From the NCBI RefSeq assembly GCF_011806455.1, contig NZ_JAATOT010000005.1, forward strand, positions 248,001 through 312,000: a stretch of 64,000 bases of DNA. The letters run 5' to 3'. The translations under genes were made by a program, and so were the position numbers. Under the pieces are notes generated by a model. The model saw only the letters and a program-made list of their open reading frames with translations, made no database searches and was not told where the DNA came from. Positions 1 through 64,000 of the stretch are shown one piece after another. Position 1 is the stretch's first letter, and each line of letters begins with the position of its first letter. This stretch comes from Celeribacter sp. HF31. GTDB lineage: Bacteria; Pseudomonadota; Alphaproteobacteria; Rhodobacterales; Rhodobacteraceae.

Positions 1-637
1 GCTCATAGGCGGCGTTGGCGTTCAGCACGGCCTGGGTGACGGCGGAGAGAAACGACGTGAACCCCGTTTCTCCCTTGCCCTGTTCGGCGAGGCCGTAGAG
101 GCGCTGTTCGGCGGCGACGATCTGTTCGCTCGGGTCCCGGGTGTCCGACCCCGATGAGGCCGCGCCCGCGATTTCATTGCCCAGCTCGATGAGCTGGCGG
201 CGCAGGAACAGGTCATAAATCAGCTGCGCGTAGTCGCGCACCGCGTAGGTCGAGATCGCCGAGGCGGCGAGACGTGCGAGATAGGCCGTGCCGCCCAGCT
301 CCTGGAGGCCGACATGGTCCTCCATATAGGCCTTGAGCGTCACCGGCGAGGCCAGCATGTTTTTCGAAATCCGCTCGGCGGCTTTTTCGAAAATATCCTT
401 GTGGACCGGGTCATAGAAATGATCCGGCGCGATGATCGACACGATCTTGTCGAAGACATCGTTGTTGGTCAGAAGCGCACCAAGAAGCTGTTGTTCCGCC
501 TCGATATTATGCGGCACGGCGCCCGCGTAAGAGGTGATCACAGAGGTGCCATTGCCGCCAGTCTCCGTGCCCGATGCGGCATCGGCACCGGTGGATTTCT
601 CCCCGCGGTGGCTGTCGAGTTTGGCGATTTCACTCAT
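1..637 (-). CDS. dnaB: Replicative DNA helicase DnaB, N-terminal part (cut by window edge)
   Basis: Reading the minus strand from the ATG at 637 gives about 212 residues that run off the left edge. After a variable, Gly/Thr-rich leader of about 40 residues comes PHNIEAEQQLLGALL and then a helical N-terminal domain with LGGTAYLARLA and LRRQLIELGNEI, the typical start of hexameric DnaB helicase (primase-interacting N-terminal domain). The RecA-like motor domain lies outside the window. DnaB unwinds DNA ahead of the replication fork. The frame stays open to the edge. A perfect DnaA-box 9-mer lies about 100 bases upstream. Identification is by family recognition and is secure although the gene is partial. 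Confidence 0.93.
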   Translation of the reverse strand, partial: MSEIAKLDSHRGEKSTGADAASGTETGGNGTSVITSYAGAVPHNIEAEQQLLGALLTNNDVFDKIVSIIAPDHFYDPVHKDIFEKAAERISKNMLASPVTLKAYMEDHVGLQELGGTAYLARLAASAISTYAVRDYAQLIYDLFLRRQLIELGNEIAGAASSGSDTRDPSEQIVAAEQRLYGLAEQGKGETGFTSFLSAVTQAVLNANAAYE

Positions 638-733
638 GTTTTCTGCCCTCTTTTTATGATCCGCGAGTCGCGTGTTGCTCTCGGATTTGAGTGTCTTAAA
701 CCACCCGGGCAGGGCACCGCAAAATGTATATTT

Positions 734-742
734 TGTGGATAA
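734..742 (-). promoter_or_regulatory. DnaA box upstream of dnaB
   Basis: The minus strand reads TTATCCACA, the strongest consensus DnaA-binding 9-mer, inside an AT-rich patch in an otherwise GC-rich 200-base gap between dnaB and pyrE. It sits about 97 bases before the dnaB start. One box could be chance, but its place ahead of a replication gene fits DnaA control of dnaB. Confidence 0.45.
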
Positions 743-775
743 CTCTGCGGGTCGGGCTAAGCCTGCGCGATGCAA

Positions 776-802
776 AGAAAAACGCCGCCCGCTGGGGCGA
801 CG
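776..802 (-). terminator. Rho-independent terminator after pyrE
   Basis: On the minus strand CGTCGCCC and GGGCGGCG pair (8 bp with one G-T) around a 4-base loop and are followed by TTTTTC. It lies about 40 bases after the pyrE stop, so it closes the pyrC-pyrE unit. Confidence 0.7.
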
Positions 803-839
803 TTGAAATTTTGAGCAGGGGCTGAGGCACGGGAGGCGC

Positions 840-1520
840 TCAGTCTTTCTTATGCTTTTCCTGCCAGGCGCGCGGTGCGCCGAGGAAATGTTCGACTTCG
901 GCCAACGTGCTGGCGTCGAAGATTTTCTGTTTCTTCGCCTCGGCCAGAACGTCCCACCAGGTGCACAGGCTGATGAGCTTTACCCCGTGATCGCCCAGCG
1001 TCTTTTCCGTCTCCGGGAAGATGCCGTAGTAGAAAATCACCGCCGTCCAGCCACAGCTCGCGCCCGTCTCACGGATCGCATCGACGAAGGACAGTTTCGA
1101 GCCGCCGTCGGTGGTCAGATCCTCGACCAACAACACGCGTTCGCCCTCAGACATAGCGCCTTCGATCCGGGCGTTCCGGCCGTAGCCCTTCGGTTTCTTC
1201 CGAACATAGCTCATCGGCAGGCCAAGACGTTCGGCCACCATGGCGGCGAACGGAATGCCTGCGGTTTCGCCACCGGCGATGTTGTCAAAGGCCTCGAAGC
1301 CAGCCTGACGCATGATCTGCACCGCCATGAAATCCATCAGCGTCGAACGAATGCGCGGATAGGAAATCAGCTTGCGACAATCGATATAGGTCGGCGAGGG
1401 CAGGCCGGAGGCGAGGATATACGGGTCCTCGGGGCGGAAATTCACCGCACCGATTTCCAACAGCATGCGCGCCGTCAGACGGGCGATTTCGGTCTCATCG
1501 GGGAAGGACGAAGGGATCAT
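840..1520 (-). CDS. pyrE: Orotate phosphoribosyltransferase
   Basis: A 226-residue cytosolic enzyme that joins orotate to PRPP to make OMP in de novo pyrimidine synthesis. The protein has the early PRTase features [14 protein letters not shown] and [17 protein letters not shown], the [15 protein letters not shown] catalytic-loop region, and the PRPP-binding signature [14 protein letters not shown] near residues 130-145. Length matches the longer alphaproteobacterial PyrE form. The ATG at 1520 is preceded by GAGAGG. It starts 23 bases after the pyrC stop on the same strand, so the two form an operon of consecutive-pathway enzymes, and it ends before a hairpin terminator. Confidence 0.96.
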
Positions 1521-1543
1521 GGTCAGCCTCTCTTAAGCCAGAA

Positions 1544-2584
1544 CTACGCTTCCACGCTCCAGTGGAGCGGCATTTGCGGGTCGAACACCGTCACCGGCCC
1601 GTTGGCCGTGTCGATTTTCGCGGGATATTGCACCGGCGTGCCTTTGCGCAGCGTGATCGTCGCCTCGTTGAGCGGCAGCCCGTAGAAATTCGGCCCGTTC
1701 ATCGAGGTGAAGGCCTCAAGCTTGTCCAGCGCGCCCTCGGCCTCGAAGACCTCGGCGAGGATCGACATGGTGTTCGTCGCGGTGAAACAGCCGGCACAGC
1801 CGCAGGCGCTTTCCTTGTCGCCATCGAGGTGCGGCGCGCTGTCGGTGCCCAGAAAATAGCTCGGATCGCCCGAGGTCGCGGCCTCTACCAAAGCCAGACG
1901 GTGGGTCTCGCGTTTCGCCACCGGCAGGCAGTAGTAATGCGGCTTGATCCCGCCCACGAGGATGTGGTTGCGGTTGATCACCAGATGGTGCGTCGTGATC
2001 GTCGCGCCAAGGTTTTTGCCGCCTTCGCGGGCATACTCCGCGCCCTCTTTCGTTGTGATATGTTCCATCACGACCTTGAGGCCGGGGGTCGAGGTGCGGA
2101 TCGGGTCCAGCACCGTGTCGATGAAGACTTTCTCGCGGTCGAAAATATCGACATCGCCATGCACCACTTCGCCATGAACGCAAAGCGGCAGGCCAATTTC
2201 GGCCATTTTTTCCAACACTGGCCGCACTTTATCGAAATGCGTGACCCCCGAGGCGGAGTTGGTCGTGGCCCCCGCCGGATAGAGTTTCACGGCTTTCACC
2301 AAACCCGAGGCATGGGCCAGAGCCACATCGTCCGGGTCGGTTTGCTCGGTGAGATAGAGCGTCATCAGCGGGTCGAACTGGCCCTTGCGCGGGTTCGCCT
2401 TGAGGATGCGTTCGCGGTAGGCGCTTGCGTCATCCATGGTGACCACCGGCGGCACGAGGTTCGGCATCACGATGGCGCGGGCGAAATGGCGCGTGGTTTC
2501 GGGCAGGACGGCCTCCAACATCGCGCCATCGCGCAGATGCAGGTGCCAGTCGTCGGGGCGGCGGATGGTGAGAGTCTCGGTCAT
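1544..2584 (-). CDS. pyrC: Dihydroorotase (class II, PyrC type)
   Basis: A 346-residue zinc amidohydrolase that closes carbamoyl-aspartate to dihydroorotate, two steps before PyrE. The start reads [19 protein letters not shown], which contains the metal-binding HLHLR motif. Later metal or active-site stretches are [10 protein letters not shown] (carbamylated Lys), [18 protein letters not shown], and FLGTDSAPH with the catalytic Asp. Length is that of E. coli-type PyrC. The ATG at 2584 is chosen because the conserved N-terminus begins right after it. It heads the pyrC-pyrE operon and diverges from the urease cluster. Confidence 0.96.
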
Positions 2585-2758
2585 GCGCTTGGATTACCTC
2601 TTTCCGGGCCAAAGCGCCAGAGAGAGCAAGGGGCTGGTGTGCGCTTATTTTTTGAGCGAATGGTTGGTTTTTGGGAGCTTCCCCGTGAGAAGCGCCGGAT
2701 GTAGGATTGAAGCCAGTCGCCGGGTGCCGCTAGTCTCAGGACGACTTGGAGGATCCGA

Positions 2759-3613
2759 ATGCTGGACACGCGGCGCACAGATGAGAGTTTGCAGGCGGCT
2801 GCGATGCCGGTCGCGCAGCCTGCGATGCAGCGGGTGCGGGGCCGTGCGCATGTGGTGATGGGGCCGAAAGGCCTGCGGGATTTGCATCAATCCGGCTCCG
2901 CCAAAGCGATGATGCCAAAGGTGCATTCCGCTGTGCCCGAAGTGGTTTTTCTCAATACATCCGGTGGCTTGACCGCAGGGGACCGGTTGGACTACCGGCT
3001 TGAGGTCGAAAGCGATGGGCGTCTCATCGGCACCACGCAAACCGCCGAGCGGGCCTATGCTTCCCTCAAAGGCGGCGCCGATGCCGAGGTGACCGTGTCC
3101 TTGGTCGCGGGGGCCGGGGCGTCTTTGGAGTGGTTGCCGCAGGAAACCATTCTGTTCGAAAAATCGCGCCTGTCGCGCCGAACATCTGCCGAGATCGCCG
3201 GCAATGCGCGGTTTCTCTTTGTCGAGAGCCTTGTCTTGGGCCGCGCCGCCATGGGCGAGGTGATCGAGACGCTGCATCTGACGGATCGCCGCGACATTCG
3301 CCGCGCCGGGCGGCTGGAATTCCTTGAGCCATTGGAAATCGACGCGGGGCTTTTGGCGATCCGCGATCACGCCGCCACCCTTGGCGGCGCGCGGGCCATT
3401 GCCACCATCGGGCTCTTCGATCAAGGTGCAGAGGCGCAGGCCGAACTTATAAAGCAGATCACCCAAGACGGCGTGACGGCGGGGGTCTCCGGCTGGAACG
3501 GCAAGCTTGTGATCCGGGCGATGGCCGGGGATGGCTATCCATTGCGCCGCTACGTGGCGCAGGTTGTGAAGACGATCAGACAGGCGGATCTGCCGCGGGT
3601 CTGGCAAATGTGA
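2759..3613 (+). CDS. ureD: Urease accessory protein UreD
   Basis: A 284-residue scaffold protein (UreD/UreH) that binds apo-urease and, with UreF and UreG, delivers nickel and supports lysine carbamylation. Typical family stretches are LNTSGGLTAGDRLDYRLEV and the central TTQTAERAYAS, followed by LEWLPQETILFEKS. The ATG has GGAGG seven bases upstream. It opens the urease cluster, with ureA beginning 13 bases after its stop, and diverges from pyrC. Length is normal. Confidence 0.95.
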   Translation: MLDTRRTDESLQAAAMPVAQPAMQRVRGRAHVVMGPKGLRDLHQSGSAKAMMPKVHSAVPEVVFLNTSGGLTAGDRLDYRLEVESDGRLIGTTQTAERAYASLKGGADAEVTVSLVAGAGASLEWLPQETILFEKSRLSRRTSAEIAGNARFLFVESLVLGRAAMGEVIETLHLTDRRDIRRAGRLEFLEPLEIDAGLLAIRDHAATLGGARAIATIGLFDQGAEAQAELIKQITQDGVTAGVSGWNGKLVIRAMAGDGYPLRRYVAQVVKTIRQADLPRVWQM

Positions 3614-3626
3614 ATGAGGGACGACG

Positions 3627-3929
3627 ATGAACCTGACGCCCAGGGAAAAGGACAAGCTTTTGGTTTCGCTCGCCGCCATGGTGGCGCGGGGCCGGTTGGA
3701 GCGGGGGGTGAAACTGAACCACCCGGAGGCGATTGCGCTGATCACCGATTTCGTGGTCGAGGGCGCGCGGGACGGCAAGATGGTGTCCGAGCTGATGCAA
3801 ACGGCGGCGCATGTGGTGACGAAAGACATGTGCATGGACGGCATCGCCGAGATGATCCACGAGGTGCAGGTCGAGGCGACTTTCCCCGATGGCACCAAGC
3901 TTGTCACCGTTCACCATCCGATCCGGTAA
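3627..3929 (+). CDS. ureA: Urease gamma subunit
   Basis: A 100-residue small structural subunit of the (alpha-beta-gamma)3 urease that hydrolyses urea to ammonia and carbamate in the cytosol. The sequence begins [27 protein letters not shown] in short, the standard gamma start, and ends near [14 protein letters not shown], which is nearly invariant in the family. It lies between ureD and ureB, all co-directional. Confidence 0.97.
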
Positions 3930-3974
3930 GATCGGAGATGAGTATTTTGACCAAGAAAAAGTCAGGAGCCTGAG

Positions 3975-4280
3975 ATGATTCCCGGAGAGTACTTTATTCA
4001 AGAGGGCGAGATCGAATTGAACGCAGGCGCCGAGGTGACGACGCTGACCGTGTCCAACACCGGCGACCGTCCGGTGCAGGTCGGCTCGCATTATCATTTC
4101 TACGAGACCAACGTGGGGCTCGACTTCGACCGTGAAGCGGCAAAGGGCAAACGGCTCGACATCGCCGCCGGGACAGCGGTGCGGTTTGAGCCGGGGCAGA
4201 CGCGCGAAGTTGACCTTGTGCCTTTGTCGGGCGCGCGTGAGGTTTACGGCTTCAATCAGAAAGTGATGGGTCAGCTTTGA
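3975..4280 (+). CDS. ureB: Urease beta subunit
   Basis: A 101-residue beta-rich subunit of urease. Hallmarks are the start [16 protein letters not shown], the [20 protein letters not shown] block and [17 protein letters not shown]. The ATG follows a GGAGCC Shine-Dalgarno. Its stop codon overlaps the TTG start of the next gene (TTGA), pointing to translational coupling. Confidence 0.97.
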
Positions 4281-4651
4281 TCCGCAAGGCTTTCATATCC
4301 CTCGTCTTTGTGCTGCCTTTTGGGGTGTCGGCGCAGGCGCTCGATTGCGACGATGCGATGACGCAATCCGCCATGAATGCCTGTGCGCATGAGGCTTGGG
4401 TGAAGGCCGATGAGGACCTGAACGACACCTATGCTTGGGCCATGGATCGGGCGAACAGCATGAGCGACGCGACAGCAGAGGCGCTGCGCACCGCGCAACG
4501 CGCGTGGATTCCGTATCGTGACGCGGCCTGCGAGGCCGAAGGCATCCTGTTCGAGGGCGGTTCGATCCAGCCGCTGATCGTCTACACCTGTTTGGAACAT
4601 TTGACGCGCCAGCGCACGGAAGAGATGCGCGCCGTCTACGAGATGAATTGA
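4277..4651 (+). CDS. LprI-like (DUF1311) secreted Cys-rich protein within the urease operon
   Basis: A 124-residue protein starting at TTG, which overlaps the ureB stop as TTGA. The first 20 or so residues ([21 protein letters not shown]) form a Sec signal peptide. The mature part has the DUF1311/LprI pattern: a Cys near the start ([19 protein letters not shown]), a helical pair, then [19 protein letters not shown]. LprI-type proteins include lysozyme inhibitors in some bacteria, but most are uncharacterised. It lies between ureB and ureC with tight spacing, so it is transcribed with urease. Why a periplasmic protein is co-expressed with a cytosolic enzyme is unknown. Confidence 0.8.
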
Positions 4652-4663
4652 GAGGGATAAACC

Positions 4664-6406
<1,743 letters not shown>

Positions 6407-6529
6407 TGGTTCTGCGAGCAGATGTCCTGCAGGGTGCGGCTTTTGGCGGCGTCTTGCGGTCTTTGGTGTGAGTGCGTCGGGTGTTGCATTGTTTGTTCAT
6501 CCCTTTGGTCTATCCTGACATCATAGGGA

Positions 6530-6555
6530 GGAAACCGTCTATCAGAGAGGTTTCC
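6530..6555 (+). promoter_or_regulatory. Hairpin covering the ribosome-binding site of the DUF1127 gene
   Basis: GGAAACC (6530-6536) and GGTTTCC (6549-6555) form a perfect 7-bp inverted repeat with a 12-base loop. The GAGAGG Shine-Dalgarno of the gene starting at 6560 overlaps the downstream arm. Folding in the mRNA would hide the ribosome site. Function is inferred only. Confidence 0.35.
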
Positions 6556-6559
6556 AGAT

Positions 6560-6784
6560 ATGCAGAACGTCGCCAATATCGCGATTCTCACGCCAAGCCT
6601 CAGAGCGCGGCTCGATCTGTTCTTCGCCACATTGGGGCAAGGCGTGAACGCCTATGCCGTCCGGCGCAAACGCTTGGGAGAGCTAGCGCGCCTCGACGCG
6701 ATGAGCGATGCCGAGTTGCTCAAACTCGGGATCACCCGCGACCGCATTCCGCATTACGTCTTTCGCGACCTGTTTTCCGTCTAG
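6560..6784 (+). CDS. DUF1127 small arginine-rich protein
   Basis: A 74-residue protein. Its C-terminal half, RRKRLGELARLDAMSDAELLKLGITRDRIPHYVF, matches the DUF1127 pattern of a basic helix, then LxxMSDxxLxDxGIxR. Members in alphaproteobacteria take part in RNA-related regulation and stress or phosphate responses. The N-terminal half is variable and probably helical. It is on the same strand as the urease genes but 153 bases beyond ureC and has its own leader with a possible hairpin over its ribosome site, so it may be an independent unit. Confidence 0.8.
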   Translation: MQNVANIAILTPSLRARLDLFFATLGQGVNAYAVRRKRLGELARLDAMSDAELLKLGITRDRIPHYVFRDLFSV

Positions 6785-6843
6785 CGGGCGCTGTTGCGCG
6801 GCGATCAGGATCGGCGCGTCGGACGTTCCGGGATGTTCCGCGG

Positions 6844-7170
6844 TCAAAGCTGCTCGAGGACCTGAAACTCTTCAGGTGCGTCGAGCATGATCACGGCGTC
6901 GCTTTCATCGCGGTCCTCGATGCGGATCGAAGTGACATGTTTGGTCGCGTAGTAGCGGTCATCATTCAGAATATGCTGCGGCAATTTGGAGATGTCGAAG
7001 ACCTGATAGGAGGTGCGAGACACCACAACGTCCCAGCTGTATCCGGGAAAGCGCCCAGTGTCGTTGCCCTCGATGAAGCGGGCTTCGAGGGCCGCCTCGC
7101 GGGCGCGCAATTCGGCGATTTTCGCGCGGAGCCTGGCAAGCTCGTCAACGGGCGAGCGGGTCATATACAT
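6844..7170 (-). CDS. Unknown protein with N-terminal coiled coil, paralogue of the next gene
   Basis: A 108-residue protein of unknown function. I place the start at the ATG at 7170 (MYMTRSPVDELARLR), which has AAGGAGAG eight bases upstream. Residues 7-32 form a charged heptad-like helix (ELARLRAKIAELRAREAALE). A second block, SYQVFDISKLPQHILNDDRY, is shared in outline with the gene at 7248-8513, which has TRVDPAKLPHAILSDPHFFA at the same distance from its own coiled coil. Both genes lie on the minus strand inside the urease cluster. I know of no function for this domain. Confidence 0.7.
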   Translation of the reverse strand: MYMTRSPVDELARLRAKIAELRAREAALEARFIEGNDTGRFPGYSWDVVVSRTSYQVFDISKLPQHILNDDRYYATKHVTSIRIEDRDESDAVIMLDAPEEFQVLEQL

Positions 7171-7247
7171 AGTATCTCTCCTTCTGGATCGAGTGAGCCT
7201 CAATCATGGGCTTTAACGAGGGCTTTGAGGGCATATGTGCCCAGGGG

Positions 7248-8513
7248 TCAGGTTTCGCCTCCGACGGCGATGCGACGGGAGGCAAAGGCGGTGGCCGGCA
7301 TGATATCGCTGTCCTCGAAACCAGCGGAGGCCGAGGCCAGTGGGGCCTGTGCGACTGGGGCCTGTGCGACATCTGCGGGCAGATCGGCAAGCTGGTCCGC
7401 CTGGGCTTCAAGCGCTTGTGCGGCGTCCACGGCGTCCGGCAGGGTTACGGGCGCGAGTGTGTCTTCGGGTTCAGGGGTCATTTGCGCCAAATCTTCATCG
7501 TTCAAACCGACGAGAGGTTGCAAATGGGCATGTTCGGTCGGGCGCAAATCCTTAGGGGTTTCGCCTTCTTCGGCGCCATGGGCGTCGATCAGCGGAATTT
7601 CGGACGCCATGACCGTGTCCTGTGAGGTGGACGCTTTGAGGCCGAAAGGATCATCTGCACTGACGAAGACCTCGGGGGCCACGTCTGTTTCAGGCGTGGT
7701 GAAATCGACTGTTGTGGTGTCGTCGGGCGCGGCCAAAACCGGCTCTTCGAGGTCGTACATCTCTGCGAGAGGATCATCCTGTTCTTCGAGCGGTACGCCG
7801 ATGGTGCGCATCTCCACAGGGGCGCTTTCAGTGGCGCCAGCAGGAGGCAGCTCGACCGGCGCTTGCTCTGTGATCTCCAACGAGATGTCGTCACCCGCAA
7901 AGGCTTCTTCGTGGTTCGGACCGCCGAAAGCCTGCGTCTCATCCGTCTCATCCGCCACGACGTCTCCGACGGAAACGTCCATGGACGGCAGAGGGGCTTC
8001 TTCCATATCGACGGCCTCAACCGCCTCTTCTGATACATCGACGCCCGCAGAAACTTCGGTGTCTTCGGTTGTCGCCTCAACCTCTTGGGGAGGTTGGAAT
8101 TCAGACTCTTCCAGCATCGACACAGGCTGCGGCGCGTCTTCAACTGTCAAATTGACCTCTTCCAAAGCCTCGCAATCGGGCTCATGCAGGACAACAGTTT
8201 CGGACATTGCCGCCTGCGCCACAGCGGGTCGTGGCCAGAGCAGCACCACGGTTTCTTCTTCGGAGGCAAAAAAATGCGGATCGCTCAGAATCGCATGCGG
8301 CAGCTTGGCGGGATCGACCCGCGTCGGTGTCCGGGTTTCGATCACGGCGACACGGGTGGCACCAAAAACCTTTTCCCCACCGTTTTCGGTCGCAAAGCTG
8401 CGGATTTCATCGCAAAGTTCGGCCTCAAGATCGCGCAGACGCGCCATTTGCGCGCGCAACTCAAAGAGCGCATCGACAGCATCGAGGGGTGTGTGATCAT
8501 GCATGGACGTCAT
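7248..8513 (-). CDS. Unknown acidic protein: coiled coil plus KLPxxIL domain and long low-complexity tail
   Basis: A 421-residue protein. Start at the ATG at 8513 (MTSMHDHTPLDAV), with AAGGAGA upstream. Residues 10-95 hold a short coiled coil (ELRAQMARLRDLEAELC) and the TRTPTRVDPAKLPHAILSDP block also seen in the neighbouring 108-residue protein. The remaining 300 or so residues are Glu/Asp/Ala/Pro/Thr-rich, without predicted globular character, and end near APLASASAGFEDSDIMPATAF. No signal peptide or membrane segment is visible. Its ribosome site lies within a perfect palindrome. The gene diverges from ureE. Function unknown. Confidence 0.7.
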   Translation of the reverse strand: MTSMHDHTPLDAVDALFELRAQMARLRDLEAELCDEIRSFATENGGEKVFGATRVAVIETRTPTRVDPAKLPHAILSDPHFFASEEETVVLLWPRPAVAQAAMSETVVLHEPDCEALEEVNLTVEDAPQPVSMLEESEFQPPQEVEATTEDTEVSAGVDVSEEAVEAVDMEEAPLPSMDVSVGDVVADETDETQAFGGPNHEEAFAGDDISLEITEQAPVELPPAGATESAPVEMRTIGVPLEEQDDPLAEMYDLEEPVLAAPDDTTTVDFTTPETDVAPEVFVSADDPFGLKASTSQDTVMASEIPLIDAHGAEEGETPKDLRPTEHAHLQPLVGLNDEDLAQMTPEPEDTLAPVTLPDAVDAAQALEAQADQLADLPADVAQAPVAQAPLASASAGFEDSDIMPATAFASRRIAVGGET

Positions 8514-8514
8514 G

Positions 8515-8531
8515 GGCAAGGTCTCCTTGCC
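8515..8531 (-). promoter_or_regulatory. Palindrome enclosing the Shine-Dalgarno of the acidic protein gene
   Basis: GGCAAGG and CCTTGCC (7 bp each, 3-base spacer) form a perfect inverted repeat directly before the ATG at 8513. Read on the minus strand the AAGGAGA ribosome site is part of it. It could be a hairpin limiting translation or a protein-binding site in the divergent region shared with ureE. Confidence 0.3.
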
Positions 8532-8587
8532 TTACATTTGGGGGCGAGTCGGTTAAGAAAGTCCCAATTCCTGACAGGAGGACGAAA

Positions 8588-9187
8588 ATGAGCAAAAAAG
8601 CCTATGAGATTTGCAAGGGCTGCGGGGCGGAGGCCGAGGATTTCGTGGCGCTGACTTACGATCAGCGGCTGCTGCGTCGCAAGAAATTGACCACTATTGC
8701 GGGCGCGGCGGTCTTTGTCGATTTGCCGCAGACCGTGTCCATTGCCGAGGGTGACGGGTTTACCTGCGAAGACCGCACGGTGATCGGGGTGCGGGCCGCA
8801 GAGGAAGAGCTTTATGCCATCACGGGCGAGACGGTGACGCGCTATGCCTGGCACATCGGCAACCGGCACACGCCCTGTGAAATCGCGTCGGATCGGTTGG
8901 TCATTCAACGCGATCCGGTGCTCAAGGCGATGCTGGAACAATTGGGCGCAGAGGTCACCGAGATCATGGCGCCCTTCAGTCCCGAAGGCGGGGCCTATGG
9001 GCATGGTCGCACGATGGGGCATGATCATGGGGGACATGATCACGGGGGCCACGATCATGGACATACGCATGAGCCTGGGCACAGCCATGACCACGACCAT
9101 GGTCACAGCCACACGCATGATCATTCCCATGACCACGACCACTCCCATGACCACGGGCATTCTCACCACCACCATCACCATGACTGA
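8588..9187 (+). CDS. ureE: Urease accessory protein UreE, nickel chaperone with His-rich tail
   Basis: A 199-residue metallochaperone that gives nickel to the UreDFG complex. It starts at the ATG at 8588 after ACAGGAGG. The N-terminal peptide-binding domain is followed by the metal domain with AWHIGNRHTPCEI and DPVLKAMLEQLGAEV. The last 60 or so residues are a tail in which about half the positions are histidine, mixed with Asp, Gly and Ser and ending in six His. This suits nickel storage or binding. Its 3' end overlaps the ureF start by eight bases. Confidence 0.95.
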   Translation: MSKKAYEICKGCGAEAEDFVALTYDQRLLRRKKLTTIAGAAVFVDLPQTVSIAEGDGFTCEDRTVIGVRAAEEELYAITGETVTRYAWHIGNRHTPCEIASDRLVIQRDPVLKAMLEQLGAEVTEIMAPFSPEGGAYGHGRTMGHDHGGHDHGGHDHGHTHEPGHSHDHDHGHSHTHDHSHDHDHSHDHGHSHHHHHHD

Positions 9188-9818
9188 CCCGCACGCGCTT
9201 CTGACCCTGACCCAATGGCTCTCGCCCTCCTTTCCCTTGGGCGCCTTTGCCTATTCGCATGGGCTGGAACTGGCGATCTCCGACGGCCATGTCCGCGATG
9301 CGGCGGGGCTGAAAGACTGGCTTCGTGTGATCCTCACGCGCGGCGGTGGGCATGTGGATGCCTGCCTTCTGGCGCTGGTCCTTCGAGGCGCCGATGCGCA
9401 AGAGATGGGCGATCTGGCGGAGGCTCTGGCGGGCTCGAAAGAGCGCTGGGCGGAGACCTTTGAACAGGGGCAGGCCTTTGTCACGACCGTGACCCAGATG
9501 GGCGGTCCCGCACGACCCGCGCGGGCTTTGCCGGTCGCGGTGGGCGAGGCGGCGCGGGATCTGGACCTGCCCTCCAAAACCGTGATTGCGCTTTATCTTC
9601 ATAGCTTTACCTCGAACCTTGTGTCGGCTGGCGTGCGGTTCATCCCGCTCGGCCAAGCGGCGGGGCAGACCGTGCTGTCACAGCTACATACAGAGATCGA
9701 GCAGGTGGCCGAGGCAGCCCTGGCCGCCACGCCCGACAGCCTCACCACCGGCGCCTTTGCCGCCGATTTGAACGCGGCGCGCCATGAGGATATGGACGTC
9801 AGAATATTCAAGACCTGA
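9180..9818 (+). CDS. ureF: Urease accessory protein UreF
   Basis: A 212-residue all-helical protein that joins UreD and UreG in the urease maturation complex and modulates UreG GTPase activity. The start MTDPHALLTLTQWLSPSFPLGAFAYSHGLE is recognised from its LSPSFPxGAFxxSHGLE motif. It overlaps the end of ureE by eight bases, giving translational coupling. Length is normal. The region after it up to ureG has a dense set of inverted repeats. Confidence 0.95.
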   Translation: MTDPHALLTLTQWLSPSFPLGAFAYSHGLELAISDGHVRDAAGLKDWLRVILTRGGGHVDACLLALVLRGADAQEMGDLAEALAGSKERWAETFEQGQAFVTTVTQMGGPARPARALPVAVGEAARDLDLPSKTVIALYLHSFTSNLVSAGVRFIPLGQAAGQTVLSQLHTEIEQVAEAALAATPDSLTTGAFAADLNAARHEDMDVRIFKT

Positions 9819-9949
9819 GCAAAGCGTTTCTCAAAAAACTTGAGGCACTCAATTTTTGAGAAATGCTGCAATATCAATTCAGTGTGGCAACGTTTTTCGC
9901 TCAATCTGATTCAGATTAAACGAAAAACGCTTTAGACAGGAGACGAGAC
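9819..9949. repeat. Intergenic block with stacked inverted repeats between ureF and ureG
   Basis: In 131 non-coding bases three inverted repeats occur. TTTCTCAAAAA near 9831 pairs perfectly with TTTTTGAGAAA near 9856. CGTTTTTCG near 9891 pairs with CGAAAAACG near 9921. Between the latter arms lies AATCTGATTCAGATT, itself a palindrome. The rest of the cluster has overlapping genes, so this block is unusual. It resembles a small dispersed palindromic repeat unit of the kind seen in Rhodobacterales intergenic regions, or a transcription attenuator; which one cannot be decided here. Confidence 0.5.
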
Positions 9950-10564
9950 ATGGCATCACCAAACGGACCTTTGCGGGTGGGGATCGGTGGCCCGGTGGGC
10001 GCCGGGAAAACCACGCTGACGGGGGTGCTGGCCAAGGCGCTCTCTGAGCAATACTCCATCGCGGTCATCACCAATGACATCTACACGCGCGAGGATGCCG
10101 AGGCCCTCATGCGCCAGCAAATCCTGCCGATGGAGCGCATTCGCGGCGTTGAAACCGGCGGCTGTCCGCATACCGCGATCCGCGAAGATGCCTCGATCAA
10201 CCTTGCGGCTGTGGCCGATCTGTCCGAAAAATTTCCCGATCTCGATGTGATCCTGATCGAGTCCGGTGGCGACAATCTGGCCGCGACCTTTTCGCCGGAA
10301 TTGGCCGATCTGACGATCTATGTGATCGATACGGCGGCCGGTCAGGACATTCCGCGCAAACGGGGCCCCGGTGTGACGCGCTCGGATATGTTGGTGGTCA
10401 ATAAAGTCGATCTGGCGCCCCATGTGGGGGTTGATCCGGAGCTTTTGGAAGCGGACACCAAACGCGCGCGTGGCAGCAATGCCTATGTCATGGCGGCGCT
10501 GCGCCACGGCAAGGGGGTCGAAGAGGTCGTGCGCTTTGTCGAGGAAGAGGGCGGGCTCGCCTGA
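9950..10564 (+). CDS. ureG: Urease accessory protein UreG, GTPase
   Basis: A 204-residue SIMIBI-class GTPase that powers nickel insertion into urease. It has the P-loop [15 protein letters not shown] near residues 9-23, the metal-site motif [15 protein letters not shown] (Cys-Pro-His, residues about 66-80), [15 protein letters not shown], and the guanine-specific [10 protein letters not shown]. The start ATG follows AGGAGACGAGAC. It closes the cluster and converges with the next gene on the other strand. Confidence 0.97.
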
Positions 10565-10592
10565 GCCCCACCCTCTTATTTCAAACGGTCTT

Positions 10593-11612
10593 TCAAGCCG
10601 TCTCGTTTTTGGCCTTCGCCGCCGGTTGCGCCGGGGGCAGGGCCTTGCCCTCACCTTCGAGCACTTCCATAGCCAGATCGTAAGCCCGGCGGAAGCGCGG
10701 GGCGTTGCGGCGCTGGCGCAGCACGTAACGACAGAAGAGCGCGGTTTGATAGGGCCGTGAACTGGGGGCCAGTTCTGCCAACAGACGACGCTGATACCCC
10801 ATGTGAGACCGCCGTTTGCGCAGGGCCTGAGTGATCACGCGCTGGGTCAGACGGCTCTGTATCGCCGCCTCGAGGATCGGCGCCAGCGCGTCGATCTCCA
10901 TGATCTCATATTCCGGGTCGATGCCGAACAGGCGGCAGGGCACGCGGGTGATATGCGGCGCGTTGAACAGGGCGGCATGCATGGCGTCGGCTTCGACTTT
11001 GGGGTCGTAGAGCACATAGGCCTTTTCCGCGCCTTCCAGCATGTCGGGGGCGAACCCGTAGCGGGTGGTGAAATCCATGCGCCGGGTTTTCGGGAAACGC
11101 GCGTCCCAGGACGCCAGACGCCCGTTCAACGTGGCCTGCGGCGCAACGGCGATCACGGTGGCGCCGGGGGCCACGACGGAATAGGCGGCGGCGGCATAGC
11201 CACAGGCGCCCGCGCCGTAGAACACCACCTGGTCGAAATCTTCGAAAAAGCCTTCGTCCACGAGGCGGTCGAAATAGCGGTAGATGTGTTTGGAGCGGAA
11301 CCAGTCGCCGGTCTCGTCGGGGCCGTGGGAGATCAGCGTCAAAGACGACCAGCCGTGCTCGCCCGCCAAAGACATGCCGATGGGATAGCCTTTTTCGGTG
11401 CGCTCCGTGGTGCGCTCATAGCTTTCGAAAGTGACGAGCAGCCGGGGTTTTTCGTCGAGAAAGGCCACGCTGTGATGCTCGCCCAGCGGTTCGTAATAGC
11501 CAAGCTCTTCGCTTAAGCCTTCGATCGCTTCGCGCCATTCATCGCGCGGGAAATCGGAAATATCCTCGATCCCTTTCATGGATTTTTGCAGCTCGGTCTC
11601 CTGCTCACTCAT
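10593..11612 (-). CDS. Conserved Rhodobacterales protein of unknown function, alpha/beta-hydrolase-like
   Basis: About 339 residues. Two in-frame ATGs each begin ATGAGTGAG; I choose the downstream one at 11612 because GAGGGGAG precedes it. The middle shows FDQVVFYGAGACGYAAAAYSV, which looks like a nucleophile-elbow (GxGxxG) strand-turn-helix, and then GATVIAVAPQATL. The C-terminus is basic with many Arg, then a Pro/Ala/Lys tail. Close homologues in roseobacters are often labelled phosphoadenosine phosphosulfate reductase, but I see no PAPS reductase motif. It may be an esterase-fold protein with unknown substrate. Confidence 0.6.
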   Translation of the reverse strand: MSEQETELQKSMKGIEDISDFPRDEWREAIEGLSEELGYYEPLGEHHSVAFLDEKPRLLVTFESYERTTERTEKGYPIGMSLAGEHGWSSLTLISHGPDETGDWFRSKHIYRYFDRLVDEGFFEDFDQVVFYGAGACGYAAAAYSVVAPGATVIAVAPQATLNGRLASWDARFPKTRRMDFTTRYGFAPDMLEGAEKAYVLYDPKVEADAMHAALFNAPHITRVPCRLFGIDPEYEIMEIDALAPILEAAIQSRLTQRVITQALRKRRSHMGYQRRLLAELAPSSRPYQTALFCRYVLRQRRNAPRFRRAYDLAMEVLEGEGKALPPAQPAAKAKNETA

Positions 11613-11639
11613 CTGACATCTCCCCTCACTCATTGTGCG

Positions 11640-11850
11640 TCACGCGCCGACACCGGTCCTTTGGTCTTGCACGCTTGTTGTCGCCCGTGCTGAGACCAAA
11701 AAGGCGTAAAATGGTTAATCACTTGTTATCCAAATAGGGCTTTTGCGCGGCGGGCAAAAGGATTTCCAGCTTTTCTTTTGTCACTGTCCTCGGAGGGGAA
11801 ACGATGCGCGTATCTTCGCCGGTTTGATGTGAATTGCCCTAGGAATTCGC
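11640..11850. other. Non-coding gap, nothing recognised
   Basis: About 210 bases between the start of the gene at 10593-11612 and the terminator at 11851. Only very short open frames occur, with no clear promoter or RNA structure. Confidence 0.4.
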
Positions 11851-11879
11851 AAAATGAAACGGGCCGAAAGGGCCCGTTT
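11851..11879 (-). terminator. Terminator after the 71-residue membrane protein gene
   Basis: AAACGGGCC (11857-11865) and GGCCCGTTT (11871-11879) pair perfectly over 9 bp with a 5-base loop. On the minus strand TTTCATTTT follows. It lies about 50 bases past the stop of the small gene at 11928-12143. Confidence 0.6.
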
Positions 11880-11927
11880 GACGGGCAAGACGCCTGCCCC
11901 GAGTCGGGATGTCCACGGGCCGTGCAG

Positions 11928-12143
11928 TCAGCCGAGAATGATCCCGATGGTGACGGCGCCCAAGCCCATGGCGGAGATGAGAAGGGCAACGAGATTGAGC
12001 GCCACGACCTTTTGCAGACGTGCGCGGATGTCTTCATCCGTGCCGCCGGCTTTCTTGGCCTTCAGCGCGGCCATGATGCAATAGCCCAAGAGAGCCACCC
12101 CCGCCAAAGTCAGCGCCACACCGCCCCAGATCAATGCATCCAT
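11928..12143 (-). CDS. Small two-helix membrane protein, unknown function
   Basis: 71 residues from the ATG at 12143, preceded by GAGGGACTGAGG. It has two hydrophobic helices: ALIWGGVALTLAGVALLGYC near the start and NLVALLISAMGLGAVTIGII near the end. A basic loop, AALKAKKAGGTDEDIRARLQK, joins them. Proteins of this size and layout are conserved in Rhodobacteraceae without known function. It diverges from pxpB. Confidence 0.65.
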   Translation of the reverse strand: MDALIWGGVALTLAGVALLGYCIMAALKAKKAGGTDEDIRARLQKVVALNLVALLISAMGLGAVTIGIILG

Positions 12144-12301
12144 CCTCAGTCCCTCGCTTTTCATTTCGCCCTGCTTGATACAGAACTGGCCCGCGCAAGC
12201 AAGCATTTGCGCGCTTGAATGGCTTTCCTCGAGGCCAAGTCATTGAAAAAGGGGCCGGGGTTTGGAATGAGTAACGGACGCATGACCCCAACAGGCCCAA
12301 A

Positions 12302-13072
12302 ATGACCGTCGATCAGATGAACCAGCTTTCGACTTCGCAGGACGGCGGACCAGAGATTTTGCCTTTGGGACGGGACGGCTGGCTGGTGCGCTTTGCCTTG
12401 ACGCCCGCGCCTTGGGCGATGGCGGCGGTGCAAAAACTGTATGCTTTGGGCGCGGCTTCTGCGCTTTCGGGCGTGACGCGCGTGGCGCCGAGCCTGACCT
12501 CTGTGCTGTTTTCCTATGATCCCGATGGCACCGACCGTGCGGTCCTGCGGGCACAGATCGCGCGGCTTCTGGAAGGCGAAGACTGGCATCACGCCACGCC
12601 TGAACCCGCCACGCGGGTCTGGCAGGTGCCGGTGAGTTTTGGCGGGGATCACGGCCCCGATCTGGCGGAGGTGGTGGTGATGACGGGGCAGAGCCCCGCG
12701 CAGGTGATCGGTGAGATCGTCCAGACGCCGCTCAGGGTTCTGGCCATCGGCTTTGCCCCCGGTCAGCCCTATCTCGGCCTCTTGCCCGAAGCCTTCGATC
12801 TGCCGCGTATGACATCGCTTAACCCGCAGGTGCCGCAGGGCGCGATTGCTTTGGCCGTGCGCCAGCTCGTGCTCTTTGCCAATGCCTCGCCGACCGGCTG
12901 GCGTCAGGTCGCGCGCACGGCGTTTCGGGTGTTTCGACCCGACAGCGACACGCCCCTGCCGCTTTGCGCCGGCGATGAAATTCGGCTGGTCCCGGTGTCT
13001 GGGGCGGAGATGGACGGGCTTTTGGCCTCTGGCGACCCGACCGGCGGTGCCAAGCTGGAGCTGCGGTCATGA
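12302..13072 (+). CDS. pxpB: 5-oxoprolinase subunit PxpB (KipI / allophanate hydrolase subunit 1 family)
   Basis: A 256-residue cytosolic subunit of the ATP-dependent PxpABC 5-oxoprolinase, which opens the ring of the damage product pyroglutamate to give glutamate. Family features are SALSGVTRVAPSLTSVLFSYDP, the FGGDHGPDLAEV box and GFAPGQPYLGLLPEAFDLPRM, followed by GAIALAVRQLVLFANASPTGW. The ATG at 12302 lacks a strong ribosome site; an ATG 15 bases later is possible. It overlaps pxpC by four bases (ATGA), and pxpA follows, the standard trio. Confidence 0.93.
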   Translation: MTVDQMNQLSTSQDGGPEILPLGRDGWLVRFALTPAPWAMAAVQKLYALGAASALSGVTRVAPSLTSVLFSYDPDGTDRAVLRAQIARLLEGEDWHHATPEPATRVWQVPVSFGGDHGPDLAEVVVMTGQSPAQVIGEIVQTPLRVLAIGFAPGQPYLGLLPEAFDLPRMTSLNPQVPQGAIALAVRQLVLFANASPTGWRQVARTAFRVFRPDSDTPLPLCAGDEIRLVPVSGAEMDGLLASGDPTGGAKLELRS

Positions 13073-14082
13073 GTGCGGTGATCGTCCACAAAGCGGGGCC
13101 GGGTCTGAGCGTGCAAGATCTCGGGCGCCCCGGCATGACCCATCTCGGCCTGTCGCGTGGTGGCGCGGCCGATCCGGTGGCCCTTTATGAGGCGGCGGCG
13201 TTGTTGTCGCAAAGCATCCCGCAAGCCGCTGTAGAGATGGCCGGGATGGGCGGTACGTTTGAGGTCACAAAACCCACGCGCATTGCACTCACGGGTGCGC
13301 CGATGCGGGCCAAAGTTGGCACGCAGGCGCTGCGTTGGAACGCCACGCATCTCTTGTCTCCCGGAGAGCGTCTGACCATCGGGGCGGCGGAGCGCGGCAG
13401 CTATGGCTATCTGAGTTTTGCGGGCGGCATCGAGACGCCGGACATCCTGTCGAGCCGGTCGATCCATGTGACGGCGGGTCTTGGCGCGGCGCTCAAAGAC
13501 GGCACGCACTTGCCTTTGGGGGTGGACGCTGACCCCGCCGCCGCCGCCGTCGGTCTTCCGCTCGACACACGCTTTTCTGGCGGTGACATTCGCTACATAG
13601 CCGGGCCACAAACGGCGCTCTTCGCGCCAGAAGTGCTGGCCGCATTCGAGGCCACGCGGTTCATACGCTCCGCCACCGCCAACCGCCAAGGTGTGCGGCT
13701 CGAGGCCCAAGCGCGGTTTCCGTCGCAGGCGCCTTCCGGGCTGGCCTCCGATTTCATCCTTGAGGGCGATCTTCAGATGACCGGCGACGGCTTGCCCTAT
13801 GTGCTCTTGTGCGAATGCCAGACCATCGGCGGCTATCCCCGGATCGGGACGGTGATTGCGGCGGACCTGCCCGTGGTGGCGCAAGCGGGGCAGGGGGCGG
13901 AGCTGCGGTTTCGGCAGATCACCTTGGACGAGGCCGATCGGATCGCCACCGCATATGACGCGCGGCTCAAGGCGTTGCGAGCGTTAGTTCAGCCGCTCAT
14001 TCGCGATCCGGCCTTGATCCACGATCTTTTGAGCTATCAACTGATCAGCGGCGTGACAGCCGGTGACGAATTGGAAGGATAA
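13069..14082 (+). CDS. pxpC: 5-oxoprolinase subunit PxpC (KipA / biotin-dependent carboxyltransferase-like family)
   Basis: A 337-residue partner of PxpB in 5-oxoprolinase. The start shows the family block VIVHKAGPGLSVQDLGRPG, then THLGLSRGGAADPVAL, and later GSYGYLSFAGGIETPDILSSRS and LLCECQTIGGYPRIGTVI, all typical of the KipA family. It overlaps pxpB by four bases and ends four bases before the pxpA start, so the three are translated together. Confidence 0.93.
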   Translation: MSAVIVHKAGPGLSVQDLGRPGMTHLGLSRGGAADPVALYEAAALLSQSIPQAAVEMAGMGGTFEVTKPTRIALTGAPMRAKVGTQALRWNATHLLSPGERLTIGAAERGSYGYLSFAGGIETPDILSSRSIHVTAGLGAALKDGTHLPLGVDADPAAAAVGLPLDTRFSGGDIRYIAGPQTALFAPEVLAAFEATRFIRSATANRQGVRLEAQARFPSQAPSGLASDFILEGDLQMTGDGLPYVLLCECQTIGGYPRIGTVIAADLPVVAQAGQGAELRFRQITLDEADRIATAYDARLKALRALVQPLIRDPALIHDLLSYQLISGVTAGDELEG

Positions 14083-14085
14083 CCC

Positions 14086-14841
14086 ATGCTGAAAGCCGAT
14101 CTGAATTCCGACATTGGCGAGGGCTTTGGCGATTGGACCAAGGGCGACGATGCCGCGCTGATGCAGGTGATCACCTCGGCCAATGTCGCCTGTGGCTTTC
14201 ACGCGGGTGACCCGGATGTCATGGCGCGCACCATGAAACTGGCGGTCGAGAACGGCGTCGGCATCGGCGCGCATCCGGGCTTTGCCGATCTCAAAGGCTT
14301 CGGGCGGAGACGTCTGCCTTTGAGCCATGAGGAGATCGCCAATCTCGTGAGCTACCAACTGGGCGCGGCGCAGGCGATGGCGCGGGCGGCGGGCGGTCAG
14401 GTGCGGCATCTGAAACTGCACGGGGCGCTGGCGAATATGGCCTCTGAGGATCCAGACCTCGCGCGGGTCTGTTTCGCGGCGGCGTTGAAGGTCCAGCCCG
14501 ACATCGTGATCATGGTGCTCGCGGCCACCGCGATGGAACAGGCCGCGCGCGATCTGAACTGCGCCTGGGCGGGGGAGATTTTCGCGGATCGCGCCTATAA
14601 TGATGACGCCACTTTGGTGGATCGTCGCCAACCGGGGGCAGTGCTGCATGATCCGCACGTGATCTCCGCGCGCATTTTGGCGATGCTCAAGGCTGGCGCG
14701 ATCATCACGGAAAGCGGCAAACATATTCCCTGCAAGATCGACACGATTTGCGTGCACGGCGACACCGAGGGCGCGCTGGCGATGACAACGGCGCTCAAGG
14801 CCGGGTTGCAGGCGGCGGGCGTCGAGATCGCCAGGCTTTGA
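14086..14841 (+). CDS. pxpA: 5-oxoprolinase subunit PxpA (LamB/YcsF family)
   Basis: A 251-residue LamB/YcsF protein, third subunit of 5-oxoprolinase. The start DLNSDIGEGFGDWTKGDDAAL is the family hallmark. Further conserved stretches are SANVACGFHAGDPDVMARTM, IGAHPGFADLKGFGRR, HLKLHGALANM and FADRAYNDDATLVDRRQPGAVL. The ATG follows GGAAGGATAACCC. The final CVHGDTEGAL motif is present, so the gene is complete. Confidence 0.95.
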   Translation: MLKADLNSDIGEGFGDWTKGDDAALMQVITSANVACGFHAGDPDVMARTMKLAVENGVGIGAHPGFADLKGFGRRRLPLSHEEIANLVSYQLGAAQAMARAAGGQVRHLKLHGALANMASEDPDLARVCFAAALKVQPDIVIMVLAATAMEQAARDLNCAWAGEIFADRAYNDDATLVDRRQPGAVLHDPHVISARILAMLKAGAIITESGKHIPCKIDTICVHGDTEGALAMTTALKAGLQAAGVEIARL

Positions 14842-14971
14842 CCCGCATGCCGCATCAGCGAAAACCATCGCATTCGATGGGTCCGAGGCTTGCCATGGCA
14901 TCGCCTGCCGGGTAGGGATCAGGGCTTGAGAAGAACAAGAATATCCCACTACCCCTGAGGAAGGTTTCCCC

Positions 14972-15256
14972 ATGATGGACGACGATATCTCCCCCGACCA
15001 CGCGTCTGGCCCCGACGCCTCCTACCGCGTGACCGCCGACGAGCTGCGCCAGTTCGTGGAGCGCTTCGAGCGGCTGGAACTTGAGAAAAAAGACATCGCG
15101 GATCAGCAAAAAGAGGTGATGGCCGAGGCGAAAGGCCGTGGCTACGACACCAAAGCGATGCGCAAACTCATCGCGCTGCGCAAGAAAAGTGCCGATGAGA
15201 TCGCCGAGGAAGAGGCGATTTTGGACATGTACAAGGAAGCTCTGGGCATGCGCTGA
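14972..15256 (+). CDS. gapR: GapR-family (DUF2312) nucleoid-associated protein
   Basis: 94 residues. After a short acidic leader, YRVTADELRQFVERFERLELEKKDIADQQ and EVMAEAKGRGYDTKAMRKLIALRKKSADE match the DUF2312 family closely. In Caulobacter the GapR member clamps overtwisted DNA ahead of replication and transcription and stimulates gyrase and topoisomerase IV. The start has GAGGAAGG upstream; the first of two tandem ATGs is used. It is an independent unit. Confidence 0.9.
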   Translation: MMDDDISPDHASGPDASYRVTADELRQFVERFERLELEKKDIADQQKEVMAEAKGRGYDTKAMRKLIALRKKSADEIAEEEAILDMYKEALGMR

Positions 15257-15280
15257 GGCGCCTGTTTTTGAGTTTTCCGG

Positions 15281-15958
15281 ATGAGCCGTCGCACCCGTCA
15301 TCGCCTTGCTTTGTCTGCCCTGGCGCTCGCTTTGGGCTTTGGTCTTGGGTTGATGTTTTTGGGGCTGTCGCCGGTTCTGGCGGGGGTCTGCCCCGGCTGT
15401 TTCGGGTTCAAGAAAGTGGCGCCGCAGGTCTATTCCGAACTGCGGGGCCCGACCACCTCGAAAGAGATGCTGCGCCGACTGGCTTTGGCAGAGGAACGCG
15501 TCGAGGCCGTGTTCGGTCCGCAGACACGCCCGCGCATTCTGATTTGCTTCACAGCGACCTGCAACAACGTCATGGGCGGCATGACGGCGCGGGCGATGAC
15601 CTATGGCAATCATCTGTTCTATCTGACGCCGCAGGGGCATGACACGGAGATCATCGCCCATGAGCTGACCCATGTGGCGTTACACCGTCAGATCGGGCTC
15701 AGCGCCCAGCGGCAGTTCCCGGCCTGGCTCGATGAGGGCATTGCCACCTATGTGTCCCGCGATCCGCGGTTCGATCTCAATCCCGACACCTGCGATCCGG
15801 GGGCAGGGGCGCTCCCCCTGAATGCCCACGACTGGCGCCATTCCGAGGCCGCCCGCAACGCCAGCGCCTATGCCGAGGCCGGCTGCCGCGTGGCGCAATG
15901 GGCCAAGGCGCATCCGGTGAGCGGGATCGAGGGGCTGATTGCGGGGGCTTTGGAGTGA
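15281..15958 (+). CDS. Putative secreted zinc metallopeptidase (HExxH, peptidase-MA-like)
   Basis: 225 residues. A hydrophobic segment at residues 9-34 acts as signal peptide or anchor. VCPGCFGF follows, a possible disulfide pair. The sequence TEIIAHELTHVALHRQIG near residue 125 has HELTH, and PAWLDEGIATYVSRD downstream supplies a Glu of the gluzincin pattern (HExxH, then WxxEG). This makes zinc peptidase activity likely. Several further Cys suggest an oxidising compartment. It starts 24 bases after gapR, with a weak ribosome site. Substrate unknown. Confidence 0.7.
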   Translation: MSRRTRHRLALSALALALGFGLGLMFLGLSPVLAGVCPGCFGFKKVAPQVYSELRGPTTSKEMLRRLALAEERVEAVFGPQTRPRILICFTATCNNVMGGMTARAMTYGNHLFYLTPQGHDTEIIAHELTHVALHRQIGLSAQRQFPAWLDEGIATYVSRDPRFDLNPDTCDPGAGALPLNAHDWRHSEAARNASAYAEAGCRVAQWAKAHPVSGIEGLIAGALE

Positions 15959-15970
15959 GGGATGTCGTCC

Positions 15971-16849
15971 TCACGGCGCGATAAACCGCACGCCCTCCAT
16001 CTCTTCGATCTTTTCCAAGTCCGTTTCATAGACCTCGGTCAGCCGCTCGATCAGGGCATCGTCCCAGCCGGGCAGGTCGATCTCTTCCTCCAGCGCGTCT
16101 TCGTCGACATATTTGTCGAGAAACGCCTGTAGAATGCGGCGGCGTTGTTCTTCGGTCTGGGGGCGGTGGGTGTGCAGATAGGTGCGCAGCCGTTTCATGC
16201 CCTCGCGCTTCATGATCGTCGCCAAAATGTCGAGCCCGCCGGACATCGGCACCATCGGGCCGACCCCGGTCATATCGCGCATCACCTGCGACCATGTCAG
16301 CGGCGTGTCCTCATAGGCGAAACAGGTGAGGCGCGCGTCGGGGCAGACCGCGCGGATGCGGGCCAAAAGGTCGGACCAGCGCAAAGCCTCAAGCTCGACG
16401 CCATTGAGAAACCCCTCGAAACTCACGTTTGATCCGCAAAAGGAAAAGGCCTCCGGCACGAAAGTCGCCGGGTTGCGAATGCCGATGAAGAATTCGACCT
16501 CGTGATCGGCAAAGACATTGCGCAGCCACGGCAGTTTGAAATTCGCCTTCTCGTAAAACCCGCCCTTCTCGAAGATGAAGGAATGCATGCAGATCACGTC
16601 TTCGTAGCTCAAGACCATGCGGGCGCAGTCGTCGATGTCGAGCATATGATCGAGCAGCATTTCCTGCGTCTCGGGCGTGGCGCGTTCGCTTTTCACCTTT
16701 TTCATGATCTGCGGAAGCAAATCGCGATAATAGGCCAGGGGCGGCACCGCGACGCCCTGTTCGGCCAGCACGGCCTTGTTTTTCAAAAGCCCGCGCATGA
16801 GCTGCGCGCCATTGGTGCAATGGGCGCCGATATGCATTGAGATGATCAT
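15971..16849 (-). CDS. Sulfotransferase-like protein with altered PAPS-binding loop
   Basis: 292 residues. The start MHIGAHCTNGAQLMRGLLKNK follows the layout of roseobacter sulfotransferase-family proteins that read HIGAHKTGTTSLQ, but the loop Lys and Thr residues are replaced, so PAPS binding is uncertain. Middle stretches such as EVEFFIGIRNPATFVPEAFSF resemble the second substrate-binding region (RNP). The C-terminus is rich in Glu and Asp. The start may be the ATG at 16849 or the one 12 bases later. It converges with the peptidase gene 12 bases away. Role unknown. Confidence 0.5.
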   Translation of the reverse strand: MIISMHIGAHCTNGAQLMRGLLKNKAVLAEQGVAVPPLAYYRDLLPQIMKKVKSERATPETQEMLLDHMLDIDDCARMVLSYEDVICMHSFIFEKGGFYEKANFKLPWLRNVFADHEVEFFIGIRNPATFVPEAFSFCGSNVSFEGFLNGVELEALRWSDLLARIRAVCPDARLTCFAYEDTPLTWSQVMRDMTGVGPMVPMSGGLDILATIMKREGMKRLRTYLHTHRPQTEEQRRRILQAFLDKYVDEDALEEEIDLPGWDDALIERLTEVYETDLEKIEEMEGVRFIAP

Positions 16850-17046
16850 GGTCGGGTCTTTCTCTGGCCTGGCGACGAACTGGCAGCGGTCTGTTGGTCT
16901 CTTATGCTCTTCTTATGCCTCTGTGAGACAAGAAGGTTAAGGGGGTTTTACCATATGTGCTTTTGGCCACAGGGCAAGCGCGCTGTGGGATCCGGGGCGT
17001 GCGGGTTTCTCTTCACCTCGCCTGCAAAAGCCTCTATGTCGAAAGA

Positions 17047-18753
17047 ATGACCGACCAAATCGCTCAGACACCGGCCTGTGAGGCCACAGGCCGCGCGCGC
17101 CGCCACGGGCGATTGGCCCGTGTGTCGCGGCTGTCGCCTTGGTCCGCAGGGGCGTTTGTGATCGCGGGTCTCGTGTTGATGCCGTTGATCGCCGTGGTCT
17201 GGATCGCCTTTCACCCAAGCGAAAATATCTGGCCGCATCTCATGGCCACCACCTTGCCGCGCTATATGAAGACCACCGCTTTTCTGGCCTTTGGTGTTGC
17301 GGGGCTGGCGGCCTGTGTTGGCACCGGATCGGCCTGGCTCGTGACCATGTATCGCTTTCCCTTGTCGAAAGCACTGGAGTGGCTGTTGCTTTTGCCCTTG
17401 GCGATCCCGGCCTATGTCGGCGCCTATGCTTTGGTCGATTTTTTGGAATACGCGGGGCCGGTGCAGGGCGGCTTGCGACAGATTTTCGGCTGGCAGAGCG
17501 CGCGCGACTATTGGTTCCCGGAAATCCGCTCTCTGGGGTCGGCCATCGTCGTTCTGGCCGCCGCTCTGACGCCCTATGTCTTTCTTTTGACCCGCGCCGC
17601 CTTTCGCGAACAATCCGGCTCCGTCTATGAGACCGCCCGCGCGCTGGGCGCCGGACCTTTCGAGCGGTTTTGGCGCGTCGGCCTGCCGCTCGCGCGTCCT
17701 GCGATTGCCGCGGGCACCGCGATCGTGATGATGGAGAGCGTGTCGGATTACGGCACCGTCTCCTATTTCGCGGTCCAGACCCTCACCACCGGCATTTTCT
17801 CCACCTGGCTCGAAGGCGGCAATGCCGGCGGCGCGGCCCAGATCGCCTCCGTTGTTCTGGTCGTGGTGTTCTTGCTGGTGGCCTTCGAGAAAGCCTCGCG
17901 CGGCCGCGCGCGGTTTCACCAGAGCGCGCGTCAGACCCGACCGATCGCGCCCATTCGCCTCAGCGGCTGGCAAGGGCTTTTGGCGCTGGCTTTGTGCGCG
18001 GTGCCCTTCTTCGTGGGCTTTGTCCTGCCGGTCTCCGTCATCTCGTACCACGCCTTGGGAGAACCGGAGCAATGGGCCGTTCCCGGTCTGATCACGGCGT
18101 TGAAAAACACACTCACCGTGGCCGGGATCGCGGCGATTGTCACGGTTCTGGCGGCGCTCTTTATGGTCTACGGCGTGCGCCTGACGGGCCGCAAGCTGCC
18201 GCGTCTGATCCTGCCCTTCACCACCCTGGGCTATGCTGCGCCGGGCGCCGTTTTGGGCCTCGGCATCCTGTTTCCTCTGGCCGGTCTCGATCATGTTCTG
18301 GCCGATGCCATCGCGGCGCTGACAGGCACCGACCCGGGCCTTTTGCTCACCGGCTCAGCCTTCGCCATCATCCTTGCTTACGTGGTCCGCTTCTTCGCCA
18401 TCGCCCAGGGCGCGACGGACGCCGCCTTAGGCCGCGTCTCACCGTCGCTGCCCATGGCGGCGCGCTCCTTGGGGCAAAGCCTGGGCGGCACGCTGCGCCG
18501 GGTCTATGTTCCCTTGATCCGCGGCTCCGTCGGCACAGCACTTTTGCTGGTCTTCGTCGATTGCGTCAAGGAACTCCCCGCAACCCTGCTGCTGCGGCCC
18601 TTCAACTACAACACCCTGGCGACGCGGGTCTACGACAAGGCCTCGCTCGAACAACTCGAACAGGCCTCTCCTGCGGCGCTTCTGGTGATCGGCGTCGGCC
18701 TCGTGGCCGTGGTCCTCATGGCCCGCTCCGAGAATGCGGCGGATCTGAGCTGA
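17047..18753 (+). CDS. ABC transporter permease, Fe3+ type (FbpB/SfuB family)
   Basis: 568 residues from the ATG at 17047, with about 12 membrane helices arranged as two repeated six-helix halves, the layout of fused iron(III) permeases. Each half has an EAA-type loop: YETARALGAGPFERFWRVGLPLARPAI in the first, and AARSLGQSLGGTLRRVYVPLIR in the second. Such permeases work with a periplasmic iron-binding protein and an ATPase. Neither partner is adjacent, so it is an orphan here. It is the last host gene before tRNA-Thr and the integrated element. Confidence 0.85.
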   Translation: MTDQIAQTPACEATGRARRHGRLARVSRLSPWSAGAFVIAGLVLMPLIAVVWIAFHPSENIWPHLMATTLPRYMKTTAFLAFGVAGLAACVGTGSAWLVTMYRFPLSKALEWLLLLPLAIPAYVGAYALVDFLEYAGPVQGGLRQIFGWQSARDYWFPEIRSLGSAIVVLAAALTPYVFLLTRAAFREQSGSVYETARALGAGPFERFWRVGLPLARPAIAAGTAIVMMESVSDYGTVSYFAVQTLTTGIFSTWLEGGNAGGAAQIASVVLVVVFLLVAFEKASRGRARFHQSARQTRPIAPIRLSGWQGLLALALCAVPFFVGFVLPVSVISYHALGEPEQWAVPGLITALKNTLTVAGIAAIVTVLAALFMVYGVRLTGRKLPRLILPFTTLGYAAPGAVLGLGILFPLAGLDHVLADAIAALTGTDPGLLLTGSAFAIILAYVVRFFAIAQGATDAALGRVSPSLPMAARSLGQSLGGTLRRVYVPLIRGSVGTALLLVFVDCVKELPATLLLRPFNYNTLATRVYDKASLEQLEQASPAALLVIGVGLVAVVLMARSENAADLS

Positions 18754-18854
18754 ACGGGCACGAATACGGCCATCGAACCTGCGCCGGATTTGCTTTTCCA
18801 TCATCACAAACCTCTTGCGCAGACGACCCTCACCGCGTAAATGACGCTCCGAGT

Positions 18855-18930
18855 GCCCCTATAGCTCAGCTGGTAGAGCAACTGATTTGTAATCAGTAGG
18901 TCCGCGGTTCGAGTCCGTGTGGGGGCACCA
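18855..18930 (+). tRNA. tRNA-Thr (anticodon TGT)
   Basis: A 76-base cloverleaf. The acceptor arms are GCCCCTA and TGGGGGC, the D arm is GCTCAGCTGGTAGAGC, the anticodon stem ACTGA/TCAGT has loop TTTGTAA (anticodon TGT, threonine), and the T arm is CGCGG-TTCGAGT-CCGTG. CCA is encoded. The last 15 bases recur at 25895, marking this tRNA as the integration site of the adjacent element. Confidence 0.96.
18916..18930 (+). repeat. attL core (3' end of tRNA-Thr)
   Basis: CGTGTGGGGGCACCA is the end of the tRNA gene and is repeated exactly at 25895-25909. Integrases that use tRNA 3' ends restore the tRNA in this manner. Confidence 0.85.
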
Positions 18931-18996
18931 ATTGCAAGCCTAAAATCGCAAGTATAGTTGAATTTCTCAGGAAATAGCGTTTTTACGGCTCGAAAC

Positions 18997-19017
18997 TGCC
19001 ACACAATTTGCCACACG
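18997..19017 (+). promoter_or_regulatory. Paired 9-base repeats, probable integrase arm sites (left)
   Basis: TGCCACACA (18997) and TGCCACACG (19009) are spaced 12 bases start to start. The same arrangement, in the same orientation, lies at 25767-25787 near the other end of the element, as expected for arm-type binding sites of a tyrosine integrase. Alternatively they are operator sites for the integrase promoter. Confidence 0.5.
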
Positions 19018-19141
19018 TAAGCGGGTTGCCCGCCTCATAGAGCGCGATTTTTCGTAACTCGATTAAGCATGGATTTGTAGGCCGCACACGCATAGCTGGC
19101 GCCTATCAAACCAGGCAATTTTGGCGATTTTTATTTGAACC

Positions 19142-19170
19142 AACCTCCTTCCCATCAGTTGAAGGAGGTT
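19142..19170 (+). promoter_or_regulatory. Hairpin that sequesters a perfect Shine-Dalgarno
   Basis: AACCTCCTT (19142-19150) and AAGGAGGTT (19162-19170) are perfect 9-base complements with an 11-base loop. The second arm is the Shine-Dalgarno of the following TTG-start gene, and the first arm is an anti-Shine-Dalgarno. Translation should be off when folded, so a thermosensor, trans-acting RNA or protein could open it. The function is inferred. Confidence 0.5.
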
Positions 19171-19173
19171 TCA

Positions 19174-19359
19174 TTGAACGGGCAAACGCAACGCTTGGAG
19201 AAAGCCATGGCAACCATGCTTCGGATTATTCGTGATCGACCAGATCGTCGAAAATATATGCCCATAGTGCAGCGTCTTGAACGGGCTATTACATCAAGTA
19301 AGAATGATGACGCGGAGTTCGAGCGGATTATGGGCATGGCCGCAGAGCTTAAAGGTTGA
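19174..19359 (+). CDS. Small basic protein of the element, unknown
   Basis: 61 residues from a TTG at 19174, five bases after AAGGAGG; an internal ATG at 19207 is the alternative. It is helical and charged (LEKAMATMLRIIRDRPDRRKYMPIVQRLERAI) and ends in an amphipathic helix. It has no domain I recognise. It is the first gene inside the attL end, where such elements often carry an excisionase or small regulator, but no helix-turn-helix is evident. Confidence 0.5.
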   Translation: MNGQTQRLEKAMATMLRIIRDRPDRRKYMPIVQRLERAITSSKNDDAEFERIMGMAAELKG

Positions 19360-19553
19360 GTGATTGAGAAGTTTTACTCAAGGAATACCCCGACATAAGG
19401 AGAATGAATTTTCTTTCATTCCTTCTCTTGATTTGGTTTCTGTATGCTGAGCCGTTGGCCGACGGTTGGCGATCTTTTTTCATATCGGCTATGTTGTCTA
19501 TTGAAACTGTGACATCAAAGCTTTGATGAGCAATGCGAATTTGAGGTAATCAA
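19360..19553. other. AT-rich leader before the two-gene cargo
   Basis: A non-coding stretch of 194 bases. It contains an imperfect hairpin, with GAATGAA (near 19402) pairing TTCATTC (near 19416), which may end transcription of the small gene. Promoters for the following pair probably lie here. Also present are the short tandem CGTTGGC/CGGTTGGC and the palindrome TCAAAGCTTTGA near 19512, a possible operator. Confidence 0.4.
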
Positions 19554-20582
19554 GTGATCCAAGTATTCAGCACCGACCAAGACAATGTCATCAGCAGTGT
19601 TGTCGCAATAGGCAAGGCGAATTACGAGTTTGCTCTCGAGCGCTTGCATCCACTTCTTAATCGTTTTGGTGAGCAGCGTAAGCTTCAATCGAAGAGCTTC
19701 TACTCAAGACTAAAAGCTGACATTGTGTCAGGCTGTATCATGCCGCCTATTACTCTTGCTTTCGTGAGTGAAGACTCTTCTCACAATTTAACGGCAGATG
19801 ATGCCCAAACTTTCATAAACAACCACATTGATGATGGTTACATTCTTGATGGTATGCAGCGCCTAAACACTCTTCAGGATGCATCCAAGGAAGATGGATT
19901 TGATCCTCTGCGCCCGATCCATATCAACATTATCATCGCGAAAAAATATGATCTGCTTCTTTATAGAATGATCACTCTCAATAATGGTCAGAAACCGATG
20001 ACAGCACGTCACCAAATTGAGATGTTGACCCGCGGAGCGATCGATCTCTCTAACGTGGATTTGCCAATTGTCACTGAGAAAGAAACGGAAGAAGCAAAAG
20101 TCATTGGGGCCTTCAAAAAGTCTGATATTGTTGAGGCTTACACAGCCTACTTGACCGACAATGTTAACAACCAGAACAAAAAAATTATCGAAACTAAACT
20201 GAATGAAATTTTGGTTGGCAGAGTTATGGAGACGAACCTGAGTGATCAAGATGTTAGTTTCTCGGAAATTCTCGCTGAAGTTGGCAGATTAGTCGTCGAG
20301 CCCGGCACGAAGACTTGGCTGAGACTTGGGAATAATCTTATAGGTTTTACCGTTGGAGCCAAAAAATCCATTGAGGTTCTTCGAAACATTACCCCCGTGG
20401 CCTTTGCTGAAGTCGTCAAGAGATTTGATCAGGCATTCGATGCCATAAACCCGTCGAAAGTTAATGTCGGAAAGGTCAGACGTGAACTTTCAGCATTTTA
20501 CATTGGGCAACTTGGCGAGTTTGTAGACGCGTCGGTTGAGGATATCGAAACCGCTTTTTTTGAAAAGACTATGTCTGAATAA
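19554..20582 (+). CDS. ParB/DUF262/DGQHR-like cargo protein
   Basis: 342 residues from a GTG with GAGG seven bases upstream. Residues 95-107, GYILDGMQRLNTL, match the nucleotide or DNA-interacting signature of the ParB-like/DUF262/DGQHR superfamily (usually DGQQRLxTL or DGQHR). A second conserved-looking part is LYRMITLNNGQKPMTARHQIEML near residues 138-160, again typical of DGQHR proteins. The C-terminal half is helical. Relatives occur in DNA-modification and phage-defence loci. It is followed three bases later by an HEPN-like gene, implying one unit. No nuclease motif was recognised. Confidence 0.55.
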   Translation: MIQVFSTDQDNVISSVVAIGKANYEFALERLHPLLNRFGEQRKLQSKSFYSRLKADIVSGCIMPPITLAFVSEDSSHNLTADDAQTFINNHIDDGYILDGMQRLNTLQDASKEDGFDPLRPIHINIIIAKKYDLLLYRMITLNNGQKPMTARHQIEMLTRGAIDLSNVDLPIVTEKETEEAKVIGAFKKSDIVEAYTAYLTDNVNNQNKKIIETKLNEILVGRVMETNLSDQDVSFSEILAEVGRLVVEPGTKTWLRLGNNLIGFTVGAKKSIEVLRNITPVAFAEVVKRFDQAFDAINPSKVNVGKVRRELSAFYIGQLGEFVDASVEDIETAFFEKTMSE

Positions 20583-20585
20583 TAG

Positions 20586-21482
20586 ATGGCACCAACTTTT
20601 AGATTAAATGATCCGCTGCTGCCGGGTCGAGTCCAGCGACCTTTTAGCGTGCGAAATGATGGTGTGCCTGCATTTGAGTGCCTTCGCTTACTGTGCGGAT
20701 CAATGGATGTTACACATCAAGATTCAGGCGCAAAAGCGAAGTTTCGATACTGCCATCTCTCACAAGAAACGAGACGGCCCTCGAAGAGGACTATCGATAG
20801 TATCGTTGATCTCGTGTTTGACGGCGATTTGGAAACAAGCGACGTAAAGACATACTTGAATAAAGCAGCTACTGCGAACAGAGCTTTTTGGGAAGAATTG
20901 CGTGCTGAAATTTCCTTTTGTCTCTATGCCAGAAAGAAGAAAAGTTCTGTCGAAGCATTCTTGCATCTGTATCGAATTTTAGAGCTCGTCTCGGTAGCTT
21001 TGCCCCTAATTTACACATCTAAATTTTCTGATTTTCGTCAGGCTGTTTCGTTTATCAAGTCACTTAATAAAAACGACAGAGATCAGGATTTGGCGATTTT
21101 ACGGTATTTTTCTGAGGAAATAGCTAAAAGCGGTGAGCTTTCAAATCTAACTATTGATTACGAATTTTCTGAGTTGGGCGAACAGGCGCGAAGTCATTTA
21201 AGAACTCAGCTGGATAACTTAGTTCTTTCGGATAATAAGATTTCCCATTCTGGCTTCGCTAATCCGAACGATGGTGTGTCCTTGGAGTTTAAGTCTGTCC
21301 CCAGCTTTATGGTATCTTGTCGAAATCGCTTGTTTCATAATGCGCTCTCTGGCGAAAATTTTAAGATTGATAGTATTCGGGGGCCAGGTTCTCTGTGTTC
21401 GATCTTGGTTGACCCTGGGTTATATTGGTTCAGCCTATTGCTGTCTGAGATTTTAAAAGCCGAGGCGGCTCGCTACGTCTAA
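20586..21482 (+). CDS. HEPN-like protein (RX4H motif), partner of the DGQHR-like gene
   Basis: 298 residues starting three bases after the stop of the previous gene and without its own ribosome site, so probably coupled. It is almost wholly helical. Near the C-terminus VSCRNRLFHNALSGEN has R246 and H251 in the RX4H spacing that defines catalytic HEPN ribonucleases of toxin-antitoxin, Abi and CRISPR systems. RAEISFCLYARKKKSSVEAFLHLYRILELVSVALP resembles the long helices of Abi-type HEPN folds. Function (abortive-infection RNase or structural HEPN) is inferred. Confidence 0.5.
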   Translation: MAPTFRLNDPLLPGRVQRPFSVRNDGVPAFECLRLLCGSMDVTHQDSGAKAKFRYCHLSQETRRPSKRTIDSIVDLVFDGDLETSDVKTYLNKAATANRAFWEELRAEISFCLYARKKKSSVEAFLHLYRILELVSVALPLIYTSKFSDFRQAVSFIKSLNKNDRDQDLAILRYFSEEIAKSGELSNLTIDYEFSELGEQARSHLRTQLDNLVLSDNKISHSGFANPNDGVSLEFKSVPSFMVSCRNRLFHNALSGENFKIDSIRGPGSLCSILVDPGLYWFSLLLSEILKAEAARYV

Positions 21483-22677
21483 AACCGGGGATCTAAATCT
21501 ATGTCGTTTGTTTTGTGGCCTTTGCCGAGATGCGGCGATCTGGCACTATTGGCGTGAAGATTTTGCTTTACCGACCGAACTCCAAACGTTGAATAATTTA
21601 GGCGCATTTTCAATATGTCGCGCAACATTATCAGCTCAAGAAAAATGCGCCGAATAGGCTTCCTACTGCGAAGGCTGCTGCAATTATTGGCCAGCTGGGC
21701 GCAAGGGACATTGGAGATTGTGTGGGGTGTTCTTCTCGGTTGCTTTCCTGCCTCTGTAGAGCCGCTCCGATTTGGTGCAATGCATGCTTGACTGCCTTGA
21801 TCTCGGAGGAATGGCGGTTCTGTGTGCTTAGAAGCTGTGCCACGCCGCTGATCGTTCGCTCTGTGTTTCTCGAAGCCGCTGTGGCGGCCATTTCCGTTGC
21901 CTCCATCGCAGCTTGCCAATCTATCGGTTCGTTCTTGTGCATTGAGTGCCTCCTTGCTGGCGTTGATTTCTTTGATGATTTCGTTTGCTTCAGTACGGGA
22001 ATGGCCTTGATCAATGTTGTGCCATGCTGCCTTGGGCTGAATAGTATGCTTTGCTGAAAGAGTGGCCCTGCTTCCGGGGCCTTCATGTATTGTCGGAATC
22101 TTATCTATGCCGCGTTCGAGAAAGGAACGATGGTCAATCATTGATGAAGGCGGGTACCCCCAAGCAGTCATTAGTCGATTGTGAACAGTCGCCCAGTCCC
22201 GAGCGGCATTCTCAACGGCTGATTTACGAGCCATGCCGATAATGCTTTTAGGTCGTCCTCGGCCGCCAGTTTTGATGTACTTGTCGAACAAAACGACGTG
22301 AGCGTGCGGGTTCTTGGCGTCGTTGTCGGTTTGGTCATGAATGGCCGCAATAAATCCGGCCTGCTTCTTAGTCATATGCTCGCAGAAAGCTCTTGTGAGG
22401 GCTTCTCTCTGCTGTTGTGAGGCCTCCCCGTGGGCAAAGCGATGATGAAGCGCTCACAGACGCGTCCTTTGCGCTTCTCAGCGTCATTCTCCACCTGCTT
22501 TGCGATCTTCGGAAGGGGAGAGTTGGGAAGACGATCTTGAATCACGATGCGCGCCGCGCTTGAGCGTGTGATGTATCGAAGATGAGCCGCAGTTTGCCCG
22601 TGTTTTGCGCGCCGAGTGTCGCGCGTTACTTTTGGGGAGAATGTCTTGGTGCTGTGCCGAAATGAAAAGAGTGCCAT
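21479..22677 (-). pseudogene. MobA/MobL-family relaxase, frameshifted
   Basis: Starts at the ATG at 22677 (MALFSFRHSTKTF). The N-terminal part AKHGQTAAHLRYITRSSAARIV and RFIIALPTG are MobA/MobL-like; the frame then ends. In the -1 frame the family text continues without loss (QQQREALTRAFCEHMTKKQAGFIAAIHD, then NPHAHVVLFDKY, the HxH metal motif). One missing G in the GGGG run opposite 22426-22429 explains the break. The second frame remains open to 21479 but overlaps the membrane-protein gene, so the real end is likely near 21945. Relaxases nick oriT for mobilisation; this copy should be inactive. Confidence 0.7.
21631..21942 (-). CDS. Small protein with C-terminal membrane anchor, next to the relaxase
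   Basis: 103 residues from the ATG at 21942 with AAGGAGG six bases upstream. The N-terminal part (NEPIDWQAAMEATEMAATAA, then STQNRHSSEIKAVKHALHQI) is helical and probably coiled. The end, SWPIIAAAFAVGSLFGAFFL, is a single membrane helix. Genes of this type often follow small MobA/MobL relaxases on alphaproteobacterial elements, perhaps as mobilisation accessory or coupling proteins. This last point is inference. Confidence 0.6.
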   Translation of the reverse strand: MHKNEPIDWQAAMEATEMAATAASRNTERTISGVAQLLSTQNRHSSEIKAVKHALHQIGAALQRQESNREEHPTQSPMSLAPSWPIIAAAFAVGSLFGAFFLS

Positions 22678-22757
22678 CGCTGTTTTTGAGCGCTGGGACA
22701 AAATTACTATTTTGTCCGTTGTGCGCATTAAAGTTTAAACAGAGATAGGAAATCGAT

Positions 22758-23024
22758 TTGGCGAACCCAAAAGTTGAGAAGTCACTTGATACTTTAGCAA
22801 TTCTCATATCCAGCCATTGTAGAAAATGGCGATTGGCAGATATTGAGTTCGAACAACTTTCAGCCGCTCAGAGGCGGGCCGCGATTACGGCCACGCTTGA
22901 TTATTTCGAACATGTTTTAGAGCGTATGCTGCCCCCCTTAGTGGAAAGCGGCAGCTCTTCGGGAGAGGGCGCCACGGACACATTTCCGCAGCGCTCACGC
23001 TTTGACGATCACTCTGTCTTTTGA
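22758..23024 (+). CDS. Small unknown protein of the element
   Basis: 88 residues from a TTG at 22758 (TAGGAA upstream). The protein is helical in the middle (LADIEFEQLSAAQRRAAITATLDYFEHVLERMLPPL) and disordered at the end. It diverges from the relaxase and its 3' end overlaps the ATPase gene by 16 bases. No family recognised, and the TTG start makes it uncertain. Confidence 0.4.
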   Translation: MANPKVEKSLDTLAILISSHCRKWRLADIEFEQLSAAQRRAAITATLDYFEHVLERMLPPLVESGSSSGEGATDTFPQRSRFDDHSVF

Positions 23025-24136
23025 GTGTCTGTCGCGGCAGTCTTGGAGAGGCGATACATCTTGTTTCGCGTTTCAACCTCTCCAGATTTCACCATTGAAT
23101 CCAGTGCTTTTTTGGTTTGCTTGCGCATCGATTCACTGTTTTCGCGCACCGCGTTAAAGGCATCGCCGGTCAAAGCCTGAACGCTCTTTGGGTCAAGCCA
23201 AGAACCTGCTTCGTGCTTGTCATGTTGACTGAGAACCCGAAGGATATCGTCCTTTCTAAGGTCTGCAACAGATTGAACTGGCTGCGGACGTCGATTGCTG
23301 TTCGCGACTTGTGAAACAGTTGTTTGCTGTTTCTTGAAGGGAACTGCTTTTGGGACCGTCACTTTGTCTTCTTCGGAGTCGAAGCCTATTTGAAAGCTCT
23401 CGATCTCGAAGGTGATCGGGGCTTGGAGTTCATTGTTTTTTTGTTTCGTCGGTGTCAGTTGGACGATTTTTTGTGCCGCGTCACCTTTCGCCTTTTTGAG
23501 CAAAAATTCGTCGTCTGTGTTGCCTTTGATGGCACCGGAGCCTCGACCACGAGACTGGTCACCAAGCGGGGTATGATGAAGAAAGAGGACGTAACTCTCT
23601 GAGAGTTCGGCAATGCGGTGTGCGTTGGAAATGATTTTCCCCATTTGGTTAGAGGAATTCTCATCTGCTTCGCCAATCGCCAAGTTCGTTGTGTCGACGA
23701 TGACGATTGATCGTTCGGTTTGAGCTTTGACTTTTCGTGCTTTGATGTCCTGAATAATGCCATCAATATGATCGGCGTTGCCCATGTCAGGGACACGCTT
23801 GACGATATCAAAGGGAACGGAAGTCGCGTTGTAGTCTTTCAGGTATGGATAAGCACGTTTCTGAACTCCATTGGGGTCCTCAGGTGCCAAATAGTAAACA
23901 TATGAGCGTCGGACCTTGAGACCTGCAAACTCGTGGCCGAGAGCCAAATGTGCACATAGTGCCGCGACGATTGCGGTTTTGCCCTGAGCCGGCGGAGCAA
24001 TCAAAAAGCCGACCTGCCCCGGATTGAACCAGTGTTTGATCAGGTAATCTTGCTCGAGTTGCTCAATGGGTCCAGCCGCCGGAATTTCATCGCCGCCTGC
24101 AAAGCCTTCTTGTGAATTGGGTTGTTCTTGAAACAT
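23009..24136 (-). CDS. RecA-fold AAA ATPase (RepA/AAA_25-like)
   Basis: 375 residues from the ATG at 24136 (MFQEQPNSQEGF, with GCAGGA before it). Residues 41-60 read QVGFLIAPPAQGKTAIVAAL, a Walker A motif. YVYYLAPEDPNGVQKRAYPYL follows, and TERSIVIVDTTNLA is the Walker B strand; SYVLFLHHTPLGDQSRGRGSGAIKGNTD is the typical sensor region of plasmid RepA/DnaB-like hexameric helicases. The C-terminal 90 residues look like a winged-helix DNA-binding part (SVQALTGDAFNAV, MVKSGEVETRNKMYRL). It may serve replication of the excised circle. Upstream lies a large inverted repeat. Confidence 0.75.
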   Translation of the reverse strand: MFQEQPNSQEGFAGGDEIPAAGPIEQLEQDYLIKHWFNPGQVGFLIAPPAQGKTAIVAALCAHLALGHEFAGLKVRRSYVYYLAPEDPNGVQKRAYPYLKDYNATSVPFDIVKRVPDMGNADHIDGIIQDIKARKVKAQTERSIVIVDTTNLAIGEADENSSNQMGKIISNAHRIAELSESYVLFLHHTPLGDQSRGRGSGAIKGNTDDEFLLKKAKGDAAQKIVQLTPTKQKNNELQAPITFEIESFQIGFDSEEDKVTVPKAVPFKKQQTTVSQVANSNRRPQPVQSVADLRKDDILRVLSQHDKHEAGSWLDPKSVQALTGDAFNAVRENSESMRKQTKKALDSMVKSGEVETRNKMYRLSKTAATDTQKTE

Positions 24137-24231
24137 ATCCTGCTTTCTTCTTTTTCGATTCAGCACCGTGCTGTCTCGTGAACGGGACATGTTGTCGTTT
24201 CGGAAAACGCAAAATAAAAAGTTTGAAGAAA

Positions 24232-24302
24232 ATTCCAGACAGACGCACAGACCAGCGCCTCCTTGTAGGAGGCTTTGGCTGGTCTGTGCGTCTGTCTGGA
24301 AT
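24232..24302. repeat. Perfect 25-bp inverted repeat with nested hairpin
   Basis: Arms at 24232-24256 and 24278-24302 are perfect reverse complements over 25 bases. The 21 bases between contain a second hairpin, GCCTCC (24257-24262) with GGAGGC (24268-24273) around TTGTA. It lies between the integrase stop and the ATPase start, both on the minus strand. On that strand AATTTTC follows, so it may stop integrase transcription, but such length and perfection suggest a replication or transfer origin or a recombination site. Confidence 0.8.
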
Positions 24303-24317
24303 GGGGACGTTTCAAGT

Positions 24318-25763
24318 TTACGAAACCCGGAAGCCTTGTTCTTCAGCGAGACGATCAATCTCCGCTCGAAGTGTTTGAATCGAACGGGGTGACCAACTTG
24401 CGGTTGGGAACGCCACCATCTCTTGATACAGCGCCCGCAATTCCAAGTCTGGCATCGAACCATAAACGGGACGGCCTCTGACGGCCCCCACAGAGTGTCC
24501 CATCAAATACGCACGTTCCTCATTCGTCATTTTTGCTTTGGTCATTCGGTCTTCGAAAGTATGGCGTGTGCAGCTCAAGGTGTATTTTCCTGCCATGCCG
24601 TCTGCGACTTCAGGAAACAACTTTCTGTCCTTCAGGTAGTTGTTGACGGTTCCGGGGTAGGTCTTCTTCCCGCGATATCGGTCAAAGCCCTTGGGGTGTC
24701 TTTTCATCGCTTCAAGCGCAGCGCCGTGGAGCATAACTGGCCGTTTTGAGGCGGCATTCTTGATCTGTCGTTTGTATTTTCCTGAGCTTTCGGGAGCCAA
24801 CTGGATATGAGGAAACTCGTGGTCGAGATGGATAGCATCCGGTGGTAAATCGAAAATCTCGGATTGGCGGCACCCGCATTCAGCCGAGATCGTGGCGATG
24901 TCGCGTGCCTGCTCGTTCAGTCCTTCAAGCCCGTTTTGGTCGATCAAGTGATGTTTTATCCAAGTCACTGGCAATGACAATTTCTTGGGCGTGTTATCCT
25001 CGGATGCCGTTTTCTCAATTTTGAGCTCTTTAAACGGATTTTTTCTCTCGCTGTTAGGCATATCAAAGCGATTGTAGAAAGCGTCTACAAGTTGACGTGC
25101 GAACCTTAGTCGTTTGTCGGCGTGGTTTGTTGAGATTTCACCACTATCGCGTCGAGTAAGCCAATGGCGCTTATATTTCATCGCGTCTTGTTCCGTAATT
25201 TCGAGCACAGGTTTATCGCCGACGATTTCGCAGAAGGATTTGGCGGCGTGCTTGTATTTGTTCCTCCATTCGTCCAGTTGCCGTCCGTTTTTGCCGGCAA
25301 GGTTGGCTTTGTTGGTTTCTTCGATGATGGAGACCATCTCGGAGAAATTCACGGGCGGATAGTCGAGGGCTCCGAGAACAGCCGGAACCATTGCAGATTG
25401 AGTGTCCGTCTTTTCAAGTGCTTCAATTCGGGCGAGAAGCTTTTCAATTGGATCGGCCAAGAGTTCTTTTTGAGGGCGATAAGGTACGCCAATCTCGCGC
25501 AGCATTTCCAACGCAGCATCGAACGTTTCCGGGGTGGTTTCGCCGCGAGCTTCTTTGAGGCGGAAGTCCCAATCGGCGAGCAACGATCTCTGCGCTACAG
25601 CAAGATTTGCCTTCGCTTCGATGATGTCACGCGTTTTTAGGGACCGGTTGATCTCTTTGCGTTTCTCTACGGCTGCATAACGTGCTGGAACGCGCCAGCG
25701 CATGTAATAGACCTTGCCTCTCCGTTCGATGCCCTCAATACATTTGTCTTCGACTGCGATCAT
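24318..25763 (-). CDS. Tyrosine integrase of the tRNA-Thr element
   Basis: 481 residues from the ATG at 25763; a GTG at 25784 is an alternative but lies in the arm-site repeat. The N-terminus has the KVYYMRWRVPARYAAVEKRKEINRSL type start of phage-like integrases. The core catalytic set can be read: Arg in AECGCRQSEIFDL, Arg-His in SCTRHTFEDRM, His in YLMGHSVGAVRG and the nucleophile Tyr in RPVYGSMPDLELR. It integrates DNA at the 3' end of tRNA-Thr, as the flanking repeats show. Length is at the upper range. Confidence 0.92.
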   Translation of the reverse strand: MIAVEDKCIEGIERRGKVYYMRWRVPARYAAVEKRKEINRSLKTRDIIEAKANLAVAQRSLLADWDFRLKEARGETTPETFDAALEMLREIGVPYRPQKELLADPIEKLLARIEALEKTDTQSAMVPAVLGALDYPPVNFSEMVSIIEETNKANLAGKNGRQLDEWRNKYKHAAKSFCEIVGDKPVLEITEQDAMKYKRHWLTRRDSGEISTNHADKRLRFARQLVDAFYNRFDMPNSERKNPFKELKIEKTASEDNTPKKLSLPVTWIKHHLIDQNGLEGLNEQARDIATISAECGCRQSEIFDLPPDAIHLDHEFPHIQLAPESSGKYKRQIKNAASKRPVMLHGAALEAMKRHPKGFDRYRGKKTYPGTVNNYLKDRKLFPEVADGMAGKYTLSCTRHTFEDRMTKAKMTNEERAYLMGHSVGAVRGRPVYGSMPDLELRALYQEMVAFPTASWSPRSIQTLRAEIDRLAEEQGFRVS

Positions 25764-25766
25764 TTC

Positions 25767-25787
25767 TGCCCCACACTCTGCCACACA
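25767..25787 (+). promoter_or_regulatory. Paired 9-base repeats, probable integrase arm sites (right)
   Basis: TGCCCCACA (25767) and TGCCACACA (25779), start to start 12 bases, match the left pair in sequence, spacing and orientation. They lie directly upstream of the integrase ATG, so they could also control its expression. Confidence 0.5.
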
Positions 25788-25894
25788 AAAGTGGATTTCC
25801 TGACATGCCGCTTTTCAGCGAAAAACGACGATTTCCTCAGGGAATGTTGGGTTCTTTGAGATTTTCAAAAATCGTAGTTTGATGCCCATGAGAG

Positions 25895-25909
25895 CGTGTG
25901 GGGGCACCA
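25895..25909 (+). repeat. attR core
   Basis: Exact copy of the last 15 bases of tRNA-Thr. The following TTTTTATAAATT is probably the native tRNA terminator displaced by the integration. Confidence 0.85.
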
Positions 25910-26039
25910 TTTTTATAAATTAAATCAAGGCATTGCGCGATTTTACTGCGTTCGCGTTTGTTCCGTTTTGAAAAATGGAAGCAATACGGAAGCACGCGGA
26001 GGGGAGAATCTGTGTGTGGCTGGGGGGCAACGCGGGGCC

Positions 26040-26402
26040 TTATTCGCTTTTTGTCGCGGCGGTGAGTTTTTTGAGCACGACGCGGCGACCAACATCGGCG
26101 CTCTGTTTCCAAGCGACTTGCACTTCTCTAAGGCGTTTTTCATTTTGTGTATTGGTAGGGCCATGAACAATCGCGGAGCGAACACCGTAAAGATGTTTGA
26201 CAATGGTTCTTAAGCTCTCTTTTTCGCTCTCGGTTTCGCAAAGTTCGATCTCCCGTTCCAAACAGACCCCATGAAACAATGCAATGACTTTACCTTGGAG
26301 CAGGCTGGAATTGAGCTGTTGTTCAACAATCGTAGCTTGCAGCAGAGAATTTAGCTGTGCGATTGAGGCTTTGAATTGGTCTGCCTTGTAGTACACCGCA
26401 TC
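26040..26402 (-). pseudogene. Truncated HEPN-type protein, C-terminal part
   Basis: About 120 residues of a helical protein end at 26040. HLYGVRSAIVHGPTNTQNEKRLREV has R and H in the RX4H spacing typical of HEPN/Apea-like C-terminal domains, and FHGVCLEREIELCETESEKESL is the helix before. The reading frame stays open a little further, to 26483, but the sequence changes character near 26400 (MALVGSIPKLRHGRRDATGTRS), which looks like unrelated DNA, so the 5' part of the gene has been lost at that junction. Confidence 0.5.
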
Positions 26403-26782
26403 TTGGCAAGGGGACCCGCTGCGCGTCCCCGTTGCATCCCTCCGGCCATGTCTCAGCTTGGGTATCGAACCCACCAGAGCCAACAGAACCTATCGCCGTT
26501 CAATCACTCGCGGGAGACTTCGCTCTCCCTGCACCCATCGATCAAAGAGCGTTCCTGCCCGTTTGAAATCCTGACCAACCTTCCGCAGTTTGGATGCCGT
26601 CACCTTGTCGAAGGTGAATCACGATCCGGGGGCTTATCGCCGCCCCCTCGAAACCCAGCTCGTTAGACGTGGAGACTACCTCTCCACCAACACCGAACCA
26701 TGGAAATCACCGAGCATTCCGATTGCGCCCCGTGCCAGCTTCATGCACAATGGCTATAATGTCCATTTTGGATCAAATCTGC
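26403..26782. other. Junction DNA without convincing gene
   Basis: 380 bases between the truncated HEPN gene and the Phd-like gene. Short open frames exist in several phases without good starts. Base composition differs from the HEPN fragment. TATAAT at 26755-26760 is a perfect -10 element for the next operon, with no good -35. TCCATTTTGGA at 26763-26773 is palindromic and could be an operator. I recognise nothing else. Confidence 0.4.
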
Positions 26783-26962
26783 ATGAAGACGCTGTCCGCC
26801 CGTGACGCCAAAAACCGCTTCGGTTATCTGATAGATACCGCAAGGCAGGAGCCTGTTTCCGTAGAAAAGCACGGCAGGCCTGTCGTTGTGGTGCTCAGCG
26901 TCGAAGACTATGAACGCTTGGCAAGCAGTGCATCTGGGACTGTTACCGGGGAGCCGGAATGA
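26783..26962 (+). CDS. Phd/YefM-type antitoxin homologue leading the defence operon
   Basis: 59 residues from the ATG at 26783: MKTLSARDAKNRFGYLIDTA, then EPVSVEKHGRPVVVVLSVEDYERL, a close match to the Phd/YefM antitoxin fold that binds DNA with its N-terminus and the toxin with its C-terminus. No Doc, YoeB or other toxin gene follows; its stop overlaps the ATG of dcm (ATGA). It may therefore act as the operon's transcriptional regulator. It is the only gene of this operon that is intact. Confidence 0.8.
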   Translation: MKTLSARDAKNRFGYLIDTARQEPVSVEKHGRPVVVVLSVEDYERLASSASGTVTGEPE

Positions 26963-28481
26963 CCAGAAAGGCTGCCTATCCACTGATTGACGTCTTTGCG
27001 GGGCCGGGCGGCCTTGGAGAAGGTTTTTCGTCTCTTGTACGCGGGAAGCATGATGCCTGCTTTCGAAGCGCAGTTTCGATTGAACAGGACGAGTTCGCTC
27101 ACCGGACACTTCTACTGCGGCACTTCCTGAAGACTATTACCGGTATCTCAAAGGCGAAATCACCCTTGATGAGTTGTACCAGATGCACCCGGATGAGAAG
27201 GCGCATGCCGACCGGTCGGCGATCCGGATTTCGCTTGGTGCCGCAAACCATGACCGCGTCCGAAAACTGATTGCCAGGAGACTTCGGGATCAGAAGAAGT
27301 GGGCGCTTGTCGGTGGGCCTCCTTGTCAGGCCTATTCTCTCGTCGGCAGATCGAGAATGATGGGTGATCCAAAGTTCGAGAAAGATGAGCGGCATTTTCT
27401 GTACAAAGAGTATCTCCGCATCATCATTGACCACGCTCCGCCTGTTTTCGTCATGGAAAACGTTAATGGGCTGCTCTCGGCTCGCGTGAATGGCGAACTG
27501 GTTATCAACCGGATTACAGCCGATCTCGCATCGCCAAAAGACGCGCTTGGCATGTCTTCCAACGGGCTTGGGTACAGGCTTTATTCGCTCTCAGAAGAAG
27601 ACCTGCCCGGCGATGAACCTGATCCCCGTATGTTCCTAGTACGAGCAGAAGAGTACGGTGTTCCGCAGGCAAGGCATCGGATGTTCATTGTCGGCATCAG
27701 AAATGACATCAATGTGCGCCCCGGACGATTGAAGCCTCATCACGCGCCCACATTAAAACAGACGATTGGCAATCTGCCCAAGACCCGAAGCGGCATATCA
27801 AGAGGAAGAGACAGTTACGAAAGATGGTGGGCGGAAATATCTGGGATCGATCATGTAGCCATTCGCAGGGAACTGAATGGCCATGCTTACGCAAATAATC
27901 TGATGGACTTGATGGGGATCGATCTAACACGGCCCTTGAAAGCGCTGGAGAAGTCCTCAATCAGATATCCTCCTCGTCCGAATTTTCCCCATGATGCGCT
28001 TGACAGCATTTACGACTCTGAGCTCGCGGTTCTGGATAGCCATGAAACGCGCTCTCATATGCCTTCTGATCTACGGCGCTATGCTTTTGCGGCCTCTTTT
28101 GCATCTGTTACCGGAAAGAGTCCGAAGCTCGCGGATTTTCCACGCAGCCTGCTTCCAGATCATGCCAATGTCGAAGACCGAAGGGCCGGAAAGATGTTCT
28201 CGGATCGTTTCCGTGTGCAGCTTCCGGGGCAGCCTTCAACGACCGTCACTTCGCACATCTCCAAAGATGGCCATTACTTCATTCACTACGATCCAAAGCA
28301 ATGCCGAAGACTGACAGTCAGAGAAGCAGCCCGTCTTCAGACGTTACCCGAAAATTACCGCTTCGAGGGGTCAAGAACCTCTCAGTATCATCAGGTCGGA
28401 AACGCTGTTCCGCCCTACCTAGCACGTCAAATCGCAAGCATCGTAGCGGAGGTGCTTGACCGGGCTGGAGAGATCACGTGA
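26959..28481 (+). pseudogene. DNA cytosine-5 methyltransferase, frameshifted
   Basis: Would be about 507 residues. Frame one gives motif I (PLIDVFAGPGGLGEGF) and breaks near 27121-27129. One added base there restores RHFPEDYYRYLKGEITLDELYQMHPDEK and all later motifs: GGPPCQAYSLVGRSR (catalytic Cys), FVMENVNGLLS (ENV), QARHRMFIVGIR, and GNAVPPYLARQIA at the end. It overlaps the Phd-like gene and ends TGATG with vsr. In the module it would mark self DNA; as read it lacks a continuous frame. Confidence 0.85.
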
Positions 28482-28906
28482 TGGTTGACAGAATTTCTCC
28501 AGAGCATCGAAGTTGGAATATGCCGCGTATTCGGGGAAAAGACACTAAACCTGAAATGGTCTTGAGGTCACTCTTGCATCGCGCTGGTTTCCGCTTCCGG
28601 CTGCATGACAAGAGATTTCCTGGAAAACCGGACCTTCTTCTGCCAAAGCACCAAACGGCTATCTTTGTAAATGGCTGTTACTGGCATCGCCACGAAGGGT
28701 GCCGAAAGGCGACGACACCCAAAACAAATGCGGCTTTCTGGAAGAAGAAATTCTAAGATACCGTTGCGCGCGATGCGCGAAAAACTTCACAAATTATTGC
28801 GAAGGGCTGGCGCGTCATCACTATCTGGGAATGTGAGATTGAGGGCGACCCTGCGGGAATTGTCGATAGCCTGCGTGCGCAGCTGAAAGGGGGTAGTAAT
28901 GGTTAG
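28481..28906 (+). pseudogene. Vsr mismatch endonuclease with in-frame stop
   Basis: Starts at the ATG overlapping the dcm stop. The family text is clear: RSWNMPRIRGKDTKPEMVLR, FPGKPDLLLPKHQTAIFVNG, CYWHRHEGCRKATTPKTNAAFW. TAA at 28754-28756 then interrupts, but the same frame continues with DTVARDARKTSQIIAKGWRV and ITIWECEIEG to a TAG at 28904, giving the normal 142 or so residues. Vsr nicks T:G mismatches made by deamination of 5-methylcytosine and accompanies Dcm enzymes. One base change explains the stop. Confidence 0.85.
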
Positions 28907-30380
28907 AGAACACCATCTGCCCTCAGTGCTTTTTCCCTGTCCGCATCAATGCGCGATCTTGGCTATTCGCTTGAAACCGCGATTGCAGATCTCGTTGATA
29001 ACAGCATTTCGGCGGATGCAACCAAGGTCGATATATTTTGCGACCTAACCCAACAACACCCAACCCTTGGTATTATTGATAATGGTCACGGGATGGACGA
29101 AGCAGGCATTGTTGACGCCCTGCGCCACGGCTCAAAAAAATCCGTCGGAACCTCGTTCACCGAAGGTCCTTGGACGTTTTGGCCTTGGACTCAAGACTGC
29201 CTCCTTCTCCCAATGTGAGAGGCTAACTGTCATTAGTAACGATGGTGGTGGGCCCCACGCAGCGGAATGGAACCTCGAAACTGTTCACAAGAAGGATGAT
29301 TAACTGATCGCCATCCTTGAACTCGAAGAGATCGCAGAAATTCCTTTCCAGGAGCTGATCACGGGCAATGGAACAGCGGTGGTTTGGCGCAACCTTGATC
29401 GATTGTTTGAAGATGAAATAGGAGCCAAGCGCGATGAGATCGTCAATGAGAAGCTCGATGTTGTCGACAAACACCTGTCGCTAATGTTTCACCGGTTTCT
29501 TAGTGGCGAAGTGCGTGGTCGGAAGGAACTTTCACTTTCCCTCAATGGTCATCCGATAGAGCCGTTCGATCCGTTTTGCCGGAAGAATTCAGCTACACAG
29601 ATGCTGCCGGAAGAAGTTGTCCGAATTGACGGTGTAGCAGTTCACATGCAGCCCTACATTCTGCCCCACCACAGTAAACTAAGCGCAAAGGAGTACGACT
29701 TCTATCAGAACCGTAGCGACTTCATCTCCAACCAGGGAGCTTATGTGTACCGCGGGGGACGGCTTATGGCCTGGGGCGACTGGTTCCGACTTATTCCCAA
29801 GGGTGAAGCCACAAAGCTGGCCCGCGTACAGATTGACTTCCCCAATAGTCTCGATGAGATGTGGACCATCGACATTAAGAAGTCGCGAGCAAGCCCTCCA
29901 GCTCCCGTTAGAGCCCGGCTGCGCCAGATAATTGATAAGATCACGACTCGCAGCACAACCGTGCATCGCGGCAGAGGGAAGAAGCTTTTCGATGAGATTA
30001 AGGCGCCAGTCTGGGAACGATATGCTGACCTAGGAAGCATCCGATATGCATTGAACCAGGAACACCTACTTATCGAAGCGCTTAGCTCCGAACTGAGTGA
30101 TGAGAATTGTCGCCGCCTCACGACACTCATCGAAGCAATTTCGTCGTCGCTCCCAGTAGAGATGATTTATTCGGATTTTTCGACCCATCCGCGTGACATC
30201 CGTCAAAAGGGTGCCTCGCAAGAAGAGATCAATGAGCGTCTCAGCGCTCTGAAGAAATGCCTTTTTGGGGATGGCGCAGTTAACGTTGAGAGCTTCAGAG
30301 AAGTTATGCACTCAACACGGTTCTTCGTGGGCTTTGAAGATGCTGCCGAAGAATACATTATGAAAGAGCTGAAGAAATGA
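28899..30380 (+). pseudogene. MORC/MutL-like GHKL ATPase, two frameshifts and one stop
   Basis: Starts at the ATG at 28899, overlapping vsr by eight bases. A missing C in the CC at 28913-28914 shifts the frame; corrected, it reads MVREHPSALSAFSLSASMRD then LGYSLETAIADLVDNSISA (N-box), IIDNGHGMDE (G1). An extra A in the A7 run at 29135-29141 shifts it again before GSKNPSEPRS and VLGRFGLGLKTASFSQ (G2). TAA at 29301-29303 is an in-frame stop. The rest (29304-30380) is open, about 360 residues of MORC-like transducer and helical part. GHKL ATPases of this type act with Z1 proteins in predicted restriction modules. Confidence 0.8.
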
Positions 30381-33029
30381 ATTTTAACAAGTTAGAGAGT
30401 CAGAAGAACTTCACGAGTGCGCTTATTTCGGCGCTATCCCTACTGCCGGAAACGCCAACGCGTGAAGAGGTTGGTGAGCGAGCAAAGCAGCTCGCGGCTG
30501 CATTCGGATATGATGGTCCGCTTGAAACTGTCATTGAAGATGCTCTCATTGCGGTGGATTCGCGCATGGGTGCTGGCGTTTCCCTTGTCGATGTTGAAGC
30601 CGATCATGACGATGAATGGGTATATAAGCGTGAGAATATCACTTGGACGTATTCTGATGCCTACGAGCAATATCTAAAAAAGAACAGATGCACCCCACGG
30701 TAGTGCGCTCACTAAGTGATGTCGGAACCAAAATACTCGGCCACTTGCAGGCCCCAGAAAGCCAAGGCAAGTGGGACCGTCGTGGCCTCGTTATCGGACA
30801 CGTACAATCGGGCAAGACCGCAAACTACATGGGTGTAATCGCCAAGGCGGCTGACGCCGGGTATAAGTTCATAATCGTCATTGCGGGTATTCATAACAAT
30901 CTAAGAAAACAGACCCAAGAACGTATCGACGAAGGATTTGTTGGGCGCTCCAGCGACCCGGAAGATCGTAAGAGGGTTGGCGTCGGTCTGACCCACGACT
31001 ATCCGCATCCTGCCACGCTAACAAACATTAATGATGACTTCAGTAAGAAGACCGCCAACCAGAGTGGATGGAAGATCAACGATCTGAATAAGCCAACTGT
31101 GCTGGTCATCAAGAAGAACGTCAGCACCCTGAAAGCCCTACACGTGTGGCTTAAGGAAAAGAACGCTCAGGCTAATGGTGTAATTGCCGATGTTCCGATG
31201 CTAATGATCGACGATGAGGCCGACAATACGTCTATCAATACCAACAAGCCTGAACTCGATCCCACAAAAACAAACGCAATGCTGCGAAAGATCCTCGGTC
31301 TCTTCGCTAAGTCCTGCTACGTAGGCTACACTGCCACTCCGTTTGTAAACATCTTCATCAATCCTGATTCATACGATGAGGAAGCCTATGAGGAGTTGTT
31401 CCCACGCGACTTCATTGTCAGTCTTGATTCTCCCAACACTTACTTTGGACCGGATAAAGTTTTTCTTGATGATTCCAGTAGCGCAAGGATTGTAAGGCCG
31501 ATTTGGGACAGTGAAGACTACCTTCCTTTTTCTCAAAAGAAGGATGATCCAGTTCCAGAGCTTCCGCCCAGTCTTTATAAGGCAATTGATCAGTTCATTG
31601 TGGCAAGGGCCATTCGGAATCTGAGGGGGCAGGTTAACAAGCACTGCTCGATGATGATCAACATCTCCCGGTTTGTGGTGACGCAGAACACCGTACGCAG
31701 CTTCGTCAGCCTTTACAAAGAGAAGCTTCGAGAGGCCGTGAAAGCAAATTATGCGATGCCGTATTCGATATCGCAAAAGAATGAGATCATGTCTTCTTTG
31801 AAGTCGTGTCTTGAGAGAGAGTTCTCTGACTGCGGGTTTACATGGCCCGAGATAAAAATTGCCCTGAACGGCGTCTTCGACAATCTTCGCATCTTCGTGG
31901 TGCACAGTAAGTCCGACGAAGCACTCGACTACAAGAAGTACGAGCGTGACGGGAACAGCCTTACCGCCATCACGATTGGCGGTTGAGTCTCTCTCGTGGC
32001 CTGACCATCGAAGGTCTTACTGTGAGCTACATGTACCGCAACACGCGCATGTACGACACGCTCATGCAGATGGGACGTTGGTTTGGCTACAGACCTAATT
32101 TTGAAGATGTTTGCCGAGTCCGTTTGTCTCCGGATTCTATCAACTGGTACGGACACATCGCGGAAGCATCAGAAGAACTGCGACAACAGATCAAGAGAAT
32201 GCGACGCGACAGGATGAGCCCAAGGCAGTTTGGCCTGTATGTGAAAGCTCACCCGGACCGGCTCCTTATCACCGCCGCCAACAAGATGAGGGCCGGTGAG
32301 AGAATTGTTGTAGATCAGAATTGCAGCGGGCGAATTGTTGAGAGCTACCTTCTGCCATTCGACAAAAAGGTCAATGAAGATAATGAGGCCTTGATTGCTG
32401 AGTACTGGAAAGAAAATTTTGGTTGCGCCGCATTGGAAGAGACTGGAAAGGGCTGGCTTGCCAGAGATGCAAAGCTTTCGGAGATAGAGGAGTTTCTCAC
32501 GAAGTTTCGCAGTCACCCTGACTTTGCTGATCGCAAGGGGGCGGCGCTGAGTTACCTCCGTGCTCTTTCAGACAGATACGATGCCGGGGATGTTCTGCTT
32601 ATCTCGGTTTCGGCCAAGGGAGAGGATGCGGACAACCACCTAATCGGAACGCAGTAACGAACCAGTGCCCATCGTGATGGTGATGCATGGCGAACGAGCA
32701 AGGATCGCGTTGCCAGCCGTGGCGACGAAAAACTAGGACTGTCCGAGCCACAGAAGGATGAAGCAACGGCGCTAGCAAGGGAGGACGGCGAGGACAAAAA
32801 GCCATCTGACTTCCATTTCCGCTCAGTGCGCAAGAAGCCGTTGTTGATGGTCCATGTTCTTGGGCCGGTTGGTAAGGATATCGATGCTCGCGTTCCAGCG
32901 TTCGGCCTCAGTTTCCCGCCAGGCCACTATAACACGGAAGTTAAAGTCGTTGCGATCCAGATCTGGATCGAACGGATGCAGGGTGGGTCGTTCGATACTC
33001 CTGACGAAGAGGATGACTACGATGAGTAG
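30377..33029 (+). pseudogene. Z1-domain (helicase-like) protein, two frameshifts and one stop
   Basis: Would be about 884 residues. Part one (30377-30681, MNFNKLESQKNFTSALISAL) breaks in the A6 run at 30676-30681. Part two has GLVIGHVQSGKTANYMGVIA (Walker A), IVIAGIHNNLRKQTQERID, MLMIDDEADNTSIN (Walker B) and YVGYTATPFVNIFINP. It breaks at 31981-31984, after which SRGLTIEGLTVSYMYRNTRM and LMQMGRWFGYR (motif VI) follow. TAA at 32655-32657 interrupts in frame before KKPLLMVHVLGPVGKD and the end. The start overlaps the MORC stop as ATGA. Z1 proteins are superfamily 2 helicase-like ATPases. Confidence 0.82.
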
Positions 33030-33991
33030 TAAAGCACCATGGGACGAAATGAAGACCCCCGGACAGCGATTATACTGTCAGATATGTAAGCAACCCGGGT
33101 GATGTTACGCTATGTTGGGGTAAAGACGTTCAGGGACAGTGCCTTTTTATAGTTCGATTGGAGGGTGATCACACTGTGCAGTTCCGGAAGAATGCAACCA
33201 CAGTTAACGGTATTGAAGTCGATCTGCGGCAGTTGCCGGAACCCGGTAAACAGGGTTTGATTCTAACGCTCGAAAAGCATGTGGACCGCGATCTTTTCCA
33301 TGGTCTGTGCCAGACGCTCATCGGAAACCTCAATGGGATCATTGATCCTGCCGCCGCGTTAGGTGTCGCGCTGATTCACATCAAGCGCTGGAAGGCGTTC
33401 CTTGTGGGTAAACGAACGCGCGTCCTATCGACGGAAGAAGTGCGGGGTCTTTTTGCTGAGTTGAACTTTCTTCGTCTTCTTAAGAAAAAACATCTAAGCG
33501 ATGTTCAAGCAGTTGAAGCATGGTGTGGGCCTGATCGCATACATCAAGACTTCATTTTTGGCGATACCGCTGTCGAAGTAAAATCCATCAGTGGCCGGGA
33601 CCGAAGCATAGTACGCGTCTCCTCAGAAGATCAGCTAGAGACCGTTTCCGAACACCTCTTTCTCAACGTTTACCGCTTGACAGAGGCTCCTGACGGAACG
33701 CCCGCCCAATCACTTAACGAACTTGTTTCAGCAATAGGGCACGAGTTGAGTGACGCCGATGCAATTGAAGACTATTGGAGGAAACTGGCAACCTATGGAT
33801 ACGTGGAGATGAGGGAGTACGATAATCCAACGTTTCTCGTGAGTGGTTCAGTTGCCTACCGCGTATCTGATGGTTTTCCCCGAATCGTCAGATCAGCACT
33901 GCCAGACGGCGTTGTGGACGTGAAATACAAGCTTCAACTTGAAAAGATTGCGCCATTCGAGTGCAGTCAGAGCGACATCTGGGGGAGTTAA
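33022..33991 (+). pseudogene. PD-(D/E)XK motif protein (DUF4420 family), frameshifted
   Basis: Starts at the ATG at 33022, overlapping the Z1 end. MSSKAPWDEMKTPGQRLYCQ is followed by a stop in the first frame; removing one base at CCCGGG (33094-33099) gives KQPGDVTLCWGKDVQGQCLF and joins the long open part. IHQDFIFGDTAVEVKSISG has the D...ExK pattern of the restriction-endonuclease fold, near residue 190. RRL and ELNFLRLLKKKHLSD precede it. Full length about 322 residues. It is the likely nuclease of the module. The stop overlaps the AIPR ATG (TAATG). Confidence 0.75.
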
Positions 33992-36050
33992 TGGAACAAA
34001 CAATCCCCGCATTTTTTCACGACTTTCGCCAAGAGCTCATGGCGGGAGCTGAGGCGAACGGCGCATTTCAGCTTTCAGAATTCATGGAAGCTTTCTCAAT
34101 CGAGCTTATCGAAACAGGCTTTATCGAGGGCTTTGAACTCTGCCATTACAGGGCCCAGAGAGGCATGCGCATCGATGGTTACTGGTTCAATGATGAGGGC
34201 GCGCTTGATCTATTCATCGCAGACTTTGACAGTCGGGACGAGCTTCAGTCGCTGACACAGACAGATGTGAACGCCGCGTTCAAACGTGTGGAAAGGTTCT
34301 TTGAATCAAGTCTTTCAAAAAAGCTCTTTAGTGATCTTGATGAAACCACCCCAGAATACGGACTATCCCGACAAATAGCAGATCGTAAGGCTCTCATTCG
34401 CAAGGTCAACTTCTTCCTAGTATCCGAGCGCGCGCTGAGCGACCGCATGCAAAGCATTGATGGGCGGCATGTCTGCGATATCGAAGCGACTTATCATGTT
34501 TGGGACATCTCGCGTCTGCAACGGCAGCGCAGCTCCCGTGGTCATAAGGAAGCGTTGGATATCGACTTTGAGGAAGAGTTCGGGAGTGGATTGAACAGCC
34601 TCCCGGCGCATCTGGGTTCCGATGCCTATCAGTCATACCTCGTAGTCATGCCTGGAGAGGTGCTGGCTGCCATGTACGGAAAGCACGGAGCGCGGCTCCT
34701 TGAACAAAACGTTCGCTCCTTCCTCCAAGCGCGCGGGAAAGTGAACAAGGGCATCCGCACCACCATTTTGAACGAGCCAGGAATGTTCTTCGCGTACAAC
34801 AATGGTATCACGGCCACATCTCGGGAAGTGGAGGTGGAACAGGGCGAAGATGGACTGAAAATCGTTCGCATCAAGGACCTTCAAATCGTGAACGGCGGGC
34901 AGACTACAGTCTCGCTTTTTCACACCAAAAGACGCGATAAGGCAGCGTTAGATGGCGTGTTCGTTCAGATGAAGCTTTCGGTCATCAACCCCGAAGACAG
35001 TGAAATCGTTGTTCCGAGGATTTCGGAATACGCCAATACTCAGAACCGCGTGAACGCCGCCGATTTCTTCTCAAATCATCCTTTCCATGTTCGGATGGAG
35101 GAATTCTCACGACGCATATGGGCACCGGCTCACAGTGGTGCTCAACGAGAAACAAAGTGGTTCTATGAACGTGCCAGAGGGCAATACGCCGACGCACAGT
35201 CAAAACTGACTCCGGGTGAGCAGAAGCGCTTCAAGGCTGAGTACCCAAAGCCGCAGATGTTCACGAAAACTGACATCGCAAAATTTGAGAATGTCTGGGA
35301 CGATCATCCCAAGTGGGTTAATCTCGGGGCGCAAAAAACTTTGCGCGCTATGCTGCACGGATAGGTAAGGCATGGACTAAGAACCAAGACGGTTTCAATG
35401 AGCTATACTTCCGGCGCTCTATCGCTCGTGCAATCATTTTCCGATGGGCTGAGAAGATGGTCTCTGGAGAGACTTGGTACAACGGCGGCTACCGAGCCAA
35501 TATAGTGGCCTACGCCATTGCAGCGATCAACGAACTCTCCAAACGAGCAGACAAGGTTATCGACTTTCAGAGATGTTGGACCAATCAAGAGGTGTATGAA
35601 GAACTTGCAGAAGCTCTGCGTCAGGCAGCAAAGTTCGTGAACGACGATATCTCGCAACCGCCTCAGGGAATTTCAAACATATCCGAATGGTGTAAGAAGG
35701 ACTCCTGCTGGGAACGACTCGCCGGGAAGATCGACCGGCTAGAAACTGACATCAGCCTGAACTTCTTCAAAACCTTGGTTGAAATCGATGAGCAGAAGGC
35801 GGAACAAAAGCAGGCAAAGAAAGCGCAGAAGATTGATGATGGAATAGACGCACAAAGACAGGTTCTTGAAGTTCCTGCGCAAAAGTGGAGTCAAATCCGT
35901 CATATTGGAACTGAAAGGGGATTTCTAACTGAGAAAGAGGTCGGCATAATTAAGGTTGCGGAGCAAATCCCCCAAAAAATTCCAACCGAGAAACAAAGCG
36001 AAATATTGGTGGGCGTACTTGGTAAAGCTCATGCCGAAGGTATTTTGTAA
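33991..36050 (+). pseudogene. AIPR (abortive infection phage resistance) protein, frameshifted
   Basis: Would be about 686 residues from the ATG at 33991. Frame one holds GMRIDGYWFNDEGALDLFIAD and the family hallmarks MFFAYNNGITATSREVEV and KDLQIVNGGQTTVSLFH. It breaks in the A6 run at 35333-35338; with one more A the text continues as GAQKNFARYAARIGKAWTKN, then GFNELYFRRSIARAI and the C-terminal part ending AHAEGIL at 36050. AIPR proteins are named from lactococcal Abi plasmids. It is the last gene of the operon. Confidence 0.85.
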
Positions 36051-36330
36051 GCGTCATTTAAGACTTTCTGACCTCGCTCGTGCCGACTTTAAATCAGGGA
36101 GCTGAACAAAAAAACATTTTTATAGAACACGTTAGAGCTTAGGGCGGTGCCCTCGGCGCGGTTCAAGCAAAACAGATCGAAGAGATTCTGTCGTTGTCGG
36201 TTCCCCCTGAAGGTTTCCCCCAATAGCGACATAATCTTTCGCCGGTTTTTCCTATCCCTTGCACACCCCCAGTTCGCCACGGAGCAAGGGTTGCATGCGC
36301 ATCCCCTTATCAAGGAAAGGAAAACCCCCT
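36051..36330. other. Downstream junction DNA, nothing recognised
   Basis: 280 bases after the AIPR gene without convincing coding potential. A minus-strand frame of about 70 codons exists (36089-36313) but has no match I know. No clear terminator with a T-run follows the operon. Confidence 0.4.
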
Positions 36331-36462
36331 ATGGAACACACACATGATATTATCTGCGGCGATGCCGCAAGGATCTTGGCGAACGCGATGTTGTATGACC
36401 GACCAGCCCCTCAACCTGCCGCAGCTTCGTTACACTCTCTTCTGGCTTGTGCCGCTTCGTAG
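36331..36462 (+). pseudogene. Possible N-terminal remnant of a DNA methyltransferase
   Basis: The ATG at 36331 (AAGGAAAGG upstream) starts MEHTHDIICGDAARILANAM, which resembles the first strand of beta-class N6/N4 DNA methyltransferases (xIICGDAxxxL, normally followed by the DPPY region). After about 20 residues the sequence turns into low-quality text and stops at 36462. If correct, it is a gene cut at the right boundary of the acquired region. The match is short, so this is tentative. Confidence 0.3.
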
Positions 36463-36601
36463 CCATCTTGGCCCTCCGTTTTCCTCAACATTACGGTGGA
36501 CCACTTCTGTGGGGGAGGACCAAGCCACCCGGACGGAAAACGAAACGGGGGGCGACAGGATGGACCGTTTCCCTCCCGTCCCGGCTGAGGTAAAAGGGCC
36601 T

Positions 36602-37651
36602 ATGAGCATGTCTTTTTCTTCTGTGACCGATGTCTTGTCGTCAGGTTTCGACACGGTCATCGACGTGCGTGCGCCCTCGGAATTTGCCGAGGATCATATT
36701 CCCGGCGCGATCAATCTGCCGGTGCTGGATGACGCCGAACGCGCGCGTGTCGGCACGATTTACACGCAGCAATCGCCCTTTCTGGCGCGCAAACTCGGCG
36801 CCGCTCTGGTGGCGCGCAATGCCGCCGCGCATATCGAGGGGCCATTGGCCGAGAAAGAAGGCGGCTGGCGGCCCTTGGTCTATTGTTGGCGGGGCGGGCA
36901 GAGGTCGAATTCCTTCGCGATCATCCTGCGTCAGATCGGCTGGCGGGTGGAGGTTCTGGACGGCGGATATAAGGCGTGGCGACGGCTGGTGATCGGCATG
37001 TTGCATGACACGCCTTTGCCGCATCGTCTCGTGTTGATCGACGGCAACACCGGCACGGCCAAGACCGATCTCTTGCACAGGGTGCGGGCGCTGGGCGGGC
37101 AGGTGCTCGATCTCGAAGGTCTGGCCAATCATCGTGGTTCGATTTTCGGGCCGATGGGCGGTCAACCGGCGCAGAGGGGATTCGAAAGCCGGTTGGCGGA
37201 GGCGCTCAGTCGCCTCGATCCCGCGCGGCCCGTGTTGGTCGAGGCGGAAAGTTCGCGCATCGGCGAGGTGACACTCCCGGCGCGGCTCTGGCGCGCGATG
37301 TGCGCGGCGCCCCGGATTGACGTGACGGCCTCTCTGCCTGCGCGGGCGCGCTATCTGGCGGAGGCCTATGCCGATCTGACCGAGGATGTGCCAAAGATGC
37401 AGGCACGTCTGGATCAGCTGGTCCCACTTCAGGGCCATGAGCGCGTCAAGACTTGGTGCGAGATGGCCGAAGAAGGGGCGTTTGCGGCGTTGGCCGAGGC
37501 GCTGATGGGGCAGCATTACGACCCGCGTTACGAGAAATCCCGCGCCCGCCATGCGTCTGATGTGATTGCAGAGTTCGACCTTGGCGATCTGAGTGTCGGC
37601 GCCCGAGACGCAGCGGCAGCGCGGATCGTGAGCCTTTTGAACGCGCGCTGA
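36602..37651 (+). CDS. mnmH: tRNA 2-selenouridine synthase (MnmH/SelU)
   Basis: 349 residues from the ATG at 36602 (an ATG two codons later is possible). An N-terminal rhodanese domain has FDTVIDVRAPSEFAEDHIPGAIN and the catalytic Cys in LVYCWRGGQRSNSFA near residue 97. A C-terminal P-loop NTPase domain starts with RLVLIDGNTGTAKTDLLHRV. MnmH replaces sulfur of 2-thiouridine at tRNA wobble position 34 by selenium from selenophosphate, using a geranylated intermediate. The selD gene is convergent, its stop only two bases away. The acquired island ends just upstream. Confidence 0.95.
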   Translation: MSMSFSSVTDVLSSGFDTVIDVRAPSEFAEDHIPGAINLPVLDDAERARVGTIYTQQSPFLARKLGAALVARNAAAHIEGPLAEKEGGWRPLVYCWRGGQRSNSFAIILRQIGWRVEVLDGGYKAWRRLVIGMLHDTPLPHRLVLIDGNTGTAKTDLLHRVRALGGQVLDLEGLANHRGSIFGPMGGQPAQRGFESRLAEALSRLDPARPVLVEAESSRIGEVTLPARLWRAMCAAPRIDVTASLPARARYLAEAYADLTEDVPKMQARLDQLVPLQGHERVKTWCEMAEEGAFAALAEALMGQHYDPRYEKSRARHASDVIAEFDLGDLSVGARDAAAARIVSLLNAR

Positions 37652-37653
37652 AC

Positions 37654-39834
37654 TTAAGGCTCGACGACCAAGCGCGGCGGGCCTTCGGTGATCTCCCCGA
37701 TGATGGCTGCCTCATAGCCTGCCTCACAGAGCGCCGTCAGACATTTTTCCGCGCGCATTGGTGAGACGGAGGCCAAAAGCCCGCCCGCCGTTTGCGGGTC
37801 GAACAACAGGTCCGTTTCTGGCGTTTCCGGCCCCTCGTATTCGGCGGCATAGGCGCGATTGGCCGGAAAAATCGTCGAGCGCAGGCCGGTCTCGGCCAAA
37901 GACAAAGCGCCGGGCAAGACGGGCACATCGCGCAGTCGTATCACGGCTCCCACCTCGGAGGCGCGGCAAATTCCCAAGAGATGCCCGGCCAATCCGAAGC
38001 CCGTGACATCGGTCATCGCATGGGCAGTGCTCAAAATCCGCGCCGCCTCACCGGAGCTTTGCACCATAGACCCGTAAGCGCGTTCCAGATCGCGCCCGTT
38101 CGCCGTCATCTCCATCTCGCCCGCCAGCATCACGCCGGTGCCGATGGGTTTCGTGAGCAAAATCCGATCCCCGGCGCGGGCACCCTTGAGTGTGATCGGC
38201 TGATCCAACAGCCCGGTGACCGTAAACCCTATGGCCAGCTCCGCCCCCATCGCAGTATGCCCGCCGATGATCTCCGCGCCCTCCGCCTCGAACACGTCGC
38301 GGGCGGTCTCCATGATCTCTGTGAGCCAGCTTTCCTGCAAACTCTCGCTCATTTTCGGCAAGGTCACGGTGGCGAGCGCGGCCTGAGGTGCCGCGCCCAT
38401 CGCCCAGATGTCGCCTAACGCGTGCGTGGCGGTGATCCTTGTCATCAACACCGGGTCTTCGACAAAGGCGCGCAGGTGATCGACGGAGGCCACCTGCCAT
38501 GTGTCGCCATGGGTCAAAAGCGCCGCGTCATCGCCCGCGAGATGCAGCACATCGCGCCGCTCCGGCCCCGGATGCGCGCTCAGAACCCGGTGAAGAATAT
38601 CGCCCCCGACCTTGGCGCCACAGGCCCCGCACATCGGTTTCTTGCCCTCGACCTCCTCACGCAGCCCCTCGGCCACGGTGTCGGGCAGGGGTGGTGGTGT
38701 CATGGCAGGCAAGTCTTTGAGTTTGCGCATGAAGGCCCGGTCGATCCGGTCTTTCCAACGCCACATCAAAGGGCCTTTGAGGCGCAGGCCCGATTTGTCC
38801 GCGAGCGCCGCTTTGCCGCCCAGAGAGATCAGTTTGAGGTAATCCTGTTGCGGATGATAGGCGCGCAGCTTTGCCGAGGTGCCCTGGCTCAATGTCCGGC
38901 GCAGGTTGTCGAACAACACAGGCGCTTCGCGCACGGCGTAGACCCCGGCCTTGGGGCGTGGGTCATGGGACAGATGCGCGCAATCCCCGGCGGCAAAAAT
39001 ACGCGGGTCGGAGCTTTGCAGGGTCTCGCCGACGGTGATGAACCCGTCGGTCAGATCGAGCCCAGTGTCTTTCAGCCAGTCATAGGGCCGTGCGCCCGCC
39101 GCGCCCAAAGTGAAGCGCGACGACAGAGTGGTGCCGTCGGCAAAAAGCACCTCATTGGCGCGGACTTCGACAACCTGCGACTGTGGGCGCAGTTTGACAC
39201 CTGCCTCTGCCAGCGCGCTTAGTACCGCATCACGCGTGGCGGCGCGCATCTCGGCGAGGATGTCGCCATGATCTATGAGCCAGACCTGCGTGTTCGGGAT
39301 CGTGTTGAGGCTCTGCGCCATGGCCATGGCCAGTTCGGCGCCGGCGACCCCGCCGCCGATCACGGCGACTTCGGGCGCGACCTCTCCGGCCAAGGCCTCT
39401 TTGCGAAACTGGTCCCAGCGGCTGGCAAAGGCTTCGAGCGGTTTGGCGGGAATGCCGTGCTCCGTGAAGCCCGGCAAATCTGGCATGGCGGAGGTGATAC
39501 CGATGTCGATGGAGGCGATGTCATATCGGATCGGGGGGCGGCCTTCGACATGGATCAGCCGCGCGTCGCGGTCGATCCCCGTGGCCCGGCCCAAGACGGC
39601 CCGCGCGCCCGCAAAGCGCGCCAACCGCAGGAGATCAAGCTCTAAGTCTTCACGTGCATAATGCCCCGCCACAAACCCCGGCAGCATCCCGGAATATGCG
39701 GCCACGGCACCCGGGTTGATCACCGTCACCCGCACGCCGGGCAGGGGGCGCATACCCCAGCGTTTCAGGATCAGCGCATGGCTGTGCCCTCCGCCGATCA
39801 GGACGAGCTCTCGGGTCAGGGGAAAGTCGTGCAT
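37654..39834 (-). CDS. selD: Selenide, water dikinase SelD fused to an N-terminal NADH dehydrogenase-like flavoprotein
   Basis: 726 residues from the ATG at 39834 (MHDFPLTRELVLIGGGHSHA). Residues 1-370 form a type II NADH dehydrogenase-like FAD domain: LIGGGHSHALIL (FAD Rossmann), AVIGGGVAGAELAMAMAQS (NAD Rossmann) and IFAAGDCAHL. Residues about 400-726 are SelD: KPMCGACGAKVGGDILHRVL with catalytic Cys and Lys, LAGDDAALL, VASVDHLRAF, GGHTAMGAE and LFDPQTAGGLLASVS. SelD makes selenophosphate from selenide and ATP. The flavin domain may reduce a selenium precursor. This fusion is known in several bacteria. Confidence 0.93.
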   Translation of the reverse strand: MHDFPLTRELVLIGGGHSHALILKRWGMRPLPGVRVTVINPGAVAAYSGMLPGFVAGHYAREDLELDLLRLARFAGARAVLGRATGIDRDARLIHVEGRPPIRYDIASIDIGITSAMPDLPGFTEHGIPAKPLEAFASRWDQFRKEALAGEVAPEVAVIGGGVAGAELAMAMAQSLNTIPNTQVWLIDHGDILAEMRAATRDAVLSALAEAGVKLRPQSQVVEVRANEVLFADGTTLSSRFTLGAAGARPYDWLKDTGLDLTDGFITVGETLQSSDPRIFAAGDCAHLSHDPRPKAGVYAVREAPVLFDNLRRTLSQGTSAKLRAYHPQQDYLKLISLGGKAALADKSGLRLKGPLMWRWKDRIDRAFMRKLKDLPAMTPPPLPDTVAEGLREEVEGKKPMCGACGAKVGGDILHRVLSAHPGPERRDVLHLAGDDAALLTHGDTWQVASVDHLRAFVEDPVLMTRITATHALGDIWAMGAAPQAALATVTLPKMSESLQESWLTEIMETARDVFEAEGAEIIGGHTAMGAELAIGFTVTGLLDQPITLKGARAGDRILLTKPIGTGVMLAGEMEMTANGRDLERAYGSMVQSSGEAARILSTAHAMTDVTGFGLAGHLLGICRASEVGAVIRLRDVPVLPGALSLAETGLRSTIFPANRAYAAEYEGPETPETDLLFDPQTAGGLLASVSPMRAEKCLTALCEAGYEAAIIGEITEGPPRLVVEP

Positions 39835-39948
39835 GTCGCATCCAGTCTTCGCGAGGGCAGGCAAGAGGGTTAGGCAAAACCTGACGCGAAGTCCGCCAGT
39901 TGGCAAGGGTGCTGGACGCCGCATGCTGCACATGCCAAGATTGCGACC

Positions 39949-41184
39949 ATGTTACGCACATCCTCCCCGTTTGAAGCGATGCGTGCCCAAGCGCGTCAGA
40001 TTTTCCTCGAAGGCGTCGAGGCTGCCGATCCGGCCCATGCGGTCGAGGCGGCCTTGAAAGGGCGTGAGTTCACCGATCCTCTGATCATCGCCGTCGGCAA
40101 GGCCGCGCGCACCATGGCAGAGGCGGCGATGAAACATGTGCCCGCTGAGACCGTGATCGTCGTCACCAATTACGAGAATGCCAAACCTTTGGAGGGCGCC
40201 GAAGTCCGCGCCGCGGGTCACCCTGTGCCCGATGCCGAAGGGGCGCGCGCAGCCCTCCGTGTCGAAGAGGTGCTGTCCCATGCCAAGGGCGATGTGATCG
40301 CGTTGATCTCCGGCGGTGGCTCGGCGCTTTTGCCCGCGCCTGTGGTGGGCGTGTCCTTGGAGGACAAGGCAGAGGTCAACCGGCTTTTGCTCGCCTCGGG
40401 CGCCGACATCGTGACGATGAACCTCGTGCGTCAACAGCTTTCGCGGCTCAAAGGCGGCGGGTTGTTGCGAGCGGCCGCACCCGCGAAAGTCACGGCTCTG
40501 CTGCTCTCCGACGTGGTCTCTGACGATCTGCGCGCGATTGCCTCCGGGCCGACCGTGTCGCCCATCGGCACCCGCGAAGAGGCCGCGAAAGTTCTGCAAG
40601 ACCTCGGGCTTTGGGAAAAACTGCCGCATTCCGTGTCCGCCTATCTGGCGCGCCCGCAGGCCGATCTGGGCGCGTTGCCCGAGAGCGAGGTCGAACTCAT
40701 CGGCTCGAACAAAATCTCTGTCGCGGCCATGGCCCATGCGGCGGGGCCGGGGGCGCAGGTCGACAAAACGCCGCTAGAGGGCGATGTGGCCGAGGCCGCG
40801 CAGCTCATCGTGGAGCGCGCCCTGACAGGCGGCGCGGGCACCTATCTGTTCGGCGGCGAAACCACAGTGAAACTCGTGGGCGACGGCATGGGCGGGCGCA
40901 ATCAGGAGCTCGCGCTGCGTGTTGCGATGCTGGCCGAAGAGGCGGGGCTCACGGAGTTCGTGTTCCTCTCGGGCGGCACCGACGGGCGCGACGGGCCGAC
41001 GGATGCGGCGGGCGGTCTGGTCGATCCCGGCACGCTGGACCGGATGCGCGCGGTGGGGCTCGATCCCAATGAGGTGCTCAAGCGCAACGACAGCTATCAC
41101 GGGCTTCAGGCCGCCGGGGATTTGCTCCAGATCGGCGCGACGGGCACGAATGTGGCGGACCTTCAGGTCTTGATCCGCAGGTGA
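39949..41184 (+). CDS. ttuD: Glycerate 2-kinase / hydroxypyruvate reductase family (TtuD, DUF4147)
   Basis: 411 residues. Family features: DPLIIAVGKAARTMAEAAM, AAGHPVPDAEGARAA, VIALISGGGSALLPAPV near residue 120, LSRLKGGGLLRAAAPAKVTALLLSDVVSDD, SGPTVSP and LSGGTDGRDGPTDAAGG near the C-terminus. MOFRL-type glycerate kinases phosphorylate glycerate to 2-phosphoglycerate for serine-cycle or tartrate metabolism; older literature calls TtuD hydroxypyruvate reductase. The ATG at 39949 has no strong ribosome site. It diverges from selD and stands alone. Confidence 0.85.
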   Translation: MLRTSSPFEAMRAQARQIFLEGVEAADPAHAVEAALKGREFTDPLIIAVGKAARTMAEAAMKHVPAETVIVVTNYENAKPLEGAEVRAAGHPVPDAEGARAALRVEEVLSHAKGDVIALISGGGSALLPAPVVGVSLEDKAEVNRLLLASGADIVTMNLVRQQLSRLKGGGLLRAAAPAKVTALLLSDVVSDDLRAIASGPTVSPIGTREEAAKVLQDLGLWEKLPHSVSAYLARPQADLGALPESEVELIGSNKISVAAMAHAAGPGAQVDKTPLEGDVAEAAQLIVERALTGGAGTYLFGGETTVKLVGDGMGGRNQELALRVAMLAEEAGLTEFVFLSGGTDGRDGPTDAAGGLVDPGTLDRMRAVGLDPNEVLKRNDSYHGLQAAGDLLQIGATGTNVADLQVLIRR

Positions 41185-41244
41185 GCTCTGTCTCTGGGGC
41201 CTGTTTCCTTTGCTGCGAAAAATACTCAATTTCACCGCATGAAT

Positions 41245-42300
41245 TCAACGCGCGAATGAAAAGCCGTAGATCAGCTGACGCAGGCCTAGGGCGGCGCCCG
41301 CGATGATCGCGGCGATGGTCACCGGCGCCGAATAGGCCAGCACGGAAAAGGCCGACAGCCCCTGTCCGACCGTGCAGCCAAAGGCCACCACGGCGCCCAC
41401 GCCCATGAGGGCCGCGCCCATGATCTGGCGTTTCAATTCGCGGGGGTCTTCGCAGGCTTCCCAACGGAAATGCCCTTTGATCAGCGAGCCGATGGCAGCG
41501 CCCGCAAGCACGCCGATGACTGAGCCTGTGCCAAATCCCGGTGAGGTGGCCGAGGAGGTCATGAGGTAGAAAAGCGTGTCGCCGATGGGCGCCGCGAAAG
41601 TGTGCGAGACGACTTGCGTGGCCTCGAATGTGGCGTTCGAAAGCCATGCCGTGCCCGCCCATCCTGAGGTGACGGCGAGACCGACGGCCACGCCCCAAAG
41701 GATGAGTTTGCGTTCCCCGCGAAAGGCGCGGGACGACAGCGCCAGGGCCAGAAAGAGCACACCGAAGCCGAGGCCCGTGGCGACGATGGGCAGGCCGAGG
41801 CTTTGGCCCAAACCATGCGCCAGACCGGGCAGGGGGCCTTCGGCGGGACGCGGCGGGAAGAGTGTGACACGCAGCGCCGCCAGTGGGCCGTTCAGTGTGA
41901 TGTAGGAGGTGAGGCCCAGCACCAGTACGATGACGAAATTGCGCAGATCGCCGCCGCCCAGACGCGCCAGCGCGCCAAAGCCACAATTGCCCGCCAGCGC
42001 CATGCCGTAGCCGAACACCAGCCCGCCGAAGATCGAGGCCAAGGGCGACCAGGCGAGCGCGAGATAAGGGGTTTGGGCCGGATCGAAAAGGCCCAGGCCC
42101 ATGAGGCTGAAACTGCCAATGAGGGCCACGCCCAAGGCGATCCCCCATTGCCGGGCGCGCAAATCAGAGCCCTGATAGAGCGCGTCTTCGATGGCGCCCA
42201 TGGAGCAAAACCGTCCCAGACGGGCGGCCAGTCCCAGGACCAGCCCACCCAAAAGACCCATCAGGGCCGCAAGCAGCCCCGGTGCAACTGTGTCGAGCAT
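41245..42300 (-). CDS. YeeE/YedE-family membrane transporter linked to sulfur oxidation (SoxT type)
   Basis: 351 residues, with about nine membrane helices. Conserved Cys motifs of the family are present: ARLGRFCSMGAIEDAL, MALAGNCGFGALARLGGGDLRN and AFGCTVGQGLSAFSV. In the thiosulfate transporter TsuA such cysteines guide thiosulfate through the membrane. Genes of this type near sox clusters are called soxT. It follows soxR on the same strand, and its stop lies about 60 bases from the end of ttuD. Thiosulfate uptake is likely, but other sulfur species are possible. Confidence 0.85.
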   Translation of the reverse strand: MLDTVAPGLLAALMGLLGGLVLGLAARLGRFCSMGAIEDALYQGSDLRARQWGIALGVALIGSFSLMGLGLFDPAQTPYLALAWSPLASIFGGLVFGYGMALAGNCGFGALARLGGGDLRNFVIVLVLGLTSYITLNGPLAALRVTLFPPRPAEGPLPGLAHGLGQSLGLPIVATGLGFGVLFLALALSSRAFRGERKLILWGVAVGLAVTSGWAGTAWLSNATFEATQVVSHTFAAPIGDTLFYLMTSSATSPGFGTGSVIGVLAGAAIGSLIKGHFRWEACEDPRELKRQIMGAALMGVGAVVAFGCTVGQGLSAFSVLAYSAPVTIAAIIAGAALGLRQLIYGFSFAR

Positions 42301-42340
42301 AACTCCTCCCCTGATGCCCGGCGCGTCTCTGTTTCGGGGG

Positions 42341-42709
42341 TCAGGCCTTTTTCGGGCCGCCGTCCACCGAACAGAACATATCGTAGATCACTTCGAGGAT
42401 GCGCTTCGGGCGGTCATCCGTCAAAGAGTAGTAGATCGCCTTGCCTTCGCGGCGCGGGGTCACGAGGCCCTCAAGGCGCAGCCGGGCGAGCTGTTGGCTC
42501 ACCGCGGCCTGACGCGCGGACAGAAGGTCTTCGAGTTCCGTGACGGATTTCTCGCCGGTCACCAGATGACACAGGATCATCAGCCGCCCCTCATGCGAGA
42601 GGGCTTTCAAAAGCTGCGACGCATCGCAGGCGCTTGACATCATCACATCCATGTCCTCTTCGGACATGTTTTCGGTGATGATCGGTAAAGGCGAATTCAC
42701 TTTGTCCAC
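42341..42709 (-). CDS. soxR: ArsR-family regulator of the sox cluster (SoxR)
   Basis: 122 residues from a GTG at 42709 with GAGGAAG upstream; an ATG 42 bases downstream is an alternative. The winged helix reads LLKALSHEGRLMILCHLVTGEKSVTELEDLLSARQAAVSQQLARLRLEGLV. Cysteines are at DMDVMMSSACDASQ, HEGRLMILCHL and MFCSVDG near the end. In Paracoccus and Pseudaminobacter SoxR represses the sox genes until sulfur oxidation intermediates are present, sensing with a Cys pair. The candidate operators at 43735, 45285 and 47690 are its probable targets. Confidence 0.85.
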   Translation of the reverse strand: MDKVNSPLPIITENMSEEDMDVMMSSACDASQLLKALSHEGRLMILCHLVTGEKSVTELEDLLSARQAAVSQQLARLRLEGLVTPRREGKAIYYSLTDDRPKRILEVIYDMFCSVDGGPKKA

Positions 42710-42739
42710 CCCATCTTCCTCAAAGATATGATTAAGTCT

Positions 42740-43252
42740 CTAAAAGGCGATCTGATCCATGATGGCGTCGATGCCCGCCTGCGCGCAGTCGGCATCGAGG
42801 TCCGGTCCGGGAGCGCCTGAGACTCCGATGCCTGCTACTATAGAGCCTGACGCCTCGATCACAAGACCGCCGCCAAGGGCCAGAGGTTCGCTCAGCTCAC
42901 GGATGCCTGCCATCATCTCACCCGGCGCGGTCAATTCGCCCAAGGACAGCGTGTCGGTGCGAAACGAGACGGCGGTCCAGGCCTTGCGCCGTGCGGTCTC
43001 GAAGACGTGTAGCCCGGCGAAGCGGTCGCGTACGTAGACCTGCGGGATGCCAAAGCGGTCGACCACCATGACGCCGACCTGATAGCCCGCCTCGCGGCAG
43101 CTTTCCATCGCGGCGATGGCGGCGGTCTGGGCCACTTCGGGTTTCAGCACCTGAAAGGTGACGAAGGCGTCGTCGTCTTGCGCAAGCGCTGGCGTGGCCA
43201 AGGCCGCGGCCCCCATAGTGGCGCTTAGCGCCATGATTTTAAACAGTTTCAT
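42740..43252 (-). CDS. GlcG/HbpS-family periplasmic heme-binding-like protein
   Basis: 170 residues from the ATG at 43252, with GGGAGGAAAG upstream. The first 24 residues (MKLFKIMALSATMGAAALATPALA) are a signal peptide. The mature part is one GlcG domain: AAIAAMESCREAGYQVGVMVVD, RFGIPQVYVRDRFAGLHVFETARRKAWTAVSFR, and GGLVIEASGSIVAGIGVSGAPGPDLDADCAQAGI. Such proteins bind heme or cobalamin in some bacteria. It lies between soxS and soxR on the same strand, so it belongs to the sox regulon; a role in heme protection of c-type cytochromes is conceivable. Confidence 0.8.
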   Translation of the reverse strand: MKLFKIMALSATMGAAALATPALAQDDDAFVTFQVLKPEVAQTAAIAAMESCREAGYQVGVMVVDRFGIPQVYVRDRFAGLHVFETARRKAWTAVSFRTDTLSLGELTAPGEMMAGIRELSEPLALGGGLVIEASGSIVAGIGVSGAPGPDLDADCAQAGIDAIMDQIAF

Positions 43253-43284
43253 TCTTTCCTCCCTTGAATGTCCCTTATGTCTTT

Positions 43285-43698
43285 TCACTCGCCCGGCTGG
43301 ACCTCCTGCGCCGGATCGCCCGTCGTGATCTCCTCGAAATCCGAATGATCGCGCAGCACCATGGTGAGCATGGTCCAGAACAATTCATCACCCGCGTAGC
43401 CCTCGATCCGGCCCTGTTCCTTCCCGTCCTCCACGAGGATGAAGGTGGGCGTAAAGATCACCGGGCCTTTGAATGTGAGGTCCTCTGGCTGGGGCGCGCG
43501 CAGGTCCACCCGGCGCAGCGGCGCATAGGCGCCTTCCGGCGTTTTCGGGTAAATCTCCGCGATCTCCGCGTTCCAGCGGGCGCAATAGGCACAGCCGTCC
43601 TGCTCCACCATCACCAGTTCCATTTCTGGTTCATTGGCGAAGGCGGGGAGAATCAGGGCGAAAAGGGTGGCCAGAGTGACCAGGATTCGTGTCAACAT
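43285..43698 (-). CDS. soxS: SoxS, periplasmic thioredoxin-like reductant of the Sox system
   Basis: 137 residues from the ATG at 43698. A signal peptide (MLTRILVTLATLFALILPAFA) is followed by the thioredoxin-like active site VEQDGCAYCARWNAEI (CxxC). The rest, RRVDLRAPQPEDLTFKGPVIFTPTFILVEDG, has the cis-Pro loop. In Paracoccus SoxS reactivates SoxYZ by reducing its mixed disulfide. Leading gene of the minus-strand half of the cluster, divergent from soxV. Confidence 0.88.
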   Translation of the reverse strand: MLTRILVTLATLFALILPAFANEPEMELVMVEQDGCAYCARWNAEIAEIYPKTPEGAYAPLRRVDLRAPQPEDLTFKGPVIFTPTFILVEDGKEQGRIEGYAGDELFWTMLTMVLRDHSDFEEITTGDPAQEVQPGE

Positions 43699-43734
43699 AT
43701 CTCTACCGATTGACGGGTGCGACATAATCTACAT

Positions 43735-43747
43735 AATTTGAATATAT
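43735..43747. promoter_or_regulatory. Candidate SoxR operator between soxS and soxV
   Basis: AATTTGAATATAT and its extension form an AT-rich imperfect palindrome within a 180-base divergent gap. Its reverse complement, ATATATTCAAATT, recurs exactly at 47690-47702 ahead of soxB, and the core ATTCAAAT recurs at 45285 ahead of soxX. Confidence 0.5.
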
Positions 43748-43879
43748 GAATGACACAAGCTTTGAGGCAATCACCAGGTGGTGACAGGCGCAAAGCTTGC
43801 GGGGAAGAGGAGCCCCGCCCGGGGGCGCATGGGCGCACAAACCGGGGGTCGGCCCGAGAGATCGGTTTGGGAGGACCAT

Positions 43880-44635
43880 ATGCTGGACGTGAATTTTATT
43901 TCTGCCCTTTTGGGCGGGCTGGTGGTGTTTTTCTCCCCCTGCATCCTGCCCATCGTGCCGTTTTACCTGTCCTATATGGCGGGCACCTCGATGGCGGACA
44001 TCAATGCCGAGGGCGAATTGGCGCCGGGGGCGCGCAAACGCGCGATCCTGTCGTCGGTGATGTTCTCTTTGGGGATCATCACGGTCTTTGTCCTTCTGGG
44101 CGCGGCGGCGTTTTCGCTGTCTCAGGCGTTTCGCAGCCATCAGGACATCTTTCGCATCGCCTCGGCCGCCATCGTCTTTGTCATGGGGCTGCATTTTCTG
44201 GGCGTCATCCGCATCGGCTTTCTCAATCGTCAGTTCCAGATGCAGGCGGGTGACACGCGCAATATGACGGTCTGGTCGTCCTATATCGTCGGGCTGGCCT
44301 TTGCTGCCGGATGGACGCCTTGCGTCGGCGGCGTTTTGGTCGGCGTGGTGATGATGGCGTCCAACGAGGCGACGGCGATGCGGGGGCTGATCATGATGGT
44401 GGTCTTCGGCATCGGCATGACCGCGCCTTTCGTGGTGGCTGCCGTCTTTATCAAACCCTTCCTCAAATTTGCGGCCAAATTCCGCCGCCATTTGCCGAAG
44501 GTCGAAAAGGTGATGGGGCTTTTCCTCATCCTCTTCGCGATCTTGATCGTCACCAATTCGGTGAATGTGATCGCGGCGTGGATGTTGGAAACCTTCCCCT
44601 CTTTCGCGAACATCGGATCAAACGGGAGCCTGTAA
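43880..44635 (+). CDS. soxV: SoxV, CcdA-type membrane thiol-reductant carrier
   Basis: 251 residues from the ATG at 43880 (GGGAGGACCAT before it). Six membrane helices with the two CcdA cysteines: VVFFSPCILPIVPFYLSYM in the first helix pair, and FAAGWTPCVGGVLVGVVMM in the second half. It carries electrons from cytosolic thioredoxin to the periplasmic SoxW. It ends two bases before soxW. Confidence 0.92.
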   Translation: MLDVNFISALLGGLVVFFSPCILPIVPFYLSYMAGTSMADINAEGELAPGARKRAILSSVMFSLGIITVFVLLGAAAFSLSQAFRSHQDIFRIASAAIVFVMGLHFLGVIRIGFLNRQFQMQAGDTRNMTVWSSYIVGLAFAAGWTPCVGGVLVGVVMMASNEATAMRGLIMMVVFGIGMTAPFVVAAVFIKPFLKFAAKFRRHLPKVEKVMGLFLILFAILIVTNSVNVIAAWMLETFPSFANIGSNGSL

Positions 44636-44637
44636 AA

Positions 44638-45246
44638 ATGTTTAAAATCGCACGACGCACTCTGATTTCTCTGGGTCTTTCTTTGGGCCTTGCGGCCTTT
44701 GCCTTTCCCGCGCTGGCGGTGGAAATGGGCGATGACGGGCTGCACAAGACCGCGTGGCAGCGCGACACCTTCAAGGACCTGCGCGAGGATTTGGCCGAAG
44801 CCAATGCGGAAGGGAAGCGTCTCTTGGTGATGGTGGAGCAGCGCGGCTGTATCTATTGCAAGAAAATGCACGAAGAGGTCTATCCCGACCCGGAGATCAC
44901 GAAGATGATCGAGGACAATTTCTTTGTCATCCAGATCAACATGTTCGGCGATGTCGAGGTGACGGATTTCGATGGCGAGACCCTGCCGGAAAAGGACATG
45001 GTGCAGAAATGGGGCGCGTTGTTCACGCCGACGAATCTCTATTTCCCCGAAGAGGTGGCCGAAGGTGTCTCCGCAAAGGACGCGGCGGTGGCCACGGTGC
45101 CCGGCGCCTTTGGAAAGTTGACCACCTACAATATGATGCAATGGGTTTTGGATCATGGCTATGAAGGCGATGAGCCTTTTCAGAAATACCATGCGCGTCA
45201 AGTGGTTAGGCAACAAGAAGAGGGCGTGCTAAACGTCAGCGAATGA
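44638..45246 (+). CDS. soxW: SoxW, periplasmic thioredoxin
   Basis: 202 residues from the ATG at 44638. The signal peptide reads RRTLISLGLSLGLAAFAFPALA. The active site is LVMVEQRGCIYCKKMHEEV (CIYC), and FTPTNLYFPEEVAE has the cis-Pro region. SoxW receives electrons from SoxV and keeps Sox cysteines reduced. It is two bases after soxV, so they are co-translated. The long gap after it contains the promoter of soxX. Confidence 0.9.
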   Translation: MFKIARRTLISLGLSLGLAAFAFPALAVEMGDDGLHKTAWQRDTFKDLREDLAEANAEGKRLLVMVEQRGCIYCKKMHEEVYPDPEITKMIEDNFFVIQINMFGDVEVTDFDGETLPEKDMVQKWGALFTPTNLYFPEEVAEGVSAKDAAVATVPGAFGKLTTYNMMQWVLDHGYEGDEPFQKYHARQVVRQQEEGVLNVSE

Positions 45247-45283
45247 TTTATGTTAGCGTGCAAAGGGTGCTGCAGTGCAGAAT

Positions 45284-45301
45284 AATTCAATTATTTGAAT
45301 T
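45284..45301. promoter_or_regulatory. Candidate SoxR operator ahead of soxX
   Basis: ATTCAATTATTTGAAT (45285-45300) is a palindrome with 6-base arms and a 4-base centre, 97 bases before the soxX start. Its reverse complement contains ATTCAAAT, shared with the sites at 43735 and 47690. The surrounding 150 bases are AT-rich. Confidence 0.5.
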
Positions 45302-45396
45302 TGTCTCTTGCCCTGCGACAGAATGGCACGCTACGGTATGCAAAACAAACAACGCAGATATGCGGAAATATAAGCACAGTCTTTTAGGGAGGAGAC

Positions 45397-45873
45397 ATGA
45401 AACGTATCGCAACCTGTCTTGTTGCGCTCGGTCTGAGCACCGGTGCAGCATTGGCCGAAACGGCCCCCGGCGACGTTCAGTTCGACGACTACGGCGCGAT
45501 TGAGGCCTCTCTGACCGGCACGCCGGGCAACGCGGAAGAAGGGCGCAAGATCCTGACCACGAAATCCATGGGCAACTGTGTCTCGTGTCATGCCGCCGAC
45601 GCCTATGCCGATGTGCCGTTCCACGGCGAAGTCGGCCCCTGGCTCGATGGCGCGGGCTCGCGCTGGAGCGCTGCCGAACTGCGTGGCCTCGTGGTCAACG
45701 CCAAGATGACCTTCGAGGGCACTGTGATGCCGGCCTTTTACAAGGTCGACGGTTTCACCCGTCCGGGTGATGCCTACACGGGCAAGGCCGCGCCGGCCGA
45801 TCTGCCGCCGATCCTCTCGGCCCAGCAGGTCGAGGACGTGGTCGCCTATCTGATGACGCTGACGGACGAGTGA
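45397..45873 (+). CDS. soxX: SoxX, monoheme cytochrome c subunit of SoxAX
   Basis: 158 residues; ATG after GGGAGGAGAC. Signal peptide MKRIATCLVALGLSTGAALA. The heme-binding motif is GNCVSCHAADAYADV (CVSCH) and the distal Met is in GTVMPAFYKVDGFTRPG. SoxX pairs with SoxA to link thiosulfate oxidatively to a Cys of SoxY. The C-terminus AQQVEDVVAYLMTL is the usual helix of class I cytochromes. Heads soxXYZA. Confidence 0.94.
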   Translation: MKRIATCLVALGLSTGAALAETAPGDVQFDDYGAIEASLTGTPGNAEEGRKILTTKSMGNCVSCHAADAYADVPFHGEVGPWLDGAGSRWSAAELRGLVVNAKMTFEGTVMPAFYKVDGFTRPGDAYTGKAAPADLPPILSAQQVEDVVAYLMTLTDE

Positions 45874-45914
45874 TCTTCCGTCGGATCCTGACACTTAGAA
45901 CTTAGGAGCAAACC

Positions 45915-46331
45915 ATGAATCTCACACGACGTGACGCTCTGGCTCTGGGCCTCGGTGCGACCGCGGCGGCGCTTTTGCCGCTGAGTGCGACCGCCGCTGC
46001 CGAAGACGCCATCGCCGCATTCACCGGGGGTGCCGAAGCGGGCGCGGGCGATCTGACCCTGACCGCACCGGAAATCGCCGAAAACGGCAACACCGTGCCG
46101 ATCGCGGTCGATGCGCCGGGCGCCACCGCCATCGCGGTGTTCGCCACCGGCAACCCGACCCCGGAAGTGGTGGTGTTCAACTTCGGCCCGCTGGCAGGCA
46201 GCCAGGCGGCCTCCACCCGCATCCGTCTCGCTGGCACGCAAGACGTTGTGGCGGTTGCGAAAATGGCCGATGGCTCTTTCGTGCAGACCTCCGCGACGGT
46301 CAAGGTGACCATCGGCGGCTGCGGCGGCTAA
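45915..46331 (+). CDS. soxY: SoxY, sulfur-carrier subunit
   Basis: 138 residues. A Tat-type signal (NLTRRDALALGLGATAAALLPLSATAAA) exports the folded SoxYZ dimer. The C-terminal swinging arm ends VTIGGCGG, the carrier motif whose Cys holds the sulfur substrate through the Sox cycle. RIRLAGTQDVVAVAKMADG is the Ig-like fold core. It is followed 24 bases later by soxZ. Confidence 0.96.
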   Translation: MNLTRRDALALGLGATAAALLPLSATAAAEDAIAAFTGGAEAGAGDLTLTAPEIAENGNTVPIAVDAPGATAIAVFATGNPTPEVVVFNFGPLAGSQAASTRIRLAGTQDVVAVAKMADGSFVQTSATVKVTIGGCGG

Positions 46332-46355
46332 AGCGTATTTTCAGGAGATAAAACA

Positions 46356-46685
46356 ATGGCATCTGGTGTCAAACCCCGCGTGAAAGTCCCTAAATCGGCC
46401 TCTGCCGGTGAGGTGATCACGATCAAAACCCTGATTTCCCACCCGATGGAATCCGGCCAGCGCAAGGACAGCGACGGCAACGTCATTCCGCGCTCGATCA
46501 TCAACCGTTTCACCTGTGAGTTTAACGGTGAAAGCGTGGTCGACGTGACCTTGGAACCGTCGATTTCGACCAACCCTTACCTCGAATTCGATGCGACCGT
46601 GCCTGAGGCCGGGGAATTCAAATTCACCTGGTATGACGACGATGGCTCCGTCTACGAGGAAGCCAAAGAGATCGCGATTGCCTGA
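46356..46685 (+). CDS. soxZ: SoxZ, partner of SoxY
   Basis: 109 residues without signal peptide, as usual because SoxZ is exported bound to SoxY. The sequence SAGEVITIKTLISHPMESGQRKDSDGN is the family block, followed by RSIINRFTCEFNGESV and EFKFTWYDDDGSVYEE. It supports the SoxY carrier arm. It lies between soxY and soxA. Confidence 0.96.
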   Translation: MASGVKPRVKVPKSASAGEVITIKTLISHPMESGQRKDSDGNVIPRSIINRFTCEFNGESVVDVTLEPSISTNPYLEFDATVPEAGEFKFTWYDDDGSVYEEAKEIAIA

Positions 46686-46768
46686 CCGGCGATCAGACCG
46701 GCTTTGCCGCACCAAGGTTGTGCGCGCCCGGGGAGGGGCGCGCACATTATCCCAGGGAGGAGAAACGC

Positions 46769-47641
46769 ATGAAAATCAATAAAATGCTCAGCACGGCCGC
46801 GGCTCTGGCGTCGACTGTCACGGTGTTTGCCTCGGTGTTCGCACTGCCTGCCTTCGCCGATGAAGACGCAGAGCTTGTCATCAATGGCGAGATCGAGATC
46901 GTGACCAAGACGGCCGCCCCCGCGCATCTCGACGGTCATCTGAGCGAGATCATGTCCGGCTGGCGCTTCCGTTCGGATGACACGCAGGCGATGGAGATGG
47001 ATGATTTCGACAACCCGGGGATGCTGGGCGCCGAAGCCGGGTTCGATCAGTTCGAAACCGTGATGGGGTCCGAGGGCAAATCCTGCATGGATTGCCACGA
47101 CGGCGTCGAAAGCCTCGCCAATGTGCGTCCGACCTATCCGAAATGGAACGACGACAAGGAACAGGTCTACACCATCCAGATGCAGATCAATGACTGTCTG
47201 ACCGAACAGATGGGCGCCGATGCGCAGAAATACGACAGCGGGATGATGTTGAACTTCGAGGCGGCTTTGGCGTCGGTTTCGCGTGGCATGCCGATGAATG
47301 TCGCCATCGACGGCCCGGCCCAGTCGACCTGGGAACAGGGCAAGGAGATGTATTACACTCGCTACGGTCAGCTCGATCTGTCCTGTGCCAACTGCCATGA
47401 GCAGAACTACGGCAACATGATCCGTGCCGACCATCTGAGCCAAGGTCAGACCAATGGTTTCCCGACCTATCGTCTGAAAAACGCCAAGCTCAACGGCGCA
47501 CACAGCCGGTTCAAAGGGTGTATCCGGGACACTCGCGCGGAGACCTTCAACGCAGGGTCGCCGGAATTCGTGGCCCTTGAGCTTTACGTGGCGTCCCGTG
47601 GCAACGGCCTCTCGGTCGAAGGCCCCTCTGTCCGCAACTGA
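46769..47641 (+). CDS. soxA: SoxA, diheme cytochrome c subunit of SoxAX
   Basis: 290 residues from the ATG at 46769 (GGGAGGAGAAACGC upstream). A signal peptide ends near VFALPAFADED. Two heme motifs are present, GKSCMDCHDGVESL and LSCANCHEQNYG, so this is a diheme type as in Paracoccus and Rhodovulum. The catalytic heme is ligated by a persulfidated Cys in RFKGCIRDTRAETFNAGS. SoxAX joins thiosulfate to SoxY. A hairpin terminator follows. Confidence 0.95.
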   Translation: MKINKMLSTAAALASTVTVFASVFALPAFADEDAELVINGEIEIVTKTAAPAHLDGHLSEIMSGWRFRSDDTQAMEMDDFDNPGMLGAEAGFDQFETVMGSEGKSCMDCHDGVESLANVRPTYPKWNDDKEQVYTIQMQINDCLTEQMGADAQKYDSGMMLNFEAALASVSRGMPMNVAIDGPAQSTWEQGKEMYYTRYGQLDLSCANCHEQNYGNMIRADHLSQGQTNGFPTYRLKNAKLNGAHSRFKGCIRDTRAETFNAGSPEFVALELYVASRGNGLSVEGPSVRN

Positions 47642-47652
47642 TCTTTGACAGG

Positions 47653-47684
47653 GCCCCGCTTTGTGATGAGCGGGGCTTTGTTTC
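47653..47684 (+). terminator. Terminator between soxA and soxB
   Basis: GCCCCGC (47653-47659) pairs with GCGGGGC (47670-47676) around a 10-base loop, followed by TTTGTTTC. It divides the cluster into soxXYZA and soxBCD units, the latter with its own operator-like site. Confidence 0.7.
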
Positions 47685-47689
47685 TCTCG

Positions 47690-47702
47690 ATATATTCAAA
47701 TT
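47690..47702. promoter_or_regulatory. Candidate SoxR operator ahead of soxB
   Basis: ATATATTCAAATT is identical to the reverse complement of the site at 43735-43747. It lies 59 bases before the soxB start and just after a terminator, where a promoter is expected. Confidence 0.5.
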
Positions 47703-47760
47703 TGCGCATGAAACCTTGGGAAATGCTCAGGTTTTCTGCGTCCGACAACGGAGTTTGAGC

Positions 47761-49458
47761 ATGATCTCACGTCGTGATTTCCTTCAGGTGTCCATGGCCG
47801 CCTCGGCCATGGTGGGCGCCTCCGGCTTTGGCAACTGGGCGCGTCTCGCCGCGCAACAGGCGTTGACGCAGGACCAGCTTTTGGAGTTCGACACTTTCGG
47901 CAACGTCTCCCTGATCCATGTCACCGACATTCATGCGCAATTGAAACCGATCTATTTCCGCGAGCCGGAGATCAACATTGGCGTGGGCGGGAACAAGGGC
48001 GCGGTGCCGCATGTCACGGGGGCGGATTTCCGCAAACTCTATGGCATCGAGGACAATTCTCCTTCGGCTTACGCGCTGACGTACAATGATTTTTCCGCTT
48101 TGGGCAAAGCCTATGGCAAGGTCGGGGGGCTTGATCGTGTGGCCACGGTGATCAATTCGATCCGCGCGGCACGACCGGACGCGTTGTTGCTCGATGGCGG
48201 CGACACCTGGCACGGTTCCTACACCTGCTACCACACGCAGGGCCAGGATATGGTCAATGTGATGAACGCGCTCAAGCCCGATGCAATGACCTTCCACTGG
48301 GAGTTCACGCTGGGCTCCGATCGTGTGCGCGAAGTGGTGGCCGATCTGCCCTTTGCGGCTCTGGGCGCCAATATTTTCGACGCTGAATGGGACGAACCTG
48401 CGGAAGATTTTGCGCCTTATAAGTTCTTTGAGCGTGGCGGCGTGAAGATCGCTGTCATCGGCCAGGCCTTCCCCTATATGCCCATCGCCAACCCCGGCTG
48501 GATGTTCCCGGAATACTCCTTCGGCATTCGCACCGAGCGGATGCAGGAAGTGGTCGACGAGGTGCGTGGCATGGGCGCGGAGCTGGTCGTTTTGCTGTCC
48601 CACAACGGCTTTGACGTGGACAAGAAGATGGCGAGCCTCGTGAGTGGCATCGACGTCGTTCTGTCAGGTCACACCCATGATGCGCTGCCGGAGCCGGTTC
48701 TCGTCGGCGAGACGATCATCATCGCGTCGGGGTCCAACGGCAAATTCGTCTCCCGCGTCGATCTGGACGTGCGCGACGGGCGGATGATGGGCTTTCGGCA
48801 TAAACTCATCCCGATCTTCTCCGACGTGATCGAGCCGGACAAGGAGGTCTCGGCGCTGATCAACGAACAACGCGCGCCCTACGAGGAGGCGATGGGCGAG
48901 GTGATCGGCCAGACCGACAGCCTCTTGTATCGTCGCGGCAATTTCAACGGCACCTGGGACGATCTGATCTGTGACGCGCTTTTGAGCGAGCGTGAGGCGG
49001 ACATTGCGATGTCGCCGGGCGTGCGTTGGGGGCCGAGCCTTTTGCCGGGGGATAATATCACCCGCGAGGACATCTGGAACGCCACCTCGATGACCTATGG
49101 CAAGGCCTATCGCAGCGAGATGACCGGCGAGTTCATCCATACGATCATGGAAGACGTGGCCGACAACATCTTCAATCCCGATCCCTATTACCAGCAGGGT
49201 GGCGACATGGTGCGGATGGGCGGTCTTGGCTACCGGATCGACATCACCAAGCCGCAGGGCGAACGGATTTCGGAGCTGACGCTGTTGAAAACCGGCGAGA
49301 AACTCGATCCGGCGAAGAACTACGTCGTGGCGGGCTGGGCCTCTGTGAATGAGGGCACCGAAGGGCCGCAGATCTGGGATGTGGTCGAGGATCACATCCG
49401 CAAACAGGGCACCGTGACGGTCGCGCCGAATACCTCGGTCGAGGTCATCGGCGCCTGA
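47761..49458 (+). CDS. soxB: SoxB, dimanganese sulfate thiohydrolase
   Basis: 565 residues from the ATG at 47761. A Tat signal (MISRRDFLQVSMAASAMVGA) leads. The 5'-nucleotidase-family metal site reads VSLIHVTDIHAQLKPIYFRE, LLDGGDTWHGS, then PDAMTFHWEFTLGSDRV (usually GHWEFT) and LSGHTHDALPEP. The C-terminal domain has GVRWGPSLLPGDNIT. SoxB hydrolyses the terminal sulfone from SoxY to release sulfate. Length normal. The change of Gly to Phe in the HWEFT stretch is a small deviation. Confidence 0.95.
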   Translation: MISRRDFLQVSMAASAMVGASGFGNWARLAAQQALTQDQLLEFDTFGNVSLIHVTDIHAQLKPIYFREPEINIGVGGNKGAVPHVTGADFRKLYGIEDNSPSAYALTYNDFSALGKAYGKVGGLDRVATVINSIRAARPDALLLDGGDTWHGSYTCYHTQGQDMVNVMNALKPDAMTFHWEFTLGSDRVREVVADLPFAALGANIFDAEWDEPAEDFAPYKFFERGGVKIAVIGQAFPYMPIANPGWMFPEYSFGIRTERMQEVVDEVRGMGAELVVLLSHNGFDVDKKMASLVSGIDVVLSGHTHDALPEPVLVGETIIIASGSNGKFVSRVDLDVRDGRMMGFRHKLIPIFSDVIEPDKEVSALINEQRAPYEEAMGEVIGQTDSLLYRRGNFNGTWDDLICDALLSEREADIAMSPGVRWGPSLLPGDNITREDIWNATSMTYGKAYRSEMTGEFIHTIMEDVADNIFNPDPYYQQGGDMVRMGGLGYRIDITKPQGERISELTLLKTGEKLDPAKNYVVAGWASVNEGTEGPQIWDVVEDHIRKQGTVTVAPNTSVEVIGA

Positions 49459-49513
49459 AAACGGGCCAGAACCAGAGCAAAATCATAAACGCACATCACG
49501 AGGGAGACACAAC

Positions 49514-50791
49514 ATGAGTGAGACCCAGAACGGTCAAAGTCGCCGCGCGTTTCTACGCGGTGCCGCGGCCACAGGCGTAGGTCTGGCTGCGAGCCAAGCC
49601 GCAGCCGAAGGTCCCGATCCGCTGATCACGGAAAAGCAGGATTGGGCGATGAGCCTCGGCGAAGGGGTTGATGAAACGCCCTATGGGCTGCCGATCAAAT
49701 ATGAGAGCGACGTCATTCGCCGCAATGTGCCGTGGCTGACCGCCGATCCGATCTCTTCGATCAACTTCACGCCGATCCATGCGCTCGACGGCACGATCAC
49801 GCCGCAGGGCTGTGCCTTTGAACGGCACCACTCCGGCGCGATTGAGCTGAAAAAAGAAGACTACCGCCTGATGATCAACGGCTTGGTCGATACGCCGCTG
49901 GTCTTTACCTATGAGGATCTCGAACGCTTCCCGCGGGTCAATAAGACCTTCTTCCTCGAATGTGCGGCCAACACCGGCATGGAATGGGCGGGCGCGCAAT
50001 TGAACGGCTCGCAATTCACCCATGGCATGATCCATAACATGGAATACACCGGCGTCACGTTGCGCACTCTGTTGGAAGAGGCGGGGCTCGACGCGGCGGG
50101 CGATCTTGCGGACAAATGGGTCTATGTCGAGGGCGCGGATGCCTCCTCGAACGGGCGGTCGATTCCGATGGAAAAGGCGCTCGACGATTGCATGATCGCG
50201 TTTAAGGCCAATGGCGAGGCGCTGCGCATGGAGCATGGCTATCCGGTGCGTCTGGTCGTGCCCGGTTGGGAAGGCAACATGTGGGTCAAATGGCTGCGCC
50301 GCATTGAAGTCACCGAGCAAGCCATTGAATCCCGTGAAGAAACCTCGAAATACACCGACACTCTGGCGGATGGGACCTCGCGCAAATGGACCTGGGTCAT
50401 GGATGCGAAATCCGTGGTGACCTCGCCCAGCCCGCAGATGCCGATCAAACATGGCAAGGGGCCTTTGGTGATCACAGGTCTCGCGTGGTCGGGGCGCGGT
50501 GCTATTACGGGCGTCGATGTGTCGAAAGACGGCGGCAAGACTTGGGAGAAGGCGCGTCTGGCCAATCCGGGCGAACCGATGGCGCTGACGCGGTTCTATC
50601 TTGATACCACTTGGGACGGTGAGGAAATGCTCCTGCAAAGCCGTGCCCATGACGACACGGGCTATGTTCAGCCGACCAAAGCGCAGCTCAGAGAGGTGCG
50701 CGGCGAGAACTCCGTCTATCACAACAACTGTATCCAAACCTGGCATGTCAAATCGAACGGGGAGGCGGAAAATGTCGAAGTTTCTTCCTAA
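49514..50791 (+). CDS. soxC: SoxC, molybdenum cofactor subunit of sulfane dehydrogenase
   Basis: 425 residues with Tat signal SRRAFLRGAAATGVGLAAS. It is a sulfite oxidase-fold protein. The molybdenum Cys is in VNKTFFLECAANTGMEW near residue 156, and VRLVVPGWEGNMWVKWLRRIEV is the typical segment before the dimerisation domain, which reads GAITGVDVSKDGGKTWEKARL. With SoxD it oxidises the SoxY-bound sulfane sulfur by six electrons. Its end overlaps soxD by 20 bases. Confidence 0.95.
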   Translation: MSETQNGQSRRAFLRGAAATGVGLAASQAAAEGPDPLITEKQDWAMSLGEGVDETPYGLPIKYESDVIRRNVPWLTADPISSINFTPIHALDGTITPQGCAFERHHSGAIELKKEDYRLMINGLVDTPLVFTYEDLERFPRVNKTFFLECAANTGMEWAGAQLNGSQFTHGMIHNMEYTGVTLRTLLEEAGLDAAGDLADKWVYVEGADASSNGRSIPMEKALDDCMIAFKANGEALRMEHGYPVRLVVPGWEGNMWVKWLRRIEVTEQAIESREETSKYTDTLADGTSRKWTWVMDAKSVVTSPSPQMPIKHGKGPLVITGLAWSGRGAITGVDVSKDGGKTWEKARLANPGEPMALTRFYLDTTWDGEEMLLQSRAHDDTGYVQPTKAQLREVRGENSVYHNNCIQTWHVKSNGEAENVEVSS

Positions 50792-51857
50792 ACTGATCCT
50801 CACCACCGCACTTTCTGCAACGTTGGCGATGCCGGCTTTCGCCGAGAAACTCGGCCTCGGTCGCGCGGCTCTGCCCGAAGAAATCGCCGCGTGGAACCAT
50901 GACATTTCGCCCAATGGCGACGGGCTTCCGATTGGCTCAGGTTCGGTCGAAGATGGCGAGATGATCTTCTCCGAGAACTGCGCCGTCTGTCACGGTGAAT
51001 TCGCGGAAGGTGTTGATAACTGGCCCAAATTGGCGGGCGGTGACGGGACGCTGGCCGACAAGGACCCGCTGAAAACCGTTGGCTCTTACTGGCCTTATCT
51101 GTCCACTGTCTATGACTATGTCCGTCGCTCGATGCCCTTCGGCGCGGCGCAGACCATGTCGGACGACGATGTTTATGCGATCACGGCCTATATCCTCTAT
51201 TCGAACTACATCGTGGAGGATGATTTCGTGCTCTCGAACGAGAACTTCCTCGAGGTCGAGATGCCGAATGCCGAAGGCTTCATCACCGATGATCGCGCGG
51301 AGACGGAATACACGATCTTCACCGAGGAAAACGCCTGTTACGAGAACTGCAAGGAGACGGTCGAGATCACCAAACGCGCGACCGTTCTGGATGTGACGCC
51401 GGAGGAGGAGACGAGGGAAGCCGCAGCAGAGCCTGTCGCTGAGGAGACGGTTCAGGTCGCGATGGCGGAAGAAACACCTGCGGAAGCGGCGCCGGTCGAA
51501 GAGGCCCCCGTTGAACTGGCTGCGGCCGAGATTGACGAGGCCTTGGCCGCCGAGGGTGAAAAGGTCTTTCGCAAGTGCAAAGCCTGTCACCAGGTGGGCG
51601 AGGGCGCCAAGAACCGCACCGGTCCGGTCCTCAACGGCGTGCTCGGCGCCACCATCGGCCATGTGGAAGATTTCAAATATTCCAATGACTTCATGGACGC
51701 GCGTGAGGAAGGTTTCACCTGGACCGAAGAGAACCTGACCGCTTATCTGCACCGGCCCAAGGCGATGTTCCCGAAGACCAAAATGTCTTTTGCCGGGCTG
51801 AAAAGCGACGACGACATCGCGGCGGTGATCGAATACCTGAAGGCCACGACACAATAA
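50772..51857 (+). CDS. soxD: SoxD, diheme cytochrome c subunit of sulfane dehydrogenase
   Basis: 361 residues from the ATG at 50772. Signal peptide KFLPKLILTTALSATLAMPAFA. The first cytochrome domain has FSENCAVCHGEFAEG (CAVCH), the second FRKCKACHQVGEGAKNRTGPVLNG (CKACH). They are joined by an acidic Ala/Glu/Pro linker of about 50 residues. SoxD takes electrons from SoxC. Ends before a strong terminator, so soxBCD form a unit. Confidence 0.95.
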   Translation: MSKFLPKLILTTALSATLAMPAFAEKLGLGRAALPEEIAAWNHDISPNGDGLPIGSGSVEDGEMIFSENCAVCHGEFAEGVDNWPKLAGGDGTLADKDPLKTVGSYWPYLSTVYDYVRRSMPFGAAQTMSDDDVYAITAYILYSNYIVEDDFVLSNENFLEVEMPNAEGFITDDRAETEYTIFTEENACYENCKETVEITKRATVLDVTPEEETREAAAEPVAEETVQVAMAEETPAEAAPVEEAPVELAAAEIDEALAAEGEKVFRKCKACHQVGEGAKNRTGPVLNGVLGATIGHVEDFKYSNDFMDAREEGFTWTEENLTAYLHRPKAMFPKTKMSFAGLKSDDDIAAVIEYLKATTQ

Positions 51858-51877
51858 GGGCGAACCAGATCGTGAGA

Positions 51878-51903
51878 GGGCGGCTATCGGGCCGCCCTTT
51901 TTT
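51878..51903 (+). terminator. Terminator after soxD
   Basis: GGGCGGC (51878-51884) and GCCGCCC (51891-51897) pair perfectly with a 6-base loop, followed by six T. Confidence 0.8.
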
Positions 51904-51937
51904 CATGATACGCTCAAAGACAGGGAGGATGTTCACA

Positions 51938-52387
51938 ATGAAAACAGTGTTCAAAATAGCCACGCTGGCCTTGGTCCTCGCGACCCCCGCTTGGGCGAAT
52001 GATCTCGCAAGCGACCAAGCGATCACTTATGAGTATGACGGCACATTCGACGACGCGACCTTCGCGGTCGAGGATGCCATCGTTTCCAAAGGTCTGGTGA
52101 TCGACTATCGCTCGCACACCGGCGAGATGTTGGAGCGCACAAAAGCGGATGTCGGCTCCGAGGTGACGATTTTCGACGCGGCGGATGTGTTCCTGTTCTG
52201 CTCGGCGGTCGTCTCGCGGCAAGTGATGGAGGCCGATCCCGGCAATATCGTGCATTGCCCCTATTCGATCTACGTCGCGGATCGTGAGGGCAAGGTCACC
52301 ATCGGCTTTCGCGATTATCCAGACGGTCCGATGCAGGCGGTCGAAGATTTGCTGACAGAGATTGTCGAAGAGGCCACGAGCTTCTAA
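51938..52387 (+). CDS. DUF302-domain periplasmic protein downstream of sox
   Basis: 149 residues from the ATG at 51938, GGGAGG nine bases before. A signal peptide (MKTVFKIATLALVLATPAWA) leads. FDDATFAVEDAIVSKGLVIDYRSHTGEML, then DAADVFLFCSAVVSRQVMEADPGNIVHCPYSIYVADREGKVTIGFR is the DUF302 pattern. DUF302 proteins recur near sulfur-oxidation genes; some are thought to bind copper or heme. It has two Cys in the conserved half. It begins 34 bases after the terminator of soxD and may share a unit with the following regulator. Confidence 0.78.
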   Translation: MKTVFKIATLALVLATPAWANDLASDQAITYEYDGTFDDATFAVEDAIVSKGLVIDYRSHTGEMLERTKADVGSEVTIFDAADVFLFCSAVVSRQVMEADPGNIVHCPYSIYVADREGKVTIGFRDYPDGPMQAVEDLLTEIVEEATSF

Positions 52388-52417
52388 ATAAACCCCTTAA
52401 GCCGAAAGGGGTAGAGG

Positions 52418-53074
52418 ATGGATTGGATCGACCGGTTTGCGGGGCTCTCGACACTGGAACCCAAGGTGCGGGCGCGCCTTGTGACGCAATCGCAGATCGT
52501 TCATCTGCCCGCCGGGACCCTGTTGTTCGGCCCCGGCAAACGCCCAGAGAATCTGTTGATGCTCATCGAAGGCACGGTGCGGGTGCAACAGACCACCGAA
52601 GCGGGGCGCGAGATCGTGCTTTACCGCGTGCATGCGGGGGAAAGCTGTGTGATGACCACGGCTTGTCTGCTGGCCTATGAAGACTATAGCGCCGAGGGCA
52701 TTGCTGAGACGGAGGTTGACGCCGTCGCCATCCCGCGTCGGGTGTTCGACGATCTGGTCGCCACCTCGCAGAGTTTCCGCAATTTCGTGTTTTCCGCCTA
52801 TTCGCGCCGGATCACCGATCTGTTCCATGTGATCGAAGAGATTGCGTTTCAAAAGATCGATATTCGGCTGGCGCAGAAGCTGTTGGAGCTGACGAACGGC
52901 GGACCGGTTCTCAGGGCAACTCATGCGCAACTGGCCGCAGAACTGGGCTCTGCGCGTGAGGTGATCTCGCGTCAGTTGCAGGAATTCCAACGCCGCGGAT
53001 GGGTTCAAACCGCCCGCGGCGAGGTCAAGCTGACGGATCGCGAGGCGCTGGACGCGCTCGCGCATTCCGCCTGA
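52418..53074 (+). CDS. Crp/Fnr-family transcription regulator
   Basis: 218 residues. An N-terminal cupin-like sensor (VHLPAGTLLFGPGKRPENLLMLIEGTVRVQQTTEAGREIVLYRV) and a C-terminal helix-turn-helix (ATHAQLAAELGSAREVISRQLQEFQRRGWVQTARGEV) are clear. No N-terminal Cys cluster of the Fnr type is present; Cys residues occur in GESCVMTTACLLAYE. Similar regulators flank sox and DUF2892 genes in roseobacters and may sense sulfur or redox state. Its stop abuts the convergent next gene. Confidence 0.85.
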   Translation: MDWIDRFAGLSTLEPKVRARLVTQSQIVHLPAGTLLFGPGKRPENLLMLIEGTVRVQQTTEAGREIVLYRVHAGESCVMTTACLLAYEDYSAEGIAETEVDAVAIPRRVFDDLVATSQSFRNFVFSAYSRRITDLFHVIEEIAFQKIDIRLAQKLLELTNGGPVLRATHAQLAAELGSAREVISRQLQEFQRRGWVQTARGEVKLTDREALDALAHSA

Positions 53075-53275
53075 TTATTTCGTCTTGCAGGTGTTGATCC
53101 CGAGGATCGAGTACAGCACGCAGCTTTGCATCAGCCCGGTGGCCAGCGGGATGATCCCCAAGAGGTACAGCCAGCGCATGGACGCATCGGCGTTCAGGAA
53201 GAAGCCGAGGATAAGCGCAAGGCCGACAACGATGCGCAGGATGCGGTCGATGCCGCCGACATTTTTTTTGAGCAT
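53075..53275 (-). CDS. DUF2892 (YgaP-like) small membrane protein
   Basis: 66 residues from the ATG at 53275 (GGAGAG upstream). KNVGGIDRILRIVVGLALILGFFLNA and LYLLGIIPLATGLMQSCVLYSILGINTCKTK form two helices, typical of DUF2892 membrane proteins often fused to rhodaneses. Its stop is directly next to the stop of the Crp-family gene. Likely connected with sulfur metabolism through context. Confidence 0.85.
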   Translation of the reverse strand: MLKKNVGGIDRILRIVVGLALILGFFLNADASMRWLYLLGIIPLATGLMQSCVLYSILGINTCKTK

Positions 53276-53466
53276 GAAACTCTCCATTGGTTAACCACTG
53301 GTAAGCTACTGCCCCGCGCGCCCGCCTGTCTGTAACAAACTCACATCCAGCATATAGGTTGAACGCTTTTTCTCTGGCCGACGAAAACGAGCCAAATGTT
53401 CGATTTATACAAAAACAAAGCGGGGCCTCGCATGAGACCCCGCCAAATGGTTCGAAAAGGGAGGAT

Positions 53467-54966
53467 TTAGTCCATCGCTTTGAAGTTCAGAGCGACCCCG
53501 TCCTTGATGCCGGAGAACCAGCGGGCGGTGACTTTTTTCGTCTTGGTGTAGAATTTGAACGCATCCGGGCCGTATTGGTCGAGATCGCCAAAAGCGGATT
53601 TTTTCCAGCCGCCGAAGGAGAAGTAGGACAGCGGCACAGGGATCGGGAAGTTGATGCCCACCATGCCGACATCGACACGGGCGGCAAAGTCCCGCGCGGT
53701 GTCGCCATCGGCGGTGTAGATCGCGGTGCCGTTGCCATATTGGTTGTCGAGAATGAGGTTAAGCGCATCTTCATAGCTGTCCATCCGCACGGTGGAAAGC
53801 ACCGGGCCAAAGACCTCTTCTTTGTAGATGTCCATCTCCGGGGTGACGTTGTCAAAGAGCGTCGGGCCGACGAAATAGCCGTTCTCATAGCCCTGGATTT
53901 TCATGCCACGTCCATCGGTCAACAGCGTCGCGCCCTGGTCCACACCGGAGGTGATGAGCCCCTCAATGCGCTCTTTGGCCTGTGCGGTGATCACCGGACC
54001 GTAGTCCGTGTCGTCACCGGCGGTGTAGGGGGCCACTTTGAGCTTTTCGATCTTCGGCACCAGCTTTTCGATCAGACGATCTGCGGTCTCTTTGCCCACG
54101 GGCACGGCGACGGACACAGCCATGCAGCGTTCGCCAGCGGCGCCAAACCCGGCCCCGACCAGCGCGTCGGCGGCCTTATCGAGATCGGCGTCGGGCATGA
54201 TGATCATGTGGTTCTTCGCCCCACCGAAACATTGCGCGCGCTTGCCGTTCGTGGCCGCACGACCATAGATATATTGCGCGATGGGCGTGGAGCCGACAAA
54301 GCCCACGGCTTGAATGGTCTCATTGTCGAGGATCGCGTCGACCGCCTCTTTGTCGCCATGGACGACCTGCAAAACGCCATCCGGCAGACCGGCCTGTTGG
54401 AACAGCTCGGCGAGCATCAGGGATGTCATCGGCGTGCGCTCGGACGGCTTCAGGATCATCGCGTTGCCGGAGGCAATCGCAGGCGCCATTTTCCAAAGCG
54501 GGATCATCGCCGGGAAGTTGAAGGGCGTGATGCCTGCGACAACGCCAAGCGGCTGGCGGATGGAATAAAGGTCAATGCCCGGACCCGCATCACCGACGAA
54601 TTCGCCTTTGAGCAAAGCCGGCGCGCCCATGCAGACCTCGACCACTTCGAGGCCACGTTGCACATCGCCTTTGGCATCGGGGATCGTCTTGCCGTGCTCG
54701 CGCGACAGGCACTCGGCCAAGGCGTCCATGTTCTCGTTGATCAACTGACCGAATTTCATGAACACACGGGCGCGGCGCTGCGGGTTCACCTTGGCCCATT
54801 CTTTTTGGGCGACAGCGGCTTTCTCGACCGCATCGGCCAGCTCGGCGGGTGTGGCGAGCGGCACTTTGGCGATGACTTCGCCGGTGGCCGGGTTGCGCAC
54901 TTCGGAGAAACGGCCGGATGTGCCAGCGACATAGGCGCCGTTGATGAAATGTTTGAGCTCTTGCAT
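53467..54966 (-). CDS. mmsA: Methylmalonate-semialdehyde dehydrogenase (CoA-acylating)
   Basis: 499 residues. An aldehyde dehydrogenase with ITPFNFPAMIPLWKMAPAIASGNAMILKPSE and the catalytic Cys in GFGAAGERCMAVSVAV near residue 285, where mmsA-type enzymes have this motif instead of the usual Glu-containing set. FGGAKNHMIIMPDADLD and NSFGGWKKSAFGDL-like GGWKKSAFGDLDQYG end are also present. Converts methylmalonate or malonate semialdehyde to propionyl- or acetyl-CoA in valine and inositol breakdown. It diverges from a LysR-type gene that probably controls it. Confidence 0.93.
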   Translation of the reverse strand: MQELKHFINGAYVAGTSGRFSEVRNPATGEVIAKVPLATPAELADAVEKAAVAQKEWAKVNPQRRARVFMKFGQLINENMDALAECLSREHGKTIPDAKGDVQRGLEVVEVCMGAPALLKGEFVGDAGPGIDLYSIRQPLGVVAGITPFNFPAMIPLWKMAPAIASGNAMILKPSERTPMTSLMLAELFQQAGLPDGVLQVVHGDKEAVDAILDNETIQAVGFVGSTPIAQYIYGRAATNGKRAQCFGGAKNHMIIMPDADLDKAADALVGAGFGAAGERCMAVSVAVPVGKETADRLIEKLVPKIEKLKVAPYTAGDDTDYGPVITAQAKERIEGLITSGVDQGATLLTDGRGMKIQGYENGYFVGPTLFDNVTPEMDIYKEEVFGPVLSTVRMDSYEDALNLILDNQYGNGTAIYTADGDTARDFAARVDVGMVGINFPIPVPLSYFSFGGWKKSAFGDLDQYGPDAFKFYTKTKKVTARWFSGIKDGVALNFKAMD

Positions 54967-55042
54967 GGAAACCTCCTGATCGTTGAGGGCAAGTTTAACT
55001 TTGCGTTTTTGTCTCTAAAAGAGAGAAGATTTCAAAAACATT

Positions 55043-55056
55043 TTGCATTTTCGCAA
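55043..55056. promoter_or_regulatory. Candidate LysR-type operator between mmsA and lysR
   Basis: TTGCATTTTCGCAA is an inverted repeat TTGC-N6-GCAA in the 160-base divergent region, which is distinctly AT-rich. LysR-type regulators usually bind such a site beside their own gene. Confidence 0.45.
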
Positions 55057-55125
55057 TGATGGAGCTTTGTTGAACTGCAATTGCGCAGGGTGCGGATCAC
55101 ATCAAAAACGGACGAGGCGAAGGCG

Positions 55126-56019
55126 ATGAATTGGGATGATTTGCGGGTGTTTCTGGCGGTGGCGCGCACGGAAAGCCTGTCGGGGGCTGGGCGACAATTA
55201 AAGATCGACCCGGCCACGGTGGGGCGGCGCATCGCGCGGCTCGAAGAGGGGCTGGGCGCGCCCCTGTTTGCGAAATCCCCGCAGGGCTATGAGCTGACGC
55301 GGGATGGCGGGCGGCTTTTGGCCCATGCGGAGGCGGCGGAACAGGCGGTGTCCCTGGGGCTCGATGACCTGACCGGTGATGGCGACGAACAGCTCAAGGG
55401 CGCGATCCGAATCGGTGCGCCGGATGGCTGTGCAAACTATGTGCTGCCGCGCGTCGTGGCGCGAATCGCCGAGGAGCACCCGGAGCTTGAGGTGCAGATC
55501 ATCGCGCAGCCGCGGCTTTTCAGCCTGTCGAAACGCGAGGTCGATCTTTATGTCAGCGTGTCTCCACCAACCTCGGGGCGTTTGCTGGTGCAGAAGATCA
55601 CGGACTATCACCTCTCGCTTGCGGGCATGCGCTGGTATCTGCGCCAGCACGAGGACATCGTGACGCGAGAGGATCTGAAACGGCACAAATTGGTCGGCTA
55701 TGTGCCCGATCTGATTTTCGACAAGGAACTCGACTATCTTGAGGAAATCGGCGCCAGCGAGGCCGATTATACGTCGAATTCCGTCTCTGTGCAGCTCAAC
55801 ATGATCCGCGCGGGGCTGGGCGTAGGGGTCGTGCACGACTTTTGCCTGCCCTATGTGAACCGCATGGTGCGGGTGCTGCCCGACGAAGTGCGGCTCAAAC
55901 GCGCCTTCTATCTGGTGCGCCACGCAGATGACCGCAAAGTCGAACGCCTGTCGCGGTTTTCCGAGGTTTTGTGCCAAAGCATGCGTGAGGTGGTCGAACA
56001 ACTTGAACGCGAAGCTTGA
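55126..56019 (+). CDS. LysR-family regulator, divergent from mmsA
   Basis: 297 residues from the ATG at 55126. The N-terminal helix-turn-helix is MNWDDLRVFLAVARTESLSG then AGRQLKIDPATVGRRIARLEEGLGAPLF, typical of the LysR class. The effector domain follows with IGAPDGCANYVLPRVVARIAEEHPELEVQI. The orientation and the palindrome in the intergenic region point to control of mmsA. Confidence 0.9.
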   Translation: MNWDDLRVFLAVARTESLSGAGRQLKIDPATVGRRIARLEEGLGAPLFAKSPQGYELTRDGGRLLAHAEAAEQAVSLGLDDLTGDGDEQLKGAIRIGAPDGCANYVLPRVVARIAEEHPELEVQIIAQPRLFSLSKREVDLYVSVSPPTSGRLLVQKITDYHLSLAGMRWYLRQHEDIVTREDLKRHKLVGYVPDLIFDKELDYLEEIGASEADYTSNSVSVQLNMIRAGLGVGVVHDFCLPYVNRMVRVLPDEVRLKRAFYLVRHADDRKVERLSRFSEVLCQSMREVVEQLEREA

Positions 56020-56104
56020 CAGAGTGTCGCAGGCAGTGAACGCTAACATCAGGGAGACACAGGAAAAACGCGCGCGAGCGCATCAGATATTTTAGGGAGG
56101 ACAC

Positions 56105-56539
56105 ATGATCGTAGGTCAGATTCTGAAAGCGAAAGATATTGACGAGACCATCACCATTCGGCCGGACATGACGGTGGGCGAGGCGGCGAAGCTTTTGTCG
56201 AGCCGCAAGATCGGCGCGGTGATCGTCGCGACGGATCCGAAGCATCCGGAGGGCATCTTGTCCGAACGCGACATCGTGCGCGAGCTGGGCAAGACCGGCA
56301 GCGAGGTTTTGGCCCATAAGGTGTCGGATTTCATGACGCGGAAACTTGTGTCCTGCCGCCCCGACGATACGGCGCTGGCCGTGTTGGAGCGGATGAGCAC
56401 CGGCCGGTTCCGCCACATGCCGGTGATGAGCGATGGCGAAATGATCGGCCTCGTGTCCATCGGCGATGTGGTCAAGGCGCGGCTTGAACAGTTGGCGATG
56501 GAGAACAAATCGCTCGAAGGCATGATCATGGGGCATTAA
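56105..56539 (+). CDS. Two-CBS-domain protein
   Basis: 144 residues after GGGAGGACAC. CBS domain one is TITIRPDMTVGEAAKLLSSRKIGAVIV, domain two is CRPDDTALAVLERMSTGRFRHMPVMSDGEMIGLVSIGDVVKARLEQL. Such stand-alone pairs bind adenine nucleotides and act as energy sensors or regulators of IMP dehydrogenase-like partners. No fused domain is present. A single gene. Confidence 0.9.
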   Translation: MIVGQILKAKDIDETITIRPDMTVGEAAKLLSSRKIGAVIVATDPKHPEGILSERDIVRELGKTGSEVLAHKVSDFMTRKLVSCRPDDTALAVLERMSTGRFRHMPVMSDGEMIGLVSIGDVVKARLEQLAMENKSLEGMIMGH

Positions 56540-56684
56540 GGCCCTGAGTGTCATGAGAATTGCCTGGGTTGCAAAGAAATTTTGACATGTAACGGGGCGT
56601 TCGCGCCCCAATACGCCCCAAGCCTCTTGATTTCGCACCTGCAATATTGTTGCGTGCGCAGAAGGAAGAGGAGGAGACCACCCC

Positions 56685-57179
56685 ATGCGTATCGGTTTGT
56701 ACCCCGGCACATTCGACCCGGTGACCCACGGCCATGGCGACATCATTCGCCGGGCCTGTGCCCTCGTGGATCGTTTGGTGATCGGCGTGGCGATCAACCG
56801 CGACAAGGGGCCTTTGTTCAGCCTCGAAGAACGCGTCGAGATGTTGACCGAGTACACGGCGGAGCTTTCTGCGGACACCGGCTGTGAGATCGTTGTGCAC
56901 CCCTTCGAGAACCTTTTGATCCAATGCGCGCGCGATGTGAATGCAAAGGTCATCATTCGCGGCCTGCGCGCCGTGGCTGATTTCGAGTATGAATATCAGA
57001 TGGTTGGCATGAACCGGGCGCTTGATAGCAAGATCGAGACGGTGTTCCTCATGGCCGATGCCCGGCATCAGGCGATTGCCTCGAAACTGGTGAAGGAGAT
57101 CGCGCGTCTCGATGGCGACATCTCGAAATTCGTCGCCCCCGAGGTCGAAGCGCGGCTTTTGGCCAAGTTCAAAGCCTGA
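56685..57179 (+). CDS. coaD: Phosphopantetheine adenylyltransferase
   Basis: 164 residues. Begins MRIGLYPGTFDPVTHGHGDIIRRA with the TxGH nucleotidyltransferase motif, then INRDKGPLFSLEERVEM, VIIRGLRAVADFEYEYQMVGMNR and DARHQAIASKLVKEIARLDG. It makes dephospho-CoA from ATP and phosphopantetheine, the fourth step of CoA synthesis. Followed by a strong terminator. Confidence 0.97.
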   Translation: MRIGLYPGTFDPVTHGHGDIIRRACALVDRLVIGVAINRDKGPLFSLEERVEMLTEYTAELSADTGCEIVVHPFENLLIQCARDVNAKVIIRGLRAVADFEYEYQMVGMNRALDSKIETVFLMADARHQAIASKLVKEIARLDGDISKFVAPEVEARLLAKFKA

Positions 57180-57204
57180 AGTTATCAAACGCAAGACATG
57201 GAAA

Positions 57205-57237
57205 CGCCCCGCAGGAGGAGGACTGCGGGGCGTTTTT
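57205..57237 (+). terminator. Terminator after coaD
   Basis: CGCCCCGCAG (57205-57214) and CTGCGGGGCG (57223-57232) pair perfectly over 10 bp and are followed by TTTTT. It may also serve the convergent small gene. Confidence 0.9.
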
Positions 57238-57256
57238 CGTGCGTGATGTCTATGTC

Positions 57257-57415
57257 TTATCCGTAGATCGCGTCATGCGCCATCTGGCGGGCACGGTTTG
57301 CGTCGATGTTCAGGTCGGCTTTGACCTTATCGGAAAGGCCGTCGAGTTCGGCGAGGGTGCGGCGATAGGCGGCCCGTTTGCGGGCGGCGGAGGCGAGGGA
57401 GGTGAGCGTTTTCAT
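57257..57415 (-). CDS. 52-residue basic protein (DUF1127-like)
   Basis: Reading from the ATG at 57415 (AAAGGATCGG upstream) gives MKTLTSLASAARKRAAYRRT, followed by LAELDGLSDKVKADLNIDAN and RARQMAHDAIYG. The basic first half and the LxxLSDxxxxDLxIDxN pattern resemble short alphaproteobacterial DUF1127 proteins, implicated in RNA-associated regulation. An operator-like 12-mer (57470-57481) lies 55 bases upstream, the same as ahead of the first GAPDH gene. Confidence 0.7.
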   Translation of the reverse strand: MKTLTSLASAARKRAAYRRTLAELDGLSDKVKADLNIDANRARQMAHDAIYG

Positions 57416-57469
57416 AATGCCGATCCTTTGGGTCCAGTTTTCGTTTTCTGACCCTTATATGCGCCCGAA

Positions 57470-57481
57470 ATAGCGCTAACA
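57470..57481 (-). promoter_or_regulatory. LacI-type operator-like site upstream of the 52-residue gene
   Basis: The minus strand reads TGTTAGCGCTAT, identical to the site at 59447-59458 and similar to sites at 60917 and 63675. The central CG and flanks fit the operators of LacI-family regulators such as CceR of central carbon metabolism. Inferred from sequence only. Confidence 0.4.
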
Positions 57482-57563
57482 CCAATGCCGGTTCGCCAAA
57501 ATCGCTATGCGTTATGCGCATGGGTTTTAGGTAAGATGCATGTCTTCTGAAGCAGAAATTTGG

Positions 57564-58214
57564 TCAAAACGCCGGGATCACCCCGATTGCAACAAAGCCG
57601 TTGAGCACCGCATCCACGGCAACGGCGGCCAGCACCATGCCCATCACACGCGATACGATGGCCGCACCCGTATCGCCGATAACGCGCAGGATCGGTTGGG
57701 CCGCCATGAGGATCACGAGGGTGATCAAAAGCACGACGACCATGATCGTGGCCGTCATTGCCTGATGGGCGACGGAAAAGCGGTCGTTATCTGTGAGCAT
57801 GACCACGGCGAGCATCGCACCGGGGGAGGCGATGGAGGGCATGGCGAGCGGAAAGACGGAGACGCGACGGGCCTGGACCTGTTGGTCGCTGCGGGGCTTT
57901 TCGACTTGAGCGGTTTCATGAGACGGTTTGCCGTCGCCGAAGATCATCGTGAGCGCGAAGAGGAACAGAACCAATCCGCCTGCGATCTGGAAAGACGGCA
58001 GGCCGAGGCCCAGAGCGTCCAGAACCACCTGACCCAACAAGATGAAGGCCAGGAGAATCACGAAGGCGATCACCACCGCGCGCGCGGCGGCCATACGCGC
58101 CAGACGCGGCGCGAGACCGGCGGTGGCGGCGATGAAGACGGGCAGGGTGCCAATCGGGTCGATGACAACCCAAAGCGTGATGAATTCGCTGAGAATGGTG
58201 GAAAAGCTGGGCAT
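57564..58214 (-). CDS. MarC-family integral membrane protein
   Basis: 216 residues with six predicted membrane helices. FITLWVVIDPIGTLPVFIAATAG at the start is the MarC/NAAT signature, repeated in part as FPLAMPSIASPGAMLAVVML in the second half. Function of the family is unclear; old links to multiple antibiotic resistance are not supported. It is on its own between coaD and gap. Confidence 0.88.
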   Translation of the reverse strand: MPSFSTILSEFITLWVVIDPIGTLPVFIAATAGLAPRLARMAAARAVVIAFVILLAFILLGQVVLDALGLGLPSFQIAGGLVLFLFALTMIFGDGKPSHETAQVEKPRSDQQVQARRVSVFPLAMPSIASPGAMLAVVMLTDNDRFSVAHQAMTATIMVVVLLITLVILMAAQPILRVIGDTGAAIVSRVMGMVLAAVAVDAVLNGFVAIGVIPAF

Positions 58215-58271
58215 ATAAGACTCGCGGATGTTTGTCCCTCACATAGCATTGCCCAGACCCCGAACAACAAG

Positions 58272-58297
58272 AAAACGCCCCGGATCACTCCGGGGCG
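58272..58297 (-). terminator. Terminator after the first gap gene
   Basis: On the minus strand CGCCCCGG and CCGGGGCG pair over 8 bp with a 6-base loop and are followed by TTTTCTTG. It lies about 40 bases past the stop at 58336. Confidence 0.85.
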
Positions 58298-58335
58298 TCT
58301 CCTTCTCCCGTTCGCGCGGGATAACTTATGCGTTT

Positions 58336-59337
58336 TTAGAGGAACTTGCTCATGGCGACCGCGGTGTCGGCCATACGGTTCGAGAAGCCCCATTCGTTGT
58401 CATACCAGGTCAGAATGCGGCACATGGTGCCTTCCATGACCTTGGTCTGATCTGTGTGGAAGATCGAGCTGTGCGGATCGTGGTTGAAATCCGAGGACAC
58501 CAGTTTGCGGTCGGTGAAGCCGAGGATGCCTTTGAGCGGACCGTTTGCGGCAGCACGGATTTTGTCGTTGATCTCTTCGACAGAGGTCTCGCGGGCGGCC
58601 TCGAAGGTCAGGTCGACGACCGACACATTCGGGGTCGGCACGCGGATCGCCACGCCGTCGAGCTTGCCAGCCAATTCCGGCAGCACCAGTCCCACGGCTT
58701 TCGCAGCACCCGTAGAGGTCGGGATCATCGACAGGGCGGCGGCGCGGGCGCGATACAGGTCTTTGTGCATCGTGTCGAGCGTCGGCTGGTCGCCGGTGTA
58801 GCTGTGGATCGTGGTCATGAAGCCTTTGACGATGCCGATCTCGTCGTTCAGCACTTTGACGACCGGCGAGAGGCAGTTCGTGGTGCAGGACGCGTTGGAG
58901 ACCACGAGGTCTTCGGCGGTCAGCACGTCGTCGTTCACACCGTAAACCACGGTCTTGTCAGCGCCTGCGGAAGGCGCAGAAACCAGCACGCGGGAGGCGC
59001 CGTTCTCGAGGTGGATCGCGGCTTTGTCGCGGGCGGTGAAGATGCCGGTGCATTCCATCACCACGTCGATATGCGACCACGGCAGTTCGGCCGGGTTGCG
59101 GATCGCGGTCACGGCAATCGGGCCACGGCCCACGTCGATGGTGTCTTCGGTAAATTTGACCTCGACCGGGAAACGGCCATGGACAGAATCGAACTGCAAC
59201 AGGTGGGCGTTGGTTTCCACCGGACCCAGATCGTTGATCGCCACCACCTCGACATCGGTCCGACCCGATTCGATGATGGCGCGCAACACGTTACGCCCGA
59301 TACGCCCAAATCCATTGATTGCAACTTTCACGGCCAT
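58336..59337 (-). CDS. gap: Glyceraldehyde-3-phosphate dehydrogenase, type I (copy 1)
   Basis: 333 residues; ATG at 59337 with AAGGAGGTG before it. MAVKVAINGFGRIGRNVLRAI is the NAD fold, and SNASCTTNCLSPVVKVLNDE holds the catalytic Cys. HSYTGDQPTLDTMHKDLYRARAAALSMIP and NEWGFSNRMAD are typical. It oxidises glyceraldehyde 3-phosphate in glycolysis or the reverse in gluconeogenesis. A second copy lies 0.5 kb upstream on the same strand, with a small membrane-protein gene between. Confidence 0.96.
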   Translation of the reverse strand: MAVKVAINGFGRIGRNVLRAIIESGRTDVEVVAINDLGPVETNAHLLQFDSVHGRFPVEVKFTEDTIDVGRGPIAVTAIRNPAELPWSHIDVVMECTGIFTARDKAAIHLENGASRVLVSAPSAGADKTVVYGVNDDVLTAEDLVVSNASCTTNCLSPVVKVLNDEIGIVKGFMTTIHSYTGDQPTLDTMHKDLYRARAAALSMIPTSTGAAKAVGLVLPELAGKLDGVAIRVPTPNVSVVDLTFEAARETSVEEINDKIRAAANGPLKGILGFTDRKLVSSDFNHDPHSSIFHTDQTKVMEGTMCRILTWYDNEWGFSNRMADTAVAMSKFL

Positions 59338-59446
59338 GTCAGCACCTCCTTGACGCGATGGCTATTGAGAGAACGGGGAGGGTGTTCTCTCTCTCATAAT
59401 CTCCAAGGGCCGATTATGGGCCCTCAGATGGACATCTGCTCCACAC

Positions 59447-59458
59447 TGTTAGCGCTAT
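59447..59458 (+). promoter_or_regulatory. LacI-type operator-like site upstream of gap copy 1
   Basis: TGTTAGCGCTAT, 110 bases before the gap ATG and just past the stop of the 47-residue gene. Identical 12-mer at 57470-57481 on the other strand. Confidence 0.4.
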
Positions 59459-59490
59459 CCGTGCGGAAGCGCCATGGGAAACCTAGAACT

Positions 59491-59634
59491 TTAGCGCCAG
59501 AACGCCAGCCAATGGATCAACCGCAGGATTTCGCGGGCCAAGAAGAGCGATGCCGCACCTCCATTGAGCCCTAAATCAAGGCCGAGCGCGATCAAGATCA
59601 AGATGGCAAGCCCGACGGCGATTGAGTTGGTCAT
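59491..59634 (-). CDS. 47-residue membrane protein between the two gap genes
   Basis: From the ATG at 59634: MTNSIAVGLAILILIALGLD, then LGLNGGAASLFLAREILRLI and HWLAFWR. One membrane helix is followed by an amphipathic stretch rich in Trp and Arg. Short proteins of this look are found beside gap in other Rhodobacterales, from memory. No function is known. It lacks a strong ribosome site. Confidence 0.6.
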   Translation of the reverse strand: MTNSIAVGLAILILIALGLDLGLNGGAASLFLAREILRLIHWLAFWR

Positions 59635-59771
59635 GTTCTACGCTTTTGTCTGTCTTGCAGGCACAATGCGTCAGAGGTGTGAAGAAAAAAAGGGGGCAGA
59701 TCAAAAAAAGCGGAAAAGGGCCCAAAGGTTGCCCTTTGGACCTCAAAGTGGTGTTCAAAAAAGAGACAGGA

Positions 59772-59791
59772 CGGAGGCTCCTCTTCCTCCG
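59772..59791 (-). terminator. Terminator after gap copy 2
   Basis: On the minus strand CGGAGG pairs with CCTCCG around an 8-base loop. TCCTGTCTCTTTTTTG follows. Moderate strength. Confidence 0.55.
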
Positions 59792-59810
59792 CCCCGTATT
59801 GGGCCAGCGC

Positions 59811-60809
59811 TTAAGACAGGCGGCCCATTGCGGCGGCAACATCGGCCATACGTGCCGAGAAGCCCCATTCGTTGTCGTACCAGGCGAGCACGCGCACAGT
59901 GCGGCCGACGACCTTGGTCTGATCGGGCGCAAAGATCGACGACTCGGTGGTGTGGTTGAAGTCGATGGAGACCTTCGGCTCCGGGTCATAGCCCAGAACG
60001 GCGCCCATGTGACCGGCGGCGGCTTCGCGCACGACCTCGTTCACGTCCTCGACGGTGACGTCTTTGGAGGCCTGGAAGGTCAGATCGACACAGGAGACGT
60101 TCGGCGTCGGCACGCGAATCGAGGTGCCGTCCAATTTGCCTTTGAGTTCCGGCAGCACGAGCCCCAGCGCTTTGGCGGCGCCCGTCGAGGTCGGGATCAT
60201 CGCCATGGAGGCGGCGCGGGCGCGATAGAGGTCCTTGTGGCGGCGGTCATGGGTGGACTGGTCGCCGGTGTAGGAGTGGATCGTGGTCATGATGCCGCTC
60301 TCGATGCCGATGCCATCGTTCAGCACTTTCGCCAGCGGCGCGAGGCAGTTGGTGGTGCAGGACCCGTTGGAGATGATTTTGTCTTCGGCCAGAATATCGC
60401 GGTGGTTCACGCCAAAGACCACGGTGCGCGCCACATTGGTCGCAGGTGCGGAAATCAGCACTTTTTTGGCACCATTGCGCAGGTGCACGGCGGATTTTTC
60501 ACCATCGTTGAACTTGCCGGAGCATTCGAGCACGACATCGACGCCTTCCCAATCCAGCTCTTCGGGATTGTAGGTGGACATCACCTCGATCGGGCCCTGA
60601 CCCAGATCCATGGTGTTGCCGGCGACTTTGACGGAGCCGTTGAAGCGGCCATGGACCGAGTCGTATTTCAAAAGGTGCGCGTTGGTCTCGATGGGGCCGG
60701 TGGCGTTGATCTTGACCACTTCCACTTCGTTGAGCCCGGCTTCGGAAATATGCGCGAGAGTACAGCGTCCGATGCGGCCAAAGCCATTGATCCCGAGTTT
60801 GATGGTCAT
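59811..60809 (-). CDS. gap: Glyceraldehyde-3-phosphate dehydrogenase, type I (copy 2)
   Basis: 332 residues from the ATG at 60809 (GGAG upstream). MTIKLGINGFGRIGRCTLAHI, the active site ISNGSCTTNCLAPLAKVLND and HSYTGDQSTHDRRHKDLYRARAA are clear. It differs from copy 1 over much of its length (for example MSTYNPEELDWEGVDVVLE against the other copy's TAIRNPAELPWSHIDVVME), so this is an old duplication and the two may serve opposite directions of flux. A palindrome and a LacI-type site lie upstream. Confidence 0.95.
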   Translation of the reverse strand: MTIKLGINGFGRIGRCTLAHISEAGLNEVEVVKINATGPIETNAHLLKYDSVHGRFNGSVKVAGNTMDLGQGPIEVMSTYNPEELDWEGVDVVLECSGKFNDGEKSAVHLRNGAKKVLISAPATNVARTVVFGVNHRDILAEDKIISNGSCTTNCLAPLAKVLNDGIGIESGIMTTIHSYTGDQSTHDRRHKDLYRARAASMAMIPTSTGAAKALGLVLPELKGKLDGTSIRVPTPNVSCVDLTFQASKDVTVEDVNEVVREAAAGHMGAVLGYDPEPKVSIDFNHTTESSIFAPDQTKVVGRTVRVLAWYDNEWGFSARMADVAAAMGRLS

Positions 60810-60890
60810 GATGAATCTCCAAGCTGATCTGTTTGGCGTGGGTCTTTGGGGCCGGTATACAAAGGTGTGCTGTGCTGGAAAAGCATTTAA

Positions 60891-60930
60891 CGCCAACATG
60901 TTGGCGCAAACATATTCGTTATCGCAAACA
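60891..60930. promoter_or_regulatory. Operator region upstream of gap copy 2
   Basis: CGCCAACATGTTGGCG (60891-60906) is a perfect 16-base palindrome. CGTTATCGCAAACA (60917-60930), reverse complement TGTTTGCGATAACG, has the half-sites and central CG of LacI-type operators. Both are 80-120 bases before the ATG at 60809, within AT-rich promoter DNA. Confidence 0.5.
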
Positions 60931-61132
60931 TTGAGCATAAACCTGTGCGGCTGTTTGAACCTTGGGCGAGGGGCCAGCCCCTCGCGCTCCCCGGGATATT
61001 TCAGGACAAAAGAAGGTGCAGCCGTTGGCGCCGGGCGCGCGACTCTATTTGCGCGTCGGTGCGGAGCGCCTGTGCGAAGGCTGTGCGAAGGCTGTGAGAA
61101 AGGTCCGCGCTTCAGTGCGGGTGTCAGGCATG

Positions 61133-61438
61133 TCAGAGAACGCCGCGACCTCTTCCGGGGACTGGCCAGTCGAGTGCATTCTTGAACCGGCCGGGCAGTG
61201 CGCGGGCATATTCCAGGACGCAGAGGATGAGACCGTCGGCGCGCGCGATGAGATCGGCAAAGGCGGCGACAGACGCCGAGCGGGGATGTTCAAGGTCGGG
61301 CGAAAACACCGGAAGCGCGGCGATGCGGTCAAAGACCGTGATGAAGATCCCATGAGGGGCGACATCGGCGAGGCTACAAAGCAGGGCGGTGTTGGTGGAG
61401 GCGCGGCGGGCGCTGCCGGAGAGGGCGAGGATGTTCAT
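61133..61438 (-). pseudogene. Truncated NADPH-dependent FMN reductase
   Basis: The ATG at 61438 gives MNILALSGSARRASTNTALL, then ADVAPHGIFITVFDRIAALP and ADGLILCVLEYARALPGRFKNALDW, the conserved first two thirds of the flavodoxin-like reductase. After ALDW the frame leaves the family and stops at 61133, about 101 residues against the usual 180. The other frame (PEEVAAFSDMPDTRTEARTF) does not restore the family either, so the 3' part is missing. Confidence 0.6.
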
Positions 61439-61505
61439 GCGCACAGATCACGACAGCGGCCTGTCTGGGTCAAGATCATCTGGGAAAGCCGCCATAAGAA
61501 AAGGA

Positions 61506-61532
61506 AAAAGCCCGCGCTGAGGCGGGCTTTTA
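61506..61532. terminator. Terminator after tkt (bidirectional)
   Basis: AAAAGCCCGC (61506-61515) pairs with GCGGGCTTTT (61522-61531) around a short loop. It lies about 45 bases past the tkt stop and has T-runs on both strands. Confidence 0.85.
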
Positions 61533-61575
61533 ATGTCTTTGTCCTTCGGATGTGGCCGGAGGAGGGTCTTTAGCG

Positions 61576-63597
61576 TTAGCCCAAGAGTGCTTTGACCTGA
61601 GCCACCACGTTCTCGGCGGTGATGCCGAATTTCTCGTAGAGCTCGTCTGCGGGCGCGGAGGCGCCAAAGCGGGTCATGCCGACAAAGGCCTGTTTCGCTT
61701 CGCGGCCCCGCTCGCCCAAGAGCCAGCGGTCCCAGCCGCCGTCCCGCACAGCGGCCTCGACGCCAACGCGCACCGGACCTGCGGGCAGGACCTTGCGACG
61801 GTAGGCTTCGTCTTGCTCGGCGAACAGTTCCATACAGGGCATGGAGACCACGCGGGTGCCGATGCCATTGTCCTGAAGGAGTTTGCGGGCTTCCATGGCG
61901 ATGGCCACTTCGGAGCCGGTGGCGATCAGGATCGCCTCACGCTTGCCCTCGGCTTCGGCCAGCACGTAAGCGCCTTTGGACACGAGGTTGGTGTTTTTAT
62001 GCTCGGTGCGCAGCGTCGGCACGCCCTGACGGGTCAACACGAGGACGGAGGGCGTTTTCTGCGAAGTGAGCGCGATTTCCCAAGCCTCGGCGGTCTCGAC
62101 CGTGTCACAGGGACGGATCGTCAGCGTGTTCGGCGTCGCACGGCAGATGGCGAGATGCTCGACCGGCTGGTGAGTCGGGCCGTCTTCGCCCAGACCGATG
62201 GAATCGTGGGTCATCACATAGGTCACCGGGATCTGCATCAGAGCCGAGAGACGCATCGCCGGGCGGGCGTAATCGGTGAAGCAGAAGAAGGTGCCGGAGT
62301 AGGGACGAATCCCGCCGTGAAGCGCCATGCCGTTCATCGCGGCGGCCATGCCGTGTTCGCGGATGCCGTAATAGACGTAGCGGCCCTTGCGGTTGGTCTC
62401 GTCAAAGACACCCATGTCGCCGGTCAACGTGTTGTTCGAGCCGGTGAGGTCGGCGGAGCCGCCAATGGTCTCGGGCATGATCGGGTTGATCACTTCGAGC
62501 ACTTTTTGCGAGGACGACCGCGTGGCCAGCTTCGGCTGCTCTTCGGAGATCTGTTTCTTGAACGCTTTGATCGTGGCGGAGAGTTTCTTCGGGGCCTCGC
62601 CTGCGAAGACGCGGTTGAACTCGGCCTGACGGCGCTCGGATTGCTCTTCGAAACGGGCTTCCCAGGCGACGCGGTCTTCGCGACCGCGTGCGCCGATCTC
62701 TTCCCACTGCGATTTAACGTCTTCGGCAACCTGATAGGCGCCCCAGTTGACACCATAGGCGGCTTTGGCGGCGGCCAGTTGGTCGGCGTCGGTCAATGCG
62801 CCGTGGCCTTTGGACGTGTCCTGTGCGGCGTGACCCAGAGCGATGTGGGTTTTGCAGGCGATCATCGACGGTTTCTTGGACTTCTTCGCGGCCTCGATGG
62901 CGGCGTCGATCTGGTCCGGGTCATGACCGTCAATGGATTGAACATGCCAGCCGGAGGCTTTGAAGCGCGCGACCTGATCGGTGCGGTCGGCGATGTCCAC
63001 GGTGCCGTCGATGGTGATGTTGTTGTTGTCCCAGAAGACGATCAGCTTGCCGAGTTTCTGACGACCGGCGAGGGCAATGGCTTCTTGCGACACACCTTCC
63101 ATGAGACAGCCGTCGCCGGCCATCACATAGGTGTGGTGGTTCTGGAGCTTGGACCCGAAACGGGCGCGCAAGGATTCCTCGGCCATGGCGAAACCAACGG
63201 CGTTGGAGATGCCCTGACCCAGCGGACCGGTGGTGGTTTCGACGCCATCCAGCAGGAAGTTCTCCGGGTGACCGGCGGTTTTCGCGCCCATCTGGCGGAA
63301 ATTCTTGATCTGCTCGAGCGGCATCTCTTTGTAGCCGGTCAAATAGAGCAGGGAGTAGATCAGCATGGAGCCGTGGCCCGCCGACAGGATAAAGCGGTCA
63401 CGATCCGGCCAGAGCGGTGCGGCGGCATCGAATTTCAGGTGCTTTTCAAACAGCACGGTGGCCACATCGGCCATGCCCATCGGCATGCCGGAGTGACCGG
63501 AATTGGCACCGGCGACGGCATCGAGCGTCAGGGTGCGGATGGCGGCGGCACGCATCCAGTGATCGGGGTGCGCCTCGCGCAGGGTTGCGATGTCCAC
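61576..63597 (-). CDS. tkt: Transketolase
   Basis: 673 residues from a GTG at 63597 with GAGGAG upstream. Thiamine-diphosphate domain: [53 protein letters not shown] and [16 protein letters not shown] with [13 protein letters not shown]. The pyrimidine domain has [20 protein letters not shown] and [19 protein letters not shown]. It moves two-carbon units in the pentose phosphate pathway and, where present, the Calvin cycle. Located near two gap genes. Confidence 0.97.
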
Positions 63598-63674
63598 GGG
63601 CGGATCTCCTCATAGCTCCGATATGAGGCCGAAATCGGTGCGGAACGCCACGATGTCTGGCCTTTCGGGCCTCC

Positions 63675-63689
63675 TGATAACGATACTGG
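63675..63689 (+). promoter_or_regulatory. LacI-type operator-like site upstream of tkt
   Basis: TGATAACGATACTGG, 78 bases before the tkt start. The core GATAACGATA is similar to the site ahead of gap copy 2. Inferred only from repetition. Confidence 0.35.
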
Positions 63690-63982
63690 CCCAAAGTGCA
63701 AGCCGCGAGGCGGCATGATTGGCCCCCCGCGACCCTATGGAAGCAGTACGAAACAGGTGGTGCGGGCGGTTTTGGCCGGTTTCGCCTTCGCATATTGGTA
63801 AATCCTGCCCTTTAGGCTAGGCTCTCGAATCAAGAGAAAACAGATGTGCCCGCGGATGAGCTTTTTGCGCTTCGCCCTTGAGGACAAAGGAAGTTTCGAG
63901 TTTCCTGTTCCGAAGATGGGGCCGCATGAAGGGAAAGGCGGGGCATCGTGACAAAGACTGAGCAGAGTGTGAGTAGACGTCC
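63690..63982. other. Intergenic region upstream of tkt
   Basis: 293 bases. A 35-codon frame from the ATG at 63844 exists but has no recognised match. Promoters of tkt and of the rightward gene should be here. Nothing else seen. Confidence 0.35.
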
Positions 63983-64000
63983 ATGAGCGAGATTTCCGAT
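63983..64000 (+). CDS. Start of a rightward gene, possibly zapA
   Basis: ATG at 63983 and five codons (MSEISD) before the window ends, with GAGTAGA upstream. In Rhodobacterales a ZapA-type cell-division gene commonly diverges from tkt, and its start resembles this. Six residues cannot establish it. Confidence 0.3.

Follow-up and report, generated by a model that had tools for sequence, protein, structure and literature searches.

The initiator helicases SaPI Rep and SCCmec Cch2 have origins that adjoin their own genes, and both Cch and Cch2 are related to the SaPI Rep helicases (PMC7581432). In the portion of that paper drawn on here, SaPI Rep recognizes its iterons through its C-terminal domain, and the Cch2 site consists of direct repeats, deletion of inverted repeats being without effect on binding by Cch2 (PMC7581432). 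In pRN1 a stem-loop immediately downstream of the replication gene is required for replication, and one set of mutants replicated only once the symmetry of the stem had been restored; the protein combines an SF3 helicase and a prim-pol domain with a C-terminal winged helix, the sections used here describe a system without iterons, and direct proof of an origin was lacking in that study, whose authors extended the stem-loop-origin idea to phage BIP-1 (PMC4234260). At the oriV of RSF1010/IncQ, as outlined in part of the same paper, RepC reads the iterons, RepA unwinds, and ssiA and ssiB form hairpins (PMC4234260). Once excised, the integrative mobilizable element SGI1 replicates as a plasmid; the relevant part of the source describes an oriV that is linked to rep and contains direct repeats along with an inverted one, an initiator of the IncN2/N3 RepA type and putative DnaA boxes (PMC7826253).

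The locus considered here is a palindrome at 24232–24302 in the marine bacterium Celeribacter sp. HF31, flanked by the genes for an integrase and a RepA-type helicase. It resembles SaPI Rep and Cch2, as far as the cited portion goes, in that the helicase of an integrated element has short repeat units beside its own gene (their recognition is what we infer for the element), and differs in that these units are arranged, upstream of the gene, as a long perfect palindrome. With pRN1 it shares a stem-loop adjoining the replication gene and a C-terminal winged helix on the protein, whereas the helicase superfamily, the prim-pol domain, the lack of iterons and the downstream position of the stem-loop set pRN1 apart. 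The likeness to RSF1010, within the part of the source used, lies in the RepA fold, in the MobA/L relaxase of the element and in the presence of origin hairpins; the element differs in that neither RepC nor RepB' was recognized in its scanned ORFs and in that its helicase adds a winged helix, and the phages related to the element differ from RSF1010 in that hairpin arms and array share one repeat. The repeats and rep linkage of the SGI1 oriV are also a likeness, although its initiator belongs to a different family.

The window (the whole stretch of DNA that was analyzed, 64,000 nucleotides) contains an element of 6.98 kb at about 18931–25909, bounded by a 15-bp direct repeat. Its features are given below, L numbers denoting the loci used for comparison.

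18916..18930, plus strand: att copy at the 3' end of tRNA-Thr, CGTGTGGGGGCACCA
19554..20582, plus strand: cargo gene, DzbA match (PADLOC, E 1.8e-50)
20586..21482, plus strand: cargo gene, weak DzbB match (PADLOC, E 5.8e-4)
21479..22728, minus strand: MobA/MobL (MobQ-like) relaxase, here as two overlapping ORFs
22696..22717, no strand: palindrome at the relaxase start, GGACAAAATTACTATTTTGTCC; its 17-nt GGACA/TGTCC spacing also occurs in L069 and L060
22758..23024, plus strand: small divergent ORF of 88 aa, with matches in L013 and L057 and no Pfam hit
23009..24136, minus strand: RepA-type helicase, AAA_25 (Pfam), 375 aa, starting 95 bp from the hairpin
24203..24231, no strand: A/T-rich tract between the hairpin and the helicase start, seen in the sequence
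24232..24256, no strand: left arm of the palindrome, ATTCCAGACAGACGCACAGACCAGC, with AGAC/GCAC units; 24 of 25 bases shared with Celeribacter halophilus (L013)
24257..24277, no strand: core, an inner hairpin and a 4-nt tail, resembling by eye the C/T-rich apex of related hairpins
24278..24302, no strand: right arm of the palindrome, the exact reverse complement of the left arm
24318..25784, minus strand: integrase with a DUF6538 N-terminus (Pfam; phrog_1 integrase, E 8.6e-16)
25895..25909, plus strand: second att copy, completing the 15-bp direct repeat

Judged by its gene content, this ~7-kb stretch looks like a putative integrative mobilizable element with defence cargo: it has an integrase (of the tyrosine-recombinase type by our own reading), att direct repeats and a relaxase, and no match to a transfer apparatus was found among the scanned element ORFs. 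No primase was recognized among the seven element ORFs scanned, and none of these gave a match to the RepC initiator or the RepB' primase. The relaxase is a single 378-aa ORF in L013 as against two overlapping ORFs in the window, and mobilization of the window's copy may be impaired. The 88-aa ORF is MobC-like by position only, and the palindrome at 22696–22717 is likely to mark a candidate oriT region; its GGACA motif is shared with some phage arrays. The cargo at 19554–21482 is a probable Dazbog defence pair (Dazbog being what we take the Dzb name to denote) carried on a small mobilizable element. Just beyond the element, at 26669–35364, lie a Phd/YefM antitoxin, a C-5 cytosine methylase and an Mza-type defence cluster, whose MzaB match and MzaC match each extend over two ORFs. 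Elsewhere in the window a strong Rfam match to 5_ureB_sRNA (4850–5137, minus strand, 112.9 bits), a family that presumably originates from Helicobacter, may reflect urease coding similarity and not an sRNA.

The palindrome at 24232–24302 is not a product of chance. Its arms (24232–24256 and 24278–24302) pair at 25 of 25 positions across a 21-nt spacer, and the core consists of a GCCTCC-TTGTA-GGAGGC hairpin (24257–24273) followed by a TTTG tail (24274–24277), which confirms the earlier note's description of a perfect 25-bp inverted repeat enclosing a 6-bp hairpin and a 4-base tail between an integrase and a RepA/RecA-like ATPase. For 64 kb of this base composition the expected number of perfect stems of at least 25 bp with a loop of 3–60 nt is about 6e-9, and the runner-up perfect stem in the window, with loops in the same range, measures 13 bp. 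Minus-strand RNA from 195 nt around the palindrome folds with an energy of −87.6 kcal/mol, which corresponds to z = −9.2 relative to 200 shuffled sequences. At up to three mismatches the arm occurs in its own assembly (13 contigs) at this locus only, once per strand, and among 394 family genomes both strands carry it at one place only in the window's genome, with scattered single matches elsewhere; C. halophilus, which lies outside that set of 394, has the arm at the same site. An exact arm 19-mer had no match in viral contigs, the arm query found no place covering at least 80% of its length in plasmid and phage records, the helicase–integrase stretch had no match in plasmids, and Rfam at the gathering threshold returned nothing at the palindrome.

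The closest relative is the C. halophilus locus L013 (L013 and L069 are repeats of the same locus), in which gene order around the palindrome matches that of the window. Identity is 24 of 25 bases in each arm, 79% in integrase DNA and 77% in helicase DNA. A single arm-like stretch at 96% is not rare, because 104 of 3843 gap-free 25-column windows outside the hairpin reach that level; the conservation of two arms of one non-coding palindrome is nevertheless notable. The core is flipped between the two sequences: on the integrase strand the tail precedes the inner hairpin (5' side) in the window but follows it (3' side) in L013. This flip, seen in two sequences, could have arisen by recombination or template-switch inversion between the perfect arms, a process that would also maintain arm identity.

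The helicase has a RecA-fold core like that of RSF1010 RepA. AAA_25 is recognized by Pfam (E 1.1e-21), a profile built from the helicase and its relatives (alignment A2) finds RSF1010 RepA (1g8y) at E 1.2e-14, and the structural model (mean pLDDT 79) superimposes on 1g8y with Z 22.7 and rmsd 2.4 over 218 aligned residues, spanning residues 15–267. The last ~80 residues are modeled as a winged helix (best Z 9.9, 62 aligned, mean pLDDT 70.6), a predicted DNA-binding domain for which the VIA-align list made no one family prominent. This modeled winged helix is a plausible reader of the arm repeats, and by analogy it may take over the iteron-reading job of RepC. Identity to the window's helicase is only 21–23% for the phage-type helicases of alignment A2.

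Related helicase loci in the Rhodobacteraceae were found by protein search only, which gave 10 in 295 family genomes and 5 in 20 genus genomes, 14 of them different. A long hairpin lies 5' of the helicase in eight of the 14 (L057, L059, L060, L062, L064, L066, L069, L070), and a repeat array plus hairpin lies 3' of the helicase stop in five (L061, L063, L065, L067, L068), the array passing the 5% level in four of these and standing at 0.14 in L065. The one locus with neither layout, L058, encodes a helicase without the usual N-terminal stretch and has an IS5-like reading frame upstream (the IS5 name is our own reading, and two upstream ORFs sent to Pfam gave no transposase). All seven hairpins scoring at least 16 among these loci are 5' of the helicase, and the distance between hairpin and helicase is 95–259 bp in seven of the eight upstream-hairpin loci, with gene starts set by the author and L062 outside the count. 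The same upstream hairpin is found 134 bp from the helicase in L079, a relative from a viral contig. Given that the neighbor in L060 is a divergent serine recombinase, the hairpin tracks the helicase and not the integrase. Thus a repeat-built site adjoins the helicase gene, as in systems of the SaPI, P4 and Cch2 kind, and in the element type it takes the form of a palindrome only: downstream repeat arrays were found at the 5% level in none of 10 element-type loci (the window itself stood at 0.054), and in none of nine in a stricter run against non-coding background.

Arms of the related hairpins are composed of RGAC-like repeats, for example CCGGACGGACGGAC or CCGGACAGACGGACAGAC, around a C/T-rich apex, and the AGAC/GCAC arms of the window fit this pattern more poorly than the arms of the remaining relatives do. 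Covariation was compared over 14 outer pairs in seven hairpins lined up at their outer ends, with 3 nt removed from each side of L062 and L064; all 98 cells are paired, in part by construction because the hairpins were found as perfect stems, which is not true of the changes on both sides of the stem seen at six of the 14 pairs. This set excludes L059, which has a T-G within its stem, and L079, because the hairpin geometry of both is unlike that of the others. The same structure with covarying arms, which the earlier note had proposed looking for in related elements, is thus present in them. That note had also taken the perfect arms to imply selection or a recent origin, and of the two selection is favored, because complementarity is preserved although the arm sequences vary from relative to relative.

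A GGAC-hairpin pattern matched 24 of the 295 family genomes, at one locus each, and a reversed-pattern control matched many genomes too. The helicase is present at four of these 24 loci, with stems of 24 (L177), 17 (L161), 12 (L175) and at most 10 (L179, where the repeats slip); loci without it reach stems of 14 (L176), 13 (L159) and 12 (L171), so that stem length in the register used fails to separate the two groups. None of the six class-level relatives L073–L078 has a hairpin scoring at least 15. Downstream of the helicase, under strict rules, three of the six have at least four repeat copies together with the apex, one has the copies without the apex and two have neither; repeats and hairpin are visible by eye as well in L073 and L074.

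Viral contigs with related helicases were obtained by protein search, 80 of 109 relatives being kept. A first array run over 106 loci (elements, contigs, ten pattern-picked loci and four phages, with two further loci too short) found 68 in which the downstream repeat count was reached by at most 5% of background windows from the same locus, this background being mostly coding DNA. A stricter run on 50 non-redundant phage-type loci excluded elements and pattern-picked loci and used a non-coding background: at least four copies of a 7-mer occurred in the downstream 200 bp of 36 of 50 loci as compared with seven of 322 non-coding windows, and the apex occurred downstream in 23 of 50 as compared with six of 322, and in none of nine elements. 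In a separate run the apex was found in 22 of 63 loci and in 21 of 2021 background windows, again mostly coding. The apex rule was drafted after the sequences had been inspected, and the loci are related while the counts ignore kinship; the array and apex contrasts are optimistic for these reasons.

The downstream repeats vary by locus (TGTCACG, TGTCCCG, TGTAGGA, TTTGTAG, TGTCCGG and others), but share a geometry, in which direct repeats are followed by a hairpin whose repeat-bearing arms enclose an apex such as CACCCCTTTAGGGGTG. Across 45 loci, arms shared 695 6-mers with their own arrays against a permutation mean of 223 (none of 20,000 permutations reached the observed value), the hairpin used being the longest in the region searched and at times not the apex hairpin. 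Among 13 annotated phages hand-picked from the matches listed, close relatives such as CRP-823 and CRP-811 included, the array exceeded every background window in 10, and the apex test was also passed in seven. Gordonia phage CloverMinnie, Mycobacterium phage Serendipitous and Caulobacter phage GB2A had neither array nor apex at that place. Since 451 of the 684 records with a related helicase come from Mycobacterium phages, most phage records may lack the layout. A search of viral contigs for GGACRGACN{8,36}GTCYGTCC found a related helicase at no fewer than 11 of the 80 loci listed, as compared with none of the 80 listed for a scrambled pattern; among the matches listed, 10 of 11 helicase loci, some of them near-identical, have the hairpin 20–96 bp past the gene end.

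Some features were noted in individual viral loci. Roseobacter phages CRP-823 (L422) and CRP-811 (L425) have the repeat TTTGTAG and CRP-831 (L427) has TTTATAC, with a common AACCCTTTAGGGTT apex. The motif GGTCCCAATGCCCC lies 3' of the hairpin in L094, L100, L111, L112, L113, L116, L124, L133, L136, L138 and L065, and a variant of it in L103. Viral contig L246 starts with a perfect palindrome of ~124 nt (1–124, 60-bp arms) with GGACAGACGCACGAG near its centre, which is either an inversion artefact of the contig end or a true terminal hairpin.

Taken together, these comparisons make it probable that the element's putative oriV has the palindrome as its core and that the RepA-type helicase recognizes it there. 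The replication origin for an excised circle that the earlier note had listed among its possibilities gains comparative support, in that the structure tracks the RepA-type helicase and phage helicases have an array and a similar hairpin adjoining them. The element would excise at the tRNA-Thr att sites to yield a circle, on which the hexameric helicase encoded next door would recognize the RGAC-like units of both arms, probably via its C-terminal winged helix, assemble at the palindrome and open it together with the adjoining A/T-rich tract at 24203..24231, a possible unwinding region; host priming (primase) and polymerase would then copy the circle. An expanded form would be represented by phages that encode related helicases, where an array of short repeats accompanies a hairpin whose arms bear that repeat. 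GC skew lends no support to an origin at this place and counts weakly against it, as there is no turn at the hairpin in the two complete circular phages CRP-406 and CRP-831, where the skew minimum and the hairpin lie at 1924 versus 394 in one and at 8688 versus 3898 in the other. Further points against it are that the element has no repeat array beyond the palindrome, that no primase was recognized among its scanned ORFs, that three of the 13 phages lack array and apex, and that the phage-type helicases are so distant in sequence. The feature tables of the phage stretches examined annotate no origin at the array or hairpin.

A hairpin in this position might instead act in RNA, as an intrinsic terminator or attenuator that ends integrase transcripts before the helicase or throttles helicase expression. 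The extreme fold of the palindrome RNA (z = −9.2) would suit such a role, as would the location of the hairpin after the integrase gene in L059, L066, L069 and the window and, in the integrase sense of the window, the TTTCTTCA that follows it (five T in eight). However, T counts in the 8 nt past the stem run 5, 5, 5, 4, 3, 2, 1 and 0 over eight loci including the window, L059 has AAAAATGC at that point, the upstream recombinase of L060 is divergent, and phage arms share repeats with an array for which a terminator has no need; a terminator scan of 23900–25900 also omits the hairpin, a result that the scan's loop and stem limits may explain. We consider termination an unlikely account, and the brake on integrase–ATPase readthrough suggested earlier is retained as a possible side effect in this copy with its weak T-run, although the T-run is not conserved and the recombinase of L060 is divergent. 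An operator through which the winged helix represses the helicase's own promoter, with the origin elsewhere, seems improbable as well: winged helices and long dyads are typical of autoregulation and the palindrome is 95 bp upstream of the helicase start, but the phage counterpart sits past the helicase stop, where an operator of that gene would not be expected. The palindrome could serve as operator and origin both.

The presence of a MobA/MobL relaxase in the element raises the matter of an oriT, or of a single-strand origin or priming site in conjugative transfer, and the ssiA and ssiB of RSF1010 are, in the part of the source used, stem-loops primed by RepB' (PMC4234260). The relaxase gene does not adjoin the palindrome at 24232–24302, however; it lies 1.5 kb off with the helicase between, and has at its start the palindrome of its own at 22696–22717 that is common to L069 and L060. 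Similar hairpins also occur in tailed phages, and a function in transfer, including the oriT of the earlier note, is very unlikely. The palindrome may still act in priming as a part of the origin. A recombination site or mobile palindromic element such as a REP-like unit, unrelated to the helicase, is scarcely credible: inversion of the core between the window and L013 would be in keeping with one, but the palindrome is single-copy in its genome, and among the 394 family genomes the two-strand arm is confined to the window's own, with C. halophilus having the same site. The site for a second recombinase that had also been proposed is at odds with the occurrence of related hairpins alongside different integrases and in phages. 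A REP-like repeat and a transposon end were considered and rejected, as were a recombinase site, a plain terminator and an oriT, these last three fitting worse than a replication origin.

A broader reading of the replication origin is offered tentatively, as possible though doubtful. A lone helicase of the RSF1010-RepA type with a winged helix would be its own initiator, and a palindrome of its recognition repeats would be a complete origin without a separate initiator or array; extrusion or copying of the hairpin would keep the arms perfect and flip the core, and the arrangement would constitute a widespread, undescribed class in phages and mobilizable elements, with repeats that change fast and a geometry that persists. 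An initiator helicase with an adjacent origin is already known from SaPI, P4, SCCmec and pRN1. The SaPI Rep, Cch and Cch2 helicases are not, to our knowledge, RSF1010-RepA-like. What we rate as new is the pairing of an RSF1010-RepA-type helicase with a repeat-built palindrome, because it appears in none of the SaPI/SCCmec, pRN1 and SGI1 systems, in the portions of the reports drawn on here, and because, among the open-access papers listed in literature searches, no title or abstract describes such an origin layout for RepA-type helicases.

If this is true, a repeat-built hairpin beside a RepA-type helicase would be the marker of a one-helicase replicon and would point to origins in many phages and integrative elements, RSF1010-type helicases could function without RepC, and origins would be predictable from sequence alone. 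The loci would also supply a paired series of protein–DNA recognition in which the repeat varies while the layout stays constant, with CRP-823, CRP-811 and CRP-831 as a natural series for helicase–origin co-evolution. For Celeribacter, it would mean that a ~7-kb island with defence genes can probably multiply once it has excised.
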